From NCBI GenBank assembly GCA_014534425.1, contig JACVRN010000008.1:1-64000 (forward strand): 64,000 nt of DNA, in the 5' to 3' direction. The DNA is from Pyrinomonadaceae bacterium. Its GTDB lineage: Bacteria > Acidobacteriota > Blastocatellia > Pyrinomonadales > Pyrinomonadaceae. A program made the position numbers and the translations under genes. The notes beneath the pieces are model-generated. The model worked only from the letters and a program-made list of their open reading frames with translations, ran no database searches and had not been told where the DNA came from. This document shows positions 1-64,000 of the stretch, in pieces. The first letter of the stretch is position 1, and the number at the start of each line of letters is the position of its first letter.

Positions 1-30
1 CTCGAACCCCCAACCTCTTCCTTGTAAGGG
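1..30. repeat. attL-like core (tRNA-Val fragment; may extend beyond window start)
   Basis: Identical to 15685-15714; sequence diverges from position 31. Confidence 0.88.
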
Positions 31-117
31 GTATCCATTCCCACAAACAGCCCACTTATCAAAGCTTTTCCATTCTACTGATTTTCGCTTCTCTGTCAAA
101 CCGCCGCTTCTACCTTT

Positions 118-142
118 GAAAAGGTAGATGAAAAGGTAGATG
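118..142 (+). repeat. Tandem AAAAGGTAGATG pair, candidate integrase arm-type site (left)
   Basis: gaaaaggtagatgaaaaggtagatg; preceded by inverted copy tctaccttt; near-identical pair at 15525-15550. Confidence 0.6.
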
Positions 143-163
143 CGGCATTGAAAGGGAAGCACA

Positions 164-1300
164 ATGCCGAGAGAGCGTAAAGGCTCAATAGTTACGAAGG
201 ACGGAAAACTTTATGCGCGTGTCAGATTCAAGGATGAAAACGGGAAAGCGCGCGACATCTGGAAAAAGGCAGATAGCCGCACGGATGCAAGAAAAATCAT
301 CCGGCAGATACTACGGGAAATAGAAGCCTTAACCCCTAAGCAACTAGATGCCGCTAACATGACGTTTGCAGAGTTAGCGAGTCATTACCTTGAGTATTAC
401 TTGCAACCTGCGGTCTATGTTGGCGATAAAAAGGTGTCTGGCGTGCGCTCATTAGTGACGGCTCGAACGGTTGTTAAGCCGCTTGTTGCACATTTCGGCA
501 GCCATCGCCTTAAATCCATTACATACGGTCAAATCCGAAGCTATAAGCAGATGCGTTTACAAACACCCACACGTCAAGGCGGACAGCGCAGTATTGCATC
601 CATCAATAGGGAACTCGGACAACTGCGGCGCATGTTTCGTATAGCTGTACGTGAACAGTGGATGCCGCGCAATCCGTTCTCAGAAGGTGATGCGCTGATT
701 AGCTTGAATGATGAAAACCAAAGGACGCGCATCTTGAGTTTTGATGAAGAAGCCAGATTGCTTGCGGCGATTGACAAATACCCACAGCGTACACATATCA
801 AAGGCATGGTTCTAATTGCGTTAGATTGTGCGTTGCGTCGCGGCGAAATCTTCACTCTGCGATGGTCTGATATTGACTTTGAGAGCCGAACAATTACTTT
901 GCGGGCTTTCAACTGCAAGACAGCCCGTAGCAGAGTCGTTGCTATGACAAGCCGCGTCTATCTATGGCTCTTGCGGTGGCGTGAAAATATGGCGGGAGAG
1001 AATATACAGGTCTTTAACGTCAAGGTAACAATCAAGACGGCATGGACAAAGATTTGTTGTGAAGCTGGCATAGATGACTTCCATTTCCACGATTGCCGAG
1101 CGACTTGCATAACTCGGATGTTGCGCGCGGGCTTGTCCGTGCCGGAAGTCTCCCGTATATCCGGTCACAGTACCCTTACTGCTTTTTACAGATACGCCCG
1201 CGTAAATGAAGAAACGCAGTTCCGAGCGGCTTCTGCGCTGGACGCTTATCTTGCTCAATCAGCCGCAACACAAGCTACAAGCACAGAGCTAATCCACTAA
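164..1300 (+). CDS. Tyrosine recombinase/integrase (phage integrase family)
   Basis: CALRRGEIFTLRWSDIDF, HDCRATCITRM, GHSTLTAFYRYAR catalytic motifs; adjacent to att core. Confidence 0.93.
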   Translation: MPRERKGSIVTKDGKLYARVRFKDENGKARDIWKKADSRTDARKIIRQILREIEALTPKQLDAANMTFAELASHYLEYYLQPAVYVGDKKVSGVRSLVTARTVVKPLVAHFGSHRLKSITYGQIRSYKQMRLQTPTRQGGQRSIASINRELGQLRRMFRIAVREQWMPRNPFSEGDALISLNDENQRTRILSFDEEARLLAAIDKYPQRTHIKGMVLIALDCALRRGEIFTLRWSDIDFESRTITLRAFNCKTARSRVVAMTSRVYLWLLRWRENMAGENIQVFNVKVTIKTAWTKICCEAGIDDFHFHDCRATCITRMLRAGLSVPEVSRISGHSTLTAFYRYARVNEETQFRAASALDAYLAQSAATQATSTELIH

Positions 1301-1791
1301 GCAAAACGCTAAAACAGAAGCGGGGAGTCAGCCTTTAATCATGGCTGGCTCTTTCTCTTTCTGGCATACCCGTTGCTATGAACATAGGTATTTTCTCTCT
1401 GCTTACAGCCTATCAAAACCCTCTATCATTGGCACGCAAACTGCATAACAGTAAGTGTAGTCGAGAACATTAGCAAAATCGAAAGGCGTCCAAAAATTGA
1501 TGCCTTTCGGAAGCTAAATTCAAGCTAAAACTAAAATTAGTTCGGAAAAAGAAACGCCTGTTTCTGGCGTTATGGCGAAGCATTGCTTGGATGATTAGCA
1601 CGATTTACAAGCAAATTGCGGCACGGTAGTTGCTCTAGTCAAAGTGACAATTTCAGGTGCGATAGGATAGGTGAAAACGACCAGTACGCTTCTACTTAAA
1701 ACCTGATGCACGTTGCTGATGAAGGCATAGCATTGTCTTTGTCGGCTCACTCAAAAATCAAAACAATACAAAGGACGATGAAAGGTTAGAT

Positions 1792-3537
1792 ATGTCTAAT
1801 CAGGCGATACCTATGTCTGATTCACTCTTACATGATTTTTCGGATGGAGCAGAAGCTATCCGCGCTCTGCAACGAGTCTGCGGATTCCAATACAACCACG
1901 ACACTATCATGCTTGCCTGTCTTGCTGCGGCGCGCGAGCATGGAAGCAATGAGTTCTATGCTAGTTATGCCGAGCTTGGTGCGCGTATGTGTAGTGAAGT
2001 ACAGCCCTATAAGAACTGCATGACGAAAGAAGAACGGGATAACCGCAGACGTGCATTACAGGAGCGATTCAAGCGGGCGTACAGAAGCCTAGAGATAGAC
2101 CAAAAACTTACAGGCTTATCGTTTGTAACTGTAGAGTGCGGCGGATACAGGAACGGACGTAACAAAAAGTCTTTGGTTCAGGTTGATGTTGATTCAGTGA
2201 CTCGCACGATTGAACTTGCTCGACAATCAAAAGACTTTGCAACTTACCGCATACGCTGTTTTGAACGCGCAGCATCACAGGTGCGTGATGAAAAGCCGCG
2301 CCAATATATCGAGCCTGCTGTATTTCCAATCGGGCGCAAGCTACGAAGTCCAGAAGCCCGCATCAGCGACATAAAACGCTGTGGAAGCTGCATGGAAACT
2401 TACGCACGGCGGCTATATCAATATGCGGTTGAGGATAACCTACCTAGAGATAGGATAGACGAGTTGAAAGAGTGCCTGAAACAAAGAATAGACATTTGCT
2501 TTGCTGATAACTTTCCCATTCAGTTAGAAGATGGAAAGGTACATGAATCTGTCCCCTATACTAATAATAATACGGGGGTTAATCCGTGTACCCTTGAAGA
2601 AACTGAACAGATTGAGAACCTTTCGCCCCGTGTCACTCCTAATGATTCGCAGGATGAAGCATTGATGAATGACAGGGGGGCAGATGAAAGCCCGCTTGAT
2701 ACTGCGATGCTCGCGCTTGATGTAGTCGCATCAATAGGCGCATCGCGGTTCAACGTGATTTTGATTAATGATGCTGCGAAAGAAAAGGAAGTCCTGACTA
2801 GAACAGTCGCCACGTTAGAGCAAGTAAAGGCAAATTTCTCAGCATGGCTTGAACGCAGCGAGCGCGAGCAAAAGAGCTTGGTAGTAGATATGAAGCCGAA
2901 CGGTCAGCGCATTATTCAGGTTGATGAAGCAAACGCAGAAGTGATGAAGCTGCTTGCGCCAGTCTCGTTTATGACAGTAGAGACGAGCGATGGCAACGGG
3001 CAAGTATGGCTTGCTTTGCCCGAAGGCTTGAGCGATTCAGAGATTGCGGATGCTAAAGAGCGCCTGTTTGTTGTGTTGAAAGCGAAGGGAGCAAACAAGG
3101 GCGCTTCGGGCGGTCTGCGTTGGGCAGGTACGTGCAACTTCAAGCCTGAGCGAAAGAGAGCAGACGGCACTTATCCGCGCGTCAGATTGCTTGATTACAA
3201 GGACGGGCGCACCGTTACAACCTATGAATTAGATGCGCTCGGTTTACTCTCAGAACCGCAGCCAAAGTTTAGACCAAAGCTAGCAAGTAAGCGCCCGCGA
3301 GCTAAACGCGCGCCATCATACGAGTACACTATGAAATGCGTGCGCCGCAAGCCTAATGGAGAAGTTGACCGGAGCGGCGTTGATGTTCTGTATGCCGTGA
3401 CCTGTCTTAATTGGGGATTCAGTGAATCTGAAACGGTAGATTTGCTGAAAGAGAAATCGGGCAAGGCTCAAAATCGAAAAGACGATTATGCCGAAAATGT
3501 AGTGGCGTATGCGAGCAAGCAGGCACAGCTTTCTTAG
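1792..3537 (+). CDS. RepB-like primase/replication-type protein
   Basis: 581 aa ORF; C-terminal GGLRWAGTCNFKPERK...YPRVRLLDY resembles RepB-type primase domain motifs. Confidence 0.6.
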   Translation: MSNQAIPMSDSLLHDFSDGAEAIRALQRVCGFQYNHDTIMLACLAAAREHGSNEFYASYAELGARMCSEVQPYKNCMTKEERDNRRRALQERFKRAYRSLEIDQKLTGLSFVTVECGGYRNGRNKKSLVQVDVDSVTRTIELARQSKDFATYRIRCFERAASQVRDEKPRQYIEPAVFPIGRKLRSPEARISDIKRCGSCMETYARRLYQYAVEDNLPRDRIDELKECLKQRIDICFADNFPIQLEDGKVHESVPYTNNNTGVNPCTLEETEQIENLSPRVTPNDSQDEALMNDRGADESPLDTAMLALDVVASIGASRFNVILINDAAKEKEVLTRTVATLEQVKANFSAWLERSEREQKSLVVDMKPNGQRIIQVDEANAEVMKLLAPVSFMTVETSDGNGQVWLALPEGLSDSEIADAKERLFVVLKAKGANKGASGGLRWAGTCNFKPERKRADGTYPRVRLLDYKDGRTVTTYELDALGLLSEPQPKFRPKLASKRPRAKRAPSYEYTMKCVRRKPNGEVDRSGVDVLYAVTCLNWGFSESETVDLLKEKSGKAQNRKDDYAENVVAYASKQAQLS

Positions 3538-3579
3538 ACTATCGTGTGAATAACAGGATGAAAGGAATCAACAAAGAAA

Positions 3580-4101
3580 ATGGCAACTAGGGAGAATGAG
3601 CTTTTCAACAGATACAGGAACGCCGCAGAGACGCGCCCGCGATTAAAAGAACTGCGAGCCAAGCTACTCGAAATAGGCGGTGATGAAATTGTCTGCCCAC
3701 TCGATTTTGACCAGCTAGACGATGATTTAGACAACATCCTAGACAGAGGCGTAATTTGGAAAAAATGGCGCGTGCGTATGTGGGAAGGAGTAGAGAGCCA
3801 GTGTCACACGAACTCTATTCTCCTGTGGACTGTTAAGCCTGATGATATGCGAATAGCTACAGGGTTCGCGCTCTCGCCTGATGGACTCTGGCGGCAGCAC
3901 AGTTGGTGCGTGTCTAAAGATAAGCGGCGGGTATATGAGACAACAGTACGCCGTACCATTTACTACGGCTATGTGCTGACAGAGCGCGAAAGCCTAATGC
4001 GGTTCAAGAGTATCCTTCCGCGCGAAATGCGCCATCACTTCAAGAGCGGCTGGAATATGGAGAACTTGCGGCAGTTCCGGCACGCGCTTAAAGTGGCTTG
4101 A
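3580..4101 (+). CDS. Hypothetical protein
   Basis: 173 aa ORF shortly downstream of the primase-like gene. Confidence 0.6.
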   Translation: MATRENELFNRYRNAAETRPRLKELRAKLLEIGGDEIVCPLDFDQLDDDLDNILDRGVIWKKWRVRMWEGVESQCHTNSILLWTVKPDDMRIATGFALSPDGLWRQHSWCVSKDKRRVYETTVRRTIYYGYVLTERESLMRFKSILPREMRHHFKSGWNMENLRQFRHALKVA

Positions 4102-4330
4102 AATGCTCAAAACAGCCCGCGTATGCCGCTTCTGATATTCACTCGGAAGAAAACCAAAGTGATAGCAAAAACTTTTGACGCCCTTATGTCTCTAAACGCC
4201 GAAAAATAGAAGGTTTATGGCTGAAATTCGTTCTTTTTAGTGCGAAAAACACCATTCACTTTTGGTATTCATTAATCCTCACTTTGAGCCATCATTCATG
4301 CGTTGTCGTTGATGGTCTGAAACTGTAGGA

Positions 4331-4350
4331 AACATGGTTTAACATGGTTG
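4331..4350 (+). repeat. Two tandem 10-bp units AACATGGTT(T/G)
   Basis: aacatggtttaacatggttg in intergenic DNA. Confidence 0.5.
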
Positions 4351-4476
4351 TACCCCGAAGGTCATGCTTTCGACCCTGCTCAGCCGCAAGTAAGCGTGAC
4401 CCCGTGACCTTGAAATGATTTCAACCCCTATGGCTATCCTCTTCTTGCACACAACAGCACCCAATATCCAGCCACA

Positions 4477-4842
4477 CTATTTTCTTGCGCTCTTAGATTT
4501 GGATAAGAGAATAGCCAAGACCAAGAGAAGTATTCCACCACAACACCACCCTGCACCCACATTTTGCCCGCCTGTTTCAATCCACCTGATGTCAGACCCT
4601 ACGCGGTGAATATCGGAAATGGTAGGCTGTTCGCTAACAAAATAAGCGATACACATTACTCCGGCGATAGTGAGAATTACTGACACTATCGTTAAGTCCT
4701 TTTTTCTTTTACTTCTCTCCTTATCAGTAAACGATGGTGATGGCTTTGGCGGATTAAGGACAAAATCAAATCCACAATTCCGGCATTTAGAATCTGAATC
4801 CGCGCAAGGATAGTTACAGTTAGGGCAAGGTGAAGAAGGCAT
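4477..4842 (-). CDS. Zinc-ribbon membrane protein
   Basis: CPNCNYPCADSDSKCRNCGFDF ribbon plus two hydrophobic segments. Confidence 0.7.
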   Translation of the reverse strand: MPSSPCPNCNYPCADSDSKCRNCGFDFVLNPPKPSPSFTDKERSKRKKDLTIVSVILTIAGVMCIAYFVSEQPTISDIHRVGSDIRWIETGGQNVGAGWCCGGILLLVLAILLSKSKSARK

Positions 4843-5052
4843 GACGATTATCGCGGCTCTCTGCTATGCTTACGCTCTGTTCGTTTGACAATGCCTATGC
4901 GTAATGTGGCGCTGCATCGTCTGTAATGATTACCGCTCGGAAATCAGCATTAAGGTTTCCGGCGAAACAAAATTGCGATGCAATAATAAAGTCAAATGAC
5001 TTTAGCGGCAAGATAGAATTAGCTGTTGCTATGTCGGGAGGAAACTTCTGAC

Positions 5053-5367
5053 ATGGGGACAGCACGACGACCTAAGCCGAAGCATTTAGCCGAAAAGCTA
5101 TTGCATATTCGCCTTGCGTTGAACCTTTCGCAGAATGATTTGATTAAGCGTTTAGATTTCGAGAAGGAACTTGTGCAGGGGACAATTTCAACTTATGAAC
5201 TTGGCAAGCGCGAGCCATCATTACCGCTTTTACTTCGCTATGCTCGTTTGGCTGGCGTGTGCGTTGATATACTGATTGATGATGAGCTTGAATTACCCGC
5301 GAAACTTCCAACTACCCCAACTCACAAAGTTCCTGTGCGATTGTTTAGGGTTAAGCGCAGTCGTTAA
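5053..5367 (+). CDS. XRE-family helix-turn-helix regulator
   Basis: LAEKLLHIRLALNLSQNDLIKRL...TISTYELGKREPSLPLLLRYARLAGV; gggagg RBS upstream of ATG 5053. Confidence 0.8.
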   Translation: MGTARRPKPKHLAEKLLHIRLALNLSQNDLIKRLDFEKELVQGTISTYELGKREPSLPLLLRYARLAGVCVDILIDDELELPAKLPTTPTHKVPVRLFRVKRSR

Positions 5368-5410
5368 TTAGTCCACAGTTGTTATAAGGTATAGGTAACA
5401 CAAACAGTCC

Positions 5411-6763
5411 TTACTTAGTGTGAGCTTTACGGCGGCGTTTGGCAGGAATCCTTAAGGGAAGCAAGTCTTTATGTCTCTTCTCTATAAGATAGATTAACCT
5501 TTGATGTGAGACACCTAGCATTCTGGCGGCGTATGTCACGCTGCCCTCTGATGTGATGAGTGCTCGCTTTATTAGTTGGTGTTCATGGCGTTGCATCTCT
5601 TCAACCAACGAGTTTGAAGCGGGAGTCTTTGATTTACGAGGACTCAGATGCTCTCCTAACTCTTCCATGAGAATCAGTGCAGCTTTCCCCGCATACTCAA
5701 GCGCACCCGCCTGCTGTGCTACTTCAATAGCGTGTTGAAGTGTGGCGTATGCCTGACTGTAGAAGCGTAGCCGTGCTAGTGCTGTCCCGTGAGTTATTAA
5801 AGCTTCTGCTAATAAATCTTGGCGACCGCCTTGCTCAAGTGTCATCACAGAAGCACGCGCCGTCTTTTCAGCTTCCGCATTGCGACCTTCAGCGAGAAAG
5901 ATACGAGCGTGAGTTTCCTGAAATCGAGCAAGGGTGCTTTTATCTTTAAGACTCGATAAGATGCGGCACGCGCGCCCTACGTGTTCGTGCGCAGCTTTGA
6001 AGTCTCCTGCTTTGAAATAGAGATAACCGAGATTATTTTCGACGTTAGCGCGATAGCTCTTGTGTCCGGCTTGCTCAAAATAATAGCTTGCGGCTGCATA
6101 CTCTACAAAAGCGCGGTCTGTATAATCTTCTCGGTTCTCTACCTTGCCCATGTTCTCTAAAAGATTAGCGAGGTTATTATGATAACTGCCCTTTAATGTG
6201 GGGTTAGTGATTTTCTCGAAAAGGGGCGCGTTATCAATTAGGATTTTATACTCTTCATTCAAACGATTAGTGGAATGTTCTACAATGGCGAGGCGAAGCA
6301 AAGCTTTAGCTTTTAACTCATCATCCGTCTTGAGTCTTGGAAACAACTCTTTAAGTATGATGCGGGCTTCATCGTAATCGCCAGCACGCCAGTAGCACAG
6401 AGCAGCTTCTATCTGCGCCTCTAATACCTTTTCTCTGTTTTTAAGAGACTCAAAGAGAGAGATGCTTTCGCTCAAGAGATTCTTAGCCGTTTCCTGTGCG
6501 CTTGCAATCTTGTACTTATAACCAATCAAGCCTGTCAGAACGCCAGCACGCAATAAGACTTCTGCGGCTATGCCGGGGGCTAATCCTTCAAGCTTTGGAT
6601 AATCACCAATGCGTTGCCAAAACTCACTCATCGCTTGGCGCGCGTCTTCATACTCTCCCTTGTCTTCAAATCCTCTTGCCAGTTGACAGCGAATTTCTGC
6701 CCGTTGGTTAAGGCTTAGTGTCGGATTTTCCAGTTGTCTCAAGAGTGAGGGCAGCAAAGTCAT
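5411..6763 (-). CDS. TPR protein with C-terminal Fis-type HTH
   Basis: 450 aa helical repeats; C-term LIKRALITSEGSVTYAARMLGVSHQRLIYLIEKRH. Confidence 0.8.
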   Translation of the reverse strand: MTLLPSLLRQLENPTLSLNQRAEIRCQLARGFEDKGEYEDARQAMSEFWQRIGDYPKLEGLAPGIAAEVLLRAGVLTGLIGYKYKIASAQETAKNLLSESISLFESLKNREKVLEAQIEAALCYWRAGDYDEARIILKELFPRLKTDDELKAKALLRLAIVEHSTNRLNEEYKILIDNAPLFEKITNPTLKGSYHNNLANLLENMGKVENREDYTDRAFVEYAAASYYFEQAGHKSYRANVENNLGYLYFKAGDFKAAHEHVGRACRILSSLKDKSTLARFQETHARIFLAEGRNAEAEKTARASVMTLEQGGRQDLLAEALITHGTALARLRFYSQAYATLQHAIEVAQQAGALEYAGKAALILMEELGEHLSPRKSKTPASNSLVEEMQRHEHQLIKRALITSEGSVTYAARMLGVSHQRLIYLIEKRHKDLLPLRIPAKRRRKAHTK

Positions 6764-6874
6764 GGAAGATAAGCCTTTCGAGGTGACTGCAAAAAATGTT
6801 GCTTAATCGCCCGCCATAATAAACGGACGCTCGCACCCTTGCAAGAAAAGTTCAAAGCTGGTCTATTGCTTCTT

Positions 6875-6916
6875 GCAAAAAATTTTACACGCGGCTTTGC
6901 TTGCAAAATTTTTTGC
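6875..6916. promoter_or_regulatory. Inverted repeat GCAAAAAATTTT-N18-AAAATTTTTTGC, candidate operator
   Basis: Perfect 12-bp arms between divergent TPR-HTH and small peptide genes; the right arm is also in a near-palindrome GCTTGCAAAATTTTTTGCGAGC (6899-6920). Confidence 0.6.
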
Positions 6917-6939
6917 GAGCATCCATTAGGAGAAACAGA

Positions 6940-7185
6940 ATGAAAAACTTACGTCAACTCTTCGCGGGGCTTGTCCTGACATTAGCCCTGACTTCTACTG
7001 CTTTTGCTGGTCAGGTAGAGTGTCCCGGCATTACTCAAGACCCGCCGCCGCAACAAGAATCTGTAGCTGGCGACATACAAAATGGAGTCACAGGTGACTT
7101 GCCGAACGGAGGTCAGTCAATAAATACAGATGCGACGACATTGACCATGCTAGAGCTAATCTTAGTCACGCTGTCAGTGGTCTAA
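6940..7185 (+). CDS. Small secreted peptide/protein with Sec signal
   Basis: MKNLRQLFAGLVLTLALTSTAFA signal peptide; hydrophobic C-terminus LTMLELILVTLSVV; aggag RBS. Confidence 0.7.
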   Translation: MKNLRQLFAGLVLTLALTSTAFAGQVECPGITQDPPPQQESVAGDIQNGVTGDLPNGGQSINTDATTLTMLELILVTLSVV

Positions 7186-7400
7186 TTGAATCCTCTAGTT
7201 AGAGACTGTATTAAGCTGCGGTGATTACCTCACGCGCGGCTACGGTGTGGTGTGTGTTATCAGGCAATATGCTTTGAGTTTGCCAAAGGCATAATTCCCT
7301 TTGTTAGATTTGCCTGCGAAGTTGCCGAGTAAGCCGAGGCACAAAGATTAGTTATCGGAATAGTTCACCGAAGCTTTAACACCAAAAACATCAGTTCACC

Positions 7401-8051
7401 TCAACCTCGTAGTTCCTTTTTCCTTGCGAGAATACGCAAACTGCTAAGTTTGGCATCTAAAACGGCTCGCACAAACTCTGGGCGCGTGTCTCCATCGAAC
7501 GTTGGGAGAACTCTTTTTGCAATCCAGTCCCCAAAGGTAGGATGTTGCAGATTCCTTCGTTCTAAAATACCCCGTCCACTAACTATTGTTGGTAACTGTT
7601 CTCCGCGAGGGTATATCTCAAGCACTTTGGGATGCTGCATCAGTGCCCTCATGTCTAAAACCTGTTCAAGTAATCTGTCGCGCTTACTTGGGGGTAAGCT
7701 CTCAACCTTGCCAAGTTTTGCTTGAACTAAGGTTGCTTTACTTACTACATCTTCATTTGGTAGTGAAATCAAAGTCACTACTGAGAAATCTGCGCCAGAC
7801 CATCGCTCTGCTGAACCACGACCAACCGATGTGACGACCACCCCCTGAAATTTCACATGCACACTATCATCTTCATATTCAAACCCATGCAACTGTTGAA
7901 TCATTGCTGGTGTAAAGTTCGGCTCATTGCCGTAGTTAGAAAAATCAACCCGAAGCAATGCCTCATTAATAGACTCCCTTAAATGCTCTTTCGTCTCTCG
8001 CGGGAAGTAAAGAGGATGCGTCATTTCTAATTGATAGACTTTCTCCAACAC
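7401..8051 (-). CDS. Hypothetical protein, possibly PD-(D/E)XK nuclease-like, downstream of R-M genes
   Basis: SGADFSVVTLIS...KATLVQAKL resembles D...QxK nuclease core; same strand as res. Confidence 0.6.
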   Translation of the reverse strand: MLEKVYQLEMTHPLYFPRETKEHLRESINEALLRVDFSNYGNEPNFTPAMIQQLHGFEYEDDSVHVKFQGVVVTSVGRGSAERWSGADFSVVTLISLPNEDVVSKATLVQAKLGKVESLPPSKRDRLLEQVLDMRALMQHPKVLEIYPRGEQLPTIVSGRGILERRNLQHPTFGDWIAKRVLPTFDGDTRPEFVRAVLDAKLSSLRILARKKELRG

Positions 8052-8118
8052 GGACTCATCTCACAGTCTTGAGTCATGTGTCGAGTAAGCCGAAGTATAA
8101 GCGAGCCAAAGATAGGTC

Positions 8119-11100
8119 TCAGGCTTGTTGTGAGAGCCATAAGAGTTCACGTTCAAGCATCTGAGGGTCGTGACAAACCCGGAAATCCCATTTGCCGAGT
8201 TGTCCCCAATTGTTCACCGCAGAAACCCAACGTTGTGCTGCTTGGTGTTTAGCAAGGTCTTGCTCGTTCTCGAAACCTTTAATTTCGAGTATTAAAGTCA
8301 CGCTGTTCTTTAATCTAACTAAGAAGTCAGGTGTGTAGGCATGGCTCACGGCGAAAAAATCGTAAGGTATCGTAAATTCCAAATGGTCATTGCGGGCATA
8401 GAAATCTACGATGTTATGTTGTGCTGCTTGCTCTAGCCTGAACGCGGCGGACTGCTCCCACGTTGATGTATCGGCAGTGACTTGGTTAATATGACTTCGG
8501 ATTGTGTGAAAACAAGGGCGAGTAGTCTTGAAGTCAACTTGCGATGTTGAGCCAATGGATTTATAGCGATTCAAAATCGGCAGCAAAGGTGGCTCACCTT
8601 TTTCATCATTTGGTTCAATGGCATCAGACAGACGCTCGACTGTTTGTGTGACATACCTTTCTAAACCCAATTCACAGGGATTGCAGCCATGAAAATTTAC
8701 CTTCCTACTAACATATTCTTCGACTATTCTAAGCACTTGAGGAAAGAGTTGATGGCGAGATTGCATAGTTAGTTTAGGCTTCCCACTACCAATGCCTTCC
8801 GTTAGACGTATAATTACCTGACGAGCAATTTCAAACTTGATTGTCTGCAAGTGATTGCTGTCGTAAAAAGCCTCCCGGTCTTGTAGCGCAGTGTCAAACC
8901 CTCCACCAGCATGTGGAGTACCAAGTTGATAACCAACTTGTGGTTTCACGAATACAGCCGTTGGCGTGTCTGCAGGTTCAAGCATGAGCGGTTGCATCCC
9001 GGCTATATCTGCCTTAATTAGATTAGACCTTAGAGCGAAAGCATAGCCTTCTACGATAGGAAATCGAATCTCGAACTGCTTACGCTCTTGCAAAGCACGA
9101 ACATGGTTCTTTGGCTTATCTTCCGGTGCTGGCTTTGTCGTTTCACGTCCCTTGAATGGAATAACAGAAAAGGGTACGCCATAGACATCTACATACTCCT
9201 CCGTGAGCAGACCTGTCTTTGGGTCGGGCGTGTAATCAATTCGGCGCAAGCCGCGCCCTACTACCTGTTCACAGAGCAGTTGGCTACCAAAGGCTCTAAG
9301 TCCGAAAATGTGTGTGACATTGTTAGCGTCCCATCCTTCCGAAAGCATTTGTACTGATACAACGCAGCGTACTTTTTCGCCGGGCTTACCGGGCTTGCCC
9401 ACCGTTGCCACGATTTCACGTAACGCTTCGGCAACTTCGCGACGATTCGCGTTCGGGTCTTCGCTCTCAGCCTCAGCCAATAGCTTAGAATCTATGCGAA
9501 GTGTAGAACGATAATTCTCTGTGTTGGCGAACTCTGGGAACAATTTGCTTGAACCATAAACCGTTTTAAGCCGCGTCTTGCGCCCTTTACCTTTTTTTCC
9601 ATTACTGTCCTCAACTGGTGCTATTTCAATTGTCTCTTCGCCGGATATGTTTCTATAGAAAAGTTCAGCGATGTCTGTGTTATCGCAGACAACAATCATT
9701 ACGGGCGGTGTGGTCTCTTTGTCGGGTAATGCTTGTTCAATATACGAATAACGTTCTTTCCATTGACTTGCCAGAGTAATAAGAGCGTCTTGTGATTCAC
9801 GCCAGACAACTTCGGGTTTCGGCTTGCCACCTGGTAGCTTCTCGCCTGGCTGTAACCGCTCAGTAATATATTTCCATAAAGCGAAGTATTTAGGCTCTGG
9901 TCGCCCGGTTGTATCGCTTACGGGCAGGCGAGGAATTTTAGTTATGCCTGATTCGATAGCATCAACTAATCCAAAGTCGCTAACTAACCAGGGGAACGGT
10001 GAGCCTTCAATGTAGCCGCTACCTTGTAAGTAAAAAGGCGTTGCTGACAAATCAACACAGAACTTAATACCACATGCTTGGTTTATTTTATCCAGTCCAG
10101 AAATCCATACTGTCGCCTCTTCACGGTCAGCTATTTGTTCTGCCGATAACTTCTCAGTTGGCGCGACTGGCGCGGGGCGGTAAGCATGGTGGGCTTCATC
10201 ATTAAAGACCATAACGGGCGCGCGGTCATAAAGGTCGCCAAGTACCCGCCGGGCAAATGCGTCGGAACTTTCTTCACCCTTGTTCACAATGGCGTAAGAT
10301 TTGCCGCCCTCAACTTTTTCACTCTCTGGCGCGAACAAATGCCAGTTAGTTACTAGCACCTTGCCCTTTTTGACTTCTGGCATTAGTTGTGAAGGCACAA
10401 TATCGAAAGCAGCATAGTAATTATCTTCGGAATCGGTACGTAAGACTTGCAGCCTTTCCTTAATTGTCAGATTTGGGCAAATAATAAGCGTCGCTTGCGG
10501 AAAACGCTCATCGCCAGGGACGCGCCCGCGATTGCAAAAAGCCCATGCAACGAGCATAGCCATTACAACGGTCTTACCGCTACCTGTCGCCATCTTGCTA
10601 CCCATACGCATAAGTGGCGACAATCCAACTTCATTAGGTAAATCAACCAACTTCGGGAAGTATCTTGGAAGCGCCTCTGTAACGAAAGATGGTTTCTCAC
10701 CTTTACGCAAGCGATGATAATCATCCACACTCAATTTCGGCGTCCATCGTAATCGTTTGCCAGAAGCAAGAATTTCAGTTAGGTAAATAATGGTTTCAAC
10801 AGCTTCGCGCTGACAAAAGAAAAGGCGGCGCGGTCTGTCCTCCCGTGCCCAATGAGCAAGCAACGTCTTTGTTGTCTGCGTTGCTCCTTCATAGTTAGCA
10901 TTTCGCCAACGCTTTACATCTTCGCGCAGGGCATTGACGAGCGGTAAATCATCACTACTTTCTTGAGCAAATAGAGTTCCTTGTGCCGTTCCAGTCCGCT
11001 CTGTCTTATACCAATAACTTGCGGGTCGCCGTCCCGGATTTCGATACGCTTCGCCAGTGTTCTCATCATAAAGCCAATGCTCATTAGGCTTGCTATAAGG

Positions 11101-11163
11101 CGAGCAGAGAATCGGTTTATTGACGGCTTGAATAGGAAGTTGCTGTTGATTAGGTGTAACCAT
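8119..11163 (-). CDS. Type III-like restriction endonuclease, DEAD/DEAH helicase plus C-terminal nuclease
   Basis: MATGSGKTVVMAM, NDEAHHAYR, LSATPFY, QVVGRGLRR; C-term TPDFLVRLKNSVTLILEIKGF. Confidence 0.9.
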   Translation of the reverse strand: MVTPNQQQLPIQAVNKPILCSPYSKPNEHWLYDENTGEAYRNPGRRPASYWYKTERTGTAQGTLFAQESSDDLPLVNALREDVKRWRNANYEGATQTTKTLLAHWAREDRPRRLFFCQREAVETIIYLTEILASGKRLRWTPKLSVDDYHRLRKGEKPSFVTEALPRYFPKLVDLPNEVGLSPLMRMGSKMATGSGKTVVMAMLVAWAFCNRGRVPGDERFPQATLIICPNLTIKERLQVLRTDSEDNYYAAFDIVPSQLMPEVKKGKVLVTNWHLFAPESEKVEGGKSYAIVNKGEESSDAFARRVLGDLYDRAPVMVFNDEAHHAYRPAPVAPTEKLSAEQIADREEATVWISGLDKINQACGIKFCVDLSATPFYLQGSGYIEGSPFPWLVSDFGLVDAIESGITKIPRLPVSDTTGRPEPKYFALWKYITERLQPGEKLPGGKPKPEVVWRESQDALITLASQWKERYSYIEQALPDKETTPPVMIVVCDNTDIAELFYRNISGEETIEIAPVEDSNGKKGKGRKTRLKTVYGSSKLFPEFANTENYRSTLRIDSKLLAEAESEDPNANRREVAEALREIVATVGKPGKPGEKVRCVVSVQMLSEGWDANNVTHIFGLRAFGSQLLCEQVVGRGLRRIDYTPDPKTGLLTEEYVDVYGVPFSVIPFKGRETTKPAPEDKPKNHVRALQERKQFEIRFPIVEGYAFALRSNLIKADIAGMQPLMLEPADTPTAVFVKPQVGYQLGTPHAGGGFDTALQDREAFYDSNHLQTIKFEIARQVIIRLTEGIGSGKPKLTMQSRHQLFPQVLRIVEEYVSRKVNFHGCNPCELGLERYVTQTVERLSDAIEPNDEKGEPPLLPILNRYKSIGSTSQVDFKTTRPCFHTIRSHINQVTADTSTWEQSAAFRLEQAAQHNIVDFYARNDHLEFTIPYDFFAVSHAYTPDFLVRLKNSVTLILEIKGFENEQDLAKHQAAQRWVSAVNNWGQLGKWDFRVCHDPQMLERELLWLSQQA

Positions 11164-14100
11164 TAGCGTGAGCCTCCGCCATTGGTCAAACGATGCACGC
11201 TCATAACTTCATTGCCACGCGGGTCAATTACTTTTACTGCTGCGCGCTTATGCTTACCTGCTGCAAATGGATGTGAAACTTTACCGCTTAATGATGTAAA
11301 GAAGTCTTCGCTAATTGTTCCTTTTAACGCACGGGCAATTTTGTCCCACGCGCTCTTATCAGGAAAGAATGCTTGCGTGATACAGAAGGTACGCCCGTCG
11401 TAATCTGTATCTAAAAACCACGCTGCAACCTTATCGGCGCTTGTGGGAAGGATTGTGTTATCAACCGGATTGTAGATGTCCACGCCTTGCATTTCGATTT
11501 CATATAATCCATCCCTTGTCTTCCGTAGCGCAGTACGCGGATTTCCGAACACAGTGAAGATTTGGCTATTGTGCGCCTCTTTTAACAAATCGCCCATATT
11601 GACATCAGGGCTAATGGCGGCAGTATGACAGCGAACAGACGGGTTTGGGTCATCTTGGATAACTGCTTGCGCGGTGGCATCGAAACTGAACCCTGCAAAA
11701 ACAAGTTCATCATATCCCCGGCGGCTCGCCATGCGTATAGCATTCTCTACCTGATACGCTGTCACCGCGCCGTATTGCGCTCCGAAAGAGACAGCGACTC
11801 TTCGGCTCTTTCCATCATCTGTAATCCACTCACCCTCTGCGTGGATAAATTCCCCGCCCGGCAATGGTTCTAAGCGCGAGAATTTGATTATCTTGTTGTT
11901 GAGAAAGCGAACTCCACTGACATACAGTAACCGTAGCATCTTGTCGTGATATGCTTCGGCATTCGTAGGCTCATCTATTGCTGGTGACTGATATTCGCCT
12001 TCTTCTCCAAACGTTGGTAGTTTTTCCTGCTCATCGGATATTGACGAGTCAGTATCAAGAGACTCTTCGGCAGGCATTATCGCTTCTATCGTGAATGCGC
12101 CGGATACACGCGGAACGCTACGTACAATTTCAGGTTGGTCAACTAAATCTACCTGTTCCGCATTAGCAGCAAGACTAGCATTGACCTCAGCCATTTTTGC
12201 CTGCCACACTGTTCTATAATCCTGAAGCGCAGCTTTTAGCTTCGGCGTCCAATCTTCATCCACGTCGAATGGTACTTCCCATTCTTTCCACTCCTCTTTT
12301 GGTAATATCCAACGTCTCTCATCGGCATCAGTAACAGCCCGCTTACCGAATTGTTTTTCTTTTACTTTAAGTTTGGTTGATAGTTTTGAGCGTAATTCTG
12401 GCGAGACAGTTTGTAGTGCCGCATTTAGTTTTTTTAGTTTCTCATCTAGGACTGGTTGATGTTTAGCAAAAATCGCATCTAACGCCACGTTGTTAGCGAT
12501 TGAAGACGTAGTTATGCGCGGAACAGTTTTATAGACGAAGCCCTGCGCCGGATTGTACGCCCCATTGCTGCTCTGAGCGTTTATGCTTTTGACTTGGTAA
12601 AATGGAAAGCTCGCTGTAAGAAGCCTTTGACGAGCAATTGCAAGTGCAACCCGACTAGAGTCAATTGTAATCCAGCGCCGTCCCCATTGTTCTGCTACAA
12701 AAGCAGTTGTGCCTGAACCACAAGTTGGGTCTATCACAAGGTCTCCAGGATTAGTAGTCATCAATAAGCATCGTTCAATAATTTTCGTATTTGTTTGAAC
12801 AACATAGAGTGGTTTGGCAGCACCACCGAGAGCGTCCCACCAATTAGTGAGTTCCTTATAGCCAAAATCAGAAGTATATCTACGAAATGCAATCTGATTT
12901 CCGCCAACATACAAACGACCCGCCTGTGCGATTCTGTCCATACCTGAAAATTGTCCCGCAGGCGCAATCGCCGTATGTTTCCAACAATTGCCTTTAGCAA
13001 TGCCAGGGTCAAACTCTCGTCCTTCAAAAGTGAGTTTAACGCTCTGATTTTTCCTAGTGCCTCCTGCCGTAGTATTTTCACACTTAAATATACGAGCATT
13101 GTGAAATTCTTTCTGAAAACTCTCTATGTCCTCTGAGTAGTCATTACCAGCAGCCGCAAGTTCAGCGAATGTAGCAACACTGCCGTTCTCAAACTGAATC
13201 CATCTGAATGTATCTATAAGGTCAGAAGAGATAGGGTTTGCTTCATAGAGTTTCTTGATTGTCTTTAATGCTTTAACCTTATTCTTGGTGTGCCAAATTA
13301 GATAATCGTTTACCGCCTCAAGGGATTCTCCCTTCTGTCCGCCTTTCTTCTTCAATAAAATTGTTACGATAAAATTCTCCGCGCCAAATACTTCATCCAT
13401 AACACACCGCACGCGGTGCAGATTTTCGTCCGAAATCTGAACGAAGATACTACCCGTATCAGTAAGCAATTCTTTCGCTAATATCAAACGGTCGCGTAAA
13501 TAAGCCAAATATGAATGTATTCCTAGCGTCCATGTGTCACGGTAAGCCTTAACCATTTCTGGCTCGCGGGTTAAATCTCTATCCTTATCCGTAACATCGC
13601 GTTTACCAATTTCCGGTTGGAAATTCGACGCGAACTTGATTCCATACGGAGGGTCAAAGTAAATCATCTGAACCTTACCTGCTAAATCTTCTCGCCGTGC
13701 GAGGCTTGCCATGACTTGCAGGCTATCGCCCAAAATCATCCGGTTCGACCATTCAACATCATGTTCATAAAACCGGACAGCTTCGTGATATGGCTGTTGC
13801 GGGTCAGCATACATTCCACGTACTTCATCATCAAATAACCCACGGCGCACATCTTGTCGTTTGGCTAGTTCAATAATGGCACGGGCTGATACACGCTCAT
13901 GAATATGCAGCGCCACAGGGTCAACCGTGAACCCTTTTGCCTCACGCTTGCTCGCCCATTCTAGCCAGGGTTCATATCGGCGTAATGCTTCTGCTAAAGT
14001 GTTTACTTCTTCGGCTGTTAATTCTCTCTGTCGTGCAGTCTGCAACAGTTCAGGTAGTACGTCGGCACTACCCGTCTCATCAAAGCGCAGTATTGGCGGC

Positions 14101-14261
14101 AGGTGTGGGTTATAGGTGTAATTTGCCTTTGAGACATCGCGCAGTTTACCTTGCGCGGCAAGACCAGCAGGCGGATTGTTTTTTCGTTTGGCGTCGTGGC
14201 GATAGTCGCGCACCGACGCGTCCGCCGTTTGGGGGGCTTTACGTCGTGTCATTAGCGTCAC
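11163..14261 (-). CDS. Type III-like site-specific DNA methyltransferase
   Basis: IYFDPPYGIKF, DPTCGSGTTAFVAEQWGRRW; overlaps res start (translational coupling). Confidence 0.92.
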   Translation of the reverse strand: MTLMTRRKAPQTADASVRDYRHDAKRKNNPPAGLAAQGKLRDVSKANYTYNPHLPPILRFDETGSADVLPELLQTARQRELTAEEVNTLAEALRRYEPWLEWASKREAKGFTVDPVALHIHERVSARAIIELAKRQDVRRGLFDDEVRGMYADPQQPYHEAVRFYEHDVEWSNRMILGDSLQVMASLARREDLAGKVQMIYFDPPYGIKFASNFQPEIGKRDVTDKDRDLTREPEMVKAYRDTWTLGIHSYLAYLRDRLILAKELLTDTGSIFVQISDENLHRVRCVMDEVFGAENFIVTILLKKKGGQKGESLEAVNDYLIWHTKNKVKALKTIKKLYEANPISSDLIDTFRWIQFENGSVATFAELAAAGNDYSEDIESFQKEFHNARIFKCENTTAGGTRKNQSVKLTFEGREFDPGIAKGNCWKHTAIAPAGQFSGMDRIAQAGRLYVGGNQIAFRRYTSDFGYKELTNWWDALGGAAKPLYVVQTNTKIIERCLLMTTNPGDLVIDPTCGSGTTAFVAEQWGRRWITIDSSRVALAIARQRLLTASFPFYQVKSINAQSSNGAYNPAQGFVYKTVPRITTSSIANNVALDAIFAKHQPVLDEKLKKLNAALQTVSPELRSKLSTKLKVKEKQFGKRAVTDADERRWILPKEEWKEWEVPFDVDEDWTPKLKAALQDYRTVWQAKMAEVNASLAANAEQVDLVDQPEIVRSVPRVSGAFTIEAIMPAEESLDTDSSISDEQEKLPTFGEEGEYQSPAIDEPTNAEAYHDKMLRLLYVSGVRFLNNKIIKFSRLEPLPGGEFIHAEGEWITDDGKSRRVAVSFGAQYGAVTAYQVENAIRMASRRGYDELVFAGFSFDATAQAVIQDDPNPSVRCHTAAISPDVNMGDLLKEAHNSQIFTVFGNPRTALRKTRDGLYEIEMQGVDIYNPVDNTILPTSADKVAAWFLDTDYDGRTFCITQAFFPDKSAWDKIARALKGTISEDFFTSLSGKVSHPFAAGKHKRAAVKVIDPRGNEVMSVHRLTNGGGSR

Positions 14262-14471
14262 CTCTCCCTGTCTTGCTCACCACAAGAATGTTCAAAGACA
14301 AGAAATTTAGAGAGTCAAACTGTTATGTATTCTCTGGTTTGATAATTACAGCTTGCCGAAGTTAAGGCGGGCGATAGAGCATGAGCCATGCCTTACGCTG
14401 GCAAACCTTATCATCCGACCGAAGTGAAGAGCAAGGCTATCAGCGTACAGTTATTAGTGACTCAGACTGTC

Positions 14472-14717
14472 TCATTTTCCCTCTATTCGGGGTCTCCCCG
14501 GTTGACCTTGCTCATAACTCTCGATTTCACTCCTGTACACAAGCGAACGACCGCCAACATTGACCGAACGGATACGCCCGCGCCTTACTAAATCCTGAAT
14601 TGCTGCTCTTGTTACTCCGCGTAAGCGCGCCGCCTCTGCCTGACTGATTAAATCCGACATATCGTTTGACTCCTGCTCTTCTTTTTTCTTTGCCATTACA
14701 AACAAATTCCTTGACAA
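14472..14717 (-). CDS. Excisionase/MerR-type HTH protein (start may be 14696)
   Basis: [46 protein letters not shown]. Confidence 0.75.
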
Positions 14718-14790
14718 GTAATAGTGATTGCATTAAAATCCTATCATTCCGAAAGGGATAAATCAAGATAAAGTTCACAGGAGAGACAAA

Positions 14791-15060
14791 GTGATAGAAC
14801 TCAAGAGCAAAGAGCAGATGGCGAAGGCAATCAAGCGTGCGCGTCAACTCAAACCTTTCGTGCGCGTGCGCGGCTTTCGCTGGTATGAAGTCCAGTCCAG
14901 CCGTAGCGAAGAAATCTACACCATCCATTTCTACAAAGAAGGCAAGCGCAGGCTTGGCGAGTGTAACTGTAAAGGCGCGCAGCGTGGTTATGTTTGTTAT
15001 CACTTAGCCGCAAGCGCAGCCGTGCATATCGGTATAACTTCCATGCGGAAAGCCGCATAA
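14791..15060 (+). CDS. Small SWIM zinc-finger-like protein
   Basis: CNCKGAQRGYVCYHLAA fits CxCxnCxH. Confidence 0.65.
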   Translation: MIELKSKEQMAKAIKRARQLKPFVRVRGFRWYEVQSSRSEEIYTIHFYKEGKRRLGECNCKGAQRGYVCYHLAASAAVHIGITSMRKAA

Positions 15061-15140
15061 ATGGAAACGGAGAGGTAGGTGCTGGAACACTCGCCTCTCC
15101 TTCAACACTCAACCTTTCAACCGTGCAGGAGAAAAATCGA

Positions 15141-15461
15141 ATGTCAGCTAAAGTTACCACCGCAAGCGAAAACAACACAACACCATTACCTGTCCGCTTC
15201 TCATTAGGGAGCATGTTCTTGACTCAGGGCGCAATCGAAGCACTTGAAGAAGCCGGACAGTCGCCAGACGAGTTTATCAGCCGTCACGTCAGACTTGAGC
15301 AAGGGGAATTGTGCGATGCTGACCACAAAGAAAACCTGTTCAGCGTTGACAAGCCTCTGCGGATTTTCAGCGCCTTTAAGACAACGCAAGGCGTTAAACT
15401 CTGGATAATCACGGAAAGCGATAGGTCAGCTACAACGATTCTGCTACCATCGGAATATTGA
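15141..15461 (+). CDS. Hypothetical element-borne protein (106 aa)
   Basis: MSAKVTTASENNTTPLPVRFSLGSMFLTQGAIEALEEAGQ; caggag RBS upstream. Confidence 0.65.
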   Translation: MSAKVTTASENNTTPLPVRFSLGSMFLTQGAIEALEEAGQSPDEFISRHVRLEQGELCDADHKENLFSVDKPLRIFSAFKTTQGVKLWIITESDRSATTILLPSEY

Positions 15462-15524
15462 GATTTGGCGAGCCGTCTATGTTTCGCGTGGCGGTTCATT
15501 TGAAATTACACAGCCAGAGAAGCG

Positions 15525-15550
15525 GGAAAAGGTAGATGAAAAGGTAGATG
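15525..15550 (+). repeat. Tandem AAAAGGTAGATG pair, candidate integrase arm-type site (right)
   Basis: gaaaaggtagatgaaaaaggtagatg; one extra A in the spacer compared with the left copy. Confidence 0.6.
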
Positions 15551-15587
15551 ACGGGAAAAGAGGGAAGGGAACGAGCCTAAAAGAAAA

Positions 15588-15643
15588 GAGTCGTAGCTGT
15601 TGCGAACGCTGTAAACCGTTCTAACCAACTGAACTACGACTCC
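15588..15643 (-). pseudogene. Truncated tRNA-like sequence (tRNA-Asp-like 5' half, about 56 nt)
   Basis: Minus strand GGAGTCGTAGTTCAGTTGGTTAGAACGGTTTACAGCGTTCGCAACAGCTACGACTC: good acceptor and D-arm (GTTC/GAAC), shortened remainder without normal anticodon and T arms. Confidence 0.6.
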
Positions 15644-15667
15644 GCAGGAAAATTAAATTTTCAATCG

Positions 15668-15742
15668 TGGTAGGCACGGAGGGACTCGAACCCCCAACCT
15701 CTTCCTTGTAAGGGAAGCCGTCTACCATTGACGTACGTGCCT
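15668..15742 (-). tRNA. tRNA-Val (anticodon UAC)
   Basis: AGGCACG/CGTGCCT acceptor; CGTC/GACG D stem; CTTCC-CTTACAA-GGAAG anticodon arm; GGGGG-TTCGAGT-CCCTC T arm; encoded CCA. Confidence 0.95.
15685..15714. repeat. attR-like core within tRNA-Val
   Basis: 30/30 identity with 1-30. Confidence 0.88.
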
Positions 15743-15905
15743 TCAAAATAACTCTATGCTCAAAAAGACCGGGCGTCAGAGGCGCTTCGGTCTGACACGT
15801 CCGTTTGAAAGAGCATTCGTGACCCAGATGGCTTTGGCTTCTTCGGTAACGAATAGTCATCGTAAGAAAAGAAGCCTGGAGTGTCAAGCCGAGCGCAAGC
15901 CTTGT

Positions 15906-16235
15906 TCAGAGCAGCCAGATGGGAATCTCTGAAGGGCGCGCTTTCGTGCTCTCTTTATCCTGCGCGCTTTCTTCTACGAGCTGGCGCGCCGTCTCTGTTG
16001 CGGGGCGTTGCTGCGGTTCGCTTGCGGGGCGCTCTCGTCTTGCGCCCACGGGTTTGATGATTACCTCGTTGACCTGATCGTCCAGTCTTCCTATGACGCC
16101 CATCTGGAATGCCCTCCTTAACCTGGCCGCTTGTGCGCCTGTAATATTGAAATGGCGTTGAGGTGAATGGTAAAAAGTGAGGGGTGACATGGAACAAAAT
16201 CGTCTCCCCGTTTTATCATTCGCTATCCGTTTCAA
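15906..16235 (-). CDS. Hypothetical protein (start uncertain)
   Basis: 109 aa ORF; core MSPLTFYHSPQRHFNITGAQAARLRRAFQMGVIGRLDD; no overlapping better candidate. Confidence 0.4.
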   Translation of the reverse strand: MKRIANDKTGRRFCSMSPLTFYHSPQRHFNITGAQAARLRRAFQMGVIGRLDDQVNEVIIKPVGARRERPASEPQQRPATETARQLVEESAQDKESTKARPSEIPIWLL

Positions 16236-16254
16236 TTCGTCCTAATGATAGTTT

Positions 16255-17520
16255 ATGACCGTGAGCAAGAATCTGGCAAATAAGGGAAGCACTGTGAGAG
16301 TGCGCGCGTGTGCGTGTTTGGCGGCAGTTATCGCTTGCCTCTGGCTGGTGACGTTTGCCGCGAGCGCTCAACAGGACAGTAAACAGCAGAGGCCGCGCAG
16401 GGTCGGACAATCCAAGCCTGCGGCGCGGCCCGCACAGACGCCGACCTCGCCTGCTCCTTCAAGTCCCACGGAGCCGGGTGAAGAGGTGAGCGAAGGCGAT
16501 GTCGTTCGCGTGGAGACTCAGCTTGTTTCAGTCCCAACCGTTGTCACGGATAGCGCGGGCCACCCGCTCGCGGGCTTAAGAGCAGAGAACTTTCGCATCT
16601 TCGAGAACGGACAGCCGCAGGCCATCTCTAACTTCGCCACCACGGAAGCGCCTTTTGAGGTCGCGTTGTTGCTGGACACTTCAGGCTCCACGCGCGCGGA
16701 CGTGCAGTTGATACGCCGTGCGGCAAGTCTCTTCATCGATTCACTGCGCGCAGGCGACCGCGTGGCAATCGTCAGCTTCAACGCCGTGCGCGAAGATAGA
16801 GACACTCTTGCGACAGTCGAAATCAAGACGCCTTTGACGAACGACCGCGCGCGGCTGCGTCTAGCGCTGGATACTGTCGGGACGAGCAACGGCACTCCCT
16901 TTTATGACGCGCTGGAGCGCATTAGCGACGAGGTCTTTCGTGAGCCACCGCGCGAAGAGGTGCGTGGACGCCGCGCCGTAGTGGCGCTGACCGACGGAGT
17001 TGATTCATCAAGCGATGCGGAGTTCTCGGAAGCTCGCGCGAGACTTCTGCGCGCGGGCGTGACCTGCTATTTCATACAGGTCAACACGGAGGATTACGTC
17101 GAAGAGCGTCTGATGCGCGACTGCACCGACTTCGGTACGCTCAGGCTCTCGCGCACGCAGTTGCAGCGCTATCGAAAGATATTCGTGCCGCGTGCGCCCG
17201 CAGGCGATTACAACAGCTTCTGCCAGATGGGACAGTTCGAGCGCATGAAGATTAGCCGTGACCTTTACAATCTCGCGCGCTCGGAGATGGTGGATTTGGC
17301 GCGCTCCTCCGGCGGCAGGGCTTTCGAGGCGGCAGATTTGCGCGACGCACGCGCGGCCTTCACAGAGGTCGCAAACGAAATAGGCACGCAGTACAGCCTT
17401 GGCTATTATCCTACGAACAAAGCGCGCGACGGACGCTTTCGAACTATCAAAGTGGAACTCAAGGGCGTTGCGCGCGGGGCGCATGTGCGCGCACGCGAAG
17501 GCTACTACGCGTCCCGGTAA
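16255..17520 (+). CDS. VWA domain-containing secreted protein (Acidobacterial VWFA-related type)
   Basis: Signal peptide; VVTDSAGHPLAGLRAENFRIFENGQPQ; VALLLDTSGSTR MIDAS. Confidence 0.88.
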   Translation: MTVSKNLANKGSTVRVRACACLAAVIACLWLVTFAASAQQDSKQQRPRRVGQSKPAARPAQTPTSPAPSSPTEPGEEVSEGDVVRVETQLVSVPTVVTDSAGHPLAGLRAENFRIFENGQPQAISNFATTEAPFEVALLLDTSGSTRADVQLIRRAASLFIDSLRAGDRVAIVSFNAVREDRDTLATVEIKTPLTNDRARLRLALDTVGTSNGTPFYDALERISDEVFREPPREEVRGRRAVVALTDGVDSSSDAEFSEARARLLRAGVTCYFIQVNTEDYVEERLMRDCTDFGTLRLSRTQLQRYRKIFVPRAPAGDYNSFCQMGQFERMKISRDLYNLARSEMVDLARSSGGRAFEAADLRDARAAFTEVANEIGTQYSLGYYPTNKARDGRFRTIKVELKGVARGAHVRAREGYYASR

Positions 17521-17588
17521 AATCGTCAGCCGGTAAACTCCTCCTCAGCCTTAAAAACTTTCTCCGAAGAGAAGGGAATGATTCAATT

Positions 17589-18059
17589 ATGAGCAGAAAG
17601 AAAAAGAGTTTTGCCCTGATGATGGAGCGGTTTTCGCATCAGGTTACGGTCTGGGCCGGAAGCTCCTGGGCGTTCATCATAGCCCTCAGCATCATTATCA
17701 TCTGGGGAGTGAGCGGCCCGATTTTCAAGTTCTCGGACACCTGGCAGTTGGTCATCAACACGGGCACCACGATTGTCACTTTCCTCATGGTCTTCCTCAT
17801 ACAGCGCTCGCAGAACAAAGACGCGCTTGCGATACATCTCAAGCTCAACGAGATTGTGGCGGCGCTGGAGGGTTCCAGCAACCGCTTGATTGACGTGGAA
17901 GATTTGACCGAAGCCGAAGTGCAGGTGCTGCACAAGTACTATCAGAAGCTTGCGTCGATGGCTAAGCGCGACAGCAAACTCACGCAATCGCACTCTATAG
18001 AAGAGGCGGAAGCGCATCACGAGCAGAAGCACGGAAAAAAGCGCGGCGGAAAATACTGA
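17589..18059 (+). CDS. Low-affinity iron permease family protein
   Basis: TGTTIVTFLMVFLIQRSQNKDALAIHLKLNE. Confidence 0.88.
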   Translation: MSRKKKSFALMMERFSHQVTVWAGSSWAFIIALSIIIIWGVSGPIFKFSDTWQLVINTGTTIVTFLMVFLIQRSQNKDALAIHLKLNEIVAALEGSSNRLIDVEDLTEAEVQVLHKYYQKLASMAKRDSKLTQSHSIEEAEAHHEQKHGKKRGGKY

Positions 18060-18075
18060 ATGACGCGAGACTGCT

Positions 18076-19089
18076 TTACGCTTTCGCTCTCTCTAACGAC
18101 TTAACCCTTTCCGCCTTTGCGGGCCAGCCGCCTTTGAGAAAGGTGCGTATGGCCGGGAAAACTATTTCGGGAAATTCGGCGAAGGCTTGATGAGCCGCCC
18201 CTTCAATGGTCAGGAGGCACGCGTTCGGCAACATCATAGCCCACTCGCGGCCCGCGCCGTATGGAGCGTTCCTGTCCTTCGTTCCGTGTATGGTCAAAAC
18301 AGGGATTGACACTTTGGCGACTTCAGCTTTCGAGATATTGAGGCGCTGAACGGACGTGAAGTGATACTGAAAATGTCTAGCCAGGTTGACGGGCCACTCG
18401 TTCGGCATGTCGCAGACTCCGCGCCCCAGCTTCTCAACGTTCGCAGGATTGCCCACAAGATTAAAGCGCATCAACTGCCACTGCTGCTGGCAGAACTCCT
18501 TCGGGCTGCTCTGGTCAAATCCGCTTTTACGCAACTCTTCAAGCTCTTTCAACTTCGCAGCGTCTATCACCGGCTGAGGGTCGTTCGCCGTCAGGCTCTT
18601 TGGATATTCGGTTCCGTACTTCAAAGGCACAGGCCCAAGCTGAATCAGGCGCTCAAGGTGCTGCGGGTATTTCATGGCGTAAAGAACCACGCCGAGTCCC
18701 ATGTAGGAATAGCCTACGAGGCTGAACTTTTGCAGGCGAAAGTGCTGGCGCACGCGCTCTATGTCTTCTATGTCTTCGTTAATCGTGAGCTTTGAGTTGT
18801 CCTGCACGGGCGATGAAAAGCCACGGTTGCGAGGGTCGAAGGAGATGATTGTGAATTCGTCGCTCAGTTGTTTGAAGTCGTCGAAAAGGAAGAGACGGAG
18901 CGGAACGACTACGACACGCTTGCCGCTCCCGAACTTTCTGTAATAGAGACGAAGCCCGTCTGGAATCGGCACGTAACCCTCTTCGAAGCTGCCGACGGAT
19001 TGCGGCTGTTCCTCCTGACCGCGAGCCGAATGCGGAAAGAGACCGTAAGCCAGCGCGACGAGCGACAGTATGATGACAACTCTCTTCAT
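18076..19089 (-). CDS. Alpha/beta hydrolase, secreted
   Basis: Signal peptide; GYSYMG nucleophile elbow; TIHGTKDRNAP; GAAHQAF. Confidence 0.85.
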   Translation of the reverse strand: MKRVVIILSLVALAYGLFPHSARGQEEQPQSVGSFEEGYVPIPDGLRLYYRKFGSGKRVVVVPLRLFLFDDFKQLSDEFTIISFDPRNRGFSSPVQDNSKLTINEDIEDIERVRQHFRLQKFSLVGYSYMGLGVVLYAMKYPQHLERLIQLGPVPLKYGTEYPKSLTANDPQPVIDAAKLKELEELRKSGFDQSSPKEFCQQQWQLMRFNLVGNPANVEKLGRGVCDMPNEWPVNLARHFQYHFTSVQRLNISKAEVAKVSIPVLTIHGTKDRNAPYGAGREWAMMLPNACLLTIEGAAHQAFAEFPEIVFPAIRTFLKGGWPAKAERVKSLERAKA

Positions 19090-19208
19090 TCTTCCTTCTC
19101 CGAAAACGAGCTTCTGTCTTCCCTAGTGTACATCAAAATATTGCGCCGGGGTGCAGCGCTTTCTTGCTTGGCGGCGAATAAAAGTCCTATCATTGGCGTC
19201 AAAGAATT

Positions 19209-19598
19209 GTGAAGAGAGAGCGCGACATTAAGCTTACGTTGCTACGCTGCCTGCGTCTGAGGTGTCCCGTCTGCGGCGACTCGTTAATCATTCAGTCTCC
19301 ATTCAAGATCAGGCATCATTGTCCGAGGTGTAACGCGCTCTACCAGCGAGAGGACGGGTTTTTCGTAGGGGCCATCACCATCAACGTGGTGACGACCGAA
19401 TTAATCATACTGGTTCTGTACCTGGCCTGCTTGTTTTTGCTGAGCAGCTTTCAAATGATTCTGGTTATCCTGTTCGTCGTAGGGCTTCTGTTCCCAGTGG
19501 CCTTCTATCATCACAGTTGGAGCATCTGGTTGAGCCTGGATCATCTGATTGAGCGGCTGCCGAAATACGGCGCGAGTTTGAAGGGCAAGGATAAATAG
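19209..19598 (+). CDS. DUF983-like zinc-binding membrane protein
   Basis: LRCPVCGDSLI...HHCPRCNALYQREDGFFVGA plus two TM segments. Confidence 0.8.
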   Translation: MKRERDIKLTLLRCLRLRCPVCGDSLIIQSPFKIRHHCPRCNALYQREDGFFVGAITINVVTTELIILVLYLACLFLLSSFQMILVILFVVGLLFPVAFYHHSWSIWLSLDHLIERLPKYGASLKGKDK

Positions 19599-19632
19599 AC
19601 CGCGAAGGCGAAGGTCTGGAGGCGAGAGCGAT

Positions 19633-20127
19633 ATGTATTGTCCATCCTGCGGACTTCAACAAACACAGGACTTGAGATACTGCCCGCGTTGCGGAGCCAA
19701 TCTAGCGCCCATTAACCAGGAATCTCCTGCGCCGAGCCTGGTCGGGCCTATATGGGCCGTGTCCGTAGCCGTCACTCTGATTACGCTCGCGGGCTTCGGA
19801 TTCATCTTCATCTTCGCCCTGATTCTCATCAGCAAGGGCATCACGATAAACGGCTCGCCACTTCTGCTTATCATGTTCTTCCTGCTTGTGGTGCTAATCA
19901 TCGCAGTGCTTCTGTCGCGCCAGCTATCCAGGCTGCTCAGTCTTTACCACACGCCTCAGGCGCAAACGAAAAATAGCGCGAGAGCGAAAACAGGTGAATT
20001 GGCGGGAAGCGCTGCGGCCCCTCAGCTTGAAGCCGTGAGCGAGTACCCGGTCAGCGTGACCGAGAGCACAACGCGCACCTTCGAGCCTGCGCCCGGAGAC
20101 AGGCAAACGAAGCAAAATATTCCGTGA
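19633..20127 (+). CDS. Zinc-ribbon membrane protein
   Basis: MYCPSCGLQQTQDLRYCPRCGA plus two TM segments. Confidence 0.75.
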   Translation: MYCPSCGLQQTQDLRYCPRCGANLAPINQESPAPSLVGPIWAVSVAVTLITLAGFGFIFIFALILISKGITINGSPLLLIMFFLLVVLIIAVLLSRQLSRLLSLYHTPQAQTKNSARAKTGELAGSAAAPQLEAVSEYPVSVTESTTRTFEPAPGDRQTKQNIP

Positions 20128-20165
20128 AAGTCTAATTTGAATCTGCCTTTTTAAGCTATACAGGT

Positions 20166-20194
20166 TTGCCGCTATGGCTTAAGTAAGGTATAAT
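20166..20194 (+). promoter_or_regulatory. Sigma70-like promoter TTGCCG-N17-TATAAT
   Basis: -35 at 20166-20171, -10 at 20189-20194, upstream of RRM gene. Confidence 0.6.
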
Positions 20195-20210
20195 TCTTCT
20201 CGGTTACATA

Positions 20211-20242
<32 letters not shown>

Positions 20243-20433
20243 GCGCCTCAAGTCTCAGGCGGCGGCGTTTGGATGAGTACGAGAGCAGGCCGTAGACAAT
20301 TTCAGAAGCCGCTCTACTTTTTGAGCATCCGAACGCGAGCCTTCGCTGCCGACCGTTACAACGAAGCCCACTTAGTTTCGAAGCTTCTCTTAACGTTCCT
20401 CGTATTTTGAGGAAAGAGGAAGAACTTACTTTT

Positions 20434-20808
20434 ATGTCCATGAAACTCTACGTCGGGAATCTTTCATTCCAGACGACCAACGAAGATTTGCAGCAGTTGT
20501 TTGAGCAGGCCGGAACGGTCGAGTCAGTCAACGTTATTGAAGACCGTGAAACGGGCCGCTCGCGCGGATTCGGTTTCGTAGAGATGGCGTCGAACGAAGA
20601 AGGCCAGAAGGCCATTGAGCAGTTCAACGGCAAAGAGCTTAACGGTCGCAACCTGAACGTCAACGAAGCACGCCCGCGCGAAGAGCGTGGCCCGCGTGGC
20701 GGCGGCGGCGGCGGTGGTCGCGGCGGTTTCGGTGGAAATCGCGGCGGCGGAAGACGTGACTTCGGCGGTGGCGGCGGTGGTCGTAACGACCGCTCGCCTC
20801 GCTGGTAA
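20434..20808 (+). CDS. RRM RNA-binding protein with Gly-rich tail
   Basis: [11 protein letters not shown] (RNP2), RGFGFVEM (RNP1), [14 protein letters not shown] tail. Confidence 0.92.
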
Positions 20809-20844
20809 TCCTGCAAGGAAAACCGGCGACACTTTATCCATAAA

Positions 20845-20880
20845 GCGCCTCCGGCAAACTACAGGGTTCGCCGGAGGCGC
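20845..20880 (+). terminator. Rho-independent terminator
   Basis: GCGCCTCCGGC / GCCGGAGGCGC followed by tcaagtttt. Confidence 0.75.
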
Positions 20881-20947
20881 TCAAGTTTTGTCAGTAGTGA
20901 AACGAAAGCATGCCCAGTTAAGACTTTCAAACTTAAGGAGAATTTTA

Positions 20948-21169
20948 TTGGCAAAAGAAGACCTGATTCCCGCAGAGGGCGTGGTGGTGGACAAACTGCC
21001 CAACGCTTTCTTCAAGGTAAGGATTGATGGAAGCGACCACGTAGTACTGGCCCAGATTTCCGGCAAGATGCGTAAGAACTACATACGCATCCTCGCAGGC
21101 GACCGCGTCAGCGTAGAGCTATCCCCCTACGATCTTTCAAAGGGACGCATTACTTATAGATATAAATAA
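20948..21169 (+). CDS. infA: Translation initiation factor IF-1 (TTG start)
   Basis: [72 protein letters not shown]; aaggag RBS. Confidence 0.93.
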
Positions 21170-21251
21170 CGAGTCCAGAGAGACTGGAGAGAAGAAAGAA
21201 TCTAGTTGACTCTCCAGACTCCCAAGACTCTCCAGACTTAATTTAGGAGGT

Positions 21252-21608
21252 ATGATGGAGAAAGAGACTTTCAGAGTTGGCGACCGTGTGGAGAAGCTGT
21301 GTGTGGTGTGCGGCGAGGAGCGCGGTCATGTGGTAGCGTCCGTGACCAAGAGCGGGCGCATCTCGCGCGTCAGTTGCCCGCAGTGCGGCACTCGCAGTTC
21401 CTTTAAGTCGGGCACCAGAACGAGCGAGCGCGCAAGCATGAAGGCGAGCGCGCCTTATGATTGGACGCGCACGTATCGCACCGGACAGACCCTTCTGCAT
21501 CCCACCTATGGGCCGGGCGAAGTCGTTGCCGTCATTGAGCCGCAGAAGATTGACGTGCTCTTTAACGACCGCATGCGTCGTCTGATACATTCAAGGATTC
21601 AGGCATAA
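21252..21608 (+). CDS. Zinc-ribbon protein, hypothetical
   Basis: CVVCGEERG...CPQCGTRSSF; C-term GQTLLHPTYGPGEVVAV. Confidence 0.75.
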   Translation: MMEKETFRVGDRVEKLCVVCGEERGHVVASVTKSGRISRVSCPQCGTRSSFKSGTRTSERASMKASAPYDWTRTYRTGQTLLHPTYGPGEVVAVIEPQKIDVLFNDRMRRLIHSRIQA

Positions 21609-21640
21609 GCGTTTCGCCGGAAGCCGAACGCCCTTTTGTG

Positions 21641-21714
21641 AAGCCCTCGAAGGAGGGGAAAGAAGCTCTCAAGCCTTGAGAATCTTTCGCCCCTTCGAGG
21701 GCTTGTTGCTTTTT
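21641..21714 (+). terminator. Rho-independent terminator
   Basis: AAGCCCTCGAAG / CTTCGAGGGCTT then TTGCTTTTT. Confidence 0.75.
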
Positions 21715-21998
21715 AAGAGGCGGGAAAATAATTTAAAAGAGCCGCGCCGCCTTTTTATTTTTATGAAGACTCTCACGCGCTCATCCCTGACGAATGAAAT
21801 TCATTTTGCTTGAGATAAATTAGACACAAAAAGCGCTCAACATACGCTCACACAGGAAAATTGCACGCGCTGAAAAGGGACGCCCCCAATCGTCCAGCGA
21901 GCCGAAAGTGAAATCCCCTGCAAATAATTTTCTGATTACTCGGACACTGGTCTGATTTGAAAACGGTAAAAGTAATTTCGTTCAGGGGGAGAAATTTA

Positions 21999-23024
21999 AT
22001 GGCTACTAAGAGACGGAAAACGGAAAATGGAAACGTGGGGCAGGGAGCGGGCGGGGTGCTGAAGAATCTGAGCGCGGAGCAATTGGCGCGCGGCCTGGGC
22101 TGGTTCAGCATAGGGCTTGGCCTAGCAGAGTTTCTTGCTCCACGCGCGATTGCGCGCATCTCCGGCGTCAAAGGAAACACCACCTTGATTCGCTTGTTCG
22201 GGCTTCGTGAGATAGCGAGCGGCGTGGCTATTTTCGCGCAGGATAGCAGGACGGGCAAACCTGCGGAAGCCGTGTGGGCCAGGGTTGCGGGAGATGCGCT
22301 GGACTTGGCTTGCCTGGGCGCGGCCTTCGCCTCGCCTGATTCAGAGAAGGGCAAGGTCGCTTTCGCCACGGCGAACGTGCTCACGGTGACGGCGCTTGAC
22401 GTTATCTGCGCGCAGGCGCTCAGCAGCAAGGACGCTACGACAACAACAGCAGGAGGTACAAGCCAGGTGAGAAAGAGCCTGATAATCAATCGCGCGCCCG
22501 AAGAGCTTTACCGGTTCTGGCGCAACTTCGAGAACCTGCCGCGCTTCATGCAGCATCTTGAATCAGTGCAGGTGTTGGATGAAAGACGCTCGCATTGGGT
22601 GGCGAAAGCGCCTGCGGGAACTTCGGTCGAGTGGGACGCAGAGATTACAGAAGACCGTCCGAACGAGCTTATTTCATGGCGCTCTCTGGAAGGCGCGGAC
22701 GTGGATAATTCCGGCACGGTTCACTTCACACGCGCGCCCGGAGGACGCGGCACGATTGTCAAAGTAGACCTCGGTTACAATCCGCCAGGCGAAGTCATTG
22801 GCCGAGCCGTAGCCAAGCTCTTCGGCGAAGAGCCTGGCGCTCAGGCGCTTGAATCCATGCGCTGCCTGAAGCAGTTGATGGAGGCTGGCGAAGTCATTCT
22901 TTCGGACGGAACGGTCTGGGACAACGGATTGCTCACGCAGCGCCCCGCGCAACCCGTCGAGAGAGGCGAGCTTGGAGAGGCGCAGAGTGTGAACACCAGC
23001 CGCGCCGCGTCGTCTCGATCCTGA
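21999..23024 (+). CDS. SRPBCC/polyketide cyclase-like membrane protein
   Basis: C-term [34 protein letters not shown] cagggggag. Confidence 0.85.
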
Positions 23025-23073
23025 AGCGTGTCCGGCTCGGAAACAATGGCTAATTCTTAAAGGGGGGAACGTA

Positions 23074-24246
23074 ATGAGAGCAAACTGTTGGTACGGTAAA
23101 CAGGACGTGAGGGTTGAGCAGGTGCCCGACCCGAAAATTTTGAACCGGCGCGATGCTATAGTCAAAATCAGTTCGACGGCCATCTGCGGCTCAGACCTGC
23201 ATCTTTATAACGGCTTCATGCCCACAATGGAGAAGGGCGACATCCTCGGCCACGAGTTCATGGGAGAGCTTGTCGAGGTTGGCCCGGATGTTAAGAACCG
23301 CAAAGTCGGAGACCGTGTGGTGGTCTCCTTTCCTATCTCCTGCGGCAACTGCTTCTTCTGCCAACAAGAGTTGTATACGCTCTGCGAAAACTCTAACCCG
23401 AACGCGTGGATGGCGGAGAAGATGTTCGGCCATAGCCCTTGCGGCATCTACGGCTACTCGCATTTGACGGGCGGCTTCGCGGGCGGGCAAGCCGAATACG
23501 CTCGCGTGCCGTTTGCTGACGTGGGCACTTTGAAAGTCCCGGAAGAAATGCCGGACGAGCAGGTTTTGTTTCTCTCGGACATCTTTCCCACGGGCTACAT
23601 GGGCGCGGAGATGTGCGACATACGCCCGGGCGATACGATTGCCGTCTGGGGCTGTGGCCCCGTTGGACAGTTCGCCATGGCTAGCGCCTATCTTTTAGGA
23701 GCCGAGCGAGTGATAGGCATAGACCGTTTTCCCGAACGCCTTCGTATGGCGCGAGAGGGAGCAAAGGCCGAGACCATCAACTACGAAGAGCAGAACGTCT
23801 ATGACGCTCTGATGGAGATGACGGGCGGGCGCGGGCCTGACGCCTGCATAGACGCGGTCGGATTGGAAGCGCACGGAGGCCACGGAATCGTCTACGCCTA
23901 TGACCGTGCGAAGCAGGCTTTGATGTCGGAGACGGACAGGCCCATAGCCCTGCGCGAAGCCATCATGGCCTGCCGCAACGGCGGAACGGTCTCCGTCATA
24001 GGCGTCTACGGCGGATTGATAGACAAGTTTCCTATGGGGTCTTTCATGAACCGCTCTCTGACCATGAGGACAGGCCAGTGCCACGTTCAGCGTTACTGGG
24101 GCAAGCTGCTTGAGCGAATCGAGCGAGGCGAGATAGACCCCTCGTTCGTCATCACGCACCGCATGAGACTGGACGACGCGCCGCACGGCTTCGACATCTT
24201 CACCAACAAAGAGGATAACTGCATCAAGATAGTCATGAAGCCCTGA
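23074..24246 (+). CDS. Zinc-dependent alcohol dehydrogenase (formaldehyde dehydrogenase-like)
   Basis: [45 protein letters not shown]. Confidence 0.92.
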
Positions 24247-24261
24247 AGCTGACGGGCCGAG

Positions 24262-24300
24262 AAATAGTAGGGGCAGGGTTCGTCACGGCCCCTACTATTT
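24262..24300. terminator. Bidirectional terminator
   Basis: AAATAGTAGGGGC / GCCCCTACTATTT between convergent genes. Confidence 0.75.
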
Positions 24301-25704
24301 TGCCTGTCTTCGGCTCAGCTTAAAAAAGAAGTAGACCGGGAGACCTAGCGCAATCAGCAACAGCCCGACGGCGGATTCTATGGGGCTTGTCTGGATTGTG
24401 TTGATGACGAGCCACGCGGCTCCGAGTACGGAGAGAAGCGGCACCACTGGATAGCCCAGTGTCCTGTAAGGTCGCCGCGCTTCCGGCATCTTTCGGCGCA
24501 GGACGAAGACCGCTATCGCCGTGACTCCGTAAAAAAGCCAGAGGGCGAATATCGAATAGGTCGTCAGTTGGTCGAACGTTCCCGAAAGCGCCAGCACGCT
24601 CGCCCACACGGCCTGAAACAGAATAGCCCACACGGGCACATGACTGCTTGAACTAACCTTCCCCAGTCTTGAAAAGAAGAGTCCGTCTCTCGCCATTGCA
24701 TAGGGCACACGCGCCGTCCCCAAGATTACGGCATTCAAAGAGCCTGCAATCGAAACGACGAAAGCTATTGAAATCAGCCCTAGTCCGAGCGAGCCTGAGA
24801 ACGTCTGCACGGCTTTCGCAGCGACGGGCATAGCGTCTGGGTGCGCGCTTGAGTTAGATGTCGTGACTTCGCTCACGGGCAGCGCGTAGAAGTAGGAGAG
24901 ATTAGTCAGCACGTAAACGAGCATCACCGCGAGCATGCCGAAGATTAATGCGCGCGGCACGTTGCGCTCCGGGTTGCGAACTTCGCCCGCGACTATGGGC
25001 AGCGAGTACCAACCGCTATAAGCCCAAGATGCCGCAATCATCCCCGCGCCGAATGATTGCACCATGCCCCACTGCGTCGCGCTGGCTGGAGCCACAAGAT
25101 TCGACCACCTAGCGCTCGGCGAGAGAAAAAAGACGCCCGCGACTATTGCAGCTATGATTAAAATTTTCGCGCCCGTCAGCACGGACTGCACGCGCCCGCC
25201 GACGGCCACGCCCAGGCAGTTGATGGCCGAGAAAAAGATTATAGCCGCGACGGCTACTACTTGCTGCAAGCCTAACTGCCAGTGAATCTCTTGGCCGAAG
25301 AGGTTAAAGTTGCGCTCGACCCACGCGCCTCCCATCGGCACGAGCGCCGAGAGAAAGATTGCGAAGCCCGTGCTGATGGCCGCGATAGCGCCGGTCGCGG
25401 CCACTGCGACCTGCATCCAGCCCCACAGAAACGCAGGCACCTCTCCGTAAGCTTTGTTCAGATAAACGTACTCGCCGCCGGTTCTGGGAAACATCGCGCC
25501 GAGTTCTGCGTAAGTGAGCGCGCCCGCAAGAGAGAGAAGGCCAGCCGCCACCCACGCCAGCATAACCAGAACGGGGCTTCCCAACTGCTGAGTCATGACG
25601 GCGGTTTTCAGGAAGACGCCGGTTCCTATGACGCCGCCCACGACTATAGAGGTCGCGTCCGTCAGCGTCAGGGCGCGCACGAGCTGCTTCTTAGGCTCAT
25701 TCAT
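24295..25704 (-). CDS. APC family amino acid permease
   Basis: About 12 TM; VVGGVIGTGVFLKTAVM; GGEYVYLNKAYGE. Confidence 0.92.
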   Translation of the reverse strand: MNEPKKQLVRALTLTDATSIVVGGVIGTGVFLKTAVMTQQLGSPVLVMLAWVAAGLLSLAGALTYAELGAMFPRTGGEYVYLNKAYGEVPAFLWGWMQVAVAATGAIAAISTGFAIFLSALVPMGGAWVERNFNLFGQEIHWQLGLQQVVAVAAIIFFSAINCLGVAVGGRVQSVLTGAKILIIAAIVAGVFFLSPSARWSNLVAPASATQWGMVQSFGAGMIAASWAYSGWYSLPIVAGEVRNPERNVPRALIFGMLAVMLVYVLTNLSYFYALPVSEVTTSNSSAHPDAMPVAAKAVQTFSGSLGLGLISIAFVVSIAGSLNAVILGTARVPYAMARDGLFFSRLGKVSSSSHVPVWAILFQAVWASVLALSGTFDQLTTYSIFALWLFYGVTAIAVFVLRRKMPEARRPYRTLGYPVVPLLSVLGAAWLVINTIQTSPIESAVGLLLIALGLPVYFFFKLSRRQAK

Positions 25705-25718
25705 TTATGCACATGGAC

Positions 25719-27077
25719 TCACTTCTCAATCCTGCTCCCGCGAAGGGAAAGACCTATGCTGTCCGCCTGATTCCTACTATAAAGAACTCCGGGGCCGTCA
25801 ACGGCTTTCTCTGCAATCGCTCCGTCTTCTCCTGCTGCGAGCTTCGATGAAGGGTCAACGTAAATACGATTGCCTCTGACTATGCCGCTTACGTCGCCGC
25901 CTTCTATGAGGACAGCCAGGTTGGCCGTGAAGCCGCAGGAGATGACAGTGTTATTAATCATCTCGAAATTGGCCGCGCTGCTAATCTTGATGCCGTCGTA
26001 AACACGCCTTACAGTATTATCGCTCAAGTGAACGTTCGACGCGCCGTTTATCCAGATGCCTGAGCCTGCTATGTAATTTCCGCTCGCTGAGAGCAGAGCG
26101 CCCTCGATTCTATTATTCGTCACGTACACAGGGCCATAAGAGTTCGCGGGGATGCGGACTGTGTTCTGTACGAGTATGCCGTGCAGGACTTTTACGCCCG
26201 TGGTGTAAACGGATTTCGTCGCGTCAATAACATTCCCTCTGAATTCCAGATTGCGAATCCTGTCCTGAGGACTGTTCGGCTCAACGTCAATCGGCACACA
26301 CCCCGGCGCGTTCCTGTCGTCCTGGCCCGGACTAATCATGCGGTTATTTAAGACCTTGATATTTTCGCCGTTGACGACCGAGATATTCTGAGAAGCCACA
26401 TTCGTGAACAGGTTGTCGCTGATGAGAACGTCTCTCGCATAATTGCCATCAACGCTCGAGCCGCCCGCGTTGATGCCTATGGTCTTCGTGCCGTTGAGCC
26501 ACACGCGCTCGACCGAGCAGTTACGGCAATTCCCAAGAGAGATGGTCTGCGGCGCGGAGTTAAAGGAATTCGCAGCGCCCTTTATCTGCAAATCTGTAAT
26601 ATGAATATTGTCCGTCGTCGCTTCATTACGCAGAGAGCCGTCGTAGTTGATAATCACAGTCCATTTGTTGTACGCGGCGGAAATCTGTGCGCTCGATTCT
26701 TGCAGGACGGTGCTCGTCCCGGCGCCCATAATCTTCGAGTTCGATTTGAGACGGATAATGCCGTCCGGGCCGCTATCGATAAAAGCCGAAGGGTAAGTGC
26801 CTGCGGCGAACTTCAGTGTATGAAAGCTTGAGATAGTAACTTGCGTATCAATGCTGCCCGCTTTGCCCGCAGCAGGCGAGACCTGAATCTCCCCTGCATT
26901 ATTTCCAAGCGCGGCATCACAGGCATTTATCTTCGCGCCCAAATCATCGCCAGCCATTTTATTAGCGACACAGACGGCGGCTGCGCTCGTCGTCCTGCTG
27001 CGAGTCTGCCCGCACGCGGTCGCCGTCAACACCACCGAGATTAAAACCGACAGAATAAAGGCTGCTACTGTTTTCAT
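25719..27077 (-). CDS. Right-handed parallel beta-helix protein, secreted
   Basis: Signal peptide; repeated N-x-I/V turns (ISDNLFTNV, VLNNRMIS, LSDNTVRRV). Confidence 0.8.
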   Translation of the reverse strand: MKTVAAFILSVLISVVLTATACGQTRSRTTSAAAVCVANKMAGDDLGAKINACDAALGNNAGEIQVSPAAGKAGSIDTQVTISSFHTLKFAAGTYPSAFIDSGPDGIIRLKSNSKIMGAGTSTVLQESSAQISAAYNKWTVIINYDGSLRNEATTDNIHITDLQIKGAANSFNSAPQTISLGNCRNCSVERVWLNGTKTIGINAGGSSVDGNYARDVLISDNLFTNVASQNISVVNGENIKVLNNRMISPGQDDRNAPGCVPIDVEPNSPQDRIRNLEFRGNVIDATKSVYTTGVKVLHGILVQNTVRIPANSYGPVYVTNNRIEGALLSASGNYIAGSGIWINGASNVHLSDNTVRRVYDGIKISSAANFEMINNTVISCGFTANLAVLIEGGDVSGIVRGNRIYVDPSSKLAAGEDGAIAEKAVDGPGVLYSRNQADSIGLSLRGSRIEK

Positions 27078-27108
27078 AATCCAATTCCGTCCGAGAAAAA
27101 ATTAACTG

Positions 27109-27187
27109 TAGGGGGCAGGGACAAGTCCTCTGCCCACCTGTCTTTATAGAAATGACGGCGGGCATCGGACTTGTCCCTACCCCTATA
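27109..27187. repeat. Long imperfect inverted repeat (REP/terminator-like)
   Basis: tagggggcagggacaagtcc ... ggacttgtccctacccctata. Confidence 0.6.
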
Positions 27188-27200
27188 TTATGCTGACCGC

Positions 27201-29897
27201 TCAAGGAGCAGCGAAGCGTTTACGATATTCTTCCGAATAGATAAACCCGAATATCAGATGATGTATATCTCTCGGCGGTATCCCTGCACTCGCCCTCCCA
27301 TTCGTAAACACATCCACCCAATCACTCCATCCCAAAAGATTCGGGTCATTCAAACTCGGATCCCTCCGCAGCAATGAGAAATAGAGCAGCGTCACCTCTC
27401 CTCTTGTAAAATACTTGTCATACACTACCTTCTGCTCGACAAACGCTTTCACCGTCTGTCCCACTGAGAGTGTTCCACTGGCTCTCAGGTTAATTAACTC
27501 CTGACGGCCATACTGTGTCGGCTGTCCGGGCTGTGTCGTCGCCGTCGCCGGCAGTGTCACACCTGCTGCCTGCTCCAGCTTCGTGATTAACTGTGCTGCC
27601 TCAGACGACTGCAATGAATCTCCGAAGCGATTAATAAACCCGCTCTTATTGGTGAATTCCTGTAAGTACAGGTCTAGATTCTGTTGCTGCTCGGCGACCG
27701 GGACGTTAAATGTCTTCAGGAGAGCCATATCGGGGACGAATTCCAGGTAGAGAGGGAGTCTGCCGATGCCGACCTCGTAGAGGCGGTAGATGAGGAATGC
27801 CGTGTTGGTGGACTCAGGGCTGGTAAAGAAGCCGTGTGTGACGTGAGCGCGGTCACAGCTTGGAGGAGCGCCGAGGAAACCTTTCTCTGGGCCGCAAGTG
27901 TTCAGCACATTAAGCCAGTCGTTGAAGCCTTGCTGGTCAGGTTCGCGGTCGAGGAAATCTAGATAGAGTTGGCGCACGAAGAATGCATTATTCAGATATG
28001 GATTGTTGGCTCCGGTCGTAGGCGTCTGGTCATTGTCGATGATGGTGATGGTGGCCTGTGTGACTGCGCCGAGGCTTGCGCCCACCGGATTGGATAGCTG
28101 TATGGTGAAGAACTCGTTGTTCTCAACGTACCCGTCGTTGATGATGGGGATGTCTATGGTCTTTGTAGCTTCTCCGGCAGCGAACCTCAGAGTCCCGCCT
28201 ACGAATGTGTAGTCGCAACGCTGAGAGGCCAGTCCTGTGACCTGACTGCATTCGTTGCCGCCCGATTGATCCGAAGTCATGTACTGAACGGTCGCCGCAG
28301 CCGAAGTGTCTCCGGTGCGCGTCACGTTTATGCTGAGAGAAGCGAAGCCCTGCGGAGTGTTCACCGCGCCTTCGTTGATGCTGTAGCTTGAATTGCTCAA
28401 CTCCACAAGCTTCGGCTGGTTATTAACCATCTGCCCGCCGGAGAGCGTTCCAGTCGAAGCGTTGAAGTTACTGTCGCCGCCGTATTCGGCTGTGATGGTG
28501 TGCGTGCCGACTGTTAATGATGAAGTGGTGAAGGTGGCTACGCCGCTCGCGTTCAAGGCCACGGGCGAGCCTAGATTATTAGCGCCGTCTTTGAACTGCA
28601 CAGCGCCGGTAGGAGTTCCCGAAGCCGAAGTAACGGTCGCCGTAAAGGTCACGCTCTGCCCGAAGACCGAAGGGTTAGAGGATGAAGCGACTGTCGTGGT
28701 CGTGTTGGCTTTCACCACGCCCGCAGGATACTGAATCTTGAAGACGGCGCTGCTGCCTCTTGCCAGATAATAGAGGCTGCCGTCCGGGCCTACTTTCAAA
28801 TCCACAGGCTGGTTGATGCCGGATGCAAAGTCCGACGCCGTATTGTTCGTGGTGTTGAGCAGCTTAATCCAGCCGCTACACAAATCAGCAAAGAAGTAGT
28901 TGCCAACGTACGCGGCAGGGAATTGAACGAAGGAAGGATTATAAAAGGCTCCGCCAGCGATGGCGCAGCCTGTGATGGCGGCCCCCGTGTGACGGTAAGA
29001 GAAAATCGGCCCACGGAAACGCGGGTCGGTCGTGGGGCCTTCCGTGATGGGCCAACCGTAATTCGAGCCTACTATACCGTCGTTAATCTCTTCCCAAGTG
29101 TCCTGTCCTACGTCGTTGATGAAGAGGCGGCCCGTGCCGGGCTGGAAGGCGAACGTGAAAGGATTCCTCAACCCCAGCGCCCAGATGGCCCTGTTTTTTC
29201 CGGTCGCGGAGTTGAAGAAAGGATTGTCCGTGGGGATTGTCCCGTCCGAATTGATGCGTAGCACTTTCCCCAAGAGGTTCGTCAACGTCTGAGCGTTCGA
29301 CGGATTGGCATTCTCGCCCACGGCTATATAAAGCTTGCCGTCAGGCCCGAAGTGTATAGCGCCGCCGTTATGATTCGTGGCCGAGCTTAGATTGTCCAAC
29401 TCTAAAATCACAGTCTCGCTGCCTGCCACGGCCACGTCGCCGTTGGCTGTAAAACGGCTCACGCGATTGTGCATGGGTATAGCGCCCGTCGTGTAGTAAA
29501 CGTAGACGAAGCGGTTATTTGAAAAGTTAGGGTCGAAGGCGACTCCAAGAAGACCACGCTCGCCCGAAGGGTCTACGTTGACCGTCACAAACGGAGTCGA
29601 AAGCAGCACGCCGTTCTTGATGACGCGCAACTGCCCGTTCTGTTGACAGACGAACAAACGCCCGTCAGGAGCAAAGCTCATGGCGGTCGGGTTGGTTAAC
29701 CCGCTTGCGACCATCGTTTCAGTAAAGCCTGCGGGCAAAGTTGCGGCGTTGAGTGAAAAGAGAGTGCCCCAGAATAAAAGGAGCGCGGCGGAAAGAATGT
29801 GCCGTAAGGATGAGCGTATAAATTTACCAGGACTGTTTGTGACTGTGTGGTTCGATTGTCTAGAACTGTTTCTAACCGACTTGCTAATGCTCCCCAT
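27201..29897 (-). CDS. PQQ-dependent sugar dehydrogenase-type beta-propeller with Ig-like, Calx-beta and DUF4214-like domains
   Basis: SGERGLLGVAFDPNF, NHNGGAIHFGPDGKLYIAVGE; TTVASSSNPSVFGQSVTFTATV; FVRQLYLDFLDREPDQQGFNDW. Confidence 0.88.
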   Translation of the reverse strand: MGSISKSVRNSSRQSNHTVTNSPGKFIRSSLRHILSAALLLFWGTLFSLNAATLPAGFTETMVASGLTNPTAMSFAPDGRLFVCQQNGQLRVIKNGVLLSTPFVTVNVDPSGERGLLGVAFDPNFSNNRFVYVYYTTGAIPMHNRVSRFTANGDVAVAGSETVILELDNLSSATNHNGGAIHFGPDGKLYIAVGENANPSNAQTLTNLLGKVLRINSDGTIPTDNPFFNSATGKNRAIWALGLRNPFTFAFQPGTGRLFINDVGQDTWEEINDGIVGSNYGWPITEGPTTDPRFRGPIFSYRHTGAAITGCAIAGGAFYNPSFVQFPAAYVGNYFFADLCSGWIKLLNTTNNTASDFASGINQPVDLKVGPDGSLYYLARGSSAVFKIQYPAGVVKANTTTTVASSSNPSVFGQSVTFTATVTSASGTPTGAVQFKDGANNLGSPVALNASGVATFTTSSLTVGTHTITAEYGGDSNFNASTGTLSGGQMVNNQPKLVELSNSSYSINEGAVNTPQGFASLSINVTRTGDTSAAATVQYMTSDQSGGNECSQVTGLASQRCDYTFVGGTLRFAAGEATKTIDIPIINDGYVENNEFFTIQLSNPVGASLGAVTQATITIIDNDQTPTTGANNPYLNNAFFVRQLYLDFLDREPDQQGFNDWLNVLNTCGPEKGFLGAPPSCDRAHVTHGFFTSPESTNTAFLIYRLYEVGIGRLPLYLEFVPDMALLKTFNVPVAEQQQNLDLYLQEFTNKSGFINRFGDSLQSSEAAQLITKLEQAAGVTLPATATTQPGQPTQYGRQELINLRASGTLSVGQTVKAFVEQKVVYDKYFTRGEVTLLYFSLLRRDPSLNDPNLLGWSDWVDVFTNGRASAGIPPRDIHHLIFGFIYSEEYRKRFAAP

Positions 29898-30038
29898 GCT
29901 TGTCTTCCTTTTCTCACAAATATCCCTAAGGAGGGGATGTCGCTATATAAAATTGAGGGAGACATCAGGGCAGTGGGGACATTCCAGCACTACTCTTGAT
30001 AACTGTCAAATACAAAATTGCGGGTGCATACTGATGGT

Positions 30039-33000
30039 CTAAAACTGTAGCTTCACTGCGAGTTGAACCGAGCGCGGGCCGCCTATCTGGTAAAGCGGGC
30101 TTAAGCCCCCGTTGACGCCTCCGGTGCCGAGGCTCTTGCCCAACATCTGAATTGACTGGCCGAAGAGGTTGCTGCCGAGGTCTGTGATGGGGTCTCCGAA
30201 ATTCGGATGGTTGAGCAGGTTGAAAAACTCCGCACGCAGTTGAAGATTTACTCTTTCGGCAAGATTAATCTGACGACGCAGAGCGAAATCTAGCTGTGAG
30301 AAGCCGAAGCCCCTGAGCGCATTTCGTCTTAAAGTCCCCTGACGGCCTGCGGGGATGATGAAAGCGTCTCTATTGATGCGCCTTCCGCCCGCCGACGCAG
30401 GGTCTTCGATGTAGAGCGGAGCGCCTTCGACCAGGTCGGGCCTGCGGGCTTCGACCAGGTCGCCAAGGATGAGGTCTGTTCTCAAAAACACGTTGAGCGG
30501 CGTGGCCGTGCGCGCCCTGAAGATGGCATCGACCGACCAGTTGCGAAGAAGCGCGCGTGATAGATGGCCGCCGCGCTTTAAAAGTAGCGGGACGTTATAC
30601 GAGAGCGCGGCTGTGAAAGAATGGCGCACGTCGAAGTTCGACGGCCCGCGCTCCTGCTCGGGCTTTATGTCTCTGAAAAAGTTTGTAGACGAATCATCCG
30701 AGTCGTCGTCAACCGAGCGCGCCCAGGTGTAGGAAGCCTGCAACTGCAAACCTTTTGTCATGCGGCGCTGCAACTGCGCCTGAAGCGCCTGGTAGTTTGA
30801 GGACGCGGTGTTGCTGACGACGCGCAGGACTGTAAACTTAGGATTGGGATTGAGGACAGCAGTTTCGCGCAGCAGGCGATGACCGACCGCGCCCACGTAA
30901 GAGATGGCGAGCGTTTGCTGCGAGCCTAAGGGCTGTTCGACGGTCGCGTTCCACTGCACTGTGTACGGAAGCTTGAGGCGCGGATCGAAGGCGTAGATGG
31001 TGTTGAAGGGAGGCTCAAGATTAAGCTCTGGCGGGCGTGCCGCGTCCGGCGGAAGCGGAAACAGAGTGCCTATCATCGTGCGGCTGCGCGCAAAGGGAAA
31101 GACGCTTCCGAAGCTTGCGCTCGCCTGGCTGTTGCCAAGGTCATAGAAGATGCCGGTGCCGCCGCGTATCACTGTGCCTGCGCTCTGTGACAACTGGTAC
31201 GCCATCCCGACTCGCGGCGCGAAGTTGTAGTAGGTAGTCTTCCAGAGCGCCTTGCCGCGCGGCGCTAAATCAATCTCAGCATTGTTGCCGCCCGTAGCGC
31301 TGATGATTGTGCCAAGGTCGTCGAAGTCTATGCCCTGAACTGTGAACGGAGGATTGCCGTTGCTCTCTGCCGGAGGAGGGTTTACTTCCCATCGCAGGCC
31401 GTAGGTTAAAGCGAGCTTGGGCGTGACCTGCCATGTGTCCTGCGCGAAGGCCGAGAAGTTTGTGAACAAGGGGTGGCGCGCTCCTGCTTCGGCGGAGATT
31501 TGAATTTGAAACGGTTGACCGTTGAGCGCTGCGCCCACGCCGTTGGTGTTGCCATTTCCCAGGATTACAGACTGCGAATATGTCAGTGGCCTGTAGGTCG
31601 GAGAGAGCCTGCGGTAATCTACGCCGAGCTTGATTTGATGCTGGCCTCGTATGACGGAGAGGGTGTCTATGAAATTCAACTGCGTCTGACTGTTGTCGGC
31701 TATCTTGCCGGAGCCGAAGTTCGAGTTCAGCCCGCCGCGCAGGATGAATTGAAAGCCTGAAGTCTCAGTGTCCGCAAACGGCGGGAAGAGAAGCGAGGCT
31801 GGCGGCACGACCGCCCCGCCGAAATCGTCCAGCGTGAGAAAGGTGCTCCCCGTCGCGCGGCTCCAATTAACGCGCAGGTCGTTGAAGACGGCTTGCGTGA
31901 TGCTTTGCGCGGTGCCTGCCGTGAAGGTTTGAGTCTTAAAGAAAGTGTGGTTGAGCGTGTTCAGGCTCTGAGCGTTGAAGCCAGGAAGACTTATGCCGCC
32001 GCGCTGCACAGTCTCGGACGGCGCGTTGTTATAGCGAGCGAAAACAGTCATGCGCTTACTGGCTGTAAAATCCACGCGTATGCTAGTGGCGTTCAAACTT
32101 GAAGGGTCGGAATAGCTGGCTGCAAATTCCGCGAAGCCGTTCTGGAAGTCCGCGCCGTTCGGCAAGGGAAAGGCCGAAAGAAGCGGCCTGAACTGAAGAG
32201 GGGCTTGCAAACGAGAGGCTGCGCTTGGAACTTCCGTGACGGCGAACTGCGGCTGCCTCAGGCGCAGCCCCTCGTAAGAAAAGAAGAAGAAGGCTCGGTC
32301 GCGCGCCAAGGGGCCGCCGACTACGCCGCCGAAATCATTCTGCCTGAGAGCGCCTTTGCCGAGGCCGCGACTGTTGGCAAAGAAGTCGTTGGCATCGAGC
32401 CTGTCGTTGCGTAAGTAGTCAAAGACGGTTCCGTGGAAGGCGTTCGTGCCGGAGCGCGTCACGATTGAGACCTGCGCGCCGGGCGTGCGCCCGAACTCAG
32501 GCGCGTAAGATGAAGTGAAGATGCGAAACTCTTCGAGCGCCTCGGTCGAGACGAGGTTGTTGGTGCCGCCCAATGTAGTCAGCGCAGGGAGCGCTCCCGT
32601 GGCGGCCTGCCCTGGCGCAAGGCTCGCGTTGACGCCCATGTTGGCGCTCACGCCGTCAATCATAAAATAGTTGGCGTTGGCTCGTTGACCGTTGACGCTG
32701 AACTGTCCCTGCTCGTTGAAGGTCGCTTTTGTCAAAACCGTTCCGGGCGCAAGCTCGAACAGAGATTGAAAGCCGCGCCCGTTGAGCGGCAGGTTTTCCA
32801 CCAACTGCCGGTTGACTACGGTTGCGACCGACAGCCCTTGCTGCGTCACGGAATCCTCGCCCTTGACGGTCACGGTCTCGCCTATCTCTCCGACCTTGAG
32901 TTTTATCTTGAGCGCCAGTTGGTCGCCCGTGTTGAGCGTCACGTTGCGAACTTCAAGTGTGCTGAAGCCCGTGCGCTGCGCCGTCACGTTATAGCTTCCG

Positions 33001-33275
33001 GGCGGCAGAAGCGGGACGACGTAATAGCCGGAGTCATCCGTGGTGGCGTGGCGCTCAAGCGCCGTGCTCAAGTTTAAGAGAGTGATGTTAACTGAAGGAA
33101 TAACTGCACCGGCCTCGTCCGTCACAGTCCCGCTCAGAGTTGCCATGTAAACTTGAGCGTAAGCTGTGCCGGTAATCGTGTCGAAGTGTGAGGAGCCTGC
33201 GGCGACAACCAGAGAGATTGCCGCCGCCAGGATTAAAAGATGCTTTCGGATAGCTCTGTGCTTGCGCGAGGCCAT
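30039..33275 (-). CDS. TonB-dependent receptor with N-terminal carboxypeptidase-regulatory domain (Oar-like)
   Basis: SGTVTDEAGAVIPSVNITLLN; plug and barrel motifs; C-terminal aromatic residue. Confidence 0.92.
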   Translation of the reverse strand: MASRKHRAIRKHLLILAAAISLVVAAGSSHFDTITGTAYAQVYMATLSGTVTDEAGAVIPSVNITLLNLSTALERHATTDDSGYYVVPLLPPGSYNVTAQRTGFSTLEVRNVTLNTGDQLALKIKLKVGEIGETVTVKGEDSVTQQGLSVATVVNRQLVENLPLNGRGFQSLFELAPGTVLTKATFNEQGQFSVNGQRANANYFMIDGVSANMGVNASLAPGQAATGALPALTTLGGTNNLVSTEALEEFRIFTSSYAPEFGRTPGAQVSIVTRSGTNAFHGTVFDYLRNDRLDANDFFANSRGLGKGALRQNDFGGVVGGPLARDRAFFFFSYEGLRLRQPQFAVTEVPSAASRLQAPLQFRPLLSAFPLPNGADFQNGFAEFAASYSDPSSLNATSIRVDFTASKRMTVFARYNNAPSETVQRGGISLPGFNAQSLNTLNHTFFKTQTFTAGTAQSITQAVFNDLRVNWSRATGSTFLTLDDFGGAVVPPASLLFPPFADTETSGFQFILRGGLNSNFGSGKIADNSQTQLNFIDTLSVIRGQHQIKLGVDYRRLSPTYRPLTYSQSVILGNGNTNGVGAALNGQPFQIQISAEAGARHPLFTNFSAFAQDTWQVTPKLALTYGLRWEVNPPPAESNGNPPFTVQGIDFDDLGTIISATGGNNAEIDLAPRGKALWKTTYYNFAPRVGMAYQLSQSAGTVIRGGTGIFYDLGNSQASASFGSVFPFARSRTMIGTLFPLPPDAARPPELNLEPPFNTIYAFDPRLKLPYTVQWNATVEQPLGSQQTLAISYVGAVGHRLLRETAVLNPNPKFTVLRVVSNTASSNYQALQAQLQRRMTKGLQLQASYTWARSVDDDSDDSSTNFFRDIKPEQERGPSNFDVRHSFTAALSYNVPLLLKRGGHLSRALLRNWSVDAIFRARTATPLNVFLRTDLILGDLVEARRPDLVEGAPLYIEDPASAGGRRINRDAFIIPAGRQGTLRRNALRGFGFSQLDFALRRQINLAERVNLQLRAEFFNLLNHPNFGDPITDLGSNLFGQSIQMLGKSLGTGGVNGGLSPLYQIGGPRSVQLAVKLQF

Positions 33276-33303
33276 ACTGCTTTCAGTGTCCCGTGGGTTC
33301 TTC

Positions 33304-34023
33304 TCAGAATCGAAAAGCTATGCTGATGCTCCCCTGAAGATTATGAGTCGTTTCGGCTGGCGGTGTCACTACCACGCCGGCAGGAAAGACTGTGGAAGGA
33401 AGCAGGATTCCTCTATCCCCTATGCGGGAGATTGTGTCTCCAGCATCGAAGCGAACAATCGTCCTCTTCGAAGGGTAAAACTCTATGACGCCGCCTATGT
33501 CTAAAGCAAAGCGCGTCTCGCGGCCCCGTACTTCATTAAAACATCCTACGGGCGGCGGGAATACGGCTATACACACTCCGCCGTTCGGTACGAAATTGTC
33601 TACGCGCGTGCTTATAAAACCGGGCCGGGCTTTACCGAATATGCCGAACTTATCGAAGCGCTGGCCGACCTTGACGCCAGCCAAAAGCTCTATCTCCTGC
33701 CCGTCGAGACGGCGCTCCTGCGGAAAGAAGTTGACTTCGGCTTCCACGGCCACGTTGTTATTGAAGTTGTAGCCTATCCTGCCGCCGAAGCCCGCAGTCG
33801 TCTCGCGCGTGCGCTCTATGTTCACAACTTCAGGGCATGGCGGCACCAGGCAGGCAACGGTCATAGTTGAGCCTCGCACACTAGAGACGCTGAGAAGAGA
33901 GAACTGCGCGCCCACTTCGAACTTGCGCTCGTCCGTATTGCCAGATTGTGCGAAGACCTGTAGAGCGTCCCCGAAGAGCAGCGCGGAGCACGCTATGAAA
34001 AGTAAGAATCCCTTCTTGAGCAT
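33304..34023 (-). CDS. Outer-membrane beta-barrel protein
   Basis: Signal peptide; amphipathic strands; terminal ISIAFRF. Confidence 0.78.
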   Translation of the reverse strand: MLKKGFLLFIACSALLFGDALQVFAQSGNTDERKFEVGAQFSLLSVSSVRGSTMTVACLVPPCPEVVNIERTRETTAGFGGRIGYNFNNNVAVEAEVNFFPQERRLDGQEIELLAGVKVGQRFDKFGIFGKARPGFISTRVDNFVPNGGVCIAVFPPPVGCFNEVRGRETRFALDIGGVIEFYPSKRTIVRFDAGDTISRIGDRGILLPSTVFPAGVVVTPPAETTHNLQGSISIAFRF

Positions 34024-34092
34024 AAATATTCCTCCTGAGTCAAAAAGATAAAAGACGGCTTGAGGCCCGCGCCGGGGGGCCTCTCACGCAAT

Positions 34093-37000
34093 CTACTTTT
34101 GATATGCGCCCTGAATAGTTATAGCCAGCCGCTCGGCAGTGATTAGCTGTCGCCAGAATGCGCGAGACTTGATGGCGGACGCGCTGCTGTTGCTGCCTCC
34201 TCCGGCAGAGATGGTGAACGCAGAGCGCACGGCTTCGTCATTCATGTAGCTCAACTGAAGCAGCCGCTCGGACGCCTGCCGGATGTCCGTCTCCTTCAAA
34301 GCTTCGGGCGCGGCATCGTCCACACCGCCGAAGACCGAGCGCAACTCTTGCCTGAGCGCAGAGACTTCGCGCTGGTAAGCGAGCGCGTGCTCACGCACCA
34401 TAGCAATCCATTTAGCGCGTGCCTCGGGCGCGAGTGCCTGAAGCTCTTCCGCCGAAAATCTTCCGGCGAGACGCTTGAGCGCGGAGGCGTGCAGGAGCGC
34501 CTGGCGCGAACGATTCATGACGCGGTTGCTGTAACGGTCTATCTCTTCTTCAACGGCTGCATCGCCCACCACGCGCCCACTAAAATATGCGCGCAGTTCC
34601 GCGTATGCCGGGATTCGATTATTCGGAACCACAACCTCGCGCTCTGTGACGTTCGGCTTTCTGGATTTGTCCTGCTGGTTGCGTACGGCTTCGCCGATTG
34701 TTGCGACCTCGACCCTGACGGCAGGGTTATTGATTATCGGAGAGAGGGCGCGAAGAATCTCTTCCTTGCGCCCCTCCGACTCGACGAGAGCCTCGACGCG
34801 TAGCTGTCCTCCTGCGGTTCGCGCCATGCTCACCTGTTCGCCGAGATTCGCTTTAATACGGTTGAGCAGGTAGGTGACTTCAATCTCAAGCTCAGGCGAC
34901 GCCACTGCGGACGAAGCTTCGGGCGCTGGAGAAGTGGAGTCCTTCAAGCCGTCCTGAGCCTTCGGCTTATCCGTCTCTTTTCTGTCGGAAGGCGAGTTGA
35001 GTTCTGCATCAGGGATGAAGAAAGAGCGGCCAACGTGGCTCTTCGGATATTTTTCGAAAAGCTCTTCTCCGAAGCGGTACTCGTGGCGCGACCCTTCGCG
35101 CTCTATAACAAGCTTCTGCCCGATTGCTCGCAGGTCGCTCTGTCTGAGCGTCAGCGACGCGGACACAAGCGATACAGAATCGCTTCTCTGCGCGCGGCTC
35201 ATTTCGATGACGTACGCGCCAGCCTCTTCTCTGACAGACAGTCCCGCGCTGTTTCCCACGAGCGCCGAAAAATCTTTCGCAGATGCTTCGAGCCGCCACA
35301 ACTCGCCCGTCTCAAGCAGAGCCTTTGCGACCAAAGACGGCGCGGCTCGCTCCTGCGGCTCGTCTCCGTGCTGGTAAACGGTGCTAGTGCCGTTCGTCCT
35401 TATCCATTCGCCCGCGATTAAGTTGCCCTGCTCGTCGTACACGCGCCGCGCCGTCAATTCTCTGGCCGCGCTCTGCCACACCTCTATGCGGTTTCTGGCA
35501 ATCAGGCGAGTCCCGTTATCTCCCCACTCTTCGAACCTTAGACGGCGATGAAAGACCATCTCCGCGTTACCAGAGCGCTTCTCTTCCGCCGCGATTGAGC
35601 TTTGAAGGAGCGACGCCGCGTTTGTCTCTGGCGCACGCATCTTCAGAAAGACGAGCGCGCCTATGAGTAGAAGAGCCAGCGCCGCAGTGACCAGCCCCGG
35701 CCACAGTCGCAAACGTGTGCCGACGAAGCGCCGCCAAGCATCCTTCAGAAATGCGGCGAAGCCCACGTGCGCGTCAGCCTCTTGAGTGTTCACAGGCCGA
35801 CGAGCTTCATCAACGGCTGCCTGTCCGGTTAGCTCTTCCGATAATTCTTCTGCGAGAGCCTCCGCTTTCATGAGCGGGTCGTGATAGGTCGTGTGAAGGG
35901 TCGGCCATTTGTTGTCGAACGAAAGGGTCAGTTCCAGAGAGCGCCCGTCGCTCAATTCCACACGCGTAGGCTGGCGGACTGCGCCTGCGGGCGGAGGCTC
36001 AACATTGAGGAAGAAGAGGCGCACGTCCTGTTCGCTGCACACCTCTACAAAGCCCACGCCCTCCGCAATGCTGATGTCAAGCGTCTGCTCCGTCAACTCC
36101 GAATTGATTCTCTGCGAGCCAAGGATGAAACCGTTGACCAGAAAATATAGCTCCTGCGGCCTGTGCTCGTAGACCTCTCTTGCGCGCCTGCGGTATTTAT
36201 TGAAATGCTCATCGCCGCCACGCTTGTCTCTGCCACGCGCGCCTTTCCCCTTCGGCGCAGAATCCTTTCCAATCATGTCCGGCGGGTGGCGCTCGTTAAG
36301 AGAAGAGAGGCCAAGCAGGGAATTGACAGTTTCAAGACAGGCGCGGCAACTCACAATATGCGCCAGTTGCTTGACGGATAGTTGAGCCGCGTCGTCGCGC
36401 TTGTAAATCCGCTCAAGCTCTGCGCGCTCCAAACAATCGCCCTCTCTTGAATTGAAAATCATGCGGCGCAACTCGCTCAAAAAGTCGCCGGTGCCCTGTA
36501 TGCTGCGCGCTTCTGTGATTTCAGGCGGAGCGCCGTTTATGAATCTCAGCCGCGTGGGGTCGTCCAGGTAGAAGCGCGCTTCGTTGCGCGCGATTCTCAG
36601 CCGCTCGTCCACGGCGCGTCGATTGGTTTTAACTACGCGAGCGATTTCCGAAGGATAGTAGCCGTGAAAGAAGCGAAGGATAAGGATGCTTGCGGCGCGT
36701 GCAGTCTCTTTGCGAACGCAACTGTAATGGCAGACGCGGCGCAAGTCTTCCTGCACCTGAAGCTGCTCGATTGAGCCTACAACGCGCAGCGCCAACTCAA
36801 TCGTGTCATATTCAAAGACGGATAGCTGCTGCAAGCGGCTGCGCGAAGCACGTCGTTCCTGCGAGAGGTGTAAATTTCGCAGCACGTTATACAAATATCC
36901 TTCTAGATTTGTGATGCTGTTTATGTCGGGGCGGGCGACCGTGAAGTGTATGAAAGCCTCTTGAACAATATCTTCGGCCTTCTCCTGGTCTTTTTCGGTC

Positions 37001-37155
37001 AAGCGTAGCGCCCAGGAGCGCAACTCTGCGTAGCGCTCTATAAAGATGTCTTCATGGCTTGTGGCGACCGGACGAGGTTTCAGCATCATTCGCGCTTCCC
37101 GGCTTAGACCATTTAGGTTCCTACAATATAAAGACGCACGGAATTTCTCAATCAC
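34093..37155 (-). CDS. ECF-type sigma factor fused to HC2-like zinc finger, TM helix and large periplasmic domain (start may be internal)
   Basis: AEDIVQEAFIHF region 2; YPSEIARVVKTNRRAVDERLRIAR region 4; HIVSCRAC zinc finger; LWPGLVTAALALLLIGALVFL TM. Confidence 0.85.
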   Translation of the reverse strand: MIEKFRASLYCRNLNGLSREARMMLKPRPVATSHEDIFIERYAELRSWALRLTEKDQEKAEDIVQEAFIHFTVARPDINSITNLEGYLYNVLRNLHLSQERRASRSRLQQLSVFEYDTIELALRVVGSIEQLQVQEDLRRVCHYSCVRKETARAASILILRFFHGYYPSEIARVVKTNRRAVDERLRIARNEARFYLDDPTRLRFINGAPPEITEARSIQGTGDFLSELRRMIFNSREGDCLERAELERIYKRDDAAQLSVKQLAHIVSCRACLETVNSLLGLSSLNERHPPDMIGKDSAPKGKGARGRDKRGGDEHFNKYRRRAREVYEHRPQELYFLVNGFILGSQRINSELTEQTLDISIAEGVGFVEVCSEQDVRLFFLNVEPPPAGAVRQPTRVELSDGRSLELTLSFDNKWPTLHTTYHDPLMKAEALAEELSEELTGQAAVDEARRPVNTQEADAHVGFAAFLKDAWRRFVGTRLRLWPGLVTAALALLLIGALVFLKMRAPETNAASLLQSSIAAEEKRSGNAEMVFHRRLRFEEWGDNGTRLIARNRIEVWQSAARELTARRVYDEQGNLIAGEWIRTNGTSTVYQHGDEPQERAAPSLVAKALLETGELWRLEASAKDFSALVGNSAGLSVREEAGAYVIEMSRAQRSDSVSLVSASLTLRQSDLRAIGQKLVIEREGSRHEYRFGEELFEKYPKSHVGRSFFIPDAELNSPSDRKETDKPKAQDGLKDSTSPAPEASSAVASPELEIEVTYLLNRIKANLGEQVSMARTAGGQLRVEALVESEGRKEEILRALSPIINNPAVRVEVATIGEAVRNQQDKSRKPNVTEREVVVPNNRIPAYAELRAYFSGRVVGDAAVEEEIDRYSNRVMNRSRQALLHASALKRLAGRFSAEELQALAPEARAKWIAMVREHALAYQREVSALRQELRSVFGGVDDAAPEALKETDIRQASERLLQLSYMNDEAVRSAFTISAGGGSNSSASAIKSRAFWRQLITAERLAITIQGAYQK

Positions 37156-37182
37156 ACGCCAAAATTCTCAAATCTAGCGGCA

Positions 37183-37222
37183 GCGTTACGTTTCTACTGA
37201 GAAAAGCCACTCACGGGTGTAA
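37183..37222 (+). promoter_or_regulatory. Repeated upstream motif, copy 1
   Basis: gcgttacgtttctactgagaaaagccactcacgggtgtaag. Confidence 0.6.
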
Positions 37223-37249
37223 GCACGAAACCGGTAGCGGGTCTCGTGC
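37223..37249 (+). promoter_or_regulatory. 5' leader hairpin copy 1
   Basis: GCACGA ... TCGTGC followed by aaaatttg and RBS. Confidence 0.55.
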
Positions 37250-37275
37250 AAAATTTGGATTCTCAGGAGGACGTA

Positions 37276-37887
37276 ATGTCGAGAAAACTCAAGGCGCTGA
37301 AGGCGCTGTTCGCATCGGTCGTGATGGTTGTTGCCGCGTCTGCGGCGATGGGTCAACTGGATAAAATAAAGCCGGTTGGTGTTAAGCCCACCCTGGGGTG
37401 CTGCAAATGTCTGGGAGGAACAAACACGCTTGACCTCAGCACAGTAAGCTCAAACAATTGGACTGTGAATGGTAGTCCGGCAATTTTCCTGACAGCGATT
37501 CACCCGCTCTGGAATATTAACCCGGGGCCAGCCAAGTGGATTTCGAGCGCGGCAACGGGCGGTACCGGCACCATGCCTGCCGGGCCTTACGAATACAGAT
37601 TGGAATTCGTGGTTCCGGCCTGCTCGATTGAACAGAAAGTTACCTTGAGCGGAAACTACGGCGGTGACGACGATGTGCAAGTCTTTCTGGATAACGCGCT
37701 GATCTCGCAATGCGTTGGAGGCTGGTGCTTCAATACCCCTAAGAAAACTCTGCCAACCTTCAGCACTGCTGTCGGCTCCGGCTCGCATGTCCTGAGAGTC
37801 AGGGTCGTCAACGGCAGCCCCAGCCCTTCCGGCATGTTCGTCAACGCGAAACTGAGCGGCACCTGTACAAGCCAGCCTACGAAATAA
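37276..37887 (+). CDS. Secreted hypothetical protein
   Basis: MSRKLKALKALFASVVMVVAASAAMG signal peptide; Cys-containing beta-rich mature part; aggagg RBS. Confidence 0.8.
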   Translation: MSRKLKALKALFASVVMVVAASAAMGQLDKIKPVGVKPTLGCCKCLGGTNTLDLSTVSSNNWTVNGSPAIFLTAIHPLWNINPGPAKWISSAATGGTGTMPAGPYEYRLEFVVPACSIEQKVTLSGNYGGDDDVQVFLDNALISQCVGGWCFNTPKKTLPTFSTAVGSGSHVLRVRVVNGSPSPSGMFVNAKLSGTCTSQPTK

Positions 37888-37918
37888 CGAAGAGAGACAA
37901 ACAAAGTCCCGCTCAATC

Positions 37919-37953
37919 AAAAGTCCCATGTCTATTCCTGACATGGGACTTTT
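37919..37953 (+). terminator. Rho-independent terminator
   Basis: AAAAGTCCCATGTC / GACATGGGACTTTT. Confidence 0.8.
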
Positions 37954-38012
37954 CCATGCAGGAACCTTGCTCGCCTGCTCTCTGGAATACCTGGAAAATA
38001 GTTTGGCGACGG

Positions 38013-38052
38013 GCGTTACGTTTCTTCAGGGGAAAGTCACACATAGATGCAA
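38013..38052 (+). promoter_or_regulatory. Repeated upstream motif, copy 2
   Basis: gcgttacgtttcttcaggggaaagtcacacatagatgcaag. Confidence 0.6.
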
Positions 38053-38079
38053 GCACGAAACCGAAATTGAGTCTCGTGC
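38053..38079 (+). promoter_or_regulatory. 5' leader hairpin copy 2
   Basis: GCACGA ... TCGTGC followed by aaaattcaag and RBS. Confidence 0.55.
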
Positions 38080-38106
38080 AAAATTCAAGTTTCTCAGGAG
38101 GACGTA

Positions 38107-38793
38107 ATGTCAGGAAAACTCAACGCGCTGAAGGCGCTGTTCGCATTTGCCGTGCTGGCCGTTATAGTCTCTACAGCAACGGCACAGACTTCAAGGGGCA
38201 ACGCGCAGGGGCGCAGGAACACAATCAGAGCAGCCGTCGTGGCAATCAAGAGAGACGATAGACTGCAACTTGCGGGAGAGAAAGAAAGGTTGATTGCCGC
38301 CATGCAAACCGCTCTTAACAGTACAAGGGAGGGCGGAGTGGTCACGGACATTAAGATTCTCTCTTTTGAAAAGGCCAGCTACCTTGCGGTCTTGATTGAA
38401 AAGCAGGGCACGCTGTATCTGCCGCTTGAGCCTTCGGGCGACGGCTTTGCGGGAATATATTACGTCGGGGACGAAAAATATCTTTACTGCGCTTCGGGCG
38501 GATGCTCGTCCTGCAAGCTGGTGATGACAGGCCAGAACGTTTTAACGGGACAGACAGGGCCGCGCTGCGAGTGCGACGCCGTGACTAATCAAGGGCCTAC
38601 GACAAAGTGTGAATTGAGGCCGCGACTTTACGTCAACAAGCTTGTAGCTTCGTTCAACGATGAGCTTCTAGCCATAGGATTTGAAGAGGCGAATCCCTCT
38701 GCGAACGAACCCGAAAAAACCAACAAGGGTGCGATGCCCGCGCTTGAAGTCTCGCCCGGACGACCCGGCCCAATCAAGCGACCGAACAAGTAA
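38107..38793 (+). CDS. Secreted hypothetical protein with leader similar to the 37276 gene
   Basis: MSGKLNALKALFAFAVLAVIVSTATA; aggagg RBS; Cys-rich CASGGCSSCKL. Confidence 0.8.
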   Translation: MSGKLNALKALFAFAVLAVIVSTATAQTSRGNAQGRRNTIRAAVVAIKRDDRLQLAGEKERLIAAMQTALNSTREGGVVTDIKILSFEKASYLAVLIEKQGTLYLPLEPSGDGFAGIYYVGDEKYLYCASGGCSSCKLVMTGQNVLTGQTGPRCECDAVTNQGPTTKCELRPRLYVNKLVASFNDELLAIGFEEANPSANEPEKTNKGAMPALEVSPGRPGPIKRPNK

Positions 38794-38887
38794 CTATCAT
38801 TCCTTGAGCTTAAAGCTCAGGAGCCGTCGGAGGCCCCTCACCGGCCTCTGGCTACTGCAAACCATTGCATTGGTAAAAACCCTCGCG

Positions 38888-38930
38888 GCGTGACGTTCCT
38901 TCTCGAAAAGTCACATTCAGATGAATGAAC
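38888..38930 (+). promoter_or_regulatory. Repeated upstream motif, copy 3
   Basis: gcgtgacgttccttctcgaaaagtcacattcagatgaatg. Confidence 0.55.
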
Positions 38931-38963
38931 AACTTGTCGGCTAAGGATTCACCCCTAGCTGTC

Positions 38964-38993
38964 CCGCACAGATGAAGCTATCCAAACGTGCGG
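38964..38993 (+). promoter_or_regulatory. 5' leader hairpin copy 3
   Basis: CCGCAC ... GTGCGG followed by cgcaaaaatcc. Confidence 0.4.
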
Positions 38994-39042
38994 CGCAAAA
39001 ATCCTCTAGATAGCGCTGACCCTCAGAGAAAGGAGATTCGAA

Positions 39043-39906
39043 ATGAGAGCATACAGATCAAGTAGAACAAGACCGTTGATTGCTTTAACAGCCCTGGTGA
39101 TGCTCGTCGCGTCGGTGGGCGTCGCTCAGGAACGCCCTGCCACGCCTGGGCCGCAGATGGCGCCGCGACAGACTGAAGGCATAGACCTACAGGCAGAACA
39201 GTACAGAAGGGTATCCACCGTGACACCGAGCGTCACGGAGAGAATCAATGCCAGCGCTGCGAACGTCCGCAACCTTCAAAATATCCTGCTTCGCGTAGAG
39301 GGAGGAAAATATCTGAAGGAACAAGATGCTAAAGAGTTGGAGACGAGCATGAACACCGTTGCACAGGACTTGTACGCGGCCTTTAATGACGCGGTCCAGC
39401 AAGCCGAAGCGGCGGCAAAGTCCGAGGGAAAGAGTGGAGGCACTGCGAACCTGTTGGCCTTTGAGCGAGACGTGGAAGAACAGTTGGTATCAATCCAGAA
39501 GGTCGAGTCAGGGCTTAAGAATATCCAGAGGCAGGTCGAAATCAAGACCTACAAGCTTGAACCGGCTTTTAGACCCGACCTGGCTCCGAACCTCAACCAG
39601 CTAGAACTCAAACAGTTCGGAGAGTTCAGCCATTACGGTTCATATAAAGAGAACTCCGCAGGCTCTTTTGTGAAGCCCTGGTGCGGCAATCCCGCTAACG
39701 CTGCGATGCCTAAGACCGTCGCGCCCTGCGTTTCGCCTTGCTGGAACAAACAATGGGGCGCGTGCCTGACCTGCATTCTTTCAAAGGCACCGTCGGTCGT
39801 AGGCTCCTATAACGCGTTTCAGTCATGCTGGAATAATGCTAAGGCCCCTTGGAAAGCGGTCAAGCAGGCGGGTTGTCTGAGTTCGTTCGTATACGTGCTG
39901 GCCTAA
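39043..39906 (+). CDS. Secreted hypothetical protein
   Basis: Signal peptide LIALTALVMLVASVGVAQ; helical central part; Cys-rich C-terminus. Confidence 0.8.
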   Translation: MRAYRSSRTRPLIALTALVMLVASVGVAQERPATPGPQMAPRQTEGIDLQAEQYRRVSTVTPSVTERINASAANVRNLQNILLRVEGGKYLKEQDAKELETSMNTVAQDLYAAFNDAVQQAEAAAKSEGKSGGTANLLAFERDVEEQLVSIQKVESGLKNIQRQVEIKTYKLEPAFRPDLAPNLNQLELKQFGEFSHYGSYKENSAGSFVKPWCGNPANAAMPKTVAPCVSPCWNKQWGACLTCILSKAPSVVGSYNAFQSCWNNAKAPWKAVKQAGCLSSFVYVLA

Positions 39907-39977
39907 GCAGCCAACTAAGGTCAGAACGTGTTAGAGGGCCGTCGGTTCAGGCCCTTACAAAATTAAGTAATAGTAAC

Positions 39978-40009
39978 CAGCCGGACGATAAGCTCTAGCC
40001 GTCCGGCTG
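39978..40009 (+). terminator. Hairpin, probable terminator
   Basis: CAGCCGGAC / GTCCGGCTG downstream of 39043 gene. Confidence 0.55.
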
Positions 40010-40119
40010 ATTACTTCGGCTGCACGCGCTCCTGATAAAAATTCTGAGTATCAAACCTCCTGCAATTGCGCTATTCTGTCGCTGAATTTTCCGACCGCTC
40101 AGACCAAGGCCATCTGCCT

Positions 40120-40674
40120 ATGCCTGACACCAAGGTGAAAAAAGAAGTAACACGGGAAAATTTTGCGAGCTTTCTGGCATGGCTCAGTCCTGATGATGCC
40201 CGTGCGGGCGAAGAGTACGAGCGCCTGCGCTTTCGGCTCTACACCTTTTTCTCACAGCGCCGTTGCAGGTTTTCCGAAGAGTTGACGGACGAAACTATCA
40301 ACCGCGTGATTCTGAAAATCGGTGAAGAGCAGATAGAAAACAAGCTGGCATATTGTTACGGCGTGGCGAGGAATGTCTTCAGGGAATCCTTGAGGAAAGA
40401 GCGCGAGCATCTGGACATTGACGAGGTGGCAATCGCCGCGAGCGCCCCCGAAGAGAAGAGCTTTTCAAGAGAGTGCCTGGACAAATGCCTCGCGGAGCTT
40501 TCGCCTGAGAGCCGCAGTCTTATCCTTGATTACTTCTCCGAAGTCAGGCAGGCGAAGATTGATCTTCATCGCCGCATCTCGGAAAAGCTTGAGATGTCGC
40601 AGACGGCCCTGCGTATGCGAGTCATGCGAATCAAGAAGAACCTGAAGCTGTGCGTGCACGAATGCATGAGCTAA
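40120..40674 (+). CDS. Sigma-70 family (ECF-like) sigma factor
   Basis: ELTDETINRVILKI...YCYGVARNVFRESLRKE; C-term SEKLEMSQTALRMRVMRIKKNL HTH. Confidence 0.75.
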   Translation: MPDTKVKKEVTRENFASFLAWLSPDDARAGEEYERLRFRLYTFFSQRRCRFSEELTDETINRVILKIGEEQIENKLAYCYGVARNVFRESLRKEREHLDIDEVAIAASAPEEKSFSRECLDKCLAELSPESRSLILDYFSEVRQAKIDLHRRISEKLEMSQTALRMRVMRIKKNLKLCVHECMS

Positions 40675-40730
40675 AAAACTCGGAGTTACATAACGCCCGA
40701 TAATGACACAATAAATTGGGGCGGCGAATT

Positions 40731-41993
40731 TTGATAGACGAATCCTTAAAGAGCGAAAAGACAGTCCGCGAGTACCTTCTGGGCAGAGTTTCCGACGAAG
40801 CCACGCTCGAAGGGCTTGAGGAACTGTTGTTCACGGATGAAGAGTTCTGCTCCGAGGTAGAGCTTGTGGAAGACTCTCTCATAAATGATTACGTGCTGGG
40901 GCGCATGACGGAAGCGGACGCCGCGAGTTTTAGCGCGACGCTCGCGGACAATCCAGAGAGACGTTTCAAGCTGGAACTGACGGAGGCTTTGAGAGAGAAG
41001 GCTCTGGCAGAGAAGCCCGAAGTTCTGGAAGCCGGGCCGTCATTCTTCGCATCGCTGAAAGCCTTCTTCCGCCAGCCCAAGATGATAGCAACGTTCGCCG
41101 TCCTGCTCATCGCCGCGCTCGTTTCAGTCGTTTACCTGACCAGCAGAAGAAGCAGCAGCACAGGCGCGGACGATCTTGCGGAGTTGCGCCAGATTTATCA
41201 GAAGGAGCGGCCCACGGAGACGCGCATCGCGGAGTTCGGTTACGCGCCCGCAGGCGAGCTACGCGGCGAGCCGGAAGAGAGAGACAGGAGCCGCCTGCGC
41301 CGCATAGAGAACAGTCTGATAGAGGCCACGGAAAAGAGTCCCGGCGCACGGACGCATCACTCGCTAGGCGTCTTTTATCTCACGCAGCGCAAGTACACGG
41401 ACGCTATCAGGGAATTCGAGAGCGCGCTGAAATTTGACGCCAGCAGCGCGAAGATTCACAACGATCTGGGCGCGGCATATTTTGAACTGGCGAAGTCGGG
41501 CGGCAAAGAGAAGAGGCTGGAGAACCTTGGGCGTGCCCTGGAAGAGTTCACGAAGGCAACAGAGTTGGACGGCAATCTCCTTGAGGCGCTTTTTAACAGG
41601 TCGCTGGCGCTACAGGAGTTGCGATTGCCGCGAGAGGCGAAGGAATCGTGGGCGCTCTACTTGCAGAAGGATTCGTCTTCGCCGTGGGCCGAAGAGGCGC
41701 GCAGGCAGATGGCACGGCTCGAAAGCGAGCAGACGCTCTTCAAGACTCCCGAACAGGTCTTGGAAGATTTCCTGGCGGCTTACCGCAACCGTGACGACGC
41801 TCGCGCGCAGAAGATTCATAATGAGACGAAGGGCTTGTTAAAGGAAGCCGCAGTCCCGCTTCAACTCTCGAAGAGATACTTGCTGGCGAAGCGTCAGGGG
41901 GCAGAGCCGGAGGCCAGGGAGAGCCTGGACGCGCTCGCCTACATAGGCAGTTTCGAGCAGTCGCAATCGGACGAGTTTTTTTTTCTGAGTTAG
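40731..41993 (+). CDS. Anti-sigma-like N-term / TM / TPR half of a split TPR-CHAT protein (start 40716 or 40731)
   Basis: YLLGRVSDEATLEGLEELLFTDEEFCSEVELVEDSLINDYVLGRM; MIATFAVLLIAALVSVVYL TM; TPR units; ends after a T9 run. Confidence 0.8.
   Translation: MIDESLKSEKTVREYLLGRVSDEATLEGLEELLFTDEEFCSEVELVEDSLINDYVLGRMTEADAASFSATLADNPERRFKLELTEALREKALAEKPEVLEAGPSFFASLKAFFRQPKMIATFAVLLIAALVSVVYLTSRRSSSTGADDLAELRQIYQKERPTETRIAEFGYAPAGELRGEPEERDRSRLRRIENSLIEATEKSPGARTHHSLGVFYLTQRKYTDAIREFESALKFDASSAKIHNDLGAAYFELAKSGGKEKRLENLGRALEEFTKATELDGNLLEALFNRSLALQELRLPREAKESWALYLQKDSSSPWAEEARRQMARLESEQTLFKTPEQVLEDFLAAYRNRDDARAQKIHNETKGLLKEAAVPLQLSKRYLLAKRQGAEPEARESLDALAYIGSFEQSQSDEFFFLS
41976..41984 (+). other. 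T9 homopolymer at the frame junction between TPR and CHAT ORFs
   Basis: gag ttt ttt ttt ctg agt tag in frame 0; -1 frame reads F S E L A G F Y A G V G A D K I E G L L Q A R E. Confidence 0.85.
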
Positions 41994-41998
41994 CCGGA

Positions 41999-44260
41999 TT
42001 TTACGCAGGCGTCGGCGCGGATAAGATTGAAGGGCTGTTGCAGGCCAGGGAAGTTCTTGAAAGCGGGCACCGCTTCGTCAAGCAGGACGATTACGCGAAG
42101 GCCATCTCGGAGTTTGAAAAAAGCCGTGACCTCTTCGCAAAGCTCGGCGACGGGGCCGAAGCAGGCTTGGCGGAGAATTGGGCGGTTCAATTCCTGCCGG
42201 ACGTGGCGAAGTTTGAAGAAGGTCGTCGTCGTCTAGCGGCCATCATCGAATCGGCTAGGACTCTTAAATTCAAAGTCCTGATTGCGCCCGCCTATTACTG
42301 GCTAGGCATCAGCGATTATCGTCAGAACAACCTTTCGCAGTCGAACAAGAATTTAAAGACTGCTTTGCGACTGGCCGAAGCCTCGCGCAATGTCATAGAG
42401 ACTCATCACGCGCAGGAAGCGTTGGCCCGTAACTATTCCAGACTTGGCGAGCTTGAGACGGCGCTCCTTTACGCAAGCGAGCAACTTCCCGACCGAGAGC
42501 TTTATTACCAGAACATTAATCAAACCCTGCGAGACCAGAGCACGCTCGCGGCCCTTTCGCTCAGGCTGAAATTCTTCTCGACCTCCCTGAGCTTCTCAAA
42601 AGAGGCGCTGAGCCGCATTCGGGAGATGTCGCCCGCGAGCATCCGGGTCAATCAGAATTTGCGAAACATGGTGAACGCAGCCGCCGCGAAAGGAGATTTC
42701 GAAGCCGCATTGAACTACGCTAACGAATCAAAACAGTTGACCGTAGGGCGCGAGCAGAGCGCAGAGAATGTGCAGACCGCCGCAGAAATCTACCTGCTGC
42801 TCGCGGACTTGAAGAGCCGTATGAAAGACTGCAACGCGGCCCTCACGGATTACGACAAAGCGCTTGAGCTTTACGCTCGGGTGCCGGAGCTTACGGTCGG
42901 CTCGTATCAGATTCACAAGGGCAGGCTCTTCTGCTTTCAGCAGCTTAATCGTCAGGAAGATTTCTCAGCAGAGCTTAGGACTGTCTTGAAACTGTCGGAA
43001 GAGTATCGCGCAACGATTCGTGAGGACAGCTTGCGTCAGACATTCTTCGCCAGCGAGCAGGATGTGTTTGACGTGGCGATTGACAATGCCATAAGCGCGC
43101 GGGATGCGCGCGGCGCTTTTGCCTTCGTGGAAGAGTCAAGGTCGCGCTCGCTGCTGGACTTTGTAGAATCGGACAGGCCGATTGCGGAACTCGAAAAGAC
43201 TTTCGGCGCGGTGGCCCGTCCCCTCTCGCTCGCGGAGATACAGGCGCGGCTGCCGGAGAAGTTGCAGCTAATCGAATACGCTGTGCTGCCCAACAGGCTG
43301 GCCGTATGGGTCGTCTCGAAGACCCGTTTTGATTTCATCGAAAAGGCTATCACGTCGGACGAGTTGGAAAAGAAGATAGTCGCTTATCAATCTGCGGTCG
43401 TCGGGAAAGCGCCTGCGCCGGAAGTCAGGCAACAGGCGAAAGAGCTTTACGAGATTCTGATTCCGCAGGGGCTGGACGCAGGAAAACAGATTTGCGTTGT
43501 TGCGAACAAGTCGCTTCATCAGCTTTCGTTCGCCTCGCTCGTCTCGCCGTCGGGAAAATACCTGCTGGAAGATTTCGTCTTGTCCTATTCGCCAAGCGCT
43601 TCCGTTCTGGTGGTAGCAACGGAGAACGCGCTCAAGCGTGAGCAGGCCAGGAACGAGAATCTTCTCAGCATTGGCAATCCCGATTTTGACCGCGAAGAGA
43701 ATCCGAATCTTGCGGACTTGCAGGCCGCAGAATCGGAAGCCAAGACGATTGCAGCAAGTTACCGTAACTCATTAGAACTCATCGGCACAGAAGCCACGAA
43801 GGAAAAGTTTCTGCTTAACTTTGGTAACTCGGAGGTGATTCACTTCGCGGGCCACTTCGTAGCCAACCGTCAATCGCCGGGTAATTCAAAGCTGCTCTTT
43901 GCGGGCGGCGACCTGCGCTCGTCCGAACTCGGCGGCTACAAATTGCCGCGCGCGAAGCTCGTAGTGCTGTCGGCCTGCGAGACTGCGTTCGAACGTTACG
44001 ACAAGAGCGAAGGCGCAATAGGCGTGGCTAGAACTTTCCTGGCGCTCGGCGCTCCACTGGTCGTCGCAAGCCAATGGAAAGTTGATTCGGAGCCGACTAG
44101 GGATTTGATGGTCGCCTTCCATCGCAACCGTAAAGAGAAAGGCTTGAGCACAGCCGAGAGCCTCAGGCTCGCGCAGCTTGAGGTCTTGAGCAGAGACAGA
44201 ACCGCCGCGCCCTTTTACTGGGCCGCGTTCTCGCTGATAGGCGGTTACAGCAACTACTGA
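41999..44260 (+). CDS. TPR-CHAT caspase-like protease half, open in -1 frame upstream through the T9 run (ORF call starts 42038 TTG)
   Basis: EVIHFAGHFVANRQ and LVVLSACETAFERYDKSEGAIGVARTFLALGAPLVVASQW CHAT motifs. Confidence 0.85.
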   Translation, partial: FYAGVGADKIEGLLQAREVLESGHRFVKQDDYAKAISEFEKSRDLFAKLGDGAEAGLAENWAVQFLPDVAKFEEGRRRLAAIIESARTLKFKVLIAPAYYWLGISDYRQNNLSQSNKNLKTALRLAEASRNVIETHHAQEALARNYSRLGELETALLYASEQLPDRELYYQNINQTLRDQSTLAALSLRLKFFSTSLSFSKEALSRIREMSPASIRVNQNLRNMVNAAAAKGDFEAALNYANESKQLTVGREQSAENVQTAAEIYLLLADLKSRMKDCNAALTDYDKALELYARVPELTVGSYQIHKGRLFCFQQLNRQEDFSAELRTVLKLSEEYRATIREDSLRQTFFASEQDVFDVAIDNAISARDARGAFAFVEESRSRSLLDFVESDRPIAELEKTFGAVARPLSLAEIQARLPEKLQLIEYAVLPNRLAVWVVSKTRFDFIEKAITSDELEKKIVAYQSAVVGKAPAPEVRQQAKELYEILIPQGLDAGKQICVVANKSLHQLSFASLVSPSGKYLLEDFVLSYSPSASVLVVATENALKREQARNENLLSIGNPDFDREENPNLADLQAAESEAKTIAASYRNSLELIGTEATKEKFLLNFGNSEVIHFAGHFVANRQSPGNSKLLFAGGDLRSSELGGYKLPRAKLVVLSACETAFERYDKSEGAIGVARTFLALGAPLVVASQWKVDSEPTRDLMVAFHRNRKEKGLSTAESLRLAQLEVLSRDRTAAPFYWAAFSLIGGYSNY

Positions 44261-44261
44261 G

Positions 44262-45245
44262 ATGATACGCACCTGCCCAAAATGCCTGGACTACTACGCG
44301 GACGAAGCGCTCATGTTCTGCCTCACGGACGGCGCGCCGCTCGTCGCGGTCGATCCGCAGAGCGACGCCTGGCGCGAGGGCGTGCGCGTCATCGAAGAGA
44401 AAGAGAACCGGCTCAGCAGACAGGAAAGAAAGCGAAAGTGGCGGCGAGGTTTAATGCGTGCGGCGACGATGCTTTTGACGGCTATGGTCTTGTTCGTCAT
44501 AGTCATGAACGGCGTCGTCTATCTCAACCCTAAGCCGGAAGAGGAAGGCGCTCAGGACGAGCCTTTGGCTAAGAACGCGACCGACGAGCCGAACGCTCCT
44601 TCTCCAAAGAGCATTCCGGGCAAAGAGGCTCCGGCGAAATGGTCTACCGTCACGCCGCAACCGACCGCGACTCCAATCGCAACAGAAGTAATCGCCCCGA
44701 CACCGCGTCCGACTCCGTTTCAGACGCCCGCGCAAACTCCTACACCATTCCCGACACAGACGCCCTGGTCTGACGCTACGCCAAGACCAACCGCAACTCC
44801 AATCACAATAACAATAGTTACAGCGACACCAACGCCGACTCCCGTGTGGACGCAAACGCCCGTTTTGTCATCACCGCCGCCGCCAACTCCTACGCCTACG
44901 GTAACTCAGAGACCTGCGGAGACGACTTGCTCTGACGCAGACAGAGCGCGCGAGAGGGAGACCATCATCAGTAGTTACGGCGGCAGGTGGCGGCGCAACA
45001 TCGAAGGCGAGCGCCAGAAAATCATAGCCGAGAACGCGCCCGACGGTGCCGCAAACGCCGAGGCCGTTTTAGGTGAGATTGAATACGCGACCACCTTCAT
45101 TATGTCTTGCCGTTCGGCTGCGGTCATTCTCAGGTACGTGTGGCAGGTCAGGACGAACTTCAACGGGAAGATAACATCACGGCCTATCGCCAAGAGTAAA
45201 AGGGTCGTCTGCACTAAAGTCGCAGGGGTTTGGCTCTGTCGCTGA
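44262..45245 (+). CDS. Zn-ribbon N-term, TM, Pro/Thr-rich linker protein
   Basis: CPKCLDYYADEALMFCLTDGAPLV; TM AATMLLTAMVLFVIVMNGVVYL; TPTPTP linker; starts 2 nt after CHAT stop. Confidence 0.8.
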   Translation: MIRTCPKCLDYYADEALMFCLTDGAPLVAVDPQSDAWREGVRVIEEKENRLSRQERKRKWRRGLMRAATMLLTAMVLFVIVMNGVVYLNPKPEEEGAQDEPLAKNATDEPNAPSPKSIPGKEAPAKWSTVTPQPTATPIATEVIAPTPRPTPFQTPAQTPTPFPTQTPWSDATPRPTATPITITIVTATPTPTPVWTQTPVLSSPPPPTPTPTVTQRPAETTCSDADRARERETIISSYGGRWRRNIEGERQKIIAENAPDGAANAEAVLGEIEYATTFIMSCRSAAVILRYVWQVRTNFNGKITSRPIAKSKRVVCTKVAGVWLCR

Positions 45246-45265
45246 GCGCGATTTTTCATCAGGCA

Positions 45266-45307
45266 GCGTTACGTTTAGCCTGCAAGACCGCACTCTAAGA
45301 TGAAAGC
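45266..45307 (+). promoter_or_regulatory. Repeated upstream motif, copy 4
   Basis: gcgttacgtttagcctgcaagaccgcactctaagatgaaagc. Confidence 0.5.
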
Positions 45308-45340
45308 TTTTCCAGGAACGATTATGACAGGAGAACAATT

Positions 45341-46195
45341 ATGTCTATCAAAGAAAGTTCAGCCACAGCGCTCGTCAGATTCACGGGCCTCGGCATCATC
45401 TGCTTCAACAAAGAGCTTGGGCGCGGCGAGGTCGCGGCCATACGCGACGACAAACACGCTTTGAGCATCAGAATTCAGCGCCCCGTCTTTCAGGAAGGAA
45501 CCGGCAGCGACCACGTTGCCTATAGCGACATAGCGACTTACGAGAAGCTTCCGAAGGAAGAGGTGGAGATTGAAATTAAGGCCGCCGACAGGCCCGCCAT
45601 AGAAGGCTATGAAATTTATCAAAGCGGAGAGTTTGACAGGCTAGGCTCGGCGGACACCAAAGACTTTCGCTGGCTCGTGAGGATGGAATCTCTGCACGGC
45701 AACGGCGACGCGCTTCTCAACCCCACGGGGCAACCGCGCCACCCTTTGACGAAAATATACATAGGCAACGGACTCTTCTACACACAGAAGCTAGACACGA
45801 ATCTCTTCTTTGAAAAGGTGGAAGTGGACGCGAGCGGGCGTCGCCGCGAGCCGCAAGCCTTCGGCAACGTAGGCGAAACTATGGGCGTCAAGATAGAGGC
45901 CGAAGAGGTCAGCTTTACCATTCGCATAGGCGGCAGGGAAGAGTCGCACACGCTCAAGCGCATAGAGGGCCTGCCCTTCAGAATCGAAATCAAGAACATG
46001 GACTATAGCGGGAGCGGCGTTTACAGCGACATGGAAGATTACTACGGTTATCTGGCAAGCCCGGACGGCACGCGCGTAGACTTAAGCCCTGTCGTAGAAG
46101 AGACGGCAGCCAAAGGCGGCTCTGTAAATCAAGTGGACTTCTGCCACCCGATTGTTTCCGACCTGTCGTCCATAGATAAGCTCTCAGAGCCATGA
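45341..46195 (+). CDS. Hypothetical protein, overlaps protease gene
   Basis: 284 aa ORF; caggaga RBS; ATGA overlap with 46192 ORF. Confidence 0.78.
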   Translation: MSIKESSATALVRFTGLGIICFNKELGRGEVAAIRDDKHALSIRIQRPVFQEGTGSDHVAYSDIATYEKLPKEEVEIEIKAADRPAIEGYEIYQSGEFDRLGSADTKDFRWLVRMESLHGNGDALLNPTGQPRHPLTKIYIGNGLFYTQKLDTNLFFEKVEVDASGRRREPQAFGNVGETMGVKIEAEEVSFTIRIGGREESHTLKRIEGLPFRIEIKNMDYSGSGVYSDMEDYYGYLASPDGTRVDLSPVVEETAAKGGSVNQVDFCHPIVSDLSSIDKLSEP

Positions 46196-47475
46196 TATTT
46201 TTCGCGCTGGAAAGACACCTGATCTGGTCGCGCCCGAACGGCAACGGCGGCGTCACTACCCTTTATTACTACGACGAAATAACCTGGGTAGTGACCGCGC
46301 TCTTGCTAGCCTGGCTGACATGGCTCCTCGTTCGCAGGTACAGGCGCTCGCTCGCGCTCAGGCGTCCACGCCGCCGCACGGATTACGGTCTGCTCAAACG
46401 AATCATCAAACTCAAAGACGAGTTAAGCTCGCGTTATCTCAGGCTTGGTTTCTCCGCGAACATACACGCCATAGGGATAGGGCGAACCGATGACGACAGC
46501 GCCTATTGCATACAGGTTTTCGTCTCGGACGCGAATCAGGAGTTGTGGCCGGGCGCAGGCGCTGCGACACTACCCGCCAGTTACGGCGGCGTTCCGCTCG
46601 TCCTCATAGAAACGGCTCCGGCAATTTTTTTGTCGGACGCGGATTTCAGTTCGCTTGCGGCGAGTGAACATTACTCGAACGGAATTCGTGGGCCGCAGGA
46701 AGTGATAATCGGAGGAATCAGTGGCGCGAACACCAACCTGAGCGGCCAGAGCGGAACCATAGGCTATTTCTGCACGCGCAAAAGTCGTTGGTCTAGACGA
46801 AAAGAGATTCACCTGCTGAGCAACTCGCACGTCTTCGCAGACCTCAGAAAGACGACCGTCGACGCAAGCGACCTGATAATGCAGCCCAGTCCGGGCGAGC
46901 CTGCGAGCAATCGTCCCATAGCGGCGCTGGTAAACTTTTCCGCGCTCAGGTTCGATGCCGACATAAAGGAGCCGAACCACGTTGACGCAGCCATAGCCAA
47001 ACTGTGGGACACGCATCGTCACAAAGGCGTAATCCCCCTGATAGGAGCTGTCAAAGGCTACGTGCCGAAGAAGGAGATTCAGGTGGGCGAGGCCGCGCGC
47101 AAGTTCGGGCGAACTACTGGCTACACGGAAGGGAGCGTCTTCTCAATCTACCTTGATATCTGGATACGCTACGACCGCACCGCCCAGTCGGCATTTTTCA
47201 AGAACCAAGTGTTGATTAAACCCAGGCTGCCGGAATTTACAAAATTCGTGAGCAAGGGCGATAGCGGCTCTTTGGTCGTTGACGCTGAACAACACGCGCT
47301 CGGCCTGATTTTCGCCGGAACGCCCGACCCGCCTAAGCCCTCACAGGTTTCGCCCGACACTACGCCAGAGAATGATGCGGCCACGGATAATCTGAAAAGA
47401 ATCGAAAGCTACGGCGTGGCGAATCCCATCAGTGACGTTCTTGAGCGGCTCAATATTGAGTTGCTTGAGGCTTGA
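46192..47475 (+). CDS. Membrane-anchored trypsin-like serine protease
   Basis: N-terminal TM; LLSNSHVFADL (His), NHVDAAIAKL (Asp), GDSGSLVVD (Ser). Confidence 0.82.
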   Translation: MIFFALERHLIWSRPNGNGGVTTLYYYDEITWVVTALLLAWLTWLLVRRYRRSLALRRPRRRTDYGLLKRIIKLKDELSSRYLRLGFSANIHAIGIGRTDDDSAYCIQVFVSDANQELWPGAGAATLPASYGGVPLVLIETAPAIFLSDADFSSLAASEHYSNGIRGPQEVIIGGISGANTNLSGQSGTIGYFCTRKSRWSRRKEIHLLSNSHVFADLRKTTVDASDLIMQPSPGEPASNRPIAALVNFSALRFDADIKEPNHVDAAIAKLWDTHRHKGVIPLIGAVKGYVPKKEIQVGEAARKFGRTTGYTEGSVFSIYLDIWIRYDRTAQSAFFKNQVLIKPRLPEFTKFVSKGDSGSLVVDAEQHALGLIFAGTPDPPKPSQVSPDTTPENDAATDNLKRIESYGVANPISDVLERLNIELLEA

Positions 47476-48694
47476 GCCGTAGACTGAGGCGCTTGCCGTA
47501 TGTGAGTTGTCGCCAAATCCACTCCATAGGCCCGTAGCTGAAATACTTCAGCCACAACGCGCTCATGAATATCTGAAAGAGAAAGATGGCGAGCGCAATC
47601 AGTGTAGACACGCCCGCACCGAATCTTCCGAACTGGCCGAAACCGAAGCCGTAAAAAATAGAGACGCAGATAATCGTTTGCAGTAAATAGTTGGTCAGCG
47701 CCATGCGCCCTACCGGAGCCAGTAAGGAGAGCAGCCTGCGCCACATCGCTCTTTGCCACAGCACTGCGACCAGGGCGACAATGAAGAGCGCCAGCGCAGG
47801 GACGCCGAAGGCATACGCGACGACGCCCGCGATTCCGGCAGGCGACGGCGGCAAAGGCGCTTCCGTTCCCGCCAGCGCCGCGAAAGCTATGTTGCCGACC
47901 AGACCTAAAACGAGTGTGTATACAAAGAGGCGTCGAATGAAGGGCTGATGACTTGAGAGATTCTGAAAGTACCCGCGCCGGTACGCGTAAAAGCCCAGCA
48001 GGAACATCGCCAGGATTTTCGGCAGACGCATCTCCAAAATCAAACTCGCGTACCTGCCCACGATATATTGCCGGTTGTAGCCCGTGATTATTTGCAGGTA
48101 GCTGCTTTGCGGAACCGTTTTGACCGCGTTGTTCCACATCTCAAGCTGCGCTGCATCCAGCTTCGCAGTTACTTCAGGCGGGACGAAGGCTACGAACAAA
48201 ACGTAAAGCAGAACGTAGCTCAGTATAGGAATCAACATCAGTACGAACGCCCACTTGAGCAGCGCAGTGTCCGTCTTCCTGCGAAACAGTATGAGCAGAA
48301 AACCCATCAAGGCGTAGATGCTCAGGATGTCACCGGCCCAAAGCAGATAGGCGTGAACGAGACCTATGACGAGCAGCCAGAACAGCCGCCGCTTGAAGAG
48401 CGAGGCTTTTGTGTCGCCGCGTTCTGCGGCCCGCGCTATCTGCAAAGCAAAGCCGAAGCCGAACAGAAAGGAGAAGATTGAATAGAACTTGCCTTCTACA
48501 AAAAAGTGAACCAGAAAATGCGTGAGCTGGTCTGCGAAAGGAGTTTGCCGGGCGAGCGATTGAGGCATCATCCCGTAACCGGAAAACCACTGCATGTTGC
48601 CTATAAGAATGCCGCAGACGGCCAACCCGCGCAGCACGTCCACAACCTCTATGCGCTCGCGCAGGGAAATCGGATTAATCTGACTTTTAGACAT
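47450..48694 (-). CDS. DUF418-like membrane protein
   Basis: RIEVVDVLRGLAVCGILIGNM; multiple TM; C-term FSYGPMEWIWRQLTYGK. Confidence 0.88.
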   Translation of the reverse strand: MSKSQINPISLRERIEVVDVLRGLAVCGILIGNMQWFSGYGMMPQSLARQTPFADQLTHFLVHFFVEGKFYSIFSFLFGFGFALQIARAAERGDTKASLFKRRLFWLLVIGLVHAYLLWAGDILSIYALMGFLLILFRRKTDTALLKWAFVLMLIPILSYVLLYVLFVAFVPPEVTAKLDAAQLEMWNNAVKTVPQSSYLQIITGYNRQYIVGRYASLILEMRLPKILAMFLLGFYAYRRGYFQNLSSHQPFIRRLFVYTLVLGLVGNIAFAALAGTEAPLPPSPAGIAGVVAYAFGVPALALFIVALVAVLWQRAMWRRLLSLLAPVGRMALTNYLLQTIICVSIFYGFGFGQFGRFGAGVSTLIALAIFLFQIFMSALWLKYFSYGPMEWIWRQLTYGKRLSLRLKPQATQY

Positions 48695-49409
48695 GATTCA
48701 CTTTTTGTTCGGGCTGCTGTTCTCTCGCGCCCATTATCAAAAGCCAGAGGATGGTCGGGATACCTCCGAGCGCGCCGAGCGACATGGCTAAGCGTGTGAG
48801 CATCAAAGGATAAAATTGTGGAATCAAGAATTTCGTGTAGACGTTGATTGCGAATCCTACGCCCATGATTATCAGCAGCACGCCCAGAATCTTCGGGAGG
48901 AACCTGGACTTGAGGACTAACAAGCCGAATGAAATATATAGAGGCGTCCAGAATATCTCAATGAGTCCCTGCCCGACGCTGTTGTTCAATCTGATAAATA
49001 TCATCGCCATAGCACTGAGTTGTTCGGGAGTGAAAGCCTTCAGGTAATCGGCCCCGCTCAAGACCAGCAAGGCTCCGAAATTATTGAGCGCATTAACGAC
49101 AGCTATGCCGACAGTCAGCATGGCAGAAGCCAATAGCACTCTTGCCAGCACTCTATTTACTTCCTTAAATAGCTGGTACAGGGCCAGGGCGAAGAAAAAC
49201 AGTAAGACCTGTGATAAGAGATTACTGACGACGGCGGCCCGGAATAGAAACTCGGAGGACATTATGTTAGCGGCAGTCGCCGCCGCGTCTCCGGCCACGA
49301 TTACCTTAGACCGGACATAAGAGAGGCCGAAGCCTCCGGCCAGTGTTGACAGAAAATAAAGTAGACCCGCGAATCTTGCTCTCTGCCTGAGCGAATAATT
49401 TGAGTTCAT
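48687..49409 (-). CDS. DUF4386-like membrane protein
   Basis: MNSNYSLRQRARFAGLLYFLSTLAGGFGLSYVRSKVIVAGDAAATAANI. Confidence 0.82.
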   Translation of the reverse strand: MNSNYSLRQRARFAGLLYFLSTLAGGFGLSYVRSKVIVAGDAAATAANIMSSEFLFRAAVVSNLLSQVLLFFFALALYQLFKEVNRVLARVLLASAMLTVGIAVVNALNNFGALLVLSGADYLKAFTPEQLSAMAMIFIRLNNSVGQGLIEIFWTPLYISFGLLVLKSRFLPKILGVLLIIMGVGFAINVYTKFLIPQFYPLMLTRLAMSLGALGGIPTILWLLIMGAREQQPEQKVNHV

Positions 49410-49591
49410 CTCGGATAGCCTTTCCCTGATAAAGACAGGACTACACCTACTGATGGGCAGACCCATCAGCAACAGGCTACAGCAGCATGCGGAATTTAAT
49501 TAGTAATGAGGACTGCTAACTGCGCGCATCCTACAGCAGAGCGCCGCCAGCAGTCTGCCACTTCTACGAGCGACGGAGTAAATATGTTCCT

Positions 49592-50713
49592 TTAATCGGG
49601 ACACTCTGTCGGAATGGCTGTGCCCGTCAGCAGGTCGTAGTACATAGCCCCGTGATGTTGCCAGAAGAAGTCTTTGGCATCGCAAGGATTTGTGCCCGGA
49701 ACACCCAGGAGACTATAAGGCGCTCCGCAGCCTGTAAAGTTGAGCGTCAATAAAAGATTGGGCAGGACGGGTTTGAAATCATCCGTCTGTGCGCTCTGCG
49801 GAATCTGCTTGGTCAGCACTTTCTCCTGAAACTCTGCGCTCGTGAATACCTGCCTCAGCGCATCCATCTTCGACAGGTGCTTCGATGCTTGGGCCAGCGC
49901 GATACTGTCTTTCAGGTTGTTGACTGACTGAGTGACGTTCGCAAGCGCTGCTGAGTTTTCGAGCAGCACGCTGAGCGGGTTGGGTGTGTTGATGTCGGAT
50001 GGCAGTTCCAATGTGAGCGGTGCCTGTGGAACCCAGTCCTGGCTGTTGTTGACGGTGTAGGCGAGACCTGCGTTGCCCGCGACCGAATTGTAATCGTAAC
50101 CGTACAGGTCATTGCCAGGCTTCGGCTGAGCGAAGACATACGTTTTATAGTTGTACATGGTGCCGAAGAGATTCACATTGTCCAGGGACAAATAGTTGAG
50201 ATAGGAACGACAGAGCGTGGCTATGGCTGCTCCCTGACTGTGGCCCGCTATAAAGATGTCGCTGCCGGGGAGGATGCCCTGTTCCACCAACTGCCAGATA
50301 ATACCCTTGCTCGGCCAGTACATCAGTATGAACATGGCTAGGGTAAAGCCCAAGTGGACTCCGGCATTTGTGTTATTCTTCGCCGCCAGTTGATAGTCAA
50401 GAGAGTAAGTGGTGCCGCCCAGAGTAAATCCTATAGATGCGTTCGCCGGTATCATCACCGACAGAAGGTCGTCGATGATACTTCCAGCCGCGTAGATGGT
50501 GCCCCTGATGAGAATGGCATACTGGCCCTGCGAATTGGATGCTAGCTGCCACCTGTTATCAAAGGGGCCTATCTGCTGCGAGTCGTAAATAATATTCCAG
50601 CCAGAAGGCCACGGCGGTTGTGTCAGAGGCGGCGGCGTCGTGCCTTCCAGAGCCGCGAGCATAGCTAGAAGCGGCTCGGCTTCGGTCGAATTGAATCCGG
50701 GTGTGAATGCCAT
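49592..50713 (-). CDS. Lipase class 3-like alpha/beta hydrolase
   Basis: IFIAGHSQGAAIATL nucleophile elbow; YAILIRGT. Confidence 0.82.
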   Translation of the reverse strand: MAFTPGFNSTEAEPLLAMLAALEGTTPPPLTQPPWPSGWNIIYDSQQIGPFDNRWQLASNSQGQYAILIRGTIYAAGSIIDDLLSVMIPANASIGFTLGGTTYSLDYQLAAKNNTNAGVHLGFTLAMFILMYWPSKGIIWQLVEQGILPGSDIFIAGHSQGAAIATLCRSYLNYLSLDNVNLFGTMYNYKTYVFAQPKPGNDLYGYDYNSVAGNAGLAYTVNNSQDWVPQAPLTLELPSDINTPNPLSVLLENSAALANVTQSVNNLKDSIALAQASKHLSKMDALRQVFTSAEFQEKVLTKQIPQSAQTDDFKPVLPNLLLTLNFTGCGAPYSLLGVPGTNPCDAKDFFWQHHGAMYYDLLTGTAIPTECPD

Positions 50714-50778
50714 AAAATTTTCTCCTTTGCAGGTTAAACAGTTAATCCAACCACTGAAATCAAATTACTCTTTACGTC

Positions 50779-53490
50779 TTACTGCGGAGGCGGAAGCTGA
50801 AAGGATGGGCCTGCGGTCGTGCCGTCCAGACCCGAAGGAGTTTGCATAAGCTGTCGCGCGACTACGCTCAGGGAGTACATAGTGCCGATTGCCTGATTCA
50901 GATAACCCGGCTCGCCGTTGAAGGTTCTGTGCAGGCCGTTCAGCAACGCTTGATACGTCTCGGCAAACTGGTCGGAGAGAAGTCGTGCGCGAGAGCCTGG
51001 CTTAAAGAACGCCGTGTCCGGGTCATCCATCATGGGCCAGATTCCGTCGGGGTCGAACGGAATCGGCGCTCCGGTATATGAATAGCCCGCTTTGCTGCGG
51101 ACTATGCGACGGCCCCTCACTATCTCTGCAAACTTATAGTAGTGGGCAAGCTCTCGGTCTGTGTCGTCCGGGTCAAGAGGCGAAGCGCCTTCGCCCTGCT
51201 CCTTAATCTCGTCAATGGCCGCGACTGCGTCCTCAAGGCTAGTGATGACGTAGAGTTTGCCCGTGCCTGTCCAGTCTGAGACCTGCCGCTCCGCGTGGCC
51301 GAAAGATATTTTGCCCGCGTTCGCCAAATCCGCGAGCGAGCGCTTAATCTCGTCATAGAACCAGCCGATGGTAAACAACTGCGGGTCAACGGGGTCTGTG
51401 GGGCGCACGTGCCTGTTGACAGGCTCTATTGTCACGGCAGGCTGCTCTATGGACATGAAGACATCTCGAATCTGTTGAATCGAGCAGCGACGCAGCCGCA
51501 CTTGAAGCCCTGCGCGCAGGCCGCCCGGAAGCGGGCCAGGATAGCGCGGCACAAAGCCCGGATAGCCTATTCGCGGCTCGCCGCCGAGTGAGACTATCAA
51601 GTTTGAAACGAGCGCCATGTGCAGCATCTCTTCTATGACGACGCTGCGAATCAACTCCGCGGCCTCCGTGTTTGTCCCCTGCTTGATGCTGTAGAGCGCG
51701 CACAGGTACGGCGGGATGGTAGAGTGCTCAAGCTCCACCGCCTGCTGTAAAGCAATAAAGAGGTCTTCGACCGAATCTATCTGCATGTAGAGCGGGCGCT
51801 CCAGCCACTTGCGTATCATCTCTCGCTTCGATGTTGAAAGGTCGCGCGTGACGGGCATGTAGTTTGGGTCTGTGACGGGCGTGTCGAAGACATTCTTGAG
51901 GATGGCGCGGCGGCCAATCACGCTCGCGTAGTCTGCTAAATCGACAATCGGACGCATCACTGGATAGAGGTTGGCGTATTGTTGAAATATTGGCTGCACG
52001 TCATGAAGCCACGTTGGCTGTTCCGGCACGTTGTAGCCTGACCAGACAAGCGCGTTCAATATCTGGCTGGGATTCTGAACGCTGCCCACGGGAGGCGGCG
52101 CACTGCCGAGCGCGTAAGTCACGCCGTAAACCTGCCCGTCAATGTACTCGCGCGGGTCGCCGGGGTCTCCGGCAGTGAGTTGAAGCTCGTATGTGCCGTC
52201 GGTGTTCGTCTGAAACTGCGTGTCGAAGAGAAGAGCTTTTTCGGGCACGCCGACTTTCGCTGGCCCCGGAATCGGCCCCTGAGATACTTGCTGCGCCATC
52301 TGCGTAGGGTCATAGCCCAAGCTAACCTGAGCATTGCTCATACGCTTGCCGTAAGCAGTAGCATAGAACGTGGTGCTTTTCTTATCGCCCGGATTGAGCC
52401 GGAAGACGAACTTGTCTGCGCGCAGCCATGTGCCGTTGGAGCTTTCGGCCAAGAGCGGCAGAAACCCCTGCGGGTAATTGTTGCTCCATTGCACTATGCC
52501 GAGCGGAGTCTTTTCGACATCCGCCAATTGTGAATCGGTCAAACGAAAAGAGACTATCCCAGCCGTCTCCTCGTACCAGCCGGAATCCCTGTACTCGACT
52601 TCGCCTATCAGAACCGGCGCGCCGTTTGCGGGCAGCATGGCAAGATAAAGCTGGCCCATATCCGCCAACGCGCCGCCAGCCGATTGCGTAGGCAGGCTAT
52701 TACCCAAATCCAGCGAGAGGATGCTGCCGTCTATCTCGACGTACGCGGTGTTGAGCGGCGGCTGCGGCGGCGGTTGCACGGACGGCAGAGCGCGACCGGC
52801 TATGAAGTGCGCTGGCTCGTCGTCCGTGTGCAGCCCAATCGCGCCGACCACTCGGCCAAAAGTAAATTGCTCCGAAGTGGAGTCGTCGTTATAGCCGTCC
52901 ACGTTAAAACGTATGCTGAGCTTCTCAGGCGGCTGGCCGCCTACGAGTAGCTCTTGAAGAAAGCGCGAGCCGTCGCCGCCTGCTTTGGCCCACACAATGT
53001 CGTGCAGCACGCTCTGATAAAAAGCGCCGAAGAAAGAGTCGGGCTGCCCGCCCGGAAAGCGAACCCAGATGTCCGCGAAGGGCGCGACCTTAAAGCGGCT
53101 GCGAAAAATGTTGTTGCGCCGCGTGCCGCCCAGAAGCACGTTGAAGCCCCAGATTTCCGAGACCATCTGTTGCTCGGAATCAAGGTCTACGAGCTTTCCC
53201 TCTACGCGCGAGTCCGTGTCGTTGACGGGCGCGCCGACCAGAGGGTCAACGTGCGGGTCGTCGCAGGCTGTTCCGTCGCCGTAGACGACCTGTCGCACAG
53301 TGCAGTTGCGAAAGCGCCACGCGCCTGTGCCAGCAGGATTCCACCAGCCGTTCGACGCGCCGCGTCCCGGCAACTGGTAATTGGATTGAAAGTCGCTTGA
53401 GTCGAAATGCTCCGGGTCGTTGTTGACCGTCGAAGGGTCTGCCTGAAACTGTCCTGCGAAGATAAGGCGGGGCGTCTTCAGATAGCTCAC
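50779..53490 (-). CDS. VioB-like / ferritin-like domain protein
   Basis: LRLIFAGQFQADPSTVNN-type start; LQQAVELEHSTIPPYLCALYSI...SVVIEEMLHMALVSNLIVSLGG. Confidence 0.82.
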   Translation of the reverse strand: MSYLKTPRLIFAGQFQADPSTVNNDPEHFDSSDFQSNYQLPGRGASNGWWNPAGTGAWRFRNCTVRQVVYGDGTACDDPHVDPLVGAPVNDTDSRVEGKLVDLDSEQQMVSEIWGFNVLLGGTRRNNIFRSRFKVAPFADIWVRFPGGQPDSFFGAFYQSVLHDIVWAKAGGDGSRFLQELLVGGQPPEKLSIRFNVDGYNDDSTSEQFTFGRVVGAIGLHTDDEPAHFIAGRALPSVQPPPQPPLNTAYVEIDGSILSLDLGNSLPTQSAGGALADMGQLYLAMLPANGAPVLIGEVEYRDSGWYEETAGIVSFRLTDSQLADVEKTPLGIVQWSNNYPQGFLPLLAESSNGTWLRADKFVFRLNPGDKKSTTFYATAYGKRMSNAQVSLGYDPTQMAQQVSQGPIPGPAKVGVPEKALLFDTQFQTNTDGTYELQLTAGDPGDPREYIDGQVYGVTYALGSAPPPVGSVQNPSQILNALVWSGYNVPEQPTWLHDVQPIFQQYANLYPVMRPIVDLADYASVIGRRAILKNVFDTPVTDPNYMPVTRDLSTSKREMIRKWLERPLYMQIDSVEDLFIALQQAVELEHSTIPPYLCALYSIKQGTNTEAAELIRSVVIEEMLHMALVSNLIVSLGGEPRIGYPGFVPRYPGPLPGGLRAGLQVRLRRCSIQQIRDVFMSIEQPAVTIEPVNRHVRPTDPVDPQLFTIGWFYDEIKRSLADLANAGKISFGHAERQVSDWTGTGKLYVITSLEDAVAAIDEIKEQGEGASPLDPDDTDRELAHYYKFAEIVRGRRIVRSKAGYSYTGAPIPFDPDGIWPMMDDPDTAFFKPGSRARLLSDQFAETYQALLNGLHRTFNGEPGYLNQAIGTMYSLSVVARQLMQTPSGLDGTTAGPSFQLPPPQ

Positions 53491-53831
53491 TTTTTCTCTC
53501 CTTTAAGAGCGTGGCTTTGATGAAAGTTGCGGGTAAGTTGCAGTCTGCACGGGCGATGATAGAGTCGAAGTCAAAGCCGGACAGACGGAAAAGGCGATTG
53601 GCTGTAAAAGCCCGTCTCGGCAAGACGGGCCGGACAAAGATGCTGTTGAACGCGTGGCAGATTATCGCTGCCCGACCTCGTCTGTCAATCAAAATTCTTT
53701 CGCTCGCCGCACGATATTCCTCGACAATCCGGCATACGCTTGCTTACACTCCGTTACAGTTCTTAAGGGTTTTAAGGTTTTGGTCTTGATTCCATTCATT
53801 TGCCAGAGGCTTCTGGCTGGCCTTCAACCGT

Positions 53832-56663
53832 GTGAGAGTTCAAACAAGGCTTCTGATGATGAATCGCCGTCGCTTCTTTCACATAGCAAGCTGCGTTCTG
53901 CTGCTATTACTGCTTCTGCTCAACCCCGTGCGAGGCGCGGCGCAATCAAGGGCTGTCATTAACGGCACCGTCACAGACCAGAACGGCGCGTTCATCCCAA
54001 ATGCGGAAGTCCGACTGCTGAGCCTGGACGGTGTACGGCTCTACGAGACGCGCACGGACTCCGGCGGCAAATATCAATTGAAGGAGTTGCCCACAGGCTC
54101 ATTTCAACTTACGGTGACGAGCGCAGGCTTTGCTGTCATCCCGCGCAGCATCACGCTTCGCGCATCTTCAATCGTCACGGAAGACTTCACGCTCGCGCCC
54201 GCCGTAGTCACAGGCACCATCACCGTCACAGCCGGGAAGGGAAGCGAGCGTGCGGCGGTCTACACGCCGGAGTCCATCACCGTCACAGACTCGCTGCAAA
54301 TAGAGGAGCGCAGACCGCGCTCTACGCTGCAAGCGATTGAAAGAGCGCCGAACCTGACAGGGATAAATTCCAACCCCGCGCTTGAAAGACCACGCTTGCG
54401 CGGGCTGGCTTCAAATCGTCTCTTAATCATCGTGGACGGCGAGCGGCTCAACAACGTGCGTAGCGACCCATTGTCCGGCGTAGCAGTAGGCGTGATTGAT
54501 GTCACACAGCTTGAATCGGCTGAGGTCACAAGCGGCGGCTCAAGCCTCTACGGCTCGGATGCCATAGGCGGCATCATCAATCTCATCACCAGAGCGCCCG
54601 TGCGCGCAGACGGCGCTTCATCTTTAAGCCTGCGCTTCGACGGCAATCTGTACGGCAACGGCCCTTTCCGCAGAGGCGCAGTCGGCTTGAGCTTTTCCGC
54701 GCGAAAGGTTGCGGCGCGCGTGAGCGGTGCGCTCTTTCGCGGAAGCAACTACAGCGCTGGCAATCGCAGTATCTCTCTGGAAGACGTGGTGAGCGCAGGG
54801 AGATTTTTGAACGAGATGGGCAACGCCACGGGTAACAACGTAGCGCGCACCTACGCCGTGTGGAGTTTGCCAGCCGGAGCGGAAATTCTTAACGGCCAGT
54901 CGCAGGGCTTCAATCATCAATTAGACCTCTGGCTCTTTCCAACGGTTAACGAGAGCGTTCGCTATAGACAGTTGAACAGCCAGCATAAAAAACTCGGCTT
55001 CCCGTTCATCGCGCCGCCCTTTGACCAACGCAATCAGTTCAACGGCTTTCGCCGCCTGGACAAGTACAGCGTCAGGTACGAGGGGCGCAAACCCGATTCG
55101 CGCCTGTCCAGGCTGGCGGGCGGCTTCTACTGGCAGAAGTATTCTTTCGACGACGGGACTATAACTTCTCCTATTCAGATTGGGAGCAGTTGGGATTTTG
55201 TAGCCTCGCCGCTACAGCCACAGCTTCTCGTTCCGTTTCTCACAGGACGGCCTTCTGTTTTCACTGCGGGGAATTTCACGGACGGCAAGAACTCCGTCAC
55301 CTCATATTCTTTCGACGCGCAGGCGAGCTTCACTCCGGCGCGCGGGCTGTTGATTACAACCGGCGCTGCTTACCTGAAGGACTCTTCAAAAGACGAGTTC
55401 ACGCGCACCGATTTTGTGCAGAACCGGACGACCGGCGGCAGAGCCAGCAACCCGGATTCCGACTACAGAAACCTCGGCTGGTTCAACCTCGTAGAGTATG
55501 AGCCTCGCGCCTGGCTGCGACTGGTAGGCGGACTGAGAGTTGATAACTGGAGAACCGAGGCGAAGGTGACGAGCGGTTTTCCCATAGGAGCCGAGTCCGC
55601 GATTCTTCAATCCTCGCTCACGAATCTGGCGGCCAATCCAGGCCCCATCAACCTTGAAGGAACCAATGGTCTGCTGGATTTAATAGCAGGCACGCGCGGC
55701 ATCAGCACTAGCAGAACCATCGTCACAGGCAACATCGGCGCGGTCTTGAGGCTTCCAGGCGGCTTCAATCCTTATCTCAGGTGGAGCAACAGCTATCGTG
55801 AGCCGGGAATTACGGAGCGATATATCCTGCGGGATTTCGGAGACCCGACTTTCAGCGTGCTGGTGATTCCGAACACGGCTTTGAAGCCTGAGCGCGGGCG
55901 GCTGTTTGAAGCGGGTCTCAAAGCTCAGCGCACGCGCTGGAGTGCGAGCCTTGGTTACTTCGACAACAGGCTGGAAGATTTCATACGCTCTGTCTTCGCA
56001 GACCCCATCTTCGTGGCCGCCAACCCTGGCGCGGGCCTTAATCCCATCTCGCCCTTCTTCCCCTTTCATGGCGTGCTTTACGTGCAGCGCACCAACACCG
56101 CGCGGGCGCGAATTCGCGGCTTCGAGATGGAATATGAAGTGAGGCTGCCGCTCTCCCGCCTCGGTCTCATCACACCCTTCGGGACGCTCGGAGCATTGAA
56201 GGGTTCTAACCTCACGCCCGACGAAGATACTCTGACCTTAATCAGACAGTTCTATAATAGAGATGACACGCCCGTCAGGCTCACGGGCACGGAGCAGGAC
56301 GCGCCGCTTTCAAACATCACGCCGCTTAGAGCGATTTTCGGTGCGCGCTTCGACAGCCGCAGCCGCAGATGGTTCGGAGAATACGAGGCGCGCTATCAGG
56401 CCAGAGTCACGCGCGCAGACCCGCTTGATTTGACTTCAACCATCTCAACGCAGTACGGCACGCTCGCCAGTCTCAGCCCCTTCACCCGTCAGAGCGTGCG
56501 ACTCGGTTACAACTACAACCGCGAAAGCTATCGCGCCACCTTCACCATCGGCCTCGAAAACCTGACCGACCGCTTCTACTTCGAGCATTTCCAGACAGCA
56601 CCCGCGCCCGGACGCTCCCTGCTCTTCGGCACGACAATAGAGCTATTCAACCTTCTACGCTGA
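53832..56663 (+). CDS. TonB-dependent receptor
   Basis: INGTVTDQNGAFIPNAEVRLL; plug LRGLASNRLLIIVDGERL; SSLYGSDAIGGIINLIT; barrel end. Confidence 0.92.
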   Translation: MRVQTRLLMMNRRRFFHIASCVLLLLLLLLNPVRGAAQSRAVINGTVTDQNGAFIPNAEVRLLSLDGVRLYETRTDSGGKYQLKELPTGSFQLTVTSAGFAVIPRSITLRASSIVTEDFTLAPAVVTGTITVTAGKGSERAAVYTPESITVTDSLQIEERRPRSTLQAIERAPNLTGINSNPALERPRLRGLASNRLLIIVDGERLNNVRSDPLSGVAVGVIDVTQLESAEVTSGGSSLYGSDAIGGIINLITRAPVRADGASSLSLRFDGNLYGNGPFRRGAVGLSFSARKVAARVSGALFRGSNYSAGNRSISLEDVVSAGRFLNEMGNATGNNVARTYAVWSLPAGAEILNGQSQGFNHQLDLWLFPTVNESVRYRQLNSQHKKLGFPFIAPPFDQRNQFNGFRRLDKYSVRYEGRKPDSRLSRLAGGFYWQKYSFDDGTITSPIQIGSSWDFVASPLQPQLLVPFLTGRPSVFTAGNFTDGKNSVTSYSFDAQASFTPARGLLITTGAAYLKDSSKDEFTRTDFVQNRTTGGRASNPDSDYRNLGWFNLVEYEPRAWLRLVGGLRVDNWRTEAKVTSGFPIGAESAILQSSLTNLAANPGPINLEGTNGLLDLIAGTRGISTSRTIVTGNIGAVLRLPGGFNPYLRWSNSYREPGITERYILRDFGDPTFSVLVIPNTALKPERGRLFEAGLKAQRTRWSASLGYFDNRLEDFIRSVFADPIFVAANPGAGLNPISPFFPFHGVLYVQRTNTARARIRGFEMEYEVRLPLSRLGLITPFGTLGALKGSNLTPDEDTLTLIRQFYNRDDTPVRLTGTEQDAPLSNITPLRAIFGARFDSRSRRWFGEYEARYQARVTRADPLDLTSTISTQYGTLASLSPFTRQSVRLGYNYNRESYRATFTIGLENLTDRFYFEHFQTAPAPGRSLLFGTTIELFNLLR

Positions 56664-56684
56664 TAAGAGCGGGTGACGGGTGCT

Positions 56685-57575
56685 TTATAAAAGCGGTATT
56701 TCCCATGAGCCGCGTAGGTAGGCGCAGAGGGCGTCGCCGTCCCAGCCTCCCATCCAGAAGCGCAGGGGCCAGGGTCGCGTCTCGTCGCCGCCCAGAGCGT
56801 TGCGGTAAACGTGCCCGTTGACATCTATGTCCCATCCTTCCAGTTGCAGCGCGAGCGTGTAGGCGCGACGGTCAATCGGGCGCTCGTTCCAACTTCCCTG
56901 AGACAGGTTCCACCACTGCTCGACTATCTTGAGTTGCTCAATGCGCGTTTCGAGCGCCGCCTGCTCCGTCTTGTCTTTCGTCTCCTTCAGCAGAGCCTCA
57001 AGACTCTTGCGCCGCTCTTTGCGATTCTCTATGAGCGACTTGTTCGACGCGTCGGGCAGTCCCGTGGCGGCTGCTACCTCCGGCGAGTTTGTGACGAAGC
57101 GTTTGGGCTGTCGCCGCAGGAGCATCTGCGAGTCTGCTTCCCACTGTGGCATCTGGGGGTTGGCAGGATTGAGCCAGTCCTCGCGCTCAAGCAGAACGTC
57201 GCCGTTGTCTTCGGCGGACACGCGCACGCGCAAAGGGTCTATGATGAACATGTCGTTGCGAACCAGCATGCCGTTGTGCTCAAGAATCTGAGCGTCAACG
57301 AAAGCTACACGCGCGCCCACAAGGTCAGGTCGTGAGTTGCCGTCCTGCGTTGCGCGCCGCACGGTCACGCCGACCCTCGGCACCTTCTGGTTAGAAGGGC
57401 CGAAGTTGCGCTGCCATACTCCAGGCTCGTCCGGCTGTAAATGAATCTTCGCATCAAAGTCAGGCTCGCCCGCGAGCGCGAAAGTGTAGCCGCTCACACC
57501 TCGCAACTCGTCCGTGGGGTCGGGGTCTGTCGCCATACGCATTTGAAAGTAACCTTCAAACTCCAGCCTTAGCAT
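56685..57575 (-). CDS. Hypothetical protein paired with ferritin-like gene
   Basis: 296 aa ORF 7 nt downstream of 57583-59154 ORF. Confidence 0.75.
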   Translation of the reverse strand: MLRLEFEGYFQMRMATDPDPTDELRGVSGYTFALAGEPDFDAKIHLQPDEPGVWQRNFGPSNQKVPRVGVTVRRATQDGNSRPDLVGARVAFVDAQILEHNGMLVRNDMFIIDPLRVRVSAEDNGDVLLEREDWLNPANPQMPQWEADSQMLLRRQPKRFVTNSPEVAAATGLPDASNKSLIENRKERRKSLEALLKETKDKTEQAALETRIEQLKIVEQWWNLSQGSWNERPIDRRAYTLALQLEGWDIDVNGHVYRNALGGDETRPWPLRFWMGGWDGDALCAYLRGSWEIPLL

Positions 57576-57582
57576 CTCTCCC

Positions 57583-59154
57583 TTACACCTCCGTCGTGCG
57601 GCCTATGTTGAGCCAGTTTTCCTGCCAGTCCAAAGCCAACCGCTCCATGTTCTGCCGCAGGTAATCCAGGCGCTGCCAGATAAGCGAATGCTTTCCTTCT
57701 CCCGTGCGCTGGCCCGGCAGGTCAAGCCAGGGGTCGCCCATCTTCGTGACGCGATTGAAGCCTTTTACCAACTCGTCCAGCCGCTCCTGAAAGAGCGTCC
57801 ACGTCGCGTCCAAATCAGGAAAGAGAATCACGTCACCCGATAGCTCAAAGCCCGGCCCCGCATTGCCTGCCTTGTCATCGAAGGCTGGTATCTCCGTCAG
57901 AATCTCCGCCAACGGGCGCACGAACATAGTCATAAACGGGAAGAAGGCCGCGTCCATCAAGGCATCGGTCTGCTCCCTGGTTTTCACCTGATCGCTGTAG
58001 AGATAGAGCAGCAGCAGTAGCATCACCTCGTAACAACGGTTGAAGAGCTTTGCCACCTCAAGCGTGTGCTCGTTCTTGATGAGCGAGACTTCGTTCCTGG
58101 GGCACACGTCCGGCTGCCAAACCGTCATGGGATTACGCACCACGGGACGCGCAGCCTTGCTGCCCAGATGATGCTCCTGCATCTCTTCGCGTATGCGCGT
58201 GAAGATGCAGAAGTGCGTGTTCGGCAGGTAAGAAGGCGGCACGCGTATGCCTTCGCCCTGCTCTACTATCATACGAATCGCCTGGCGTGCGCTCGCCAAA
58301 TCCGTCACGCCTATGATGTCCAGCCCGTATTGGTTGAGGTCGTTCATGGTGCCGTGCTGCGGGCTGCTGGGGCCGCCGTAGATTTGATTCACCAGATTGC
58401 CTACGAAGAGATTGCGCTCGCCCATAGTCTGACTGAGACGCTCGAAGCCGAGCGTAATCTTCTGGTAGAGTTCCTGAACCGACTCGTAGCCTATGCCGTA
58501 CAACTGGTCTATGTGCGGCGCGCCCTTCATCAACTCGCTTCCAACGGGCGCTGTGATTTTAGCTGCGACCTCCGCGCGGCCTGCGGCCTTCTCCTGCTCC
58601 CGCTTGCACCACTGTATGGCCTTCTTCTGGTCTACAGGCTCGACCACCTCTTTGTTCGTCGGCTTTGAAAGCTTCGGCGGATGCGTTATCTCGTCGGGCG
58701 CTTCAAAGCGCTGGAAGCGCTCAATGGTATCAAGGTCACAGCGCGTCAGTGCCAGCTTGATGTCCGCCCTGCCGTAGTAATCAAGACGCTGCGGCATGTT
58801 AGGGCGCGAGAAGGAAGGCGTGCCGCCTATGGCCGAGAGCAGGTTCAGGGCCAGCCCCAGATGCTCCATCTCCTGCCGCGCCACCAGCGTAATCAAAGAG
58901 GCCCAACGCCGCACGCGCTCTAATTGGTCGGGCGCGAGGCCCTCGTAAGGATAGCGTTTAAGCGAATAGGCTGCGAAGAGATACTGCGCCATCAGCCCGT
59001 GCTCAAGCTCCGACGCCAGCCGCAGAGCATCTATCAACTCAGCACGACTCGAAATCTCTCGTTCCATGCGCGGACTCCTTCCGAACAGGATTCGACCGAG
59101 GAGGACTGGATTATATGCTCTCTGATTAACTGTTCGGAAGGAAAATTTCTGCAA
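57583..59154 (-). CDS. Ferritin-like (VioB-like) domain protein (start may be internal)
   Basis: LIDALRLASELEHGLMAQYLFAAYSL...LVARQEMEHLGLALNLLSAIGG. Confidence 0.8.
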   Translation of the reverse strand: MQKFSFRTVNQRAYNPVLLGRILFGRSPRMEREISSRAELIDALRLASELEHGLMAQYLFAAYSLKRYPYEGLAPDQLERVRRWASLITLVARQEMEHLGLALNLLSAIGGTPSFSRPNMPQRLDYYGRADIKLALTRCDLDTIERFQRFEAPDEITHPPKLSKPTNKEVVEPVDQKKAIQWCKREQEKAAGRAEVAAKITAPVGSELMKGAPHIDQLYGIGYESVQELYQKITLGFERLSQTMGERNLFVGNLVNQIYGGPSSPQHGTMNDLNQYGLDIIGVTDLASARQAIRMIVEQGEGIRVPPSYLPNTHFCIFTRIREEMQEHHLGSKAARPVVRNPMTVWQPDVCPRNEVSLIKNEHTLEVAKLFNRCYEVMLLLLLYLYSDQVKTREQTDALMDAAFFPFMTMFVRPLAEILTEIPAFDDKAGNAGPGFELSGDVILFPDLDATWTLFQERLDELVKGFNRVTKMGDPWLDLPGQRTGEGKHSLIWQRLDYLRQNMERLALDWQENWLNIGRTTEV

Positions 59155-59475
59155 AGTCTCTTAAAGACGCAAAAAGGACGAAACGCCCGCACTGGCGAGC
59201 GATTCGTCCTCTAATTGAAAAGCTCCAATGAGCACCTCACAGTACCATGTGTGAAGTATCAAAGCTTATAACACGGCGCTTGAGGGTTGCGTTGTCATCC
59301 GGCTGACATCAAAGTGCCCGTTCCGTTGTTGGCTGCCATGAGCCGACAGCAGGTGACGATTACGATGGAATTTTCGTCGCCAAGGCGTCTTGCGCTACAA
59401 GCGGGGAAGGCCCCCGGCTGTCAACATTGACGCCCTGCGTTCGTACCTTGAAGAAATCTCTTGAACGCCGAACCT

Positions 59476-60099
59476 TTAATCGCCGGACGGCTCGGCCAGC
59501 AGCTTTTCTATAGCGTTCTCCATCTCGCCGTACATGCCTTCGCCTATGTGTATGAAGCGCACGCGCCCCTTCTTGTCCAGAATCACAGTGGTCGGCCAGG
59601 CCTTGATGCCGAAGGCACGCCACGTTTCGTATTCGTTATCCGTCACCACGGGATAACGAATCCCAAGGGAACGGACTTCGCGGCGAACGTTCTGCTCCTC
59701 CTTTTCATGGTCGAACTCAGGCGAGTGTACGCCTACGATGGTTAACCCCTTCTCTCTATAACTCGCGTCCCAACGCTTCAGCGTGGGCAGCGTGTTGCGG
59801 CAGTTGTAACAGCCGAACGTCCAGAAATCCAGAACCACCACGCGCCCGCGCAAATCTTCAAGCTTCATAGGCTCGGAATTTATCCAGATGCCTTCGGAGA
59901 GCGCGGGCGCTTTGACGGCCCTTTGCGCGGGGATTAAGACATCACGTTTGGCTTCCGCCTGCGCCTGCTCGCCCGCGTCGGGCGTTTGAGCAAGTAACAG
60001 GTCGCCCGTCCCCTTATGAATAGAGCGGCCTGTGATGACCAGAAGAAGTATTACGGCCACTGCCCCCAGGATTGTTAACAAGAGAGTTTTCTGCTTCAT
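59476..60099 (-). CDS. Thioredoxin-fold redoxin (TlpA/DipZ-like)
   Basis: DLRGRVVVLDFWTFGCYNCRNTLPTLKRW; AWPTTVILDKKGRV. Confidence 0.9.
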   Translation of the reverse strand: MKQKTLLLTILGAVAVILLLVITGRSIHKGTGDLLLAQTPDAGEQAQAEAKRDVLIPAQRAVKAPALSEGIWINSEPMKLEDLRGRVVVLDFWTFGCYNCRNTLPTLKRWDASYREKGLTIVGVHSPEFDHEKEEQNVRREVRSLGIRYPVVTDNEYETWRAFGIKAWPTTVILDKKGRVRFIHIGEGMYGEMENAIEKLLAEPSGD

Positions 60100-61376
60100 G
60101 CGTTGCGCCCTTTTAGAGCAGACATTATAGCAGACCCTTCATGGAACAATCGTGACACGGGCTTCGGCGTCGTTGTAGGCTCTGGCACAGGCGTCGGCGT
60201 TGGTTTAGTCAGGGGCATGCTCGAACGCTTGCGCCACAGCACGGCGACTGTCGTGCCGTCGGGTCTCTGCGCCATGCCGACTATGTTTCCGAGAGCGTCT
60301 ATGTCGTAGGCTATGGAACTGCCCCGGCTGAACTCCGCAGGAAGCAGCGAGTGTAAATCCAGAACACTTTCAGCCGTGCCCGACCAGCGCAGTGCGTGTG
60401 ACTGGCTGCCGGTCGCGGGAGTGCTGCCGGAGCCTACCTGATTCACTCCGTTCGTCGCCCACGCAACGGTCGTAACGTAACCGGCTGGATGAAGGCTGAC
60501 GGCGCTCTGGGCGGTGCCGTGCCACAGCATTGCACGACTGTAGCCGTCGCCGCTCGTGTTGAATGCATAGCCGACTTGCTCGTCACCGCTAACGCCTTCT
60601 GCAAAGGAATGAGTGAAGCCCGCAGGATGCAGCACGACTACGCTCGAAGCTGTGCCTGACCAGAGCAGGGCGCGGTAGGGCGCATTATTAGAAGAGGTGC
60701 GGAAGTAACCGTTTCCTACCTGTCGATTGCCGTCCGTGTCCTGTGCGTAACTGCGCTCGCAGCCTATGCCGGAAGGGTGTAAGTCAACGACGCTCTGCGC
60801 CGAGCCTCGCCAGAGCGCTGCGTGCTCTACGATGATTCGCTCATAAGAGGTATAGAAGTAGTAGTTAATGTTGCCGACTTGCTGACCGCCCGCCGCAGCC
60901 CTGGCGATGGAGTCAGTCCAATTGCCGGAAGGGTGCAGGTCAACGTAGCTGTTGGCGCTACTCTGCCACAACAGGGCGTGTCGGCTGAAAGCGGTCGGCG
61001 CGCCCTGCCCGTATCCGACCTGTCGCTGCCCGTCAGTGTCCAGCGCCGCAGAGTAACGGAAGTCAGGCGGATTCAAGTCGACGGCAGCCGCGCCGTCCTG
61101 CGACCAGAGAACAGCATGAGTTTCATCCGGTCTAGGCGCGCCGCTAATGCGTCCCGTGCCTGCGGCTTGCCCTGCTCCGACGCCCTGACACGAAGAGTTG
61201 GTTAATAATGCAGGCGCGGGCAGTAAGACCACTTCATACTCTGTAGCCTGCGCGCTCAGGTCAGAGGGCCGGATTTGAGAATGATAACGCGCGCCGGATA
61301 AAAGCAGGACGGAGCAGATGAGCAAAAACGAAACTCTCTTTTTACAGAGAGCAGATGGCGGATTCATGCTTCGCAT
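60096..61376 (-). CDS. HAF-repeat-like secreted protein
   Basis: About six copies of HALLW(R/S)G(T/S)A-S-VDLHP-G units; overlaps redoxin start by ATGA. Confidence 0.78.
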   Translation of the reverse strand: MRSMNPPSALCKKRVSFLLICSVLLLSGARYHSQIRPSDLSAQATEYEVVLLPAPALLTNSSCQGVGAGQAAGTGRISGAPRPDETHAVLWSQDGAAAVDLNPPDFRYSAALDTDGQRQVGYGQGAPTAFSRHALLWQSSANSYVDLHPSGNWTDSIARAAAGGQQVGNINYYFYTSYERIIVEHAALWRGSAQSVVDLHPSGIGCERSYAQDTDGNRQVGNGYFRTSSNNAPYRALLWSGTASSVVVLHPAGFTHSFAEGVSGDEQVGYAFNTSGDGYSRAMLWHGTAQSAVSLHPAGYVTTVAWATNGVNQVGSGSTPATGSQSHALRWSGTAESVLDLHSLLPAEFSRGSSIAYDIDALGNIVGMAQRPDGTTVAVLWRKRSSMPLTKPTPTPVPEPTTTPKPVSRLFHEGSAIMSALKGRNA

Positions 61377-61465
61377 CTTTCATTAAAGCAGTGCTTAGCC
61401 GGATTGTAGGGCGCACCCCTTTGGGTAGTAGGTCAATTTGGGATTGAGGTTGGTGGAAGGTGCGA

Positions 61466-61551
61466 TTCACCACAGAGGCACAGAGTAATCACAGAGGATT
61501 GAATCTCAACTCTCTGTGCTATCTCTGAGAACTCTGTACCTCTGTGGTGAA
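61466..61551. repeat. Imperfect inverted repeat, REP/MITE-like
   Basis: ttcaccacagaggcacagag ... ctctgtacctctgtggtgaa. Confidence 0.7.
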
Positions 61552-61616
61552 AACCAATTCTCATTACTCTCAACTTCAAATTGAACCACTATCCCTCTTT
61601 TAGACTCGGACTATCT

Positions 61617-63884
61617 TTACGTGCGCTTGGCACCGATGCCTGTGCGTCTCCTGCCTCTGAAGTCCGTGAACGAGAACCCCGCGAAGGGTTCGTTGTAGTT
61701 ATAACCGTAGTCTTGCAGTAATTGAACCGCGAAGTCTTCTCCGAGCAGCATTGAAGCTGTGTAGTCGCTGCGCCAATGCACCCCCGCCCAATCGCGCCCC
61801 AGAGCTATGTTCGAGGCGAGCTTATCCAACTCTCCTCCGACGGTCAGTTGGTTATAGCCAGGCCCCGTGTAGCTCACTAGATTACCGTTGGCATCCGTCT
61901 GGTACACGGGAGTCGGAATAACTGCCTGGTCGTTGAAGAAGGCTTTGAGGATGGTCGCAGCCGCGCCCGCGAGCGTCGCGTGTCCGGCGGTGAACGAAGG
62001 ATGTATGGGCGAGCCTTCCGGGTAAGCCTGCGGCAGGAAGTAGTTGCCTCCCGTCTGCGTCGCTATACGCGGCAGGGCCGTAGAGTTATTAATCGCGCTG
62101 TTGATGGGATATGGCTTGATTCCCTTGAGCGTGAAATGAACCCTTCCGGCATACTCCTCCGGGCGCAGGCGGCGATGCACGAACCACTTCTGATACCAGG
62201 TGCCTTTGTGCGCGACGTACGCCACCTTGTTCAAGAGCGCAACGATGTGCGTCGGCCCGAAAGTGACAAAGCCCTCCTGCGTACAGTTGTTATTGTACGG
62301 ATTGTTCGGATCGAAAGGTATGCCGAGTCCTCCGCCGTCCAGCCGCATGGCATCCGGCACCATCAATATCAACCACAGCGCATTCCAGTAGGCTTGAGTG
62401 ATGGCATCAACCTGCACGTAACTTGTTATGTCGCGCGCGTTCGTGATTCGGCGACGCAGTTGAAGAAGCGCAGGCGGCGCAGGCATGCAGCCTCTCTGAA
62501 CAAAGAACCAGTCGTTCTGGTTCGTCATGTAGTTCTGCGCCGCAAGCGGCTGAATCATGTTGAAGATGGTCTGCCTGCCGTATGGAATGTCGCGTATGAG
62601 AAACTGCGATAGGTAAGGCCCTGTCAAGTCGCCGCGCGTAAAGCCTCGAAAGATTGTGCGCGGCGTAATGTTGTTGTAGGGGCCTGGGATTTGTCCGAGC
62701 GGCGTCATGGGATCTGTCGGAAATCCGCGCGGTTGCAGTCGCGGAGTTCTTCCCGGAGGAACGACTTCATACTGCGGCAAGCCTGCATACCATTTGTATC
62801 TGGTATTCAAATCCGCGACCGCCGCCGCGATGGTTGAGTCTGTGTCGTAGGAGATGAACGGAACGTCTCGCGCCAAGTCCATCCAGTACAACTCGACAGC
62901 CTCCGCAGCCTCGTCCGCGCTGGCAAAAGTCGGGGCCGGATTTGTTGCCAGTTGGTGCGAGTCTATGCCTTCCAAGTCATAAGCCAACCCGCCCTGTGGA
63001 TTGACCAGACGACGCTGCATGCCTACGGCGCTCAGCGTGCCCAGGCTGCTCAGGCGTGCCGTCTCTTCCTGCGGTACGTTGATTGACTTAGCGTTAGCTG
63101 CGGCCTGTTGATCCGCGCTCTCCTGGCTGGCCGTCTGAACAGGGCCGTCGTAGAGAGCGGCCTGGTCAGAAGCAGAGAGTTCGTTATACGTCGAGCTATC
63201 GGCTTCTGTCTGAGCATTAGGAACCGCCGACTCGTCCTGATAGTACACGTCGCTGTAACTGTACGTGTCCGTCGTCGATTCCGACATCGTCGTATCATAC
63301 TTACTGGCGCTGTTGCAGGGCACGCATCCCAGAGGAATCGCATTGAAGTCCGAAGGATTTCCAGTTCTCACAGCCCTGAGCAGGGCGCAATAAGCTGCCG
63401 GGTCAACTTCGCCAAGGTTGTTAATCTTAGCCAGCCCCTTGGTAAAGCTGCCTATGAAATACTGGTTTCTGTAGAGCGTTTCGTCGCCGTTGCAAGGGTG
63501 CGGCGGAATGCCCTGGATGCGTTCGTAAATGGCCGCCTCGACGCGTCTGGACAATGAAGTGTTGGCGCGTTGCGTGGGCGTCTGAAGCTCTATATCGCAG
63601 CCGGTGGTGCAACTGGTGGTGTATGTAGTTTCGCCCGTATCATCAGCAGGCATGACGGCTGTCTGCGACTTAATGAGTTTCGGAACGCCCAGAACGCTTG
63701 CGGCCACGGCGGCGGCAGTCACCTTGCCGAGGAAGGAGCGACGACTGCGAGAAATTGCCGGTTGCTCTTTCTCGTTCTCGTCAATCGTCGCGTGATTGCG
63801 CCTCAGTTCATCTTCGCGGTAAGTGGGGCACTGTTGCTTTTTACGGTTTGATGCGCCATGCGCGTTTTTCGATTTTTTCTTCAT
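61617..63884 (-). CDS. Vanadium-dependent haloperoxidase/PAP2-like protein with Tat signal
   Basis: SRRSFLGKVTAAAVAAS; SPIHPSFTAGHATLAGAAATIL; GRDWAGVHWRSDYTAS. Confidence 0.88.
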   Translation of the reverse strand: MKKKSKNAHGASNRKKQQCPTYREDELRRNHATIDENEKEQPAISRSRRSFLGKVTAAAVAASVLGVPKLIKSQTAVMPADDTGETTYTTSCTTGCDIELQTPTQRANTSLSRRVEAAIYERIQGIPPHPCNGDETLYRNQYFIGSFTKGLAKINNLGEVDPAAYCALLRAVRTGNPSDFNAIPLGCVPCNSASKYDTTMSESTTDTYSYSDVYYQDESAVPNAQTEADSSTYNELSASDQAALYDGPVQTASQESADQQAAANAKSINVPQEETARLSSLGTLSAVGMQRRLVNPQGGLAYDLEGIDSHQLATNPAPTFASADEAAEAVELYWMDLARDVPFISYDTDSTIAAAVADLNTRYKWYAGLPQYEVVPPGRTPRLQPRGFPTDPMTPLGQIPGPYNNITPRTIFRGFTRGDLTGPYLSQFLIRDIPYGRQTIFNMIQPLAAQNYMTNQNDWFFVQRGCMPAPPALLQLRRRITNARDITSYVQVDAITQAYWNALWLILMVPDAMRLDGGGLGIPFDPNNPYNNNCTQEGFVTFGPTHIVALLNKVAYVAHKGTWYQKWFVHRRLRPEEYAGRVHFTLKGIKPYPINSAINNSTALPRIATQTGGNYFLPQAYPEGSPIHPSFTAGHATLAGAAATILKAFFNDQAVIPTPVYQTDANGNLVSYTGPGYNQLTVGGELDKLASNIALGRDWAGVHWRSDYTASMLLGEDFAVQLLQDYGYNYNEPFAGFSFTDFRGRRRTGIGAKRT

Positions 63885-64000
63885 TGTCAGTCATCTCCCT
63901 TAAGGAAAAGCGTTGGTGATGACCGCACTCGCGCACTATAATGCCCCATTGTGAAGAGGCATCGTCTGCCCGCGCGCTAGTGCGGCAGTTGGTGTCATCG

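What the first reader, a model, noticed from the sequence alone, without database searches (positions are those of the whole stretch)
40120..47475. Candidate new regulatory-protease system: sigma factor, membrane TPR-CHAT protease, Zn-ribbon protein, unknown protein, membrane trypsin
Seen: co-oriented genes encode an ECF-like sigma factor, an anti-sigma-like/TM/TPR protein continuing into CHAT (His HFAGHF, Cys LSACET), a Zn-ribbon/TM/Pro-rich protein, an unknown 284-aa protein, and a TM-anchored trypsin-like protease with His, Asp and GDSGS motifs. Knowledge: TPR-CHAT proteases can act in defence or stress signalling, and in type III-E CRISPR (Craspase) TPR-CHAT cleaves Csx30, which is linked to an RpoE-like sigma factor. 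No CRISPR array or Cas protein is present here. Inference: a stimulus could activate CHAT proteolysis, release the sigma factor, and use the second protease as effector or amplifier.
Basis: partly seen in the sequence, partly recalled or inferred. Interest (0 to 1): 0.85.

Follow-up and report, generated by a model that had tools for sequence, protein, structure and literature searches.

The report
Slippage-split anti-sigma CHAT protease operon
A conserved operon in Acidobacteriota (class Blastocatellia) encodes a gene-switch protein (sigma factor) and a membrane receptor that is inhibitor and protease in one, and in four distantly related genomes the receptor gene is broken at the same run of nine T's in a way that only a 'stutter' in gene reading repairs, so the cell probably makes both a protease-bearing and a protease-less receptor from one gene.

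Summary
The genes are real and form a conserved operon: ECF sigma, membrane anti-sigma/TPR-CHAT protein, Zn-ribbon/TM protein, 284-aa protein, trypsin-like protease. Sigma, CHAT, 284-aa gene and trypsin are syntenic in nine other Blastocatellia genomes; CHAT His/Cys and the trypsin triad are invariant. It is not Craspase: the best structural match to the modelled receptor is DdvA, the transmembrane anti-sigma factor of Myxococcus xanthus with TPR-CHAT, so the core is a known kind. The receptor is NOT one ORF here: the frame breaks at a T9 run (41976-41984). Three other genomes (two more genera) break at the same codon, each needing exactly one extra T; nearly all other homologues are single ORFs. 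T9 is very rare in these genomes (7-10 places each), is kept even where Phe is 91-96% TTC, no shared start codon follows it, and both halves are under purifying selection. Best reading: programmed slippage (transcriptional, or less likely -1 ribosomal) makes a protease-less membrane anti-sigma and a full-length CHAT form. The 284-aa protein has no detectable fold relative; a secreted protein (37246-37887) is linked to the module in all four genomes carrying it. Slippage and signalling steps are inferred, not shown.

The parts
37246..37887 (+). secreted protein (213 aa, signal-peptide-like N-terminus), linked gene; possible ligand or partner of the periplasmic domain (function inferred)
   Evidence: only 4 of 119 family genomes have it (58-64% identity) and in all 4 it lies upstream of this module's sigma gene, adjacent to about 6 kb away
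40064..40082 (+). conserved promoter-like element AATTGMGYTATNCTGTCGC upstream of sigma (with a TAnnnT -10-like box)
   Evidence: aligned upstream regions of sigma; G000, G043, G106, G107 and G118 each have one copy with at most 1 mismatch, at this operon
40120..40674 (+). ECF sigma factor, 184 aa
   Evidence: NCBIfam TIGR02937/TIGR02989 below cut-off, Pfam Sigma70_r4_2 weak, 20-member alignment, PDB profile hits to ECF SigE/RpoE E 0.01
40731..41993 (+). short form: anti-sigma-like N-terminal domain, single TM (41082-41138), first TPR block; ends FFFLS-stop just after the T run
   Evidence: N-terminal region and TPR align with DdvA
41976..41984 (+). T9 slippery run, frame break; +1 T gives DEFFFSELAGFYAG, continuous with the CHAT half
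41985..44260 (+). second TPR block and CHAT protease (C-terminal part of the full-length receptor); catalytic His 43853-43855, Cys 43976-43978
   Evidence: PF12770 E 6.9e-57; His and Cys invariant in 28 homologues; model of the G043 homologue, pLDDT 87.8
44262..45245 (+). Zn-ribbon (CPKC...FC), TM, Pro/Thr-rich linker, small C-terminal domain with Cys; N-in topology predicted
   Evidence: orthologues only in the 7-member T-run clade L059-L063, L088 and window
45341..46195 (+). 284-aa all-beta protein, no TM or signal peptide; the general third gene of the sigma/CHAT loci
   Evidence: AlphaFold pLDDT 88.4; no PDB or viral fold match at E<=0.001; 23 of 24 profile hits in 119 genomes sit beside a CHAT gene already found
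46192..47475 (+). TM-anchored trypsin-like protease; His 46828-46830, Asp 46984-46986, Ser 47263-47265; catalytic part predicted cytosolic
   Evidence: triad invariant in 10 orthologues; NARROW LEAF 1 profile match; topology

Best explanation
A self-contained envelope-signalling operon of the DdvS/DdvA type. Shown: an ECF sigma gene is followed by a gene for a single-pass membrane protein with an anti-sigma-like N-terminus, a long TPR solenoid and a CHAT protease with both catalytic residues, then a Zn-ribbon/TM protein, a 284-aa protein without a detectable fold relative and a trypsin-like protease, behind one conserved promoter-like element. Shown: in four genomes of three genera the receptor gene is split at the same T9 run, in the middle of the TPR solenoid, each time by exactly one missing T, while both halves stay under purifying selection. 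Inferred: RNA polymerase slippage on T9 adds a U in part of the transcripts, so the operon yields (a) a protease-less anti-sigma-TM-TPR short form as the default and (b) a full-length CHAT receptor as a minority. Inferred: as suggested for DdvA, a periplasmic signal (perhaps the linked secreted protein or its ligand) triggers CHAT self-cleavage between paired receptors, followed by intramembrane proteolysis and sigma release; the short form cannot be cut and sets the threshold. The sigma then raises its own operon; the 284-aa protein and the cytosolic trypsin are outputs. These last steps are hypotheses.
For: Synteny in nine genomes besides the window. DdvA is the top structural match of the model (E 1.7e-20, TM-score 0.66 on DdvA) and the only sequence match at E<=1e-4 (3.1e-10). 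His/Cys invariant. T9 out of frame in window, G106, G107, G118; in frame in the other full-length homologues examined, of which only L069 (split elsewhere) and L070 were not cleanly resolved. Genome-wide only 9, 9, 7 and 10 T9 places in 4.8-7.4 Mb; the only run of 8 or more in the 64-kb window. Chance of three TTT codons from each gene's own Phe usage: 0.035, 8e-4, 5e-5, 0.10. dN about 0.23-0.43 with dS mostly above 1, alike on both sides of the run. No shared start codon after the run; conserved ELAxFYA precedes any start codon. No downstream RNA structure. Precedents for slippage with two needed products: Thermus dnaX A9, Shigella mxiE (PMC1088944), Citrobacter tssM (PMC4256274). A separate 354-aa anti-sigma/TPR-like gene lies beside sigma and CHAT genes at another locus of this genome (L077:2500-3564).
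Against: No RNA or protein data. The DNA does not separate transcriptional slippage from -1 ribosomal frameshifting or DNA-level phase variation. At least one of the four split genomes is a named metagenome assembly (G106) and the window's genome looks like one. G160 is in frame with a broken run (TTTGTTTTTT) and G043 is in frame with T10, so the split is not universal in the clade. The C-terminal tails of the short form are not conserved (5-41 aa). Neither the periplasmic place of TPR-CHAT nor self-cleavage was tested; charges around the TM are ambiguous.
Confidence: 0.6

Rival explanations
1. The break is a sequencing or assembly error, or a recent frameshift pseudogene; the real gene is one ORF as in other relatives.
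For: Homopolymers are the classical error site; G043 (T10) and most other homologues are single ORFs; G106 and G160 are metagenome assemblies.
Against: Four independent assemblies at 53-67% protein identity show the same one-base shortage at the same codon and no other break; T9 is kept against codon bias in GC-rich genes; about 750 codons downstream remain open and constrained in all four.
Confidence: 0.1
2. DNA-level phase variation: the T run gains and loses T's by replication slippage and switches the CHAT half on (T10, T7) or off (T9) in single cells.
For: T9 and T10 states both occur in the clade; on the tree the split state needs two changes.
Against: All four off states are T9, none T8 or T11; T9 has lasted over divergences with largely saturated synonymous sites, and both halves stay constrained, odd for mostly-off genes. 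Not excluded; both mechanisms can act on one run.
Confidence: 0.15
3. Programmed -1 ribosomal frameshifting on U_UUU_UUU rather than RNA polymerase slippage makes the full-length protein.
For: A -1 shift within T9 gives exactly the needed frame.
Against: No stable downstream structure in any of the four; nine T's kept where seven would do for ribosomes. Upstream Shine-Dalgarno-like stimulators were only looked at by eye.
Confidence: 0.15
4. Craspase-like cascade: CHAT cuts a separate partner (the 284-aa protein or the trypsin zymogen), and the second protease amplifies the signal.
For: The 284-aa gene is the constant companion of the CHAT gene; Csx29 is a distant CHAT relative.
Against: The 284-aa protein and the trypsin domain are predicted cytosolic, the CHAT part periplasmic (DdvA analogy); trypsin is missing from most sigma/CHAT loci.
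Confidence: 0.15
5. Two separately translated proteins: a deletion split the gene and the CHAT half now has its own start.
For: The window has a TTG 17 codons after the run with GAAGG upstream.
Against: G106 has no start codon for 68 codons after the run, G107 none for 61; the residues between are conserved in the CHAT frame.
Confidence: 0.04

Closest known systems
DdvA/DdvS of Myxococcus xanthus (PDB 8rot, 8rw5; cited in PMC12288465)
   Same: ECF sigma with a cognate single-pass transmembrane anti-sigma whose C-terminal part is TPR-CHAT; top PDB fold match and the only sequence match at E<=1e-4
   Different: Here about 1180 aa versus 991; CHAT His and Cys both present (DdvA's site is incomplete, from memory of the paper); T9 frame break; 284-aa and trypsin genes follow; no CBASS or CRISPR link was seen, though this was not searched for systematically
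Type III-E CRISPR Craspase (Csx29, Csx30, CASP-sigma; PMC10028731)
   Same: TPR-CHAT protease genetically tied to an ECF-like sigma; CHAT C-terminal similarity (NF041237 E 5.7e-7, 28.8 bits against a cut-off of 300)
   Different: Anti-sigma and protease are fused and membrane-bound here; no Cas7-11 or Csx30 partner identified; lower structural match
Programmed transcriptional slippage: Thermus dnaX, Shigella mxiE, Citrobacter tssM (PMC1088944, PMC4256274)
   Same: A- or T-run inside a gene yields two protein lengths; in mxiE and tssM the long form needs slippage
   Different: Not an anti-sigma factor in those cases; here seen by sequence comparison only
NARROW LEAF 1 (plant trypsin-like protease)
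   Same: Profile match over the C-terminal catalytic stretch
   Different: Bacterial, membrane-anchored, in an operon

Membership tests
DdvA-type transmembrane anti-sigma (TPR-CHAT) | Adjacent cognate ECF sigma gene | tested here: met
   Sigma directly upstream of nearly every full-length homologue examined; sigma models match below cut-off
DdvA-type transmembrane anti-sigma (TPR-CHAT) | N-terminal anti-sigma domain, one TM, TPR, CHAT in one chain | tested here: met
   Model and Foldseek top hit DdvA; sequence match across N-terminal region, TM and TPR; zf-HC2 in 3 of 28 members. In the window only after +1 T
DdvA-type transmembrane anti-sigma (TPR-CHAT) | N-terminal domain binds and inhibits the sigma | not testable with these tools
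   No complex prediction or assay available
DdvA-type transmembrane anti-sigma (TPR-CHAT) | TPR-CHAT in the periplasm | tested here: inconclusive
   Single TM, near-equal flanking charges
DdvA-type transmembrane anti-sigma (TPR-CHAT) | Controls a CBASS/CRISPR defence island | not tested
   PADLOC was run on the module's own proteins only, no hit; flanking genes were not scanned
Type III-E Craspase (Csx29) | Csx29 model over its cut-off | tested here: not met
   NF041237 28.8 bits against cut-off 300
Type III-E Craspase (Csx29) | Cas7-11 and Csx30 in the locus | tested here: not met
   The module's proteins have no Cas7-11- or Csx30-like match in Pfam, NCBIfam or PADLOC; genes further out were not scanned
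Programmed transcriptional slippage gene | A/T run of 9 or more, conserved, at which the frame changes, with a constrained downstream ORF | tested here: met
Programmed transcriptional slippage gene | Heterogeneous mRNA and two protein products | not testable with these tools
   No RNA or protein data
Trypsin-like serine protease | His, Asp, Ser triad with GDSGS | tested here: met
   H213, D265, S358 invariant in 10 orthologues
Known anti-phage defence systems (PADLOC 2023) | Match to a PADLOC model | tested here: not met
   0 matches for seven proteins

The most novel reading that the evidence does not exclude
A membrane anti-sigma receptor whose own protease domain is added by programmed polymerase slippage: one gene makes an uncuttable inhibitor and a self-cutting inhibitor in a fixed ratio, so slippage rate sets the switching threshold of the sigma factor. 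A 284-aa protein of undescribed fold and a linked secreted protein complete the circuit.
Probability: 0.4. Interest if true: 0.78.

Novelty: new variant of a known kind. Interest (0 to 1): 0.62.

Why it matters
DdvA showed that a CHAT protease can be built into an anti-sigma factor, but how such receptors are triggered is open. This family has a CHAT domain with both catalytic residues, constant partner genes, and in one clade a conserved frame break between the inhibitor half and the protease half. If the break is programmed, nature has already made the experiment that separates the two roles, and a cheap reporter test in E. coli would show it. It would also be an unusual case of slippage tuning a sigma-factor circuit.

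Tried and rejected
Craspase membership (Csx29 model far under cut-off). Known defence system (PADLOC). Downstream RNA stimulator for ribosomal frameshifting (no structure). Independent start of the CHAT half. A T-run that is merely ordinary codon use: rejected for the T9 genes, but not for the T7 genes G028, G041, G082, G057, where chance is enough. Fold of the 284-aa protein: no match in PDB or the viral library; Pfam, NCBIfam and PADLOC empty. Other T9 places in the own genome as further programmed genes: mostly short-frame (intergenic-like) contexts, one at the end of a phage-portal-like gene. Kaur et al. 2020 (PMC7159879) does not mention CHAT or sigma factors. The DdvA papers themselves (PMC11506125, PMC6061681) are not held, so DdvA details beyond the PDB titles and two other papers rest on memory.
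Full report
WHAT IS THERE. The window is a contig of a 5.43-Mb fragmented assembly (G000, 323 contigs, 89.8% complete). Named relatives of the receptor are Acidobacteriota, one of them labelled Blastocatellia. The sigma protein is an ECF sigma by similarity, though under curated cut-offs. The CHAT match is very strong. The own genome carries nine CHAT proteins.

THE FRAME BREAK. The anti-sigma/TM/TPR frame runs from 40731 to a stop at 41993. Just before it lies GAG-TTTTTTTTT-CTGAGTTAG. The CHAT frame passes the same run in another register. Adding one T gives DEFFFSELAGFYAG, which lines up without a gap with the intact relatives.

SYNTENY. In 119 genomes of the same family the CHAT half has relatives in 29, and the trypsin has close ones in the same places. 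Regions were fetched and mapped. Sigma, receptor, 284-aa gene and trypsin occur in this order in G043, G106, G107, G118, G009, G028, G041, G082 and G057. The Zn-ribbon gene is present only in the inner clade of seven (window, G043, G106, G107, G118, G009, G160). In most other loci the order is sigma, receptor, 284-aa-like gene, without trypsin. A profile of the 284-aa protein finds 24 places in 119 genomes; 23 lie next to CHAT genes already found, so this protein is the constant third member. Phylum-wide, 71 of 297 genomes have a match to the receptor profile at E<=1e-60, but many cover only the CHAT end.

THE T RUN IN RELATIVES. lines up the codon position in 36 genes. Window, G106, G107 and G118 have T9 and are out of frame by one T. 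G043 has T10 in frame, G009 T9 in frame in another register, G160 TTTGTTTTTT in frame, four more trypsin-bearing genes T7 in frame; more distant genes mostly have no run, with exceptions (T9 in L071, T8 in L101). L069 and L070 are not cleanly resolved in that table: L069 is split elsewhere, near codon 245, and L070 was given too long a start. The tree groups the four split genes with G043 and G160 at full support, order inside unresolved, and the split label needs two changes. Runs of T9 are rare: 9, 9, 7 and 10 places in the four genomes. In the window it is the only run of eight or more. Outside the run, Phe is TTT in 33%, 9%, 4% and 46% of cases in the four genes, so three TTT in a row has chance 0.035, 8e-4, 5e-5 and 0.10. 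These numbers treat genes as independent, which shared descent weakens, but synonymous sites are mostly close to saturated (dS mostly above 1; G106-G107 0.65). dN is about 0.23-0.43 on both sides of the run. Start codons in the CHAT frame after the run are not shared, and conserved residues come before any of them. So the downstream half is most likely read through from upstream. No downstream RNA structure was found. This favours polymerase slippage over ribosomal frameshifting but does not settle it. Baranov et al. describe dnaX and mxiE (PMC1088944); Gueguen et al. report for tssM that both lengths and their ratio matter (PMC4256274).

STRUCTURE AND KIN. The intact G043 homologue was modelled with 28 sequences (pLDDT 87.8). 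The run encodes the start of helix 412-421 inside the TPR solenoid, so the short form keeps the anti-sigma domain, the TM and the first TPR block. Foldseek's best matches are the two DdvA entries (E 1.7e-20 and 1.6e-19), then separase, then Csx29. Sequence search finds DdvA at 3.1e-10. [quoted passage not shown] an earlier paper says DdvS acts when DdvA is inactivated and that the signal is unknown (PMC4374960). From memory of the 2024 Science Advances paper, not held here: DdvA forms dimers, its CHAT site is incomplete, and self-cleavage followed by RseP was suggested. The 284-aa protein is a confident all-beta model with no PDB or viral match. The trypsin resembles NARROW LEAF 1 over its C-terminal catalytic stretch.

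TOPOLOGY. Hydropathy gives one TM in the receptor with near-equal charges on both sides; a TM in most trypsins, followed by 4-9 K/R, hence a cytosolic protease; one TM in the Zn-ribbon protein with an N-in signature; none in the 284-aa protein (one borderline segment in a distant member) or sigma. If the anti-sigma domain is cytosolic, TPR-CHAT is periplasmic, so direct CHAT-to-trypsin or CHAT-to-284-aa cleavage is not the simplest model.

REGULATION AND EXTRA PARTS. A promoter-like element lies about 38-56 bases before the sigma start and recurs upstream of sigma in relatives; in the five genomes G000, G043, G106, G107 and G118 it has one copy with at most one mismatch. Whether it is read by this sigma is unknown. 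The secreted protein at 37246-37887 has relatives in only three other genomes of the family, all upstream of this module. A separate gene for an anti-sigma/TPR-like protein without CHAT (354 aa) exists beside sigma and CHAT genes at another locus of the same genome (L077), which suggests that a protease-less form can be useful.

VERDICT. The core is a new variant of the DdvA/DdvS kind, not a new category. The conserved T9 break is the notable part and is directly testable. Confidence: operon and kinship about 0.9; break real about 0.9; slippage programmed about 0.6; the threshold role of the short form about 0.35.

Noticed in passing
window 34093-37155 (-): 1020-aa protein with an N-terminal ECF-sigma-like region (Sigma70_r2 E 1.3e-7) apparently fused to a Cys-containing segment, a TM and a long C-terminal part: a sigma/anti-sigma-like fusion on the opposite strand.
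   Followed up: no
window 37246-37887 (+): Secreted protein found in only 4 of 119 family genomes, always upstream of this module's sigma gene.
   Followed up: partly
L077:2500-7761 (own genome, C56): Another CHAT locus of the same genome has CHAT, sigma and a separate 354-aa anti-sigma/TPR-like gene without protease.
   Followed up: no
L104, gene 1289-4909 (-), about codon 94: In-frame A9 run between anti-sigma domain and TM of a GC-rich paralogue (AAA 6, AAG 33): a second possible slippage site, which would give a soluble anti-sigma.
   Followed up: partly
L112:494-2959 (own genome, C39): Phage-portal-like ORF ending at an A9 run with a head-morphogenesis-like ORF open in another frame behind it (identity judged by eye); may be two overlapping genes.
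   Followed up: no
L069:2761-6346: A further homologue split into two ORFs (245 and 924 aa) at another place, near codon 245; not examined.
   Followed up: no
L088 / L109 (G160, another family): Receptor 64% identical to the window's although the genome is assigned to another family, suggesting transfer between families; the contig ends before the trypsin would be seen.
   Followed up: no
window 49592-53490 (-): Class 3 lipase (PF01764) and a 903-aa protein with a Ferritin-like domain (PF12902, E 1.4e-61) side by side.
   Followed up: no
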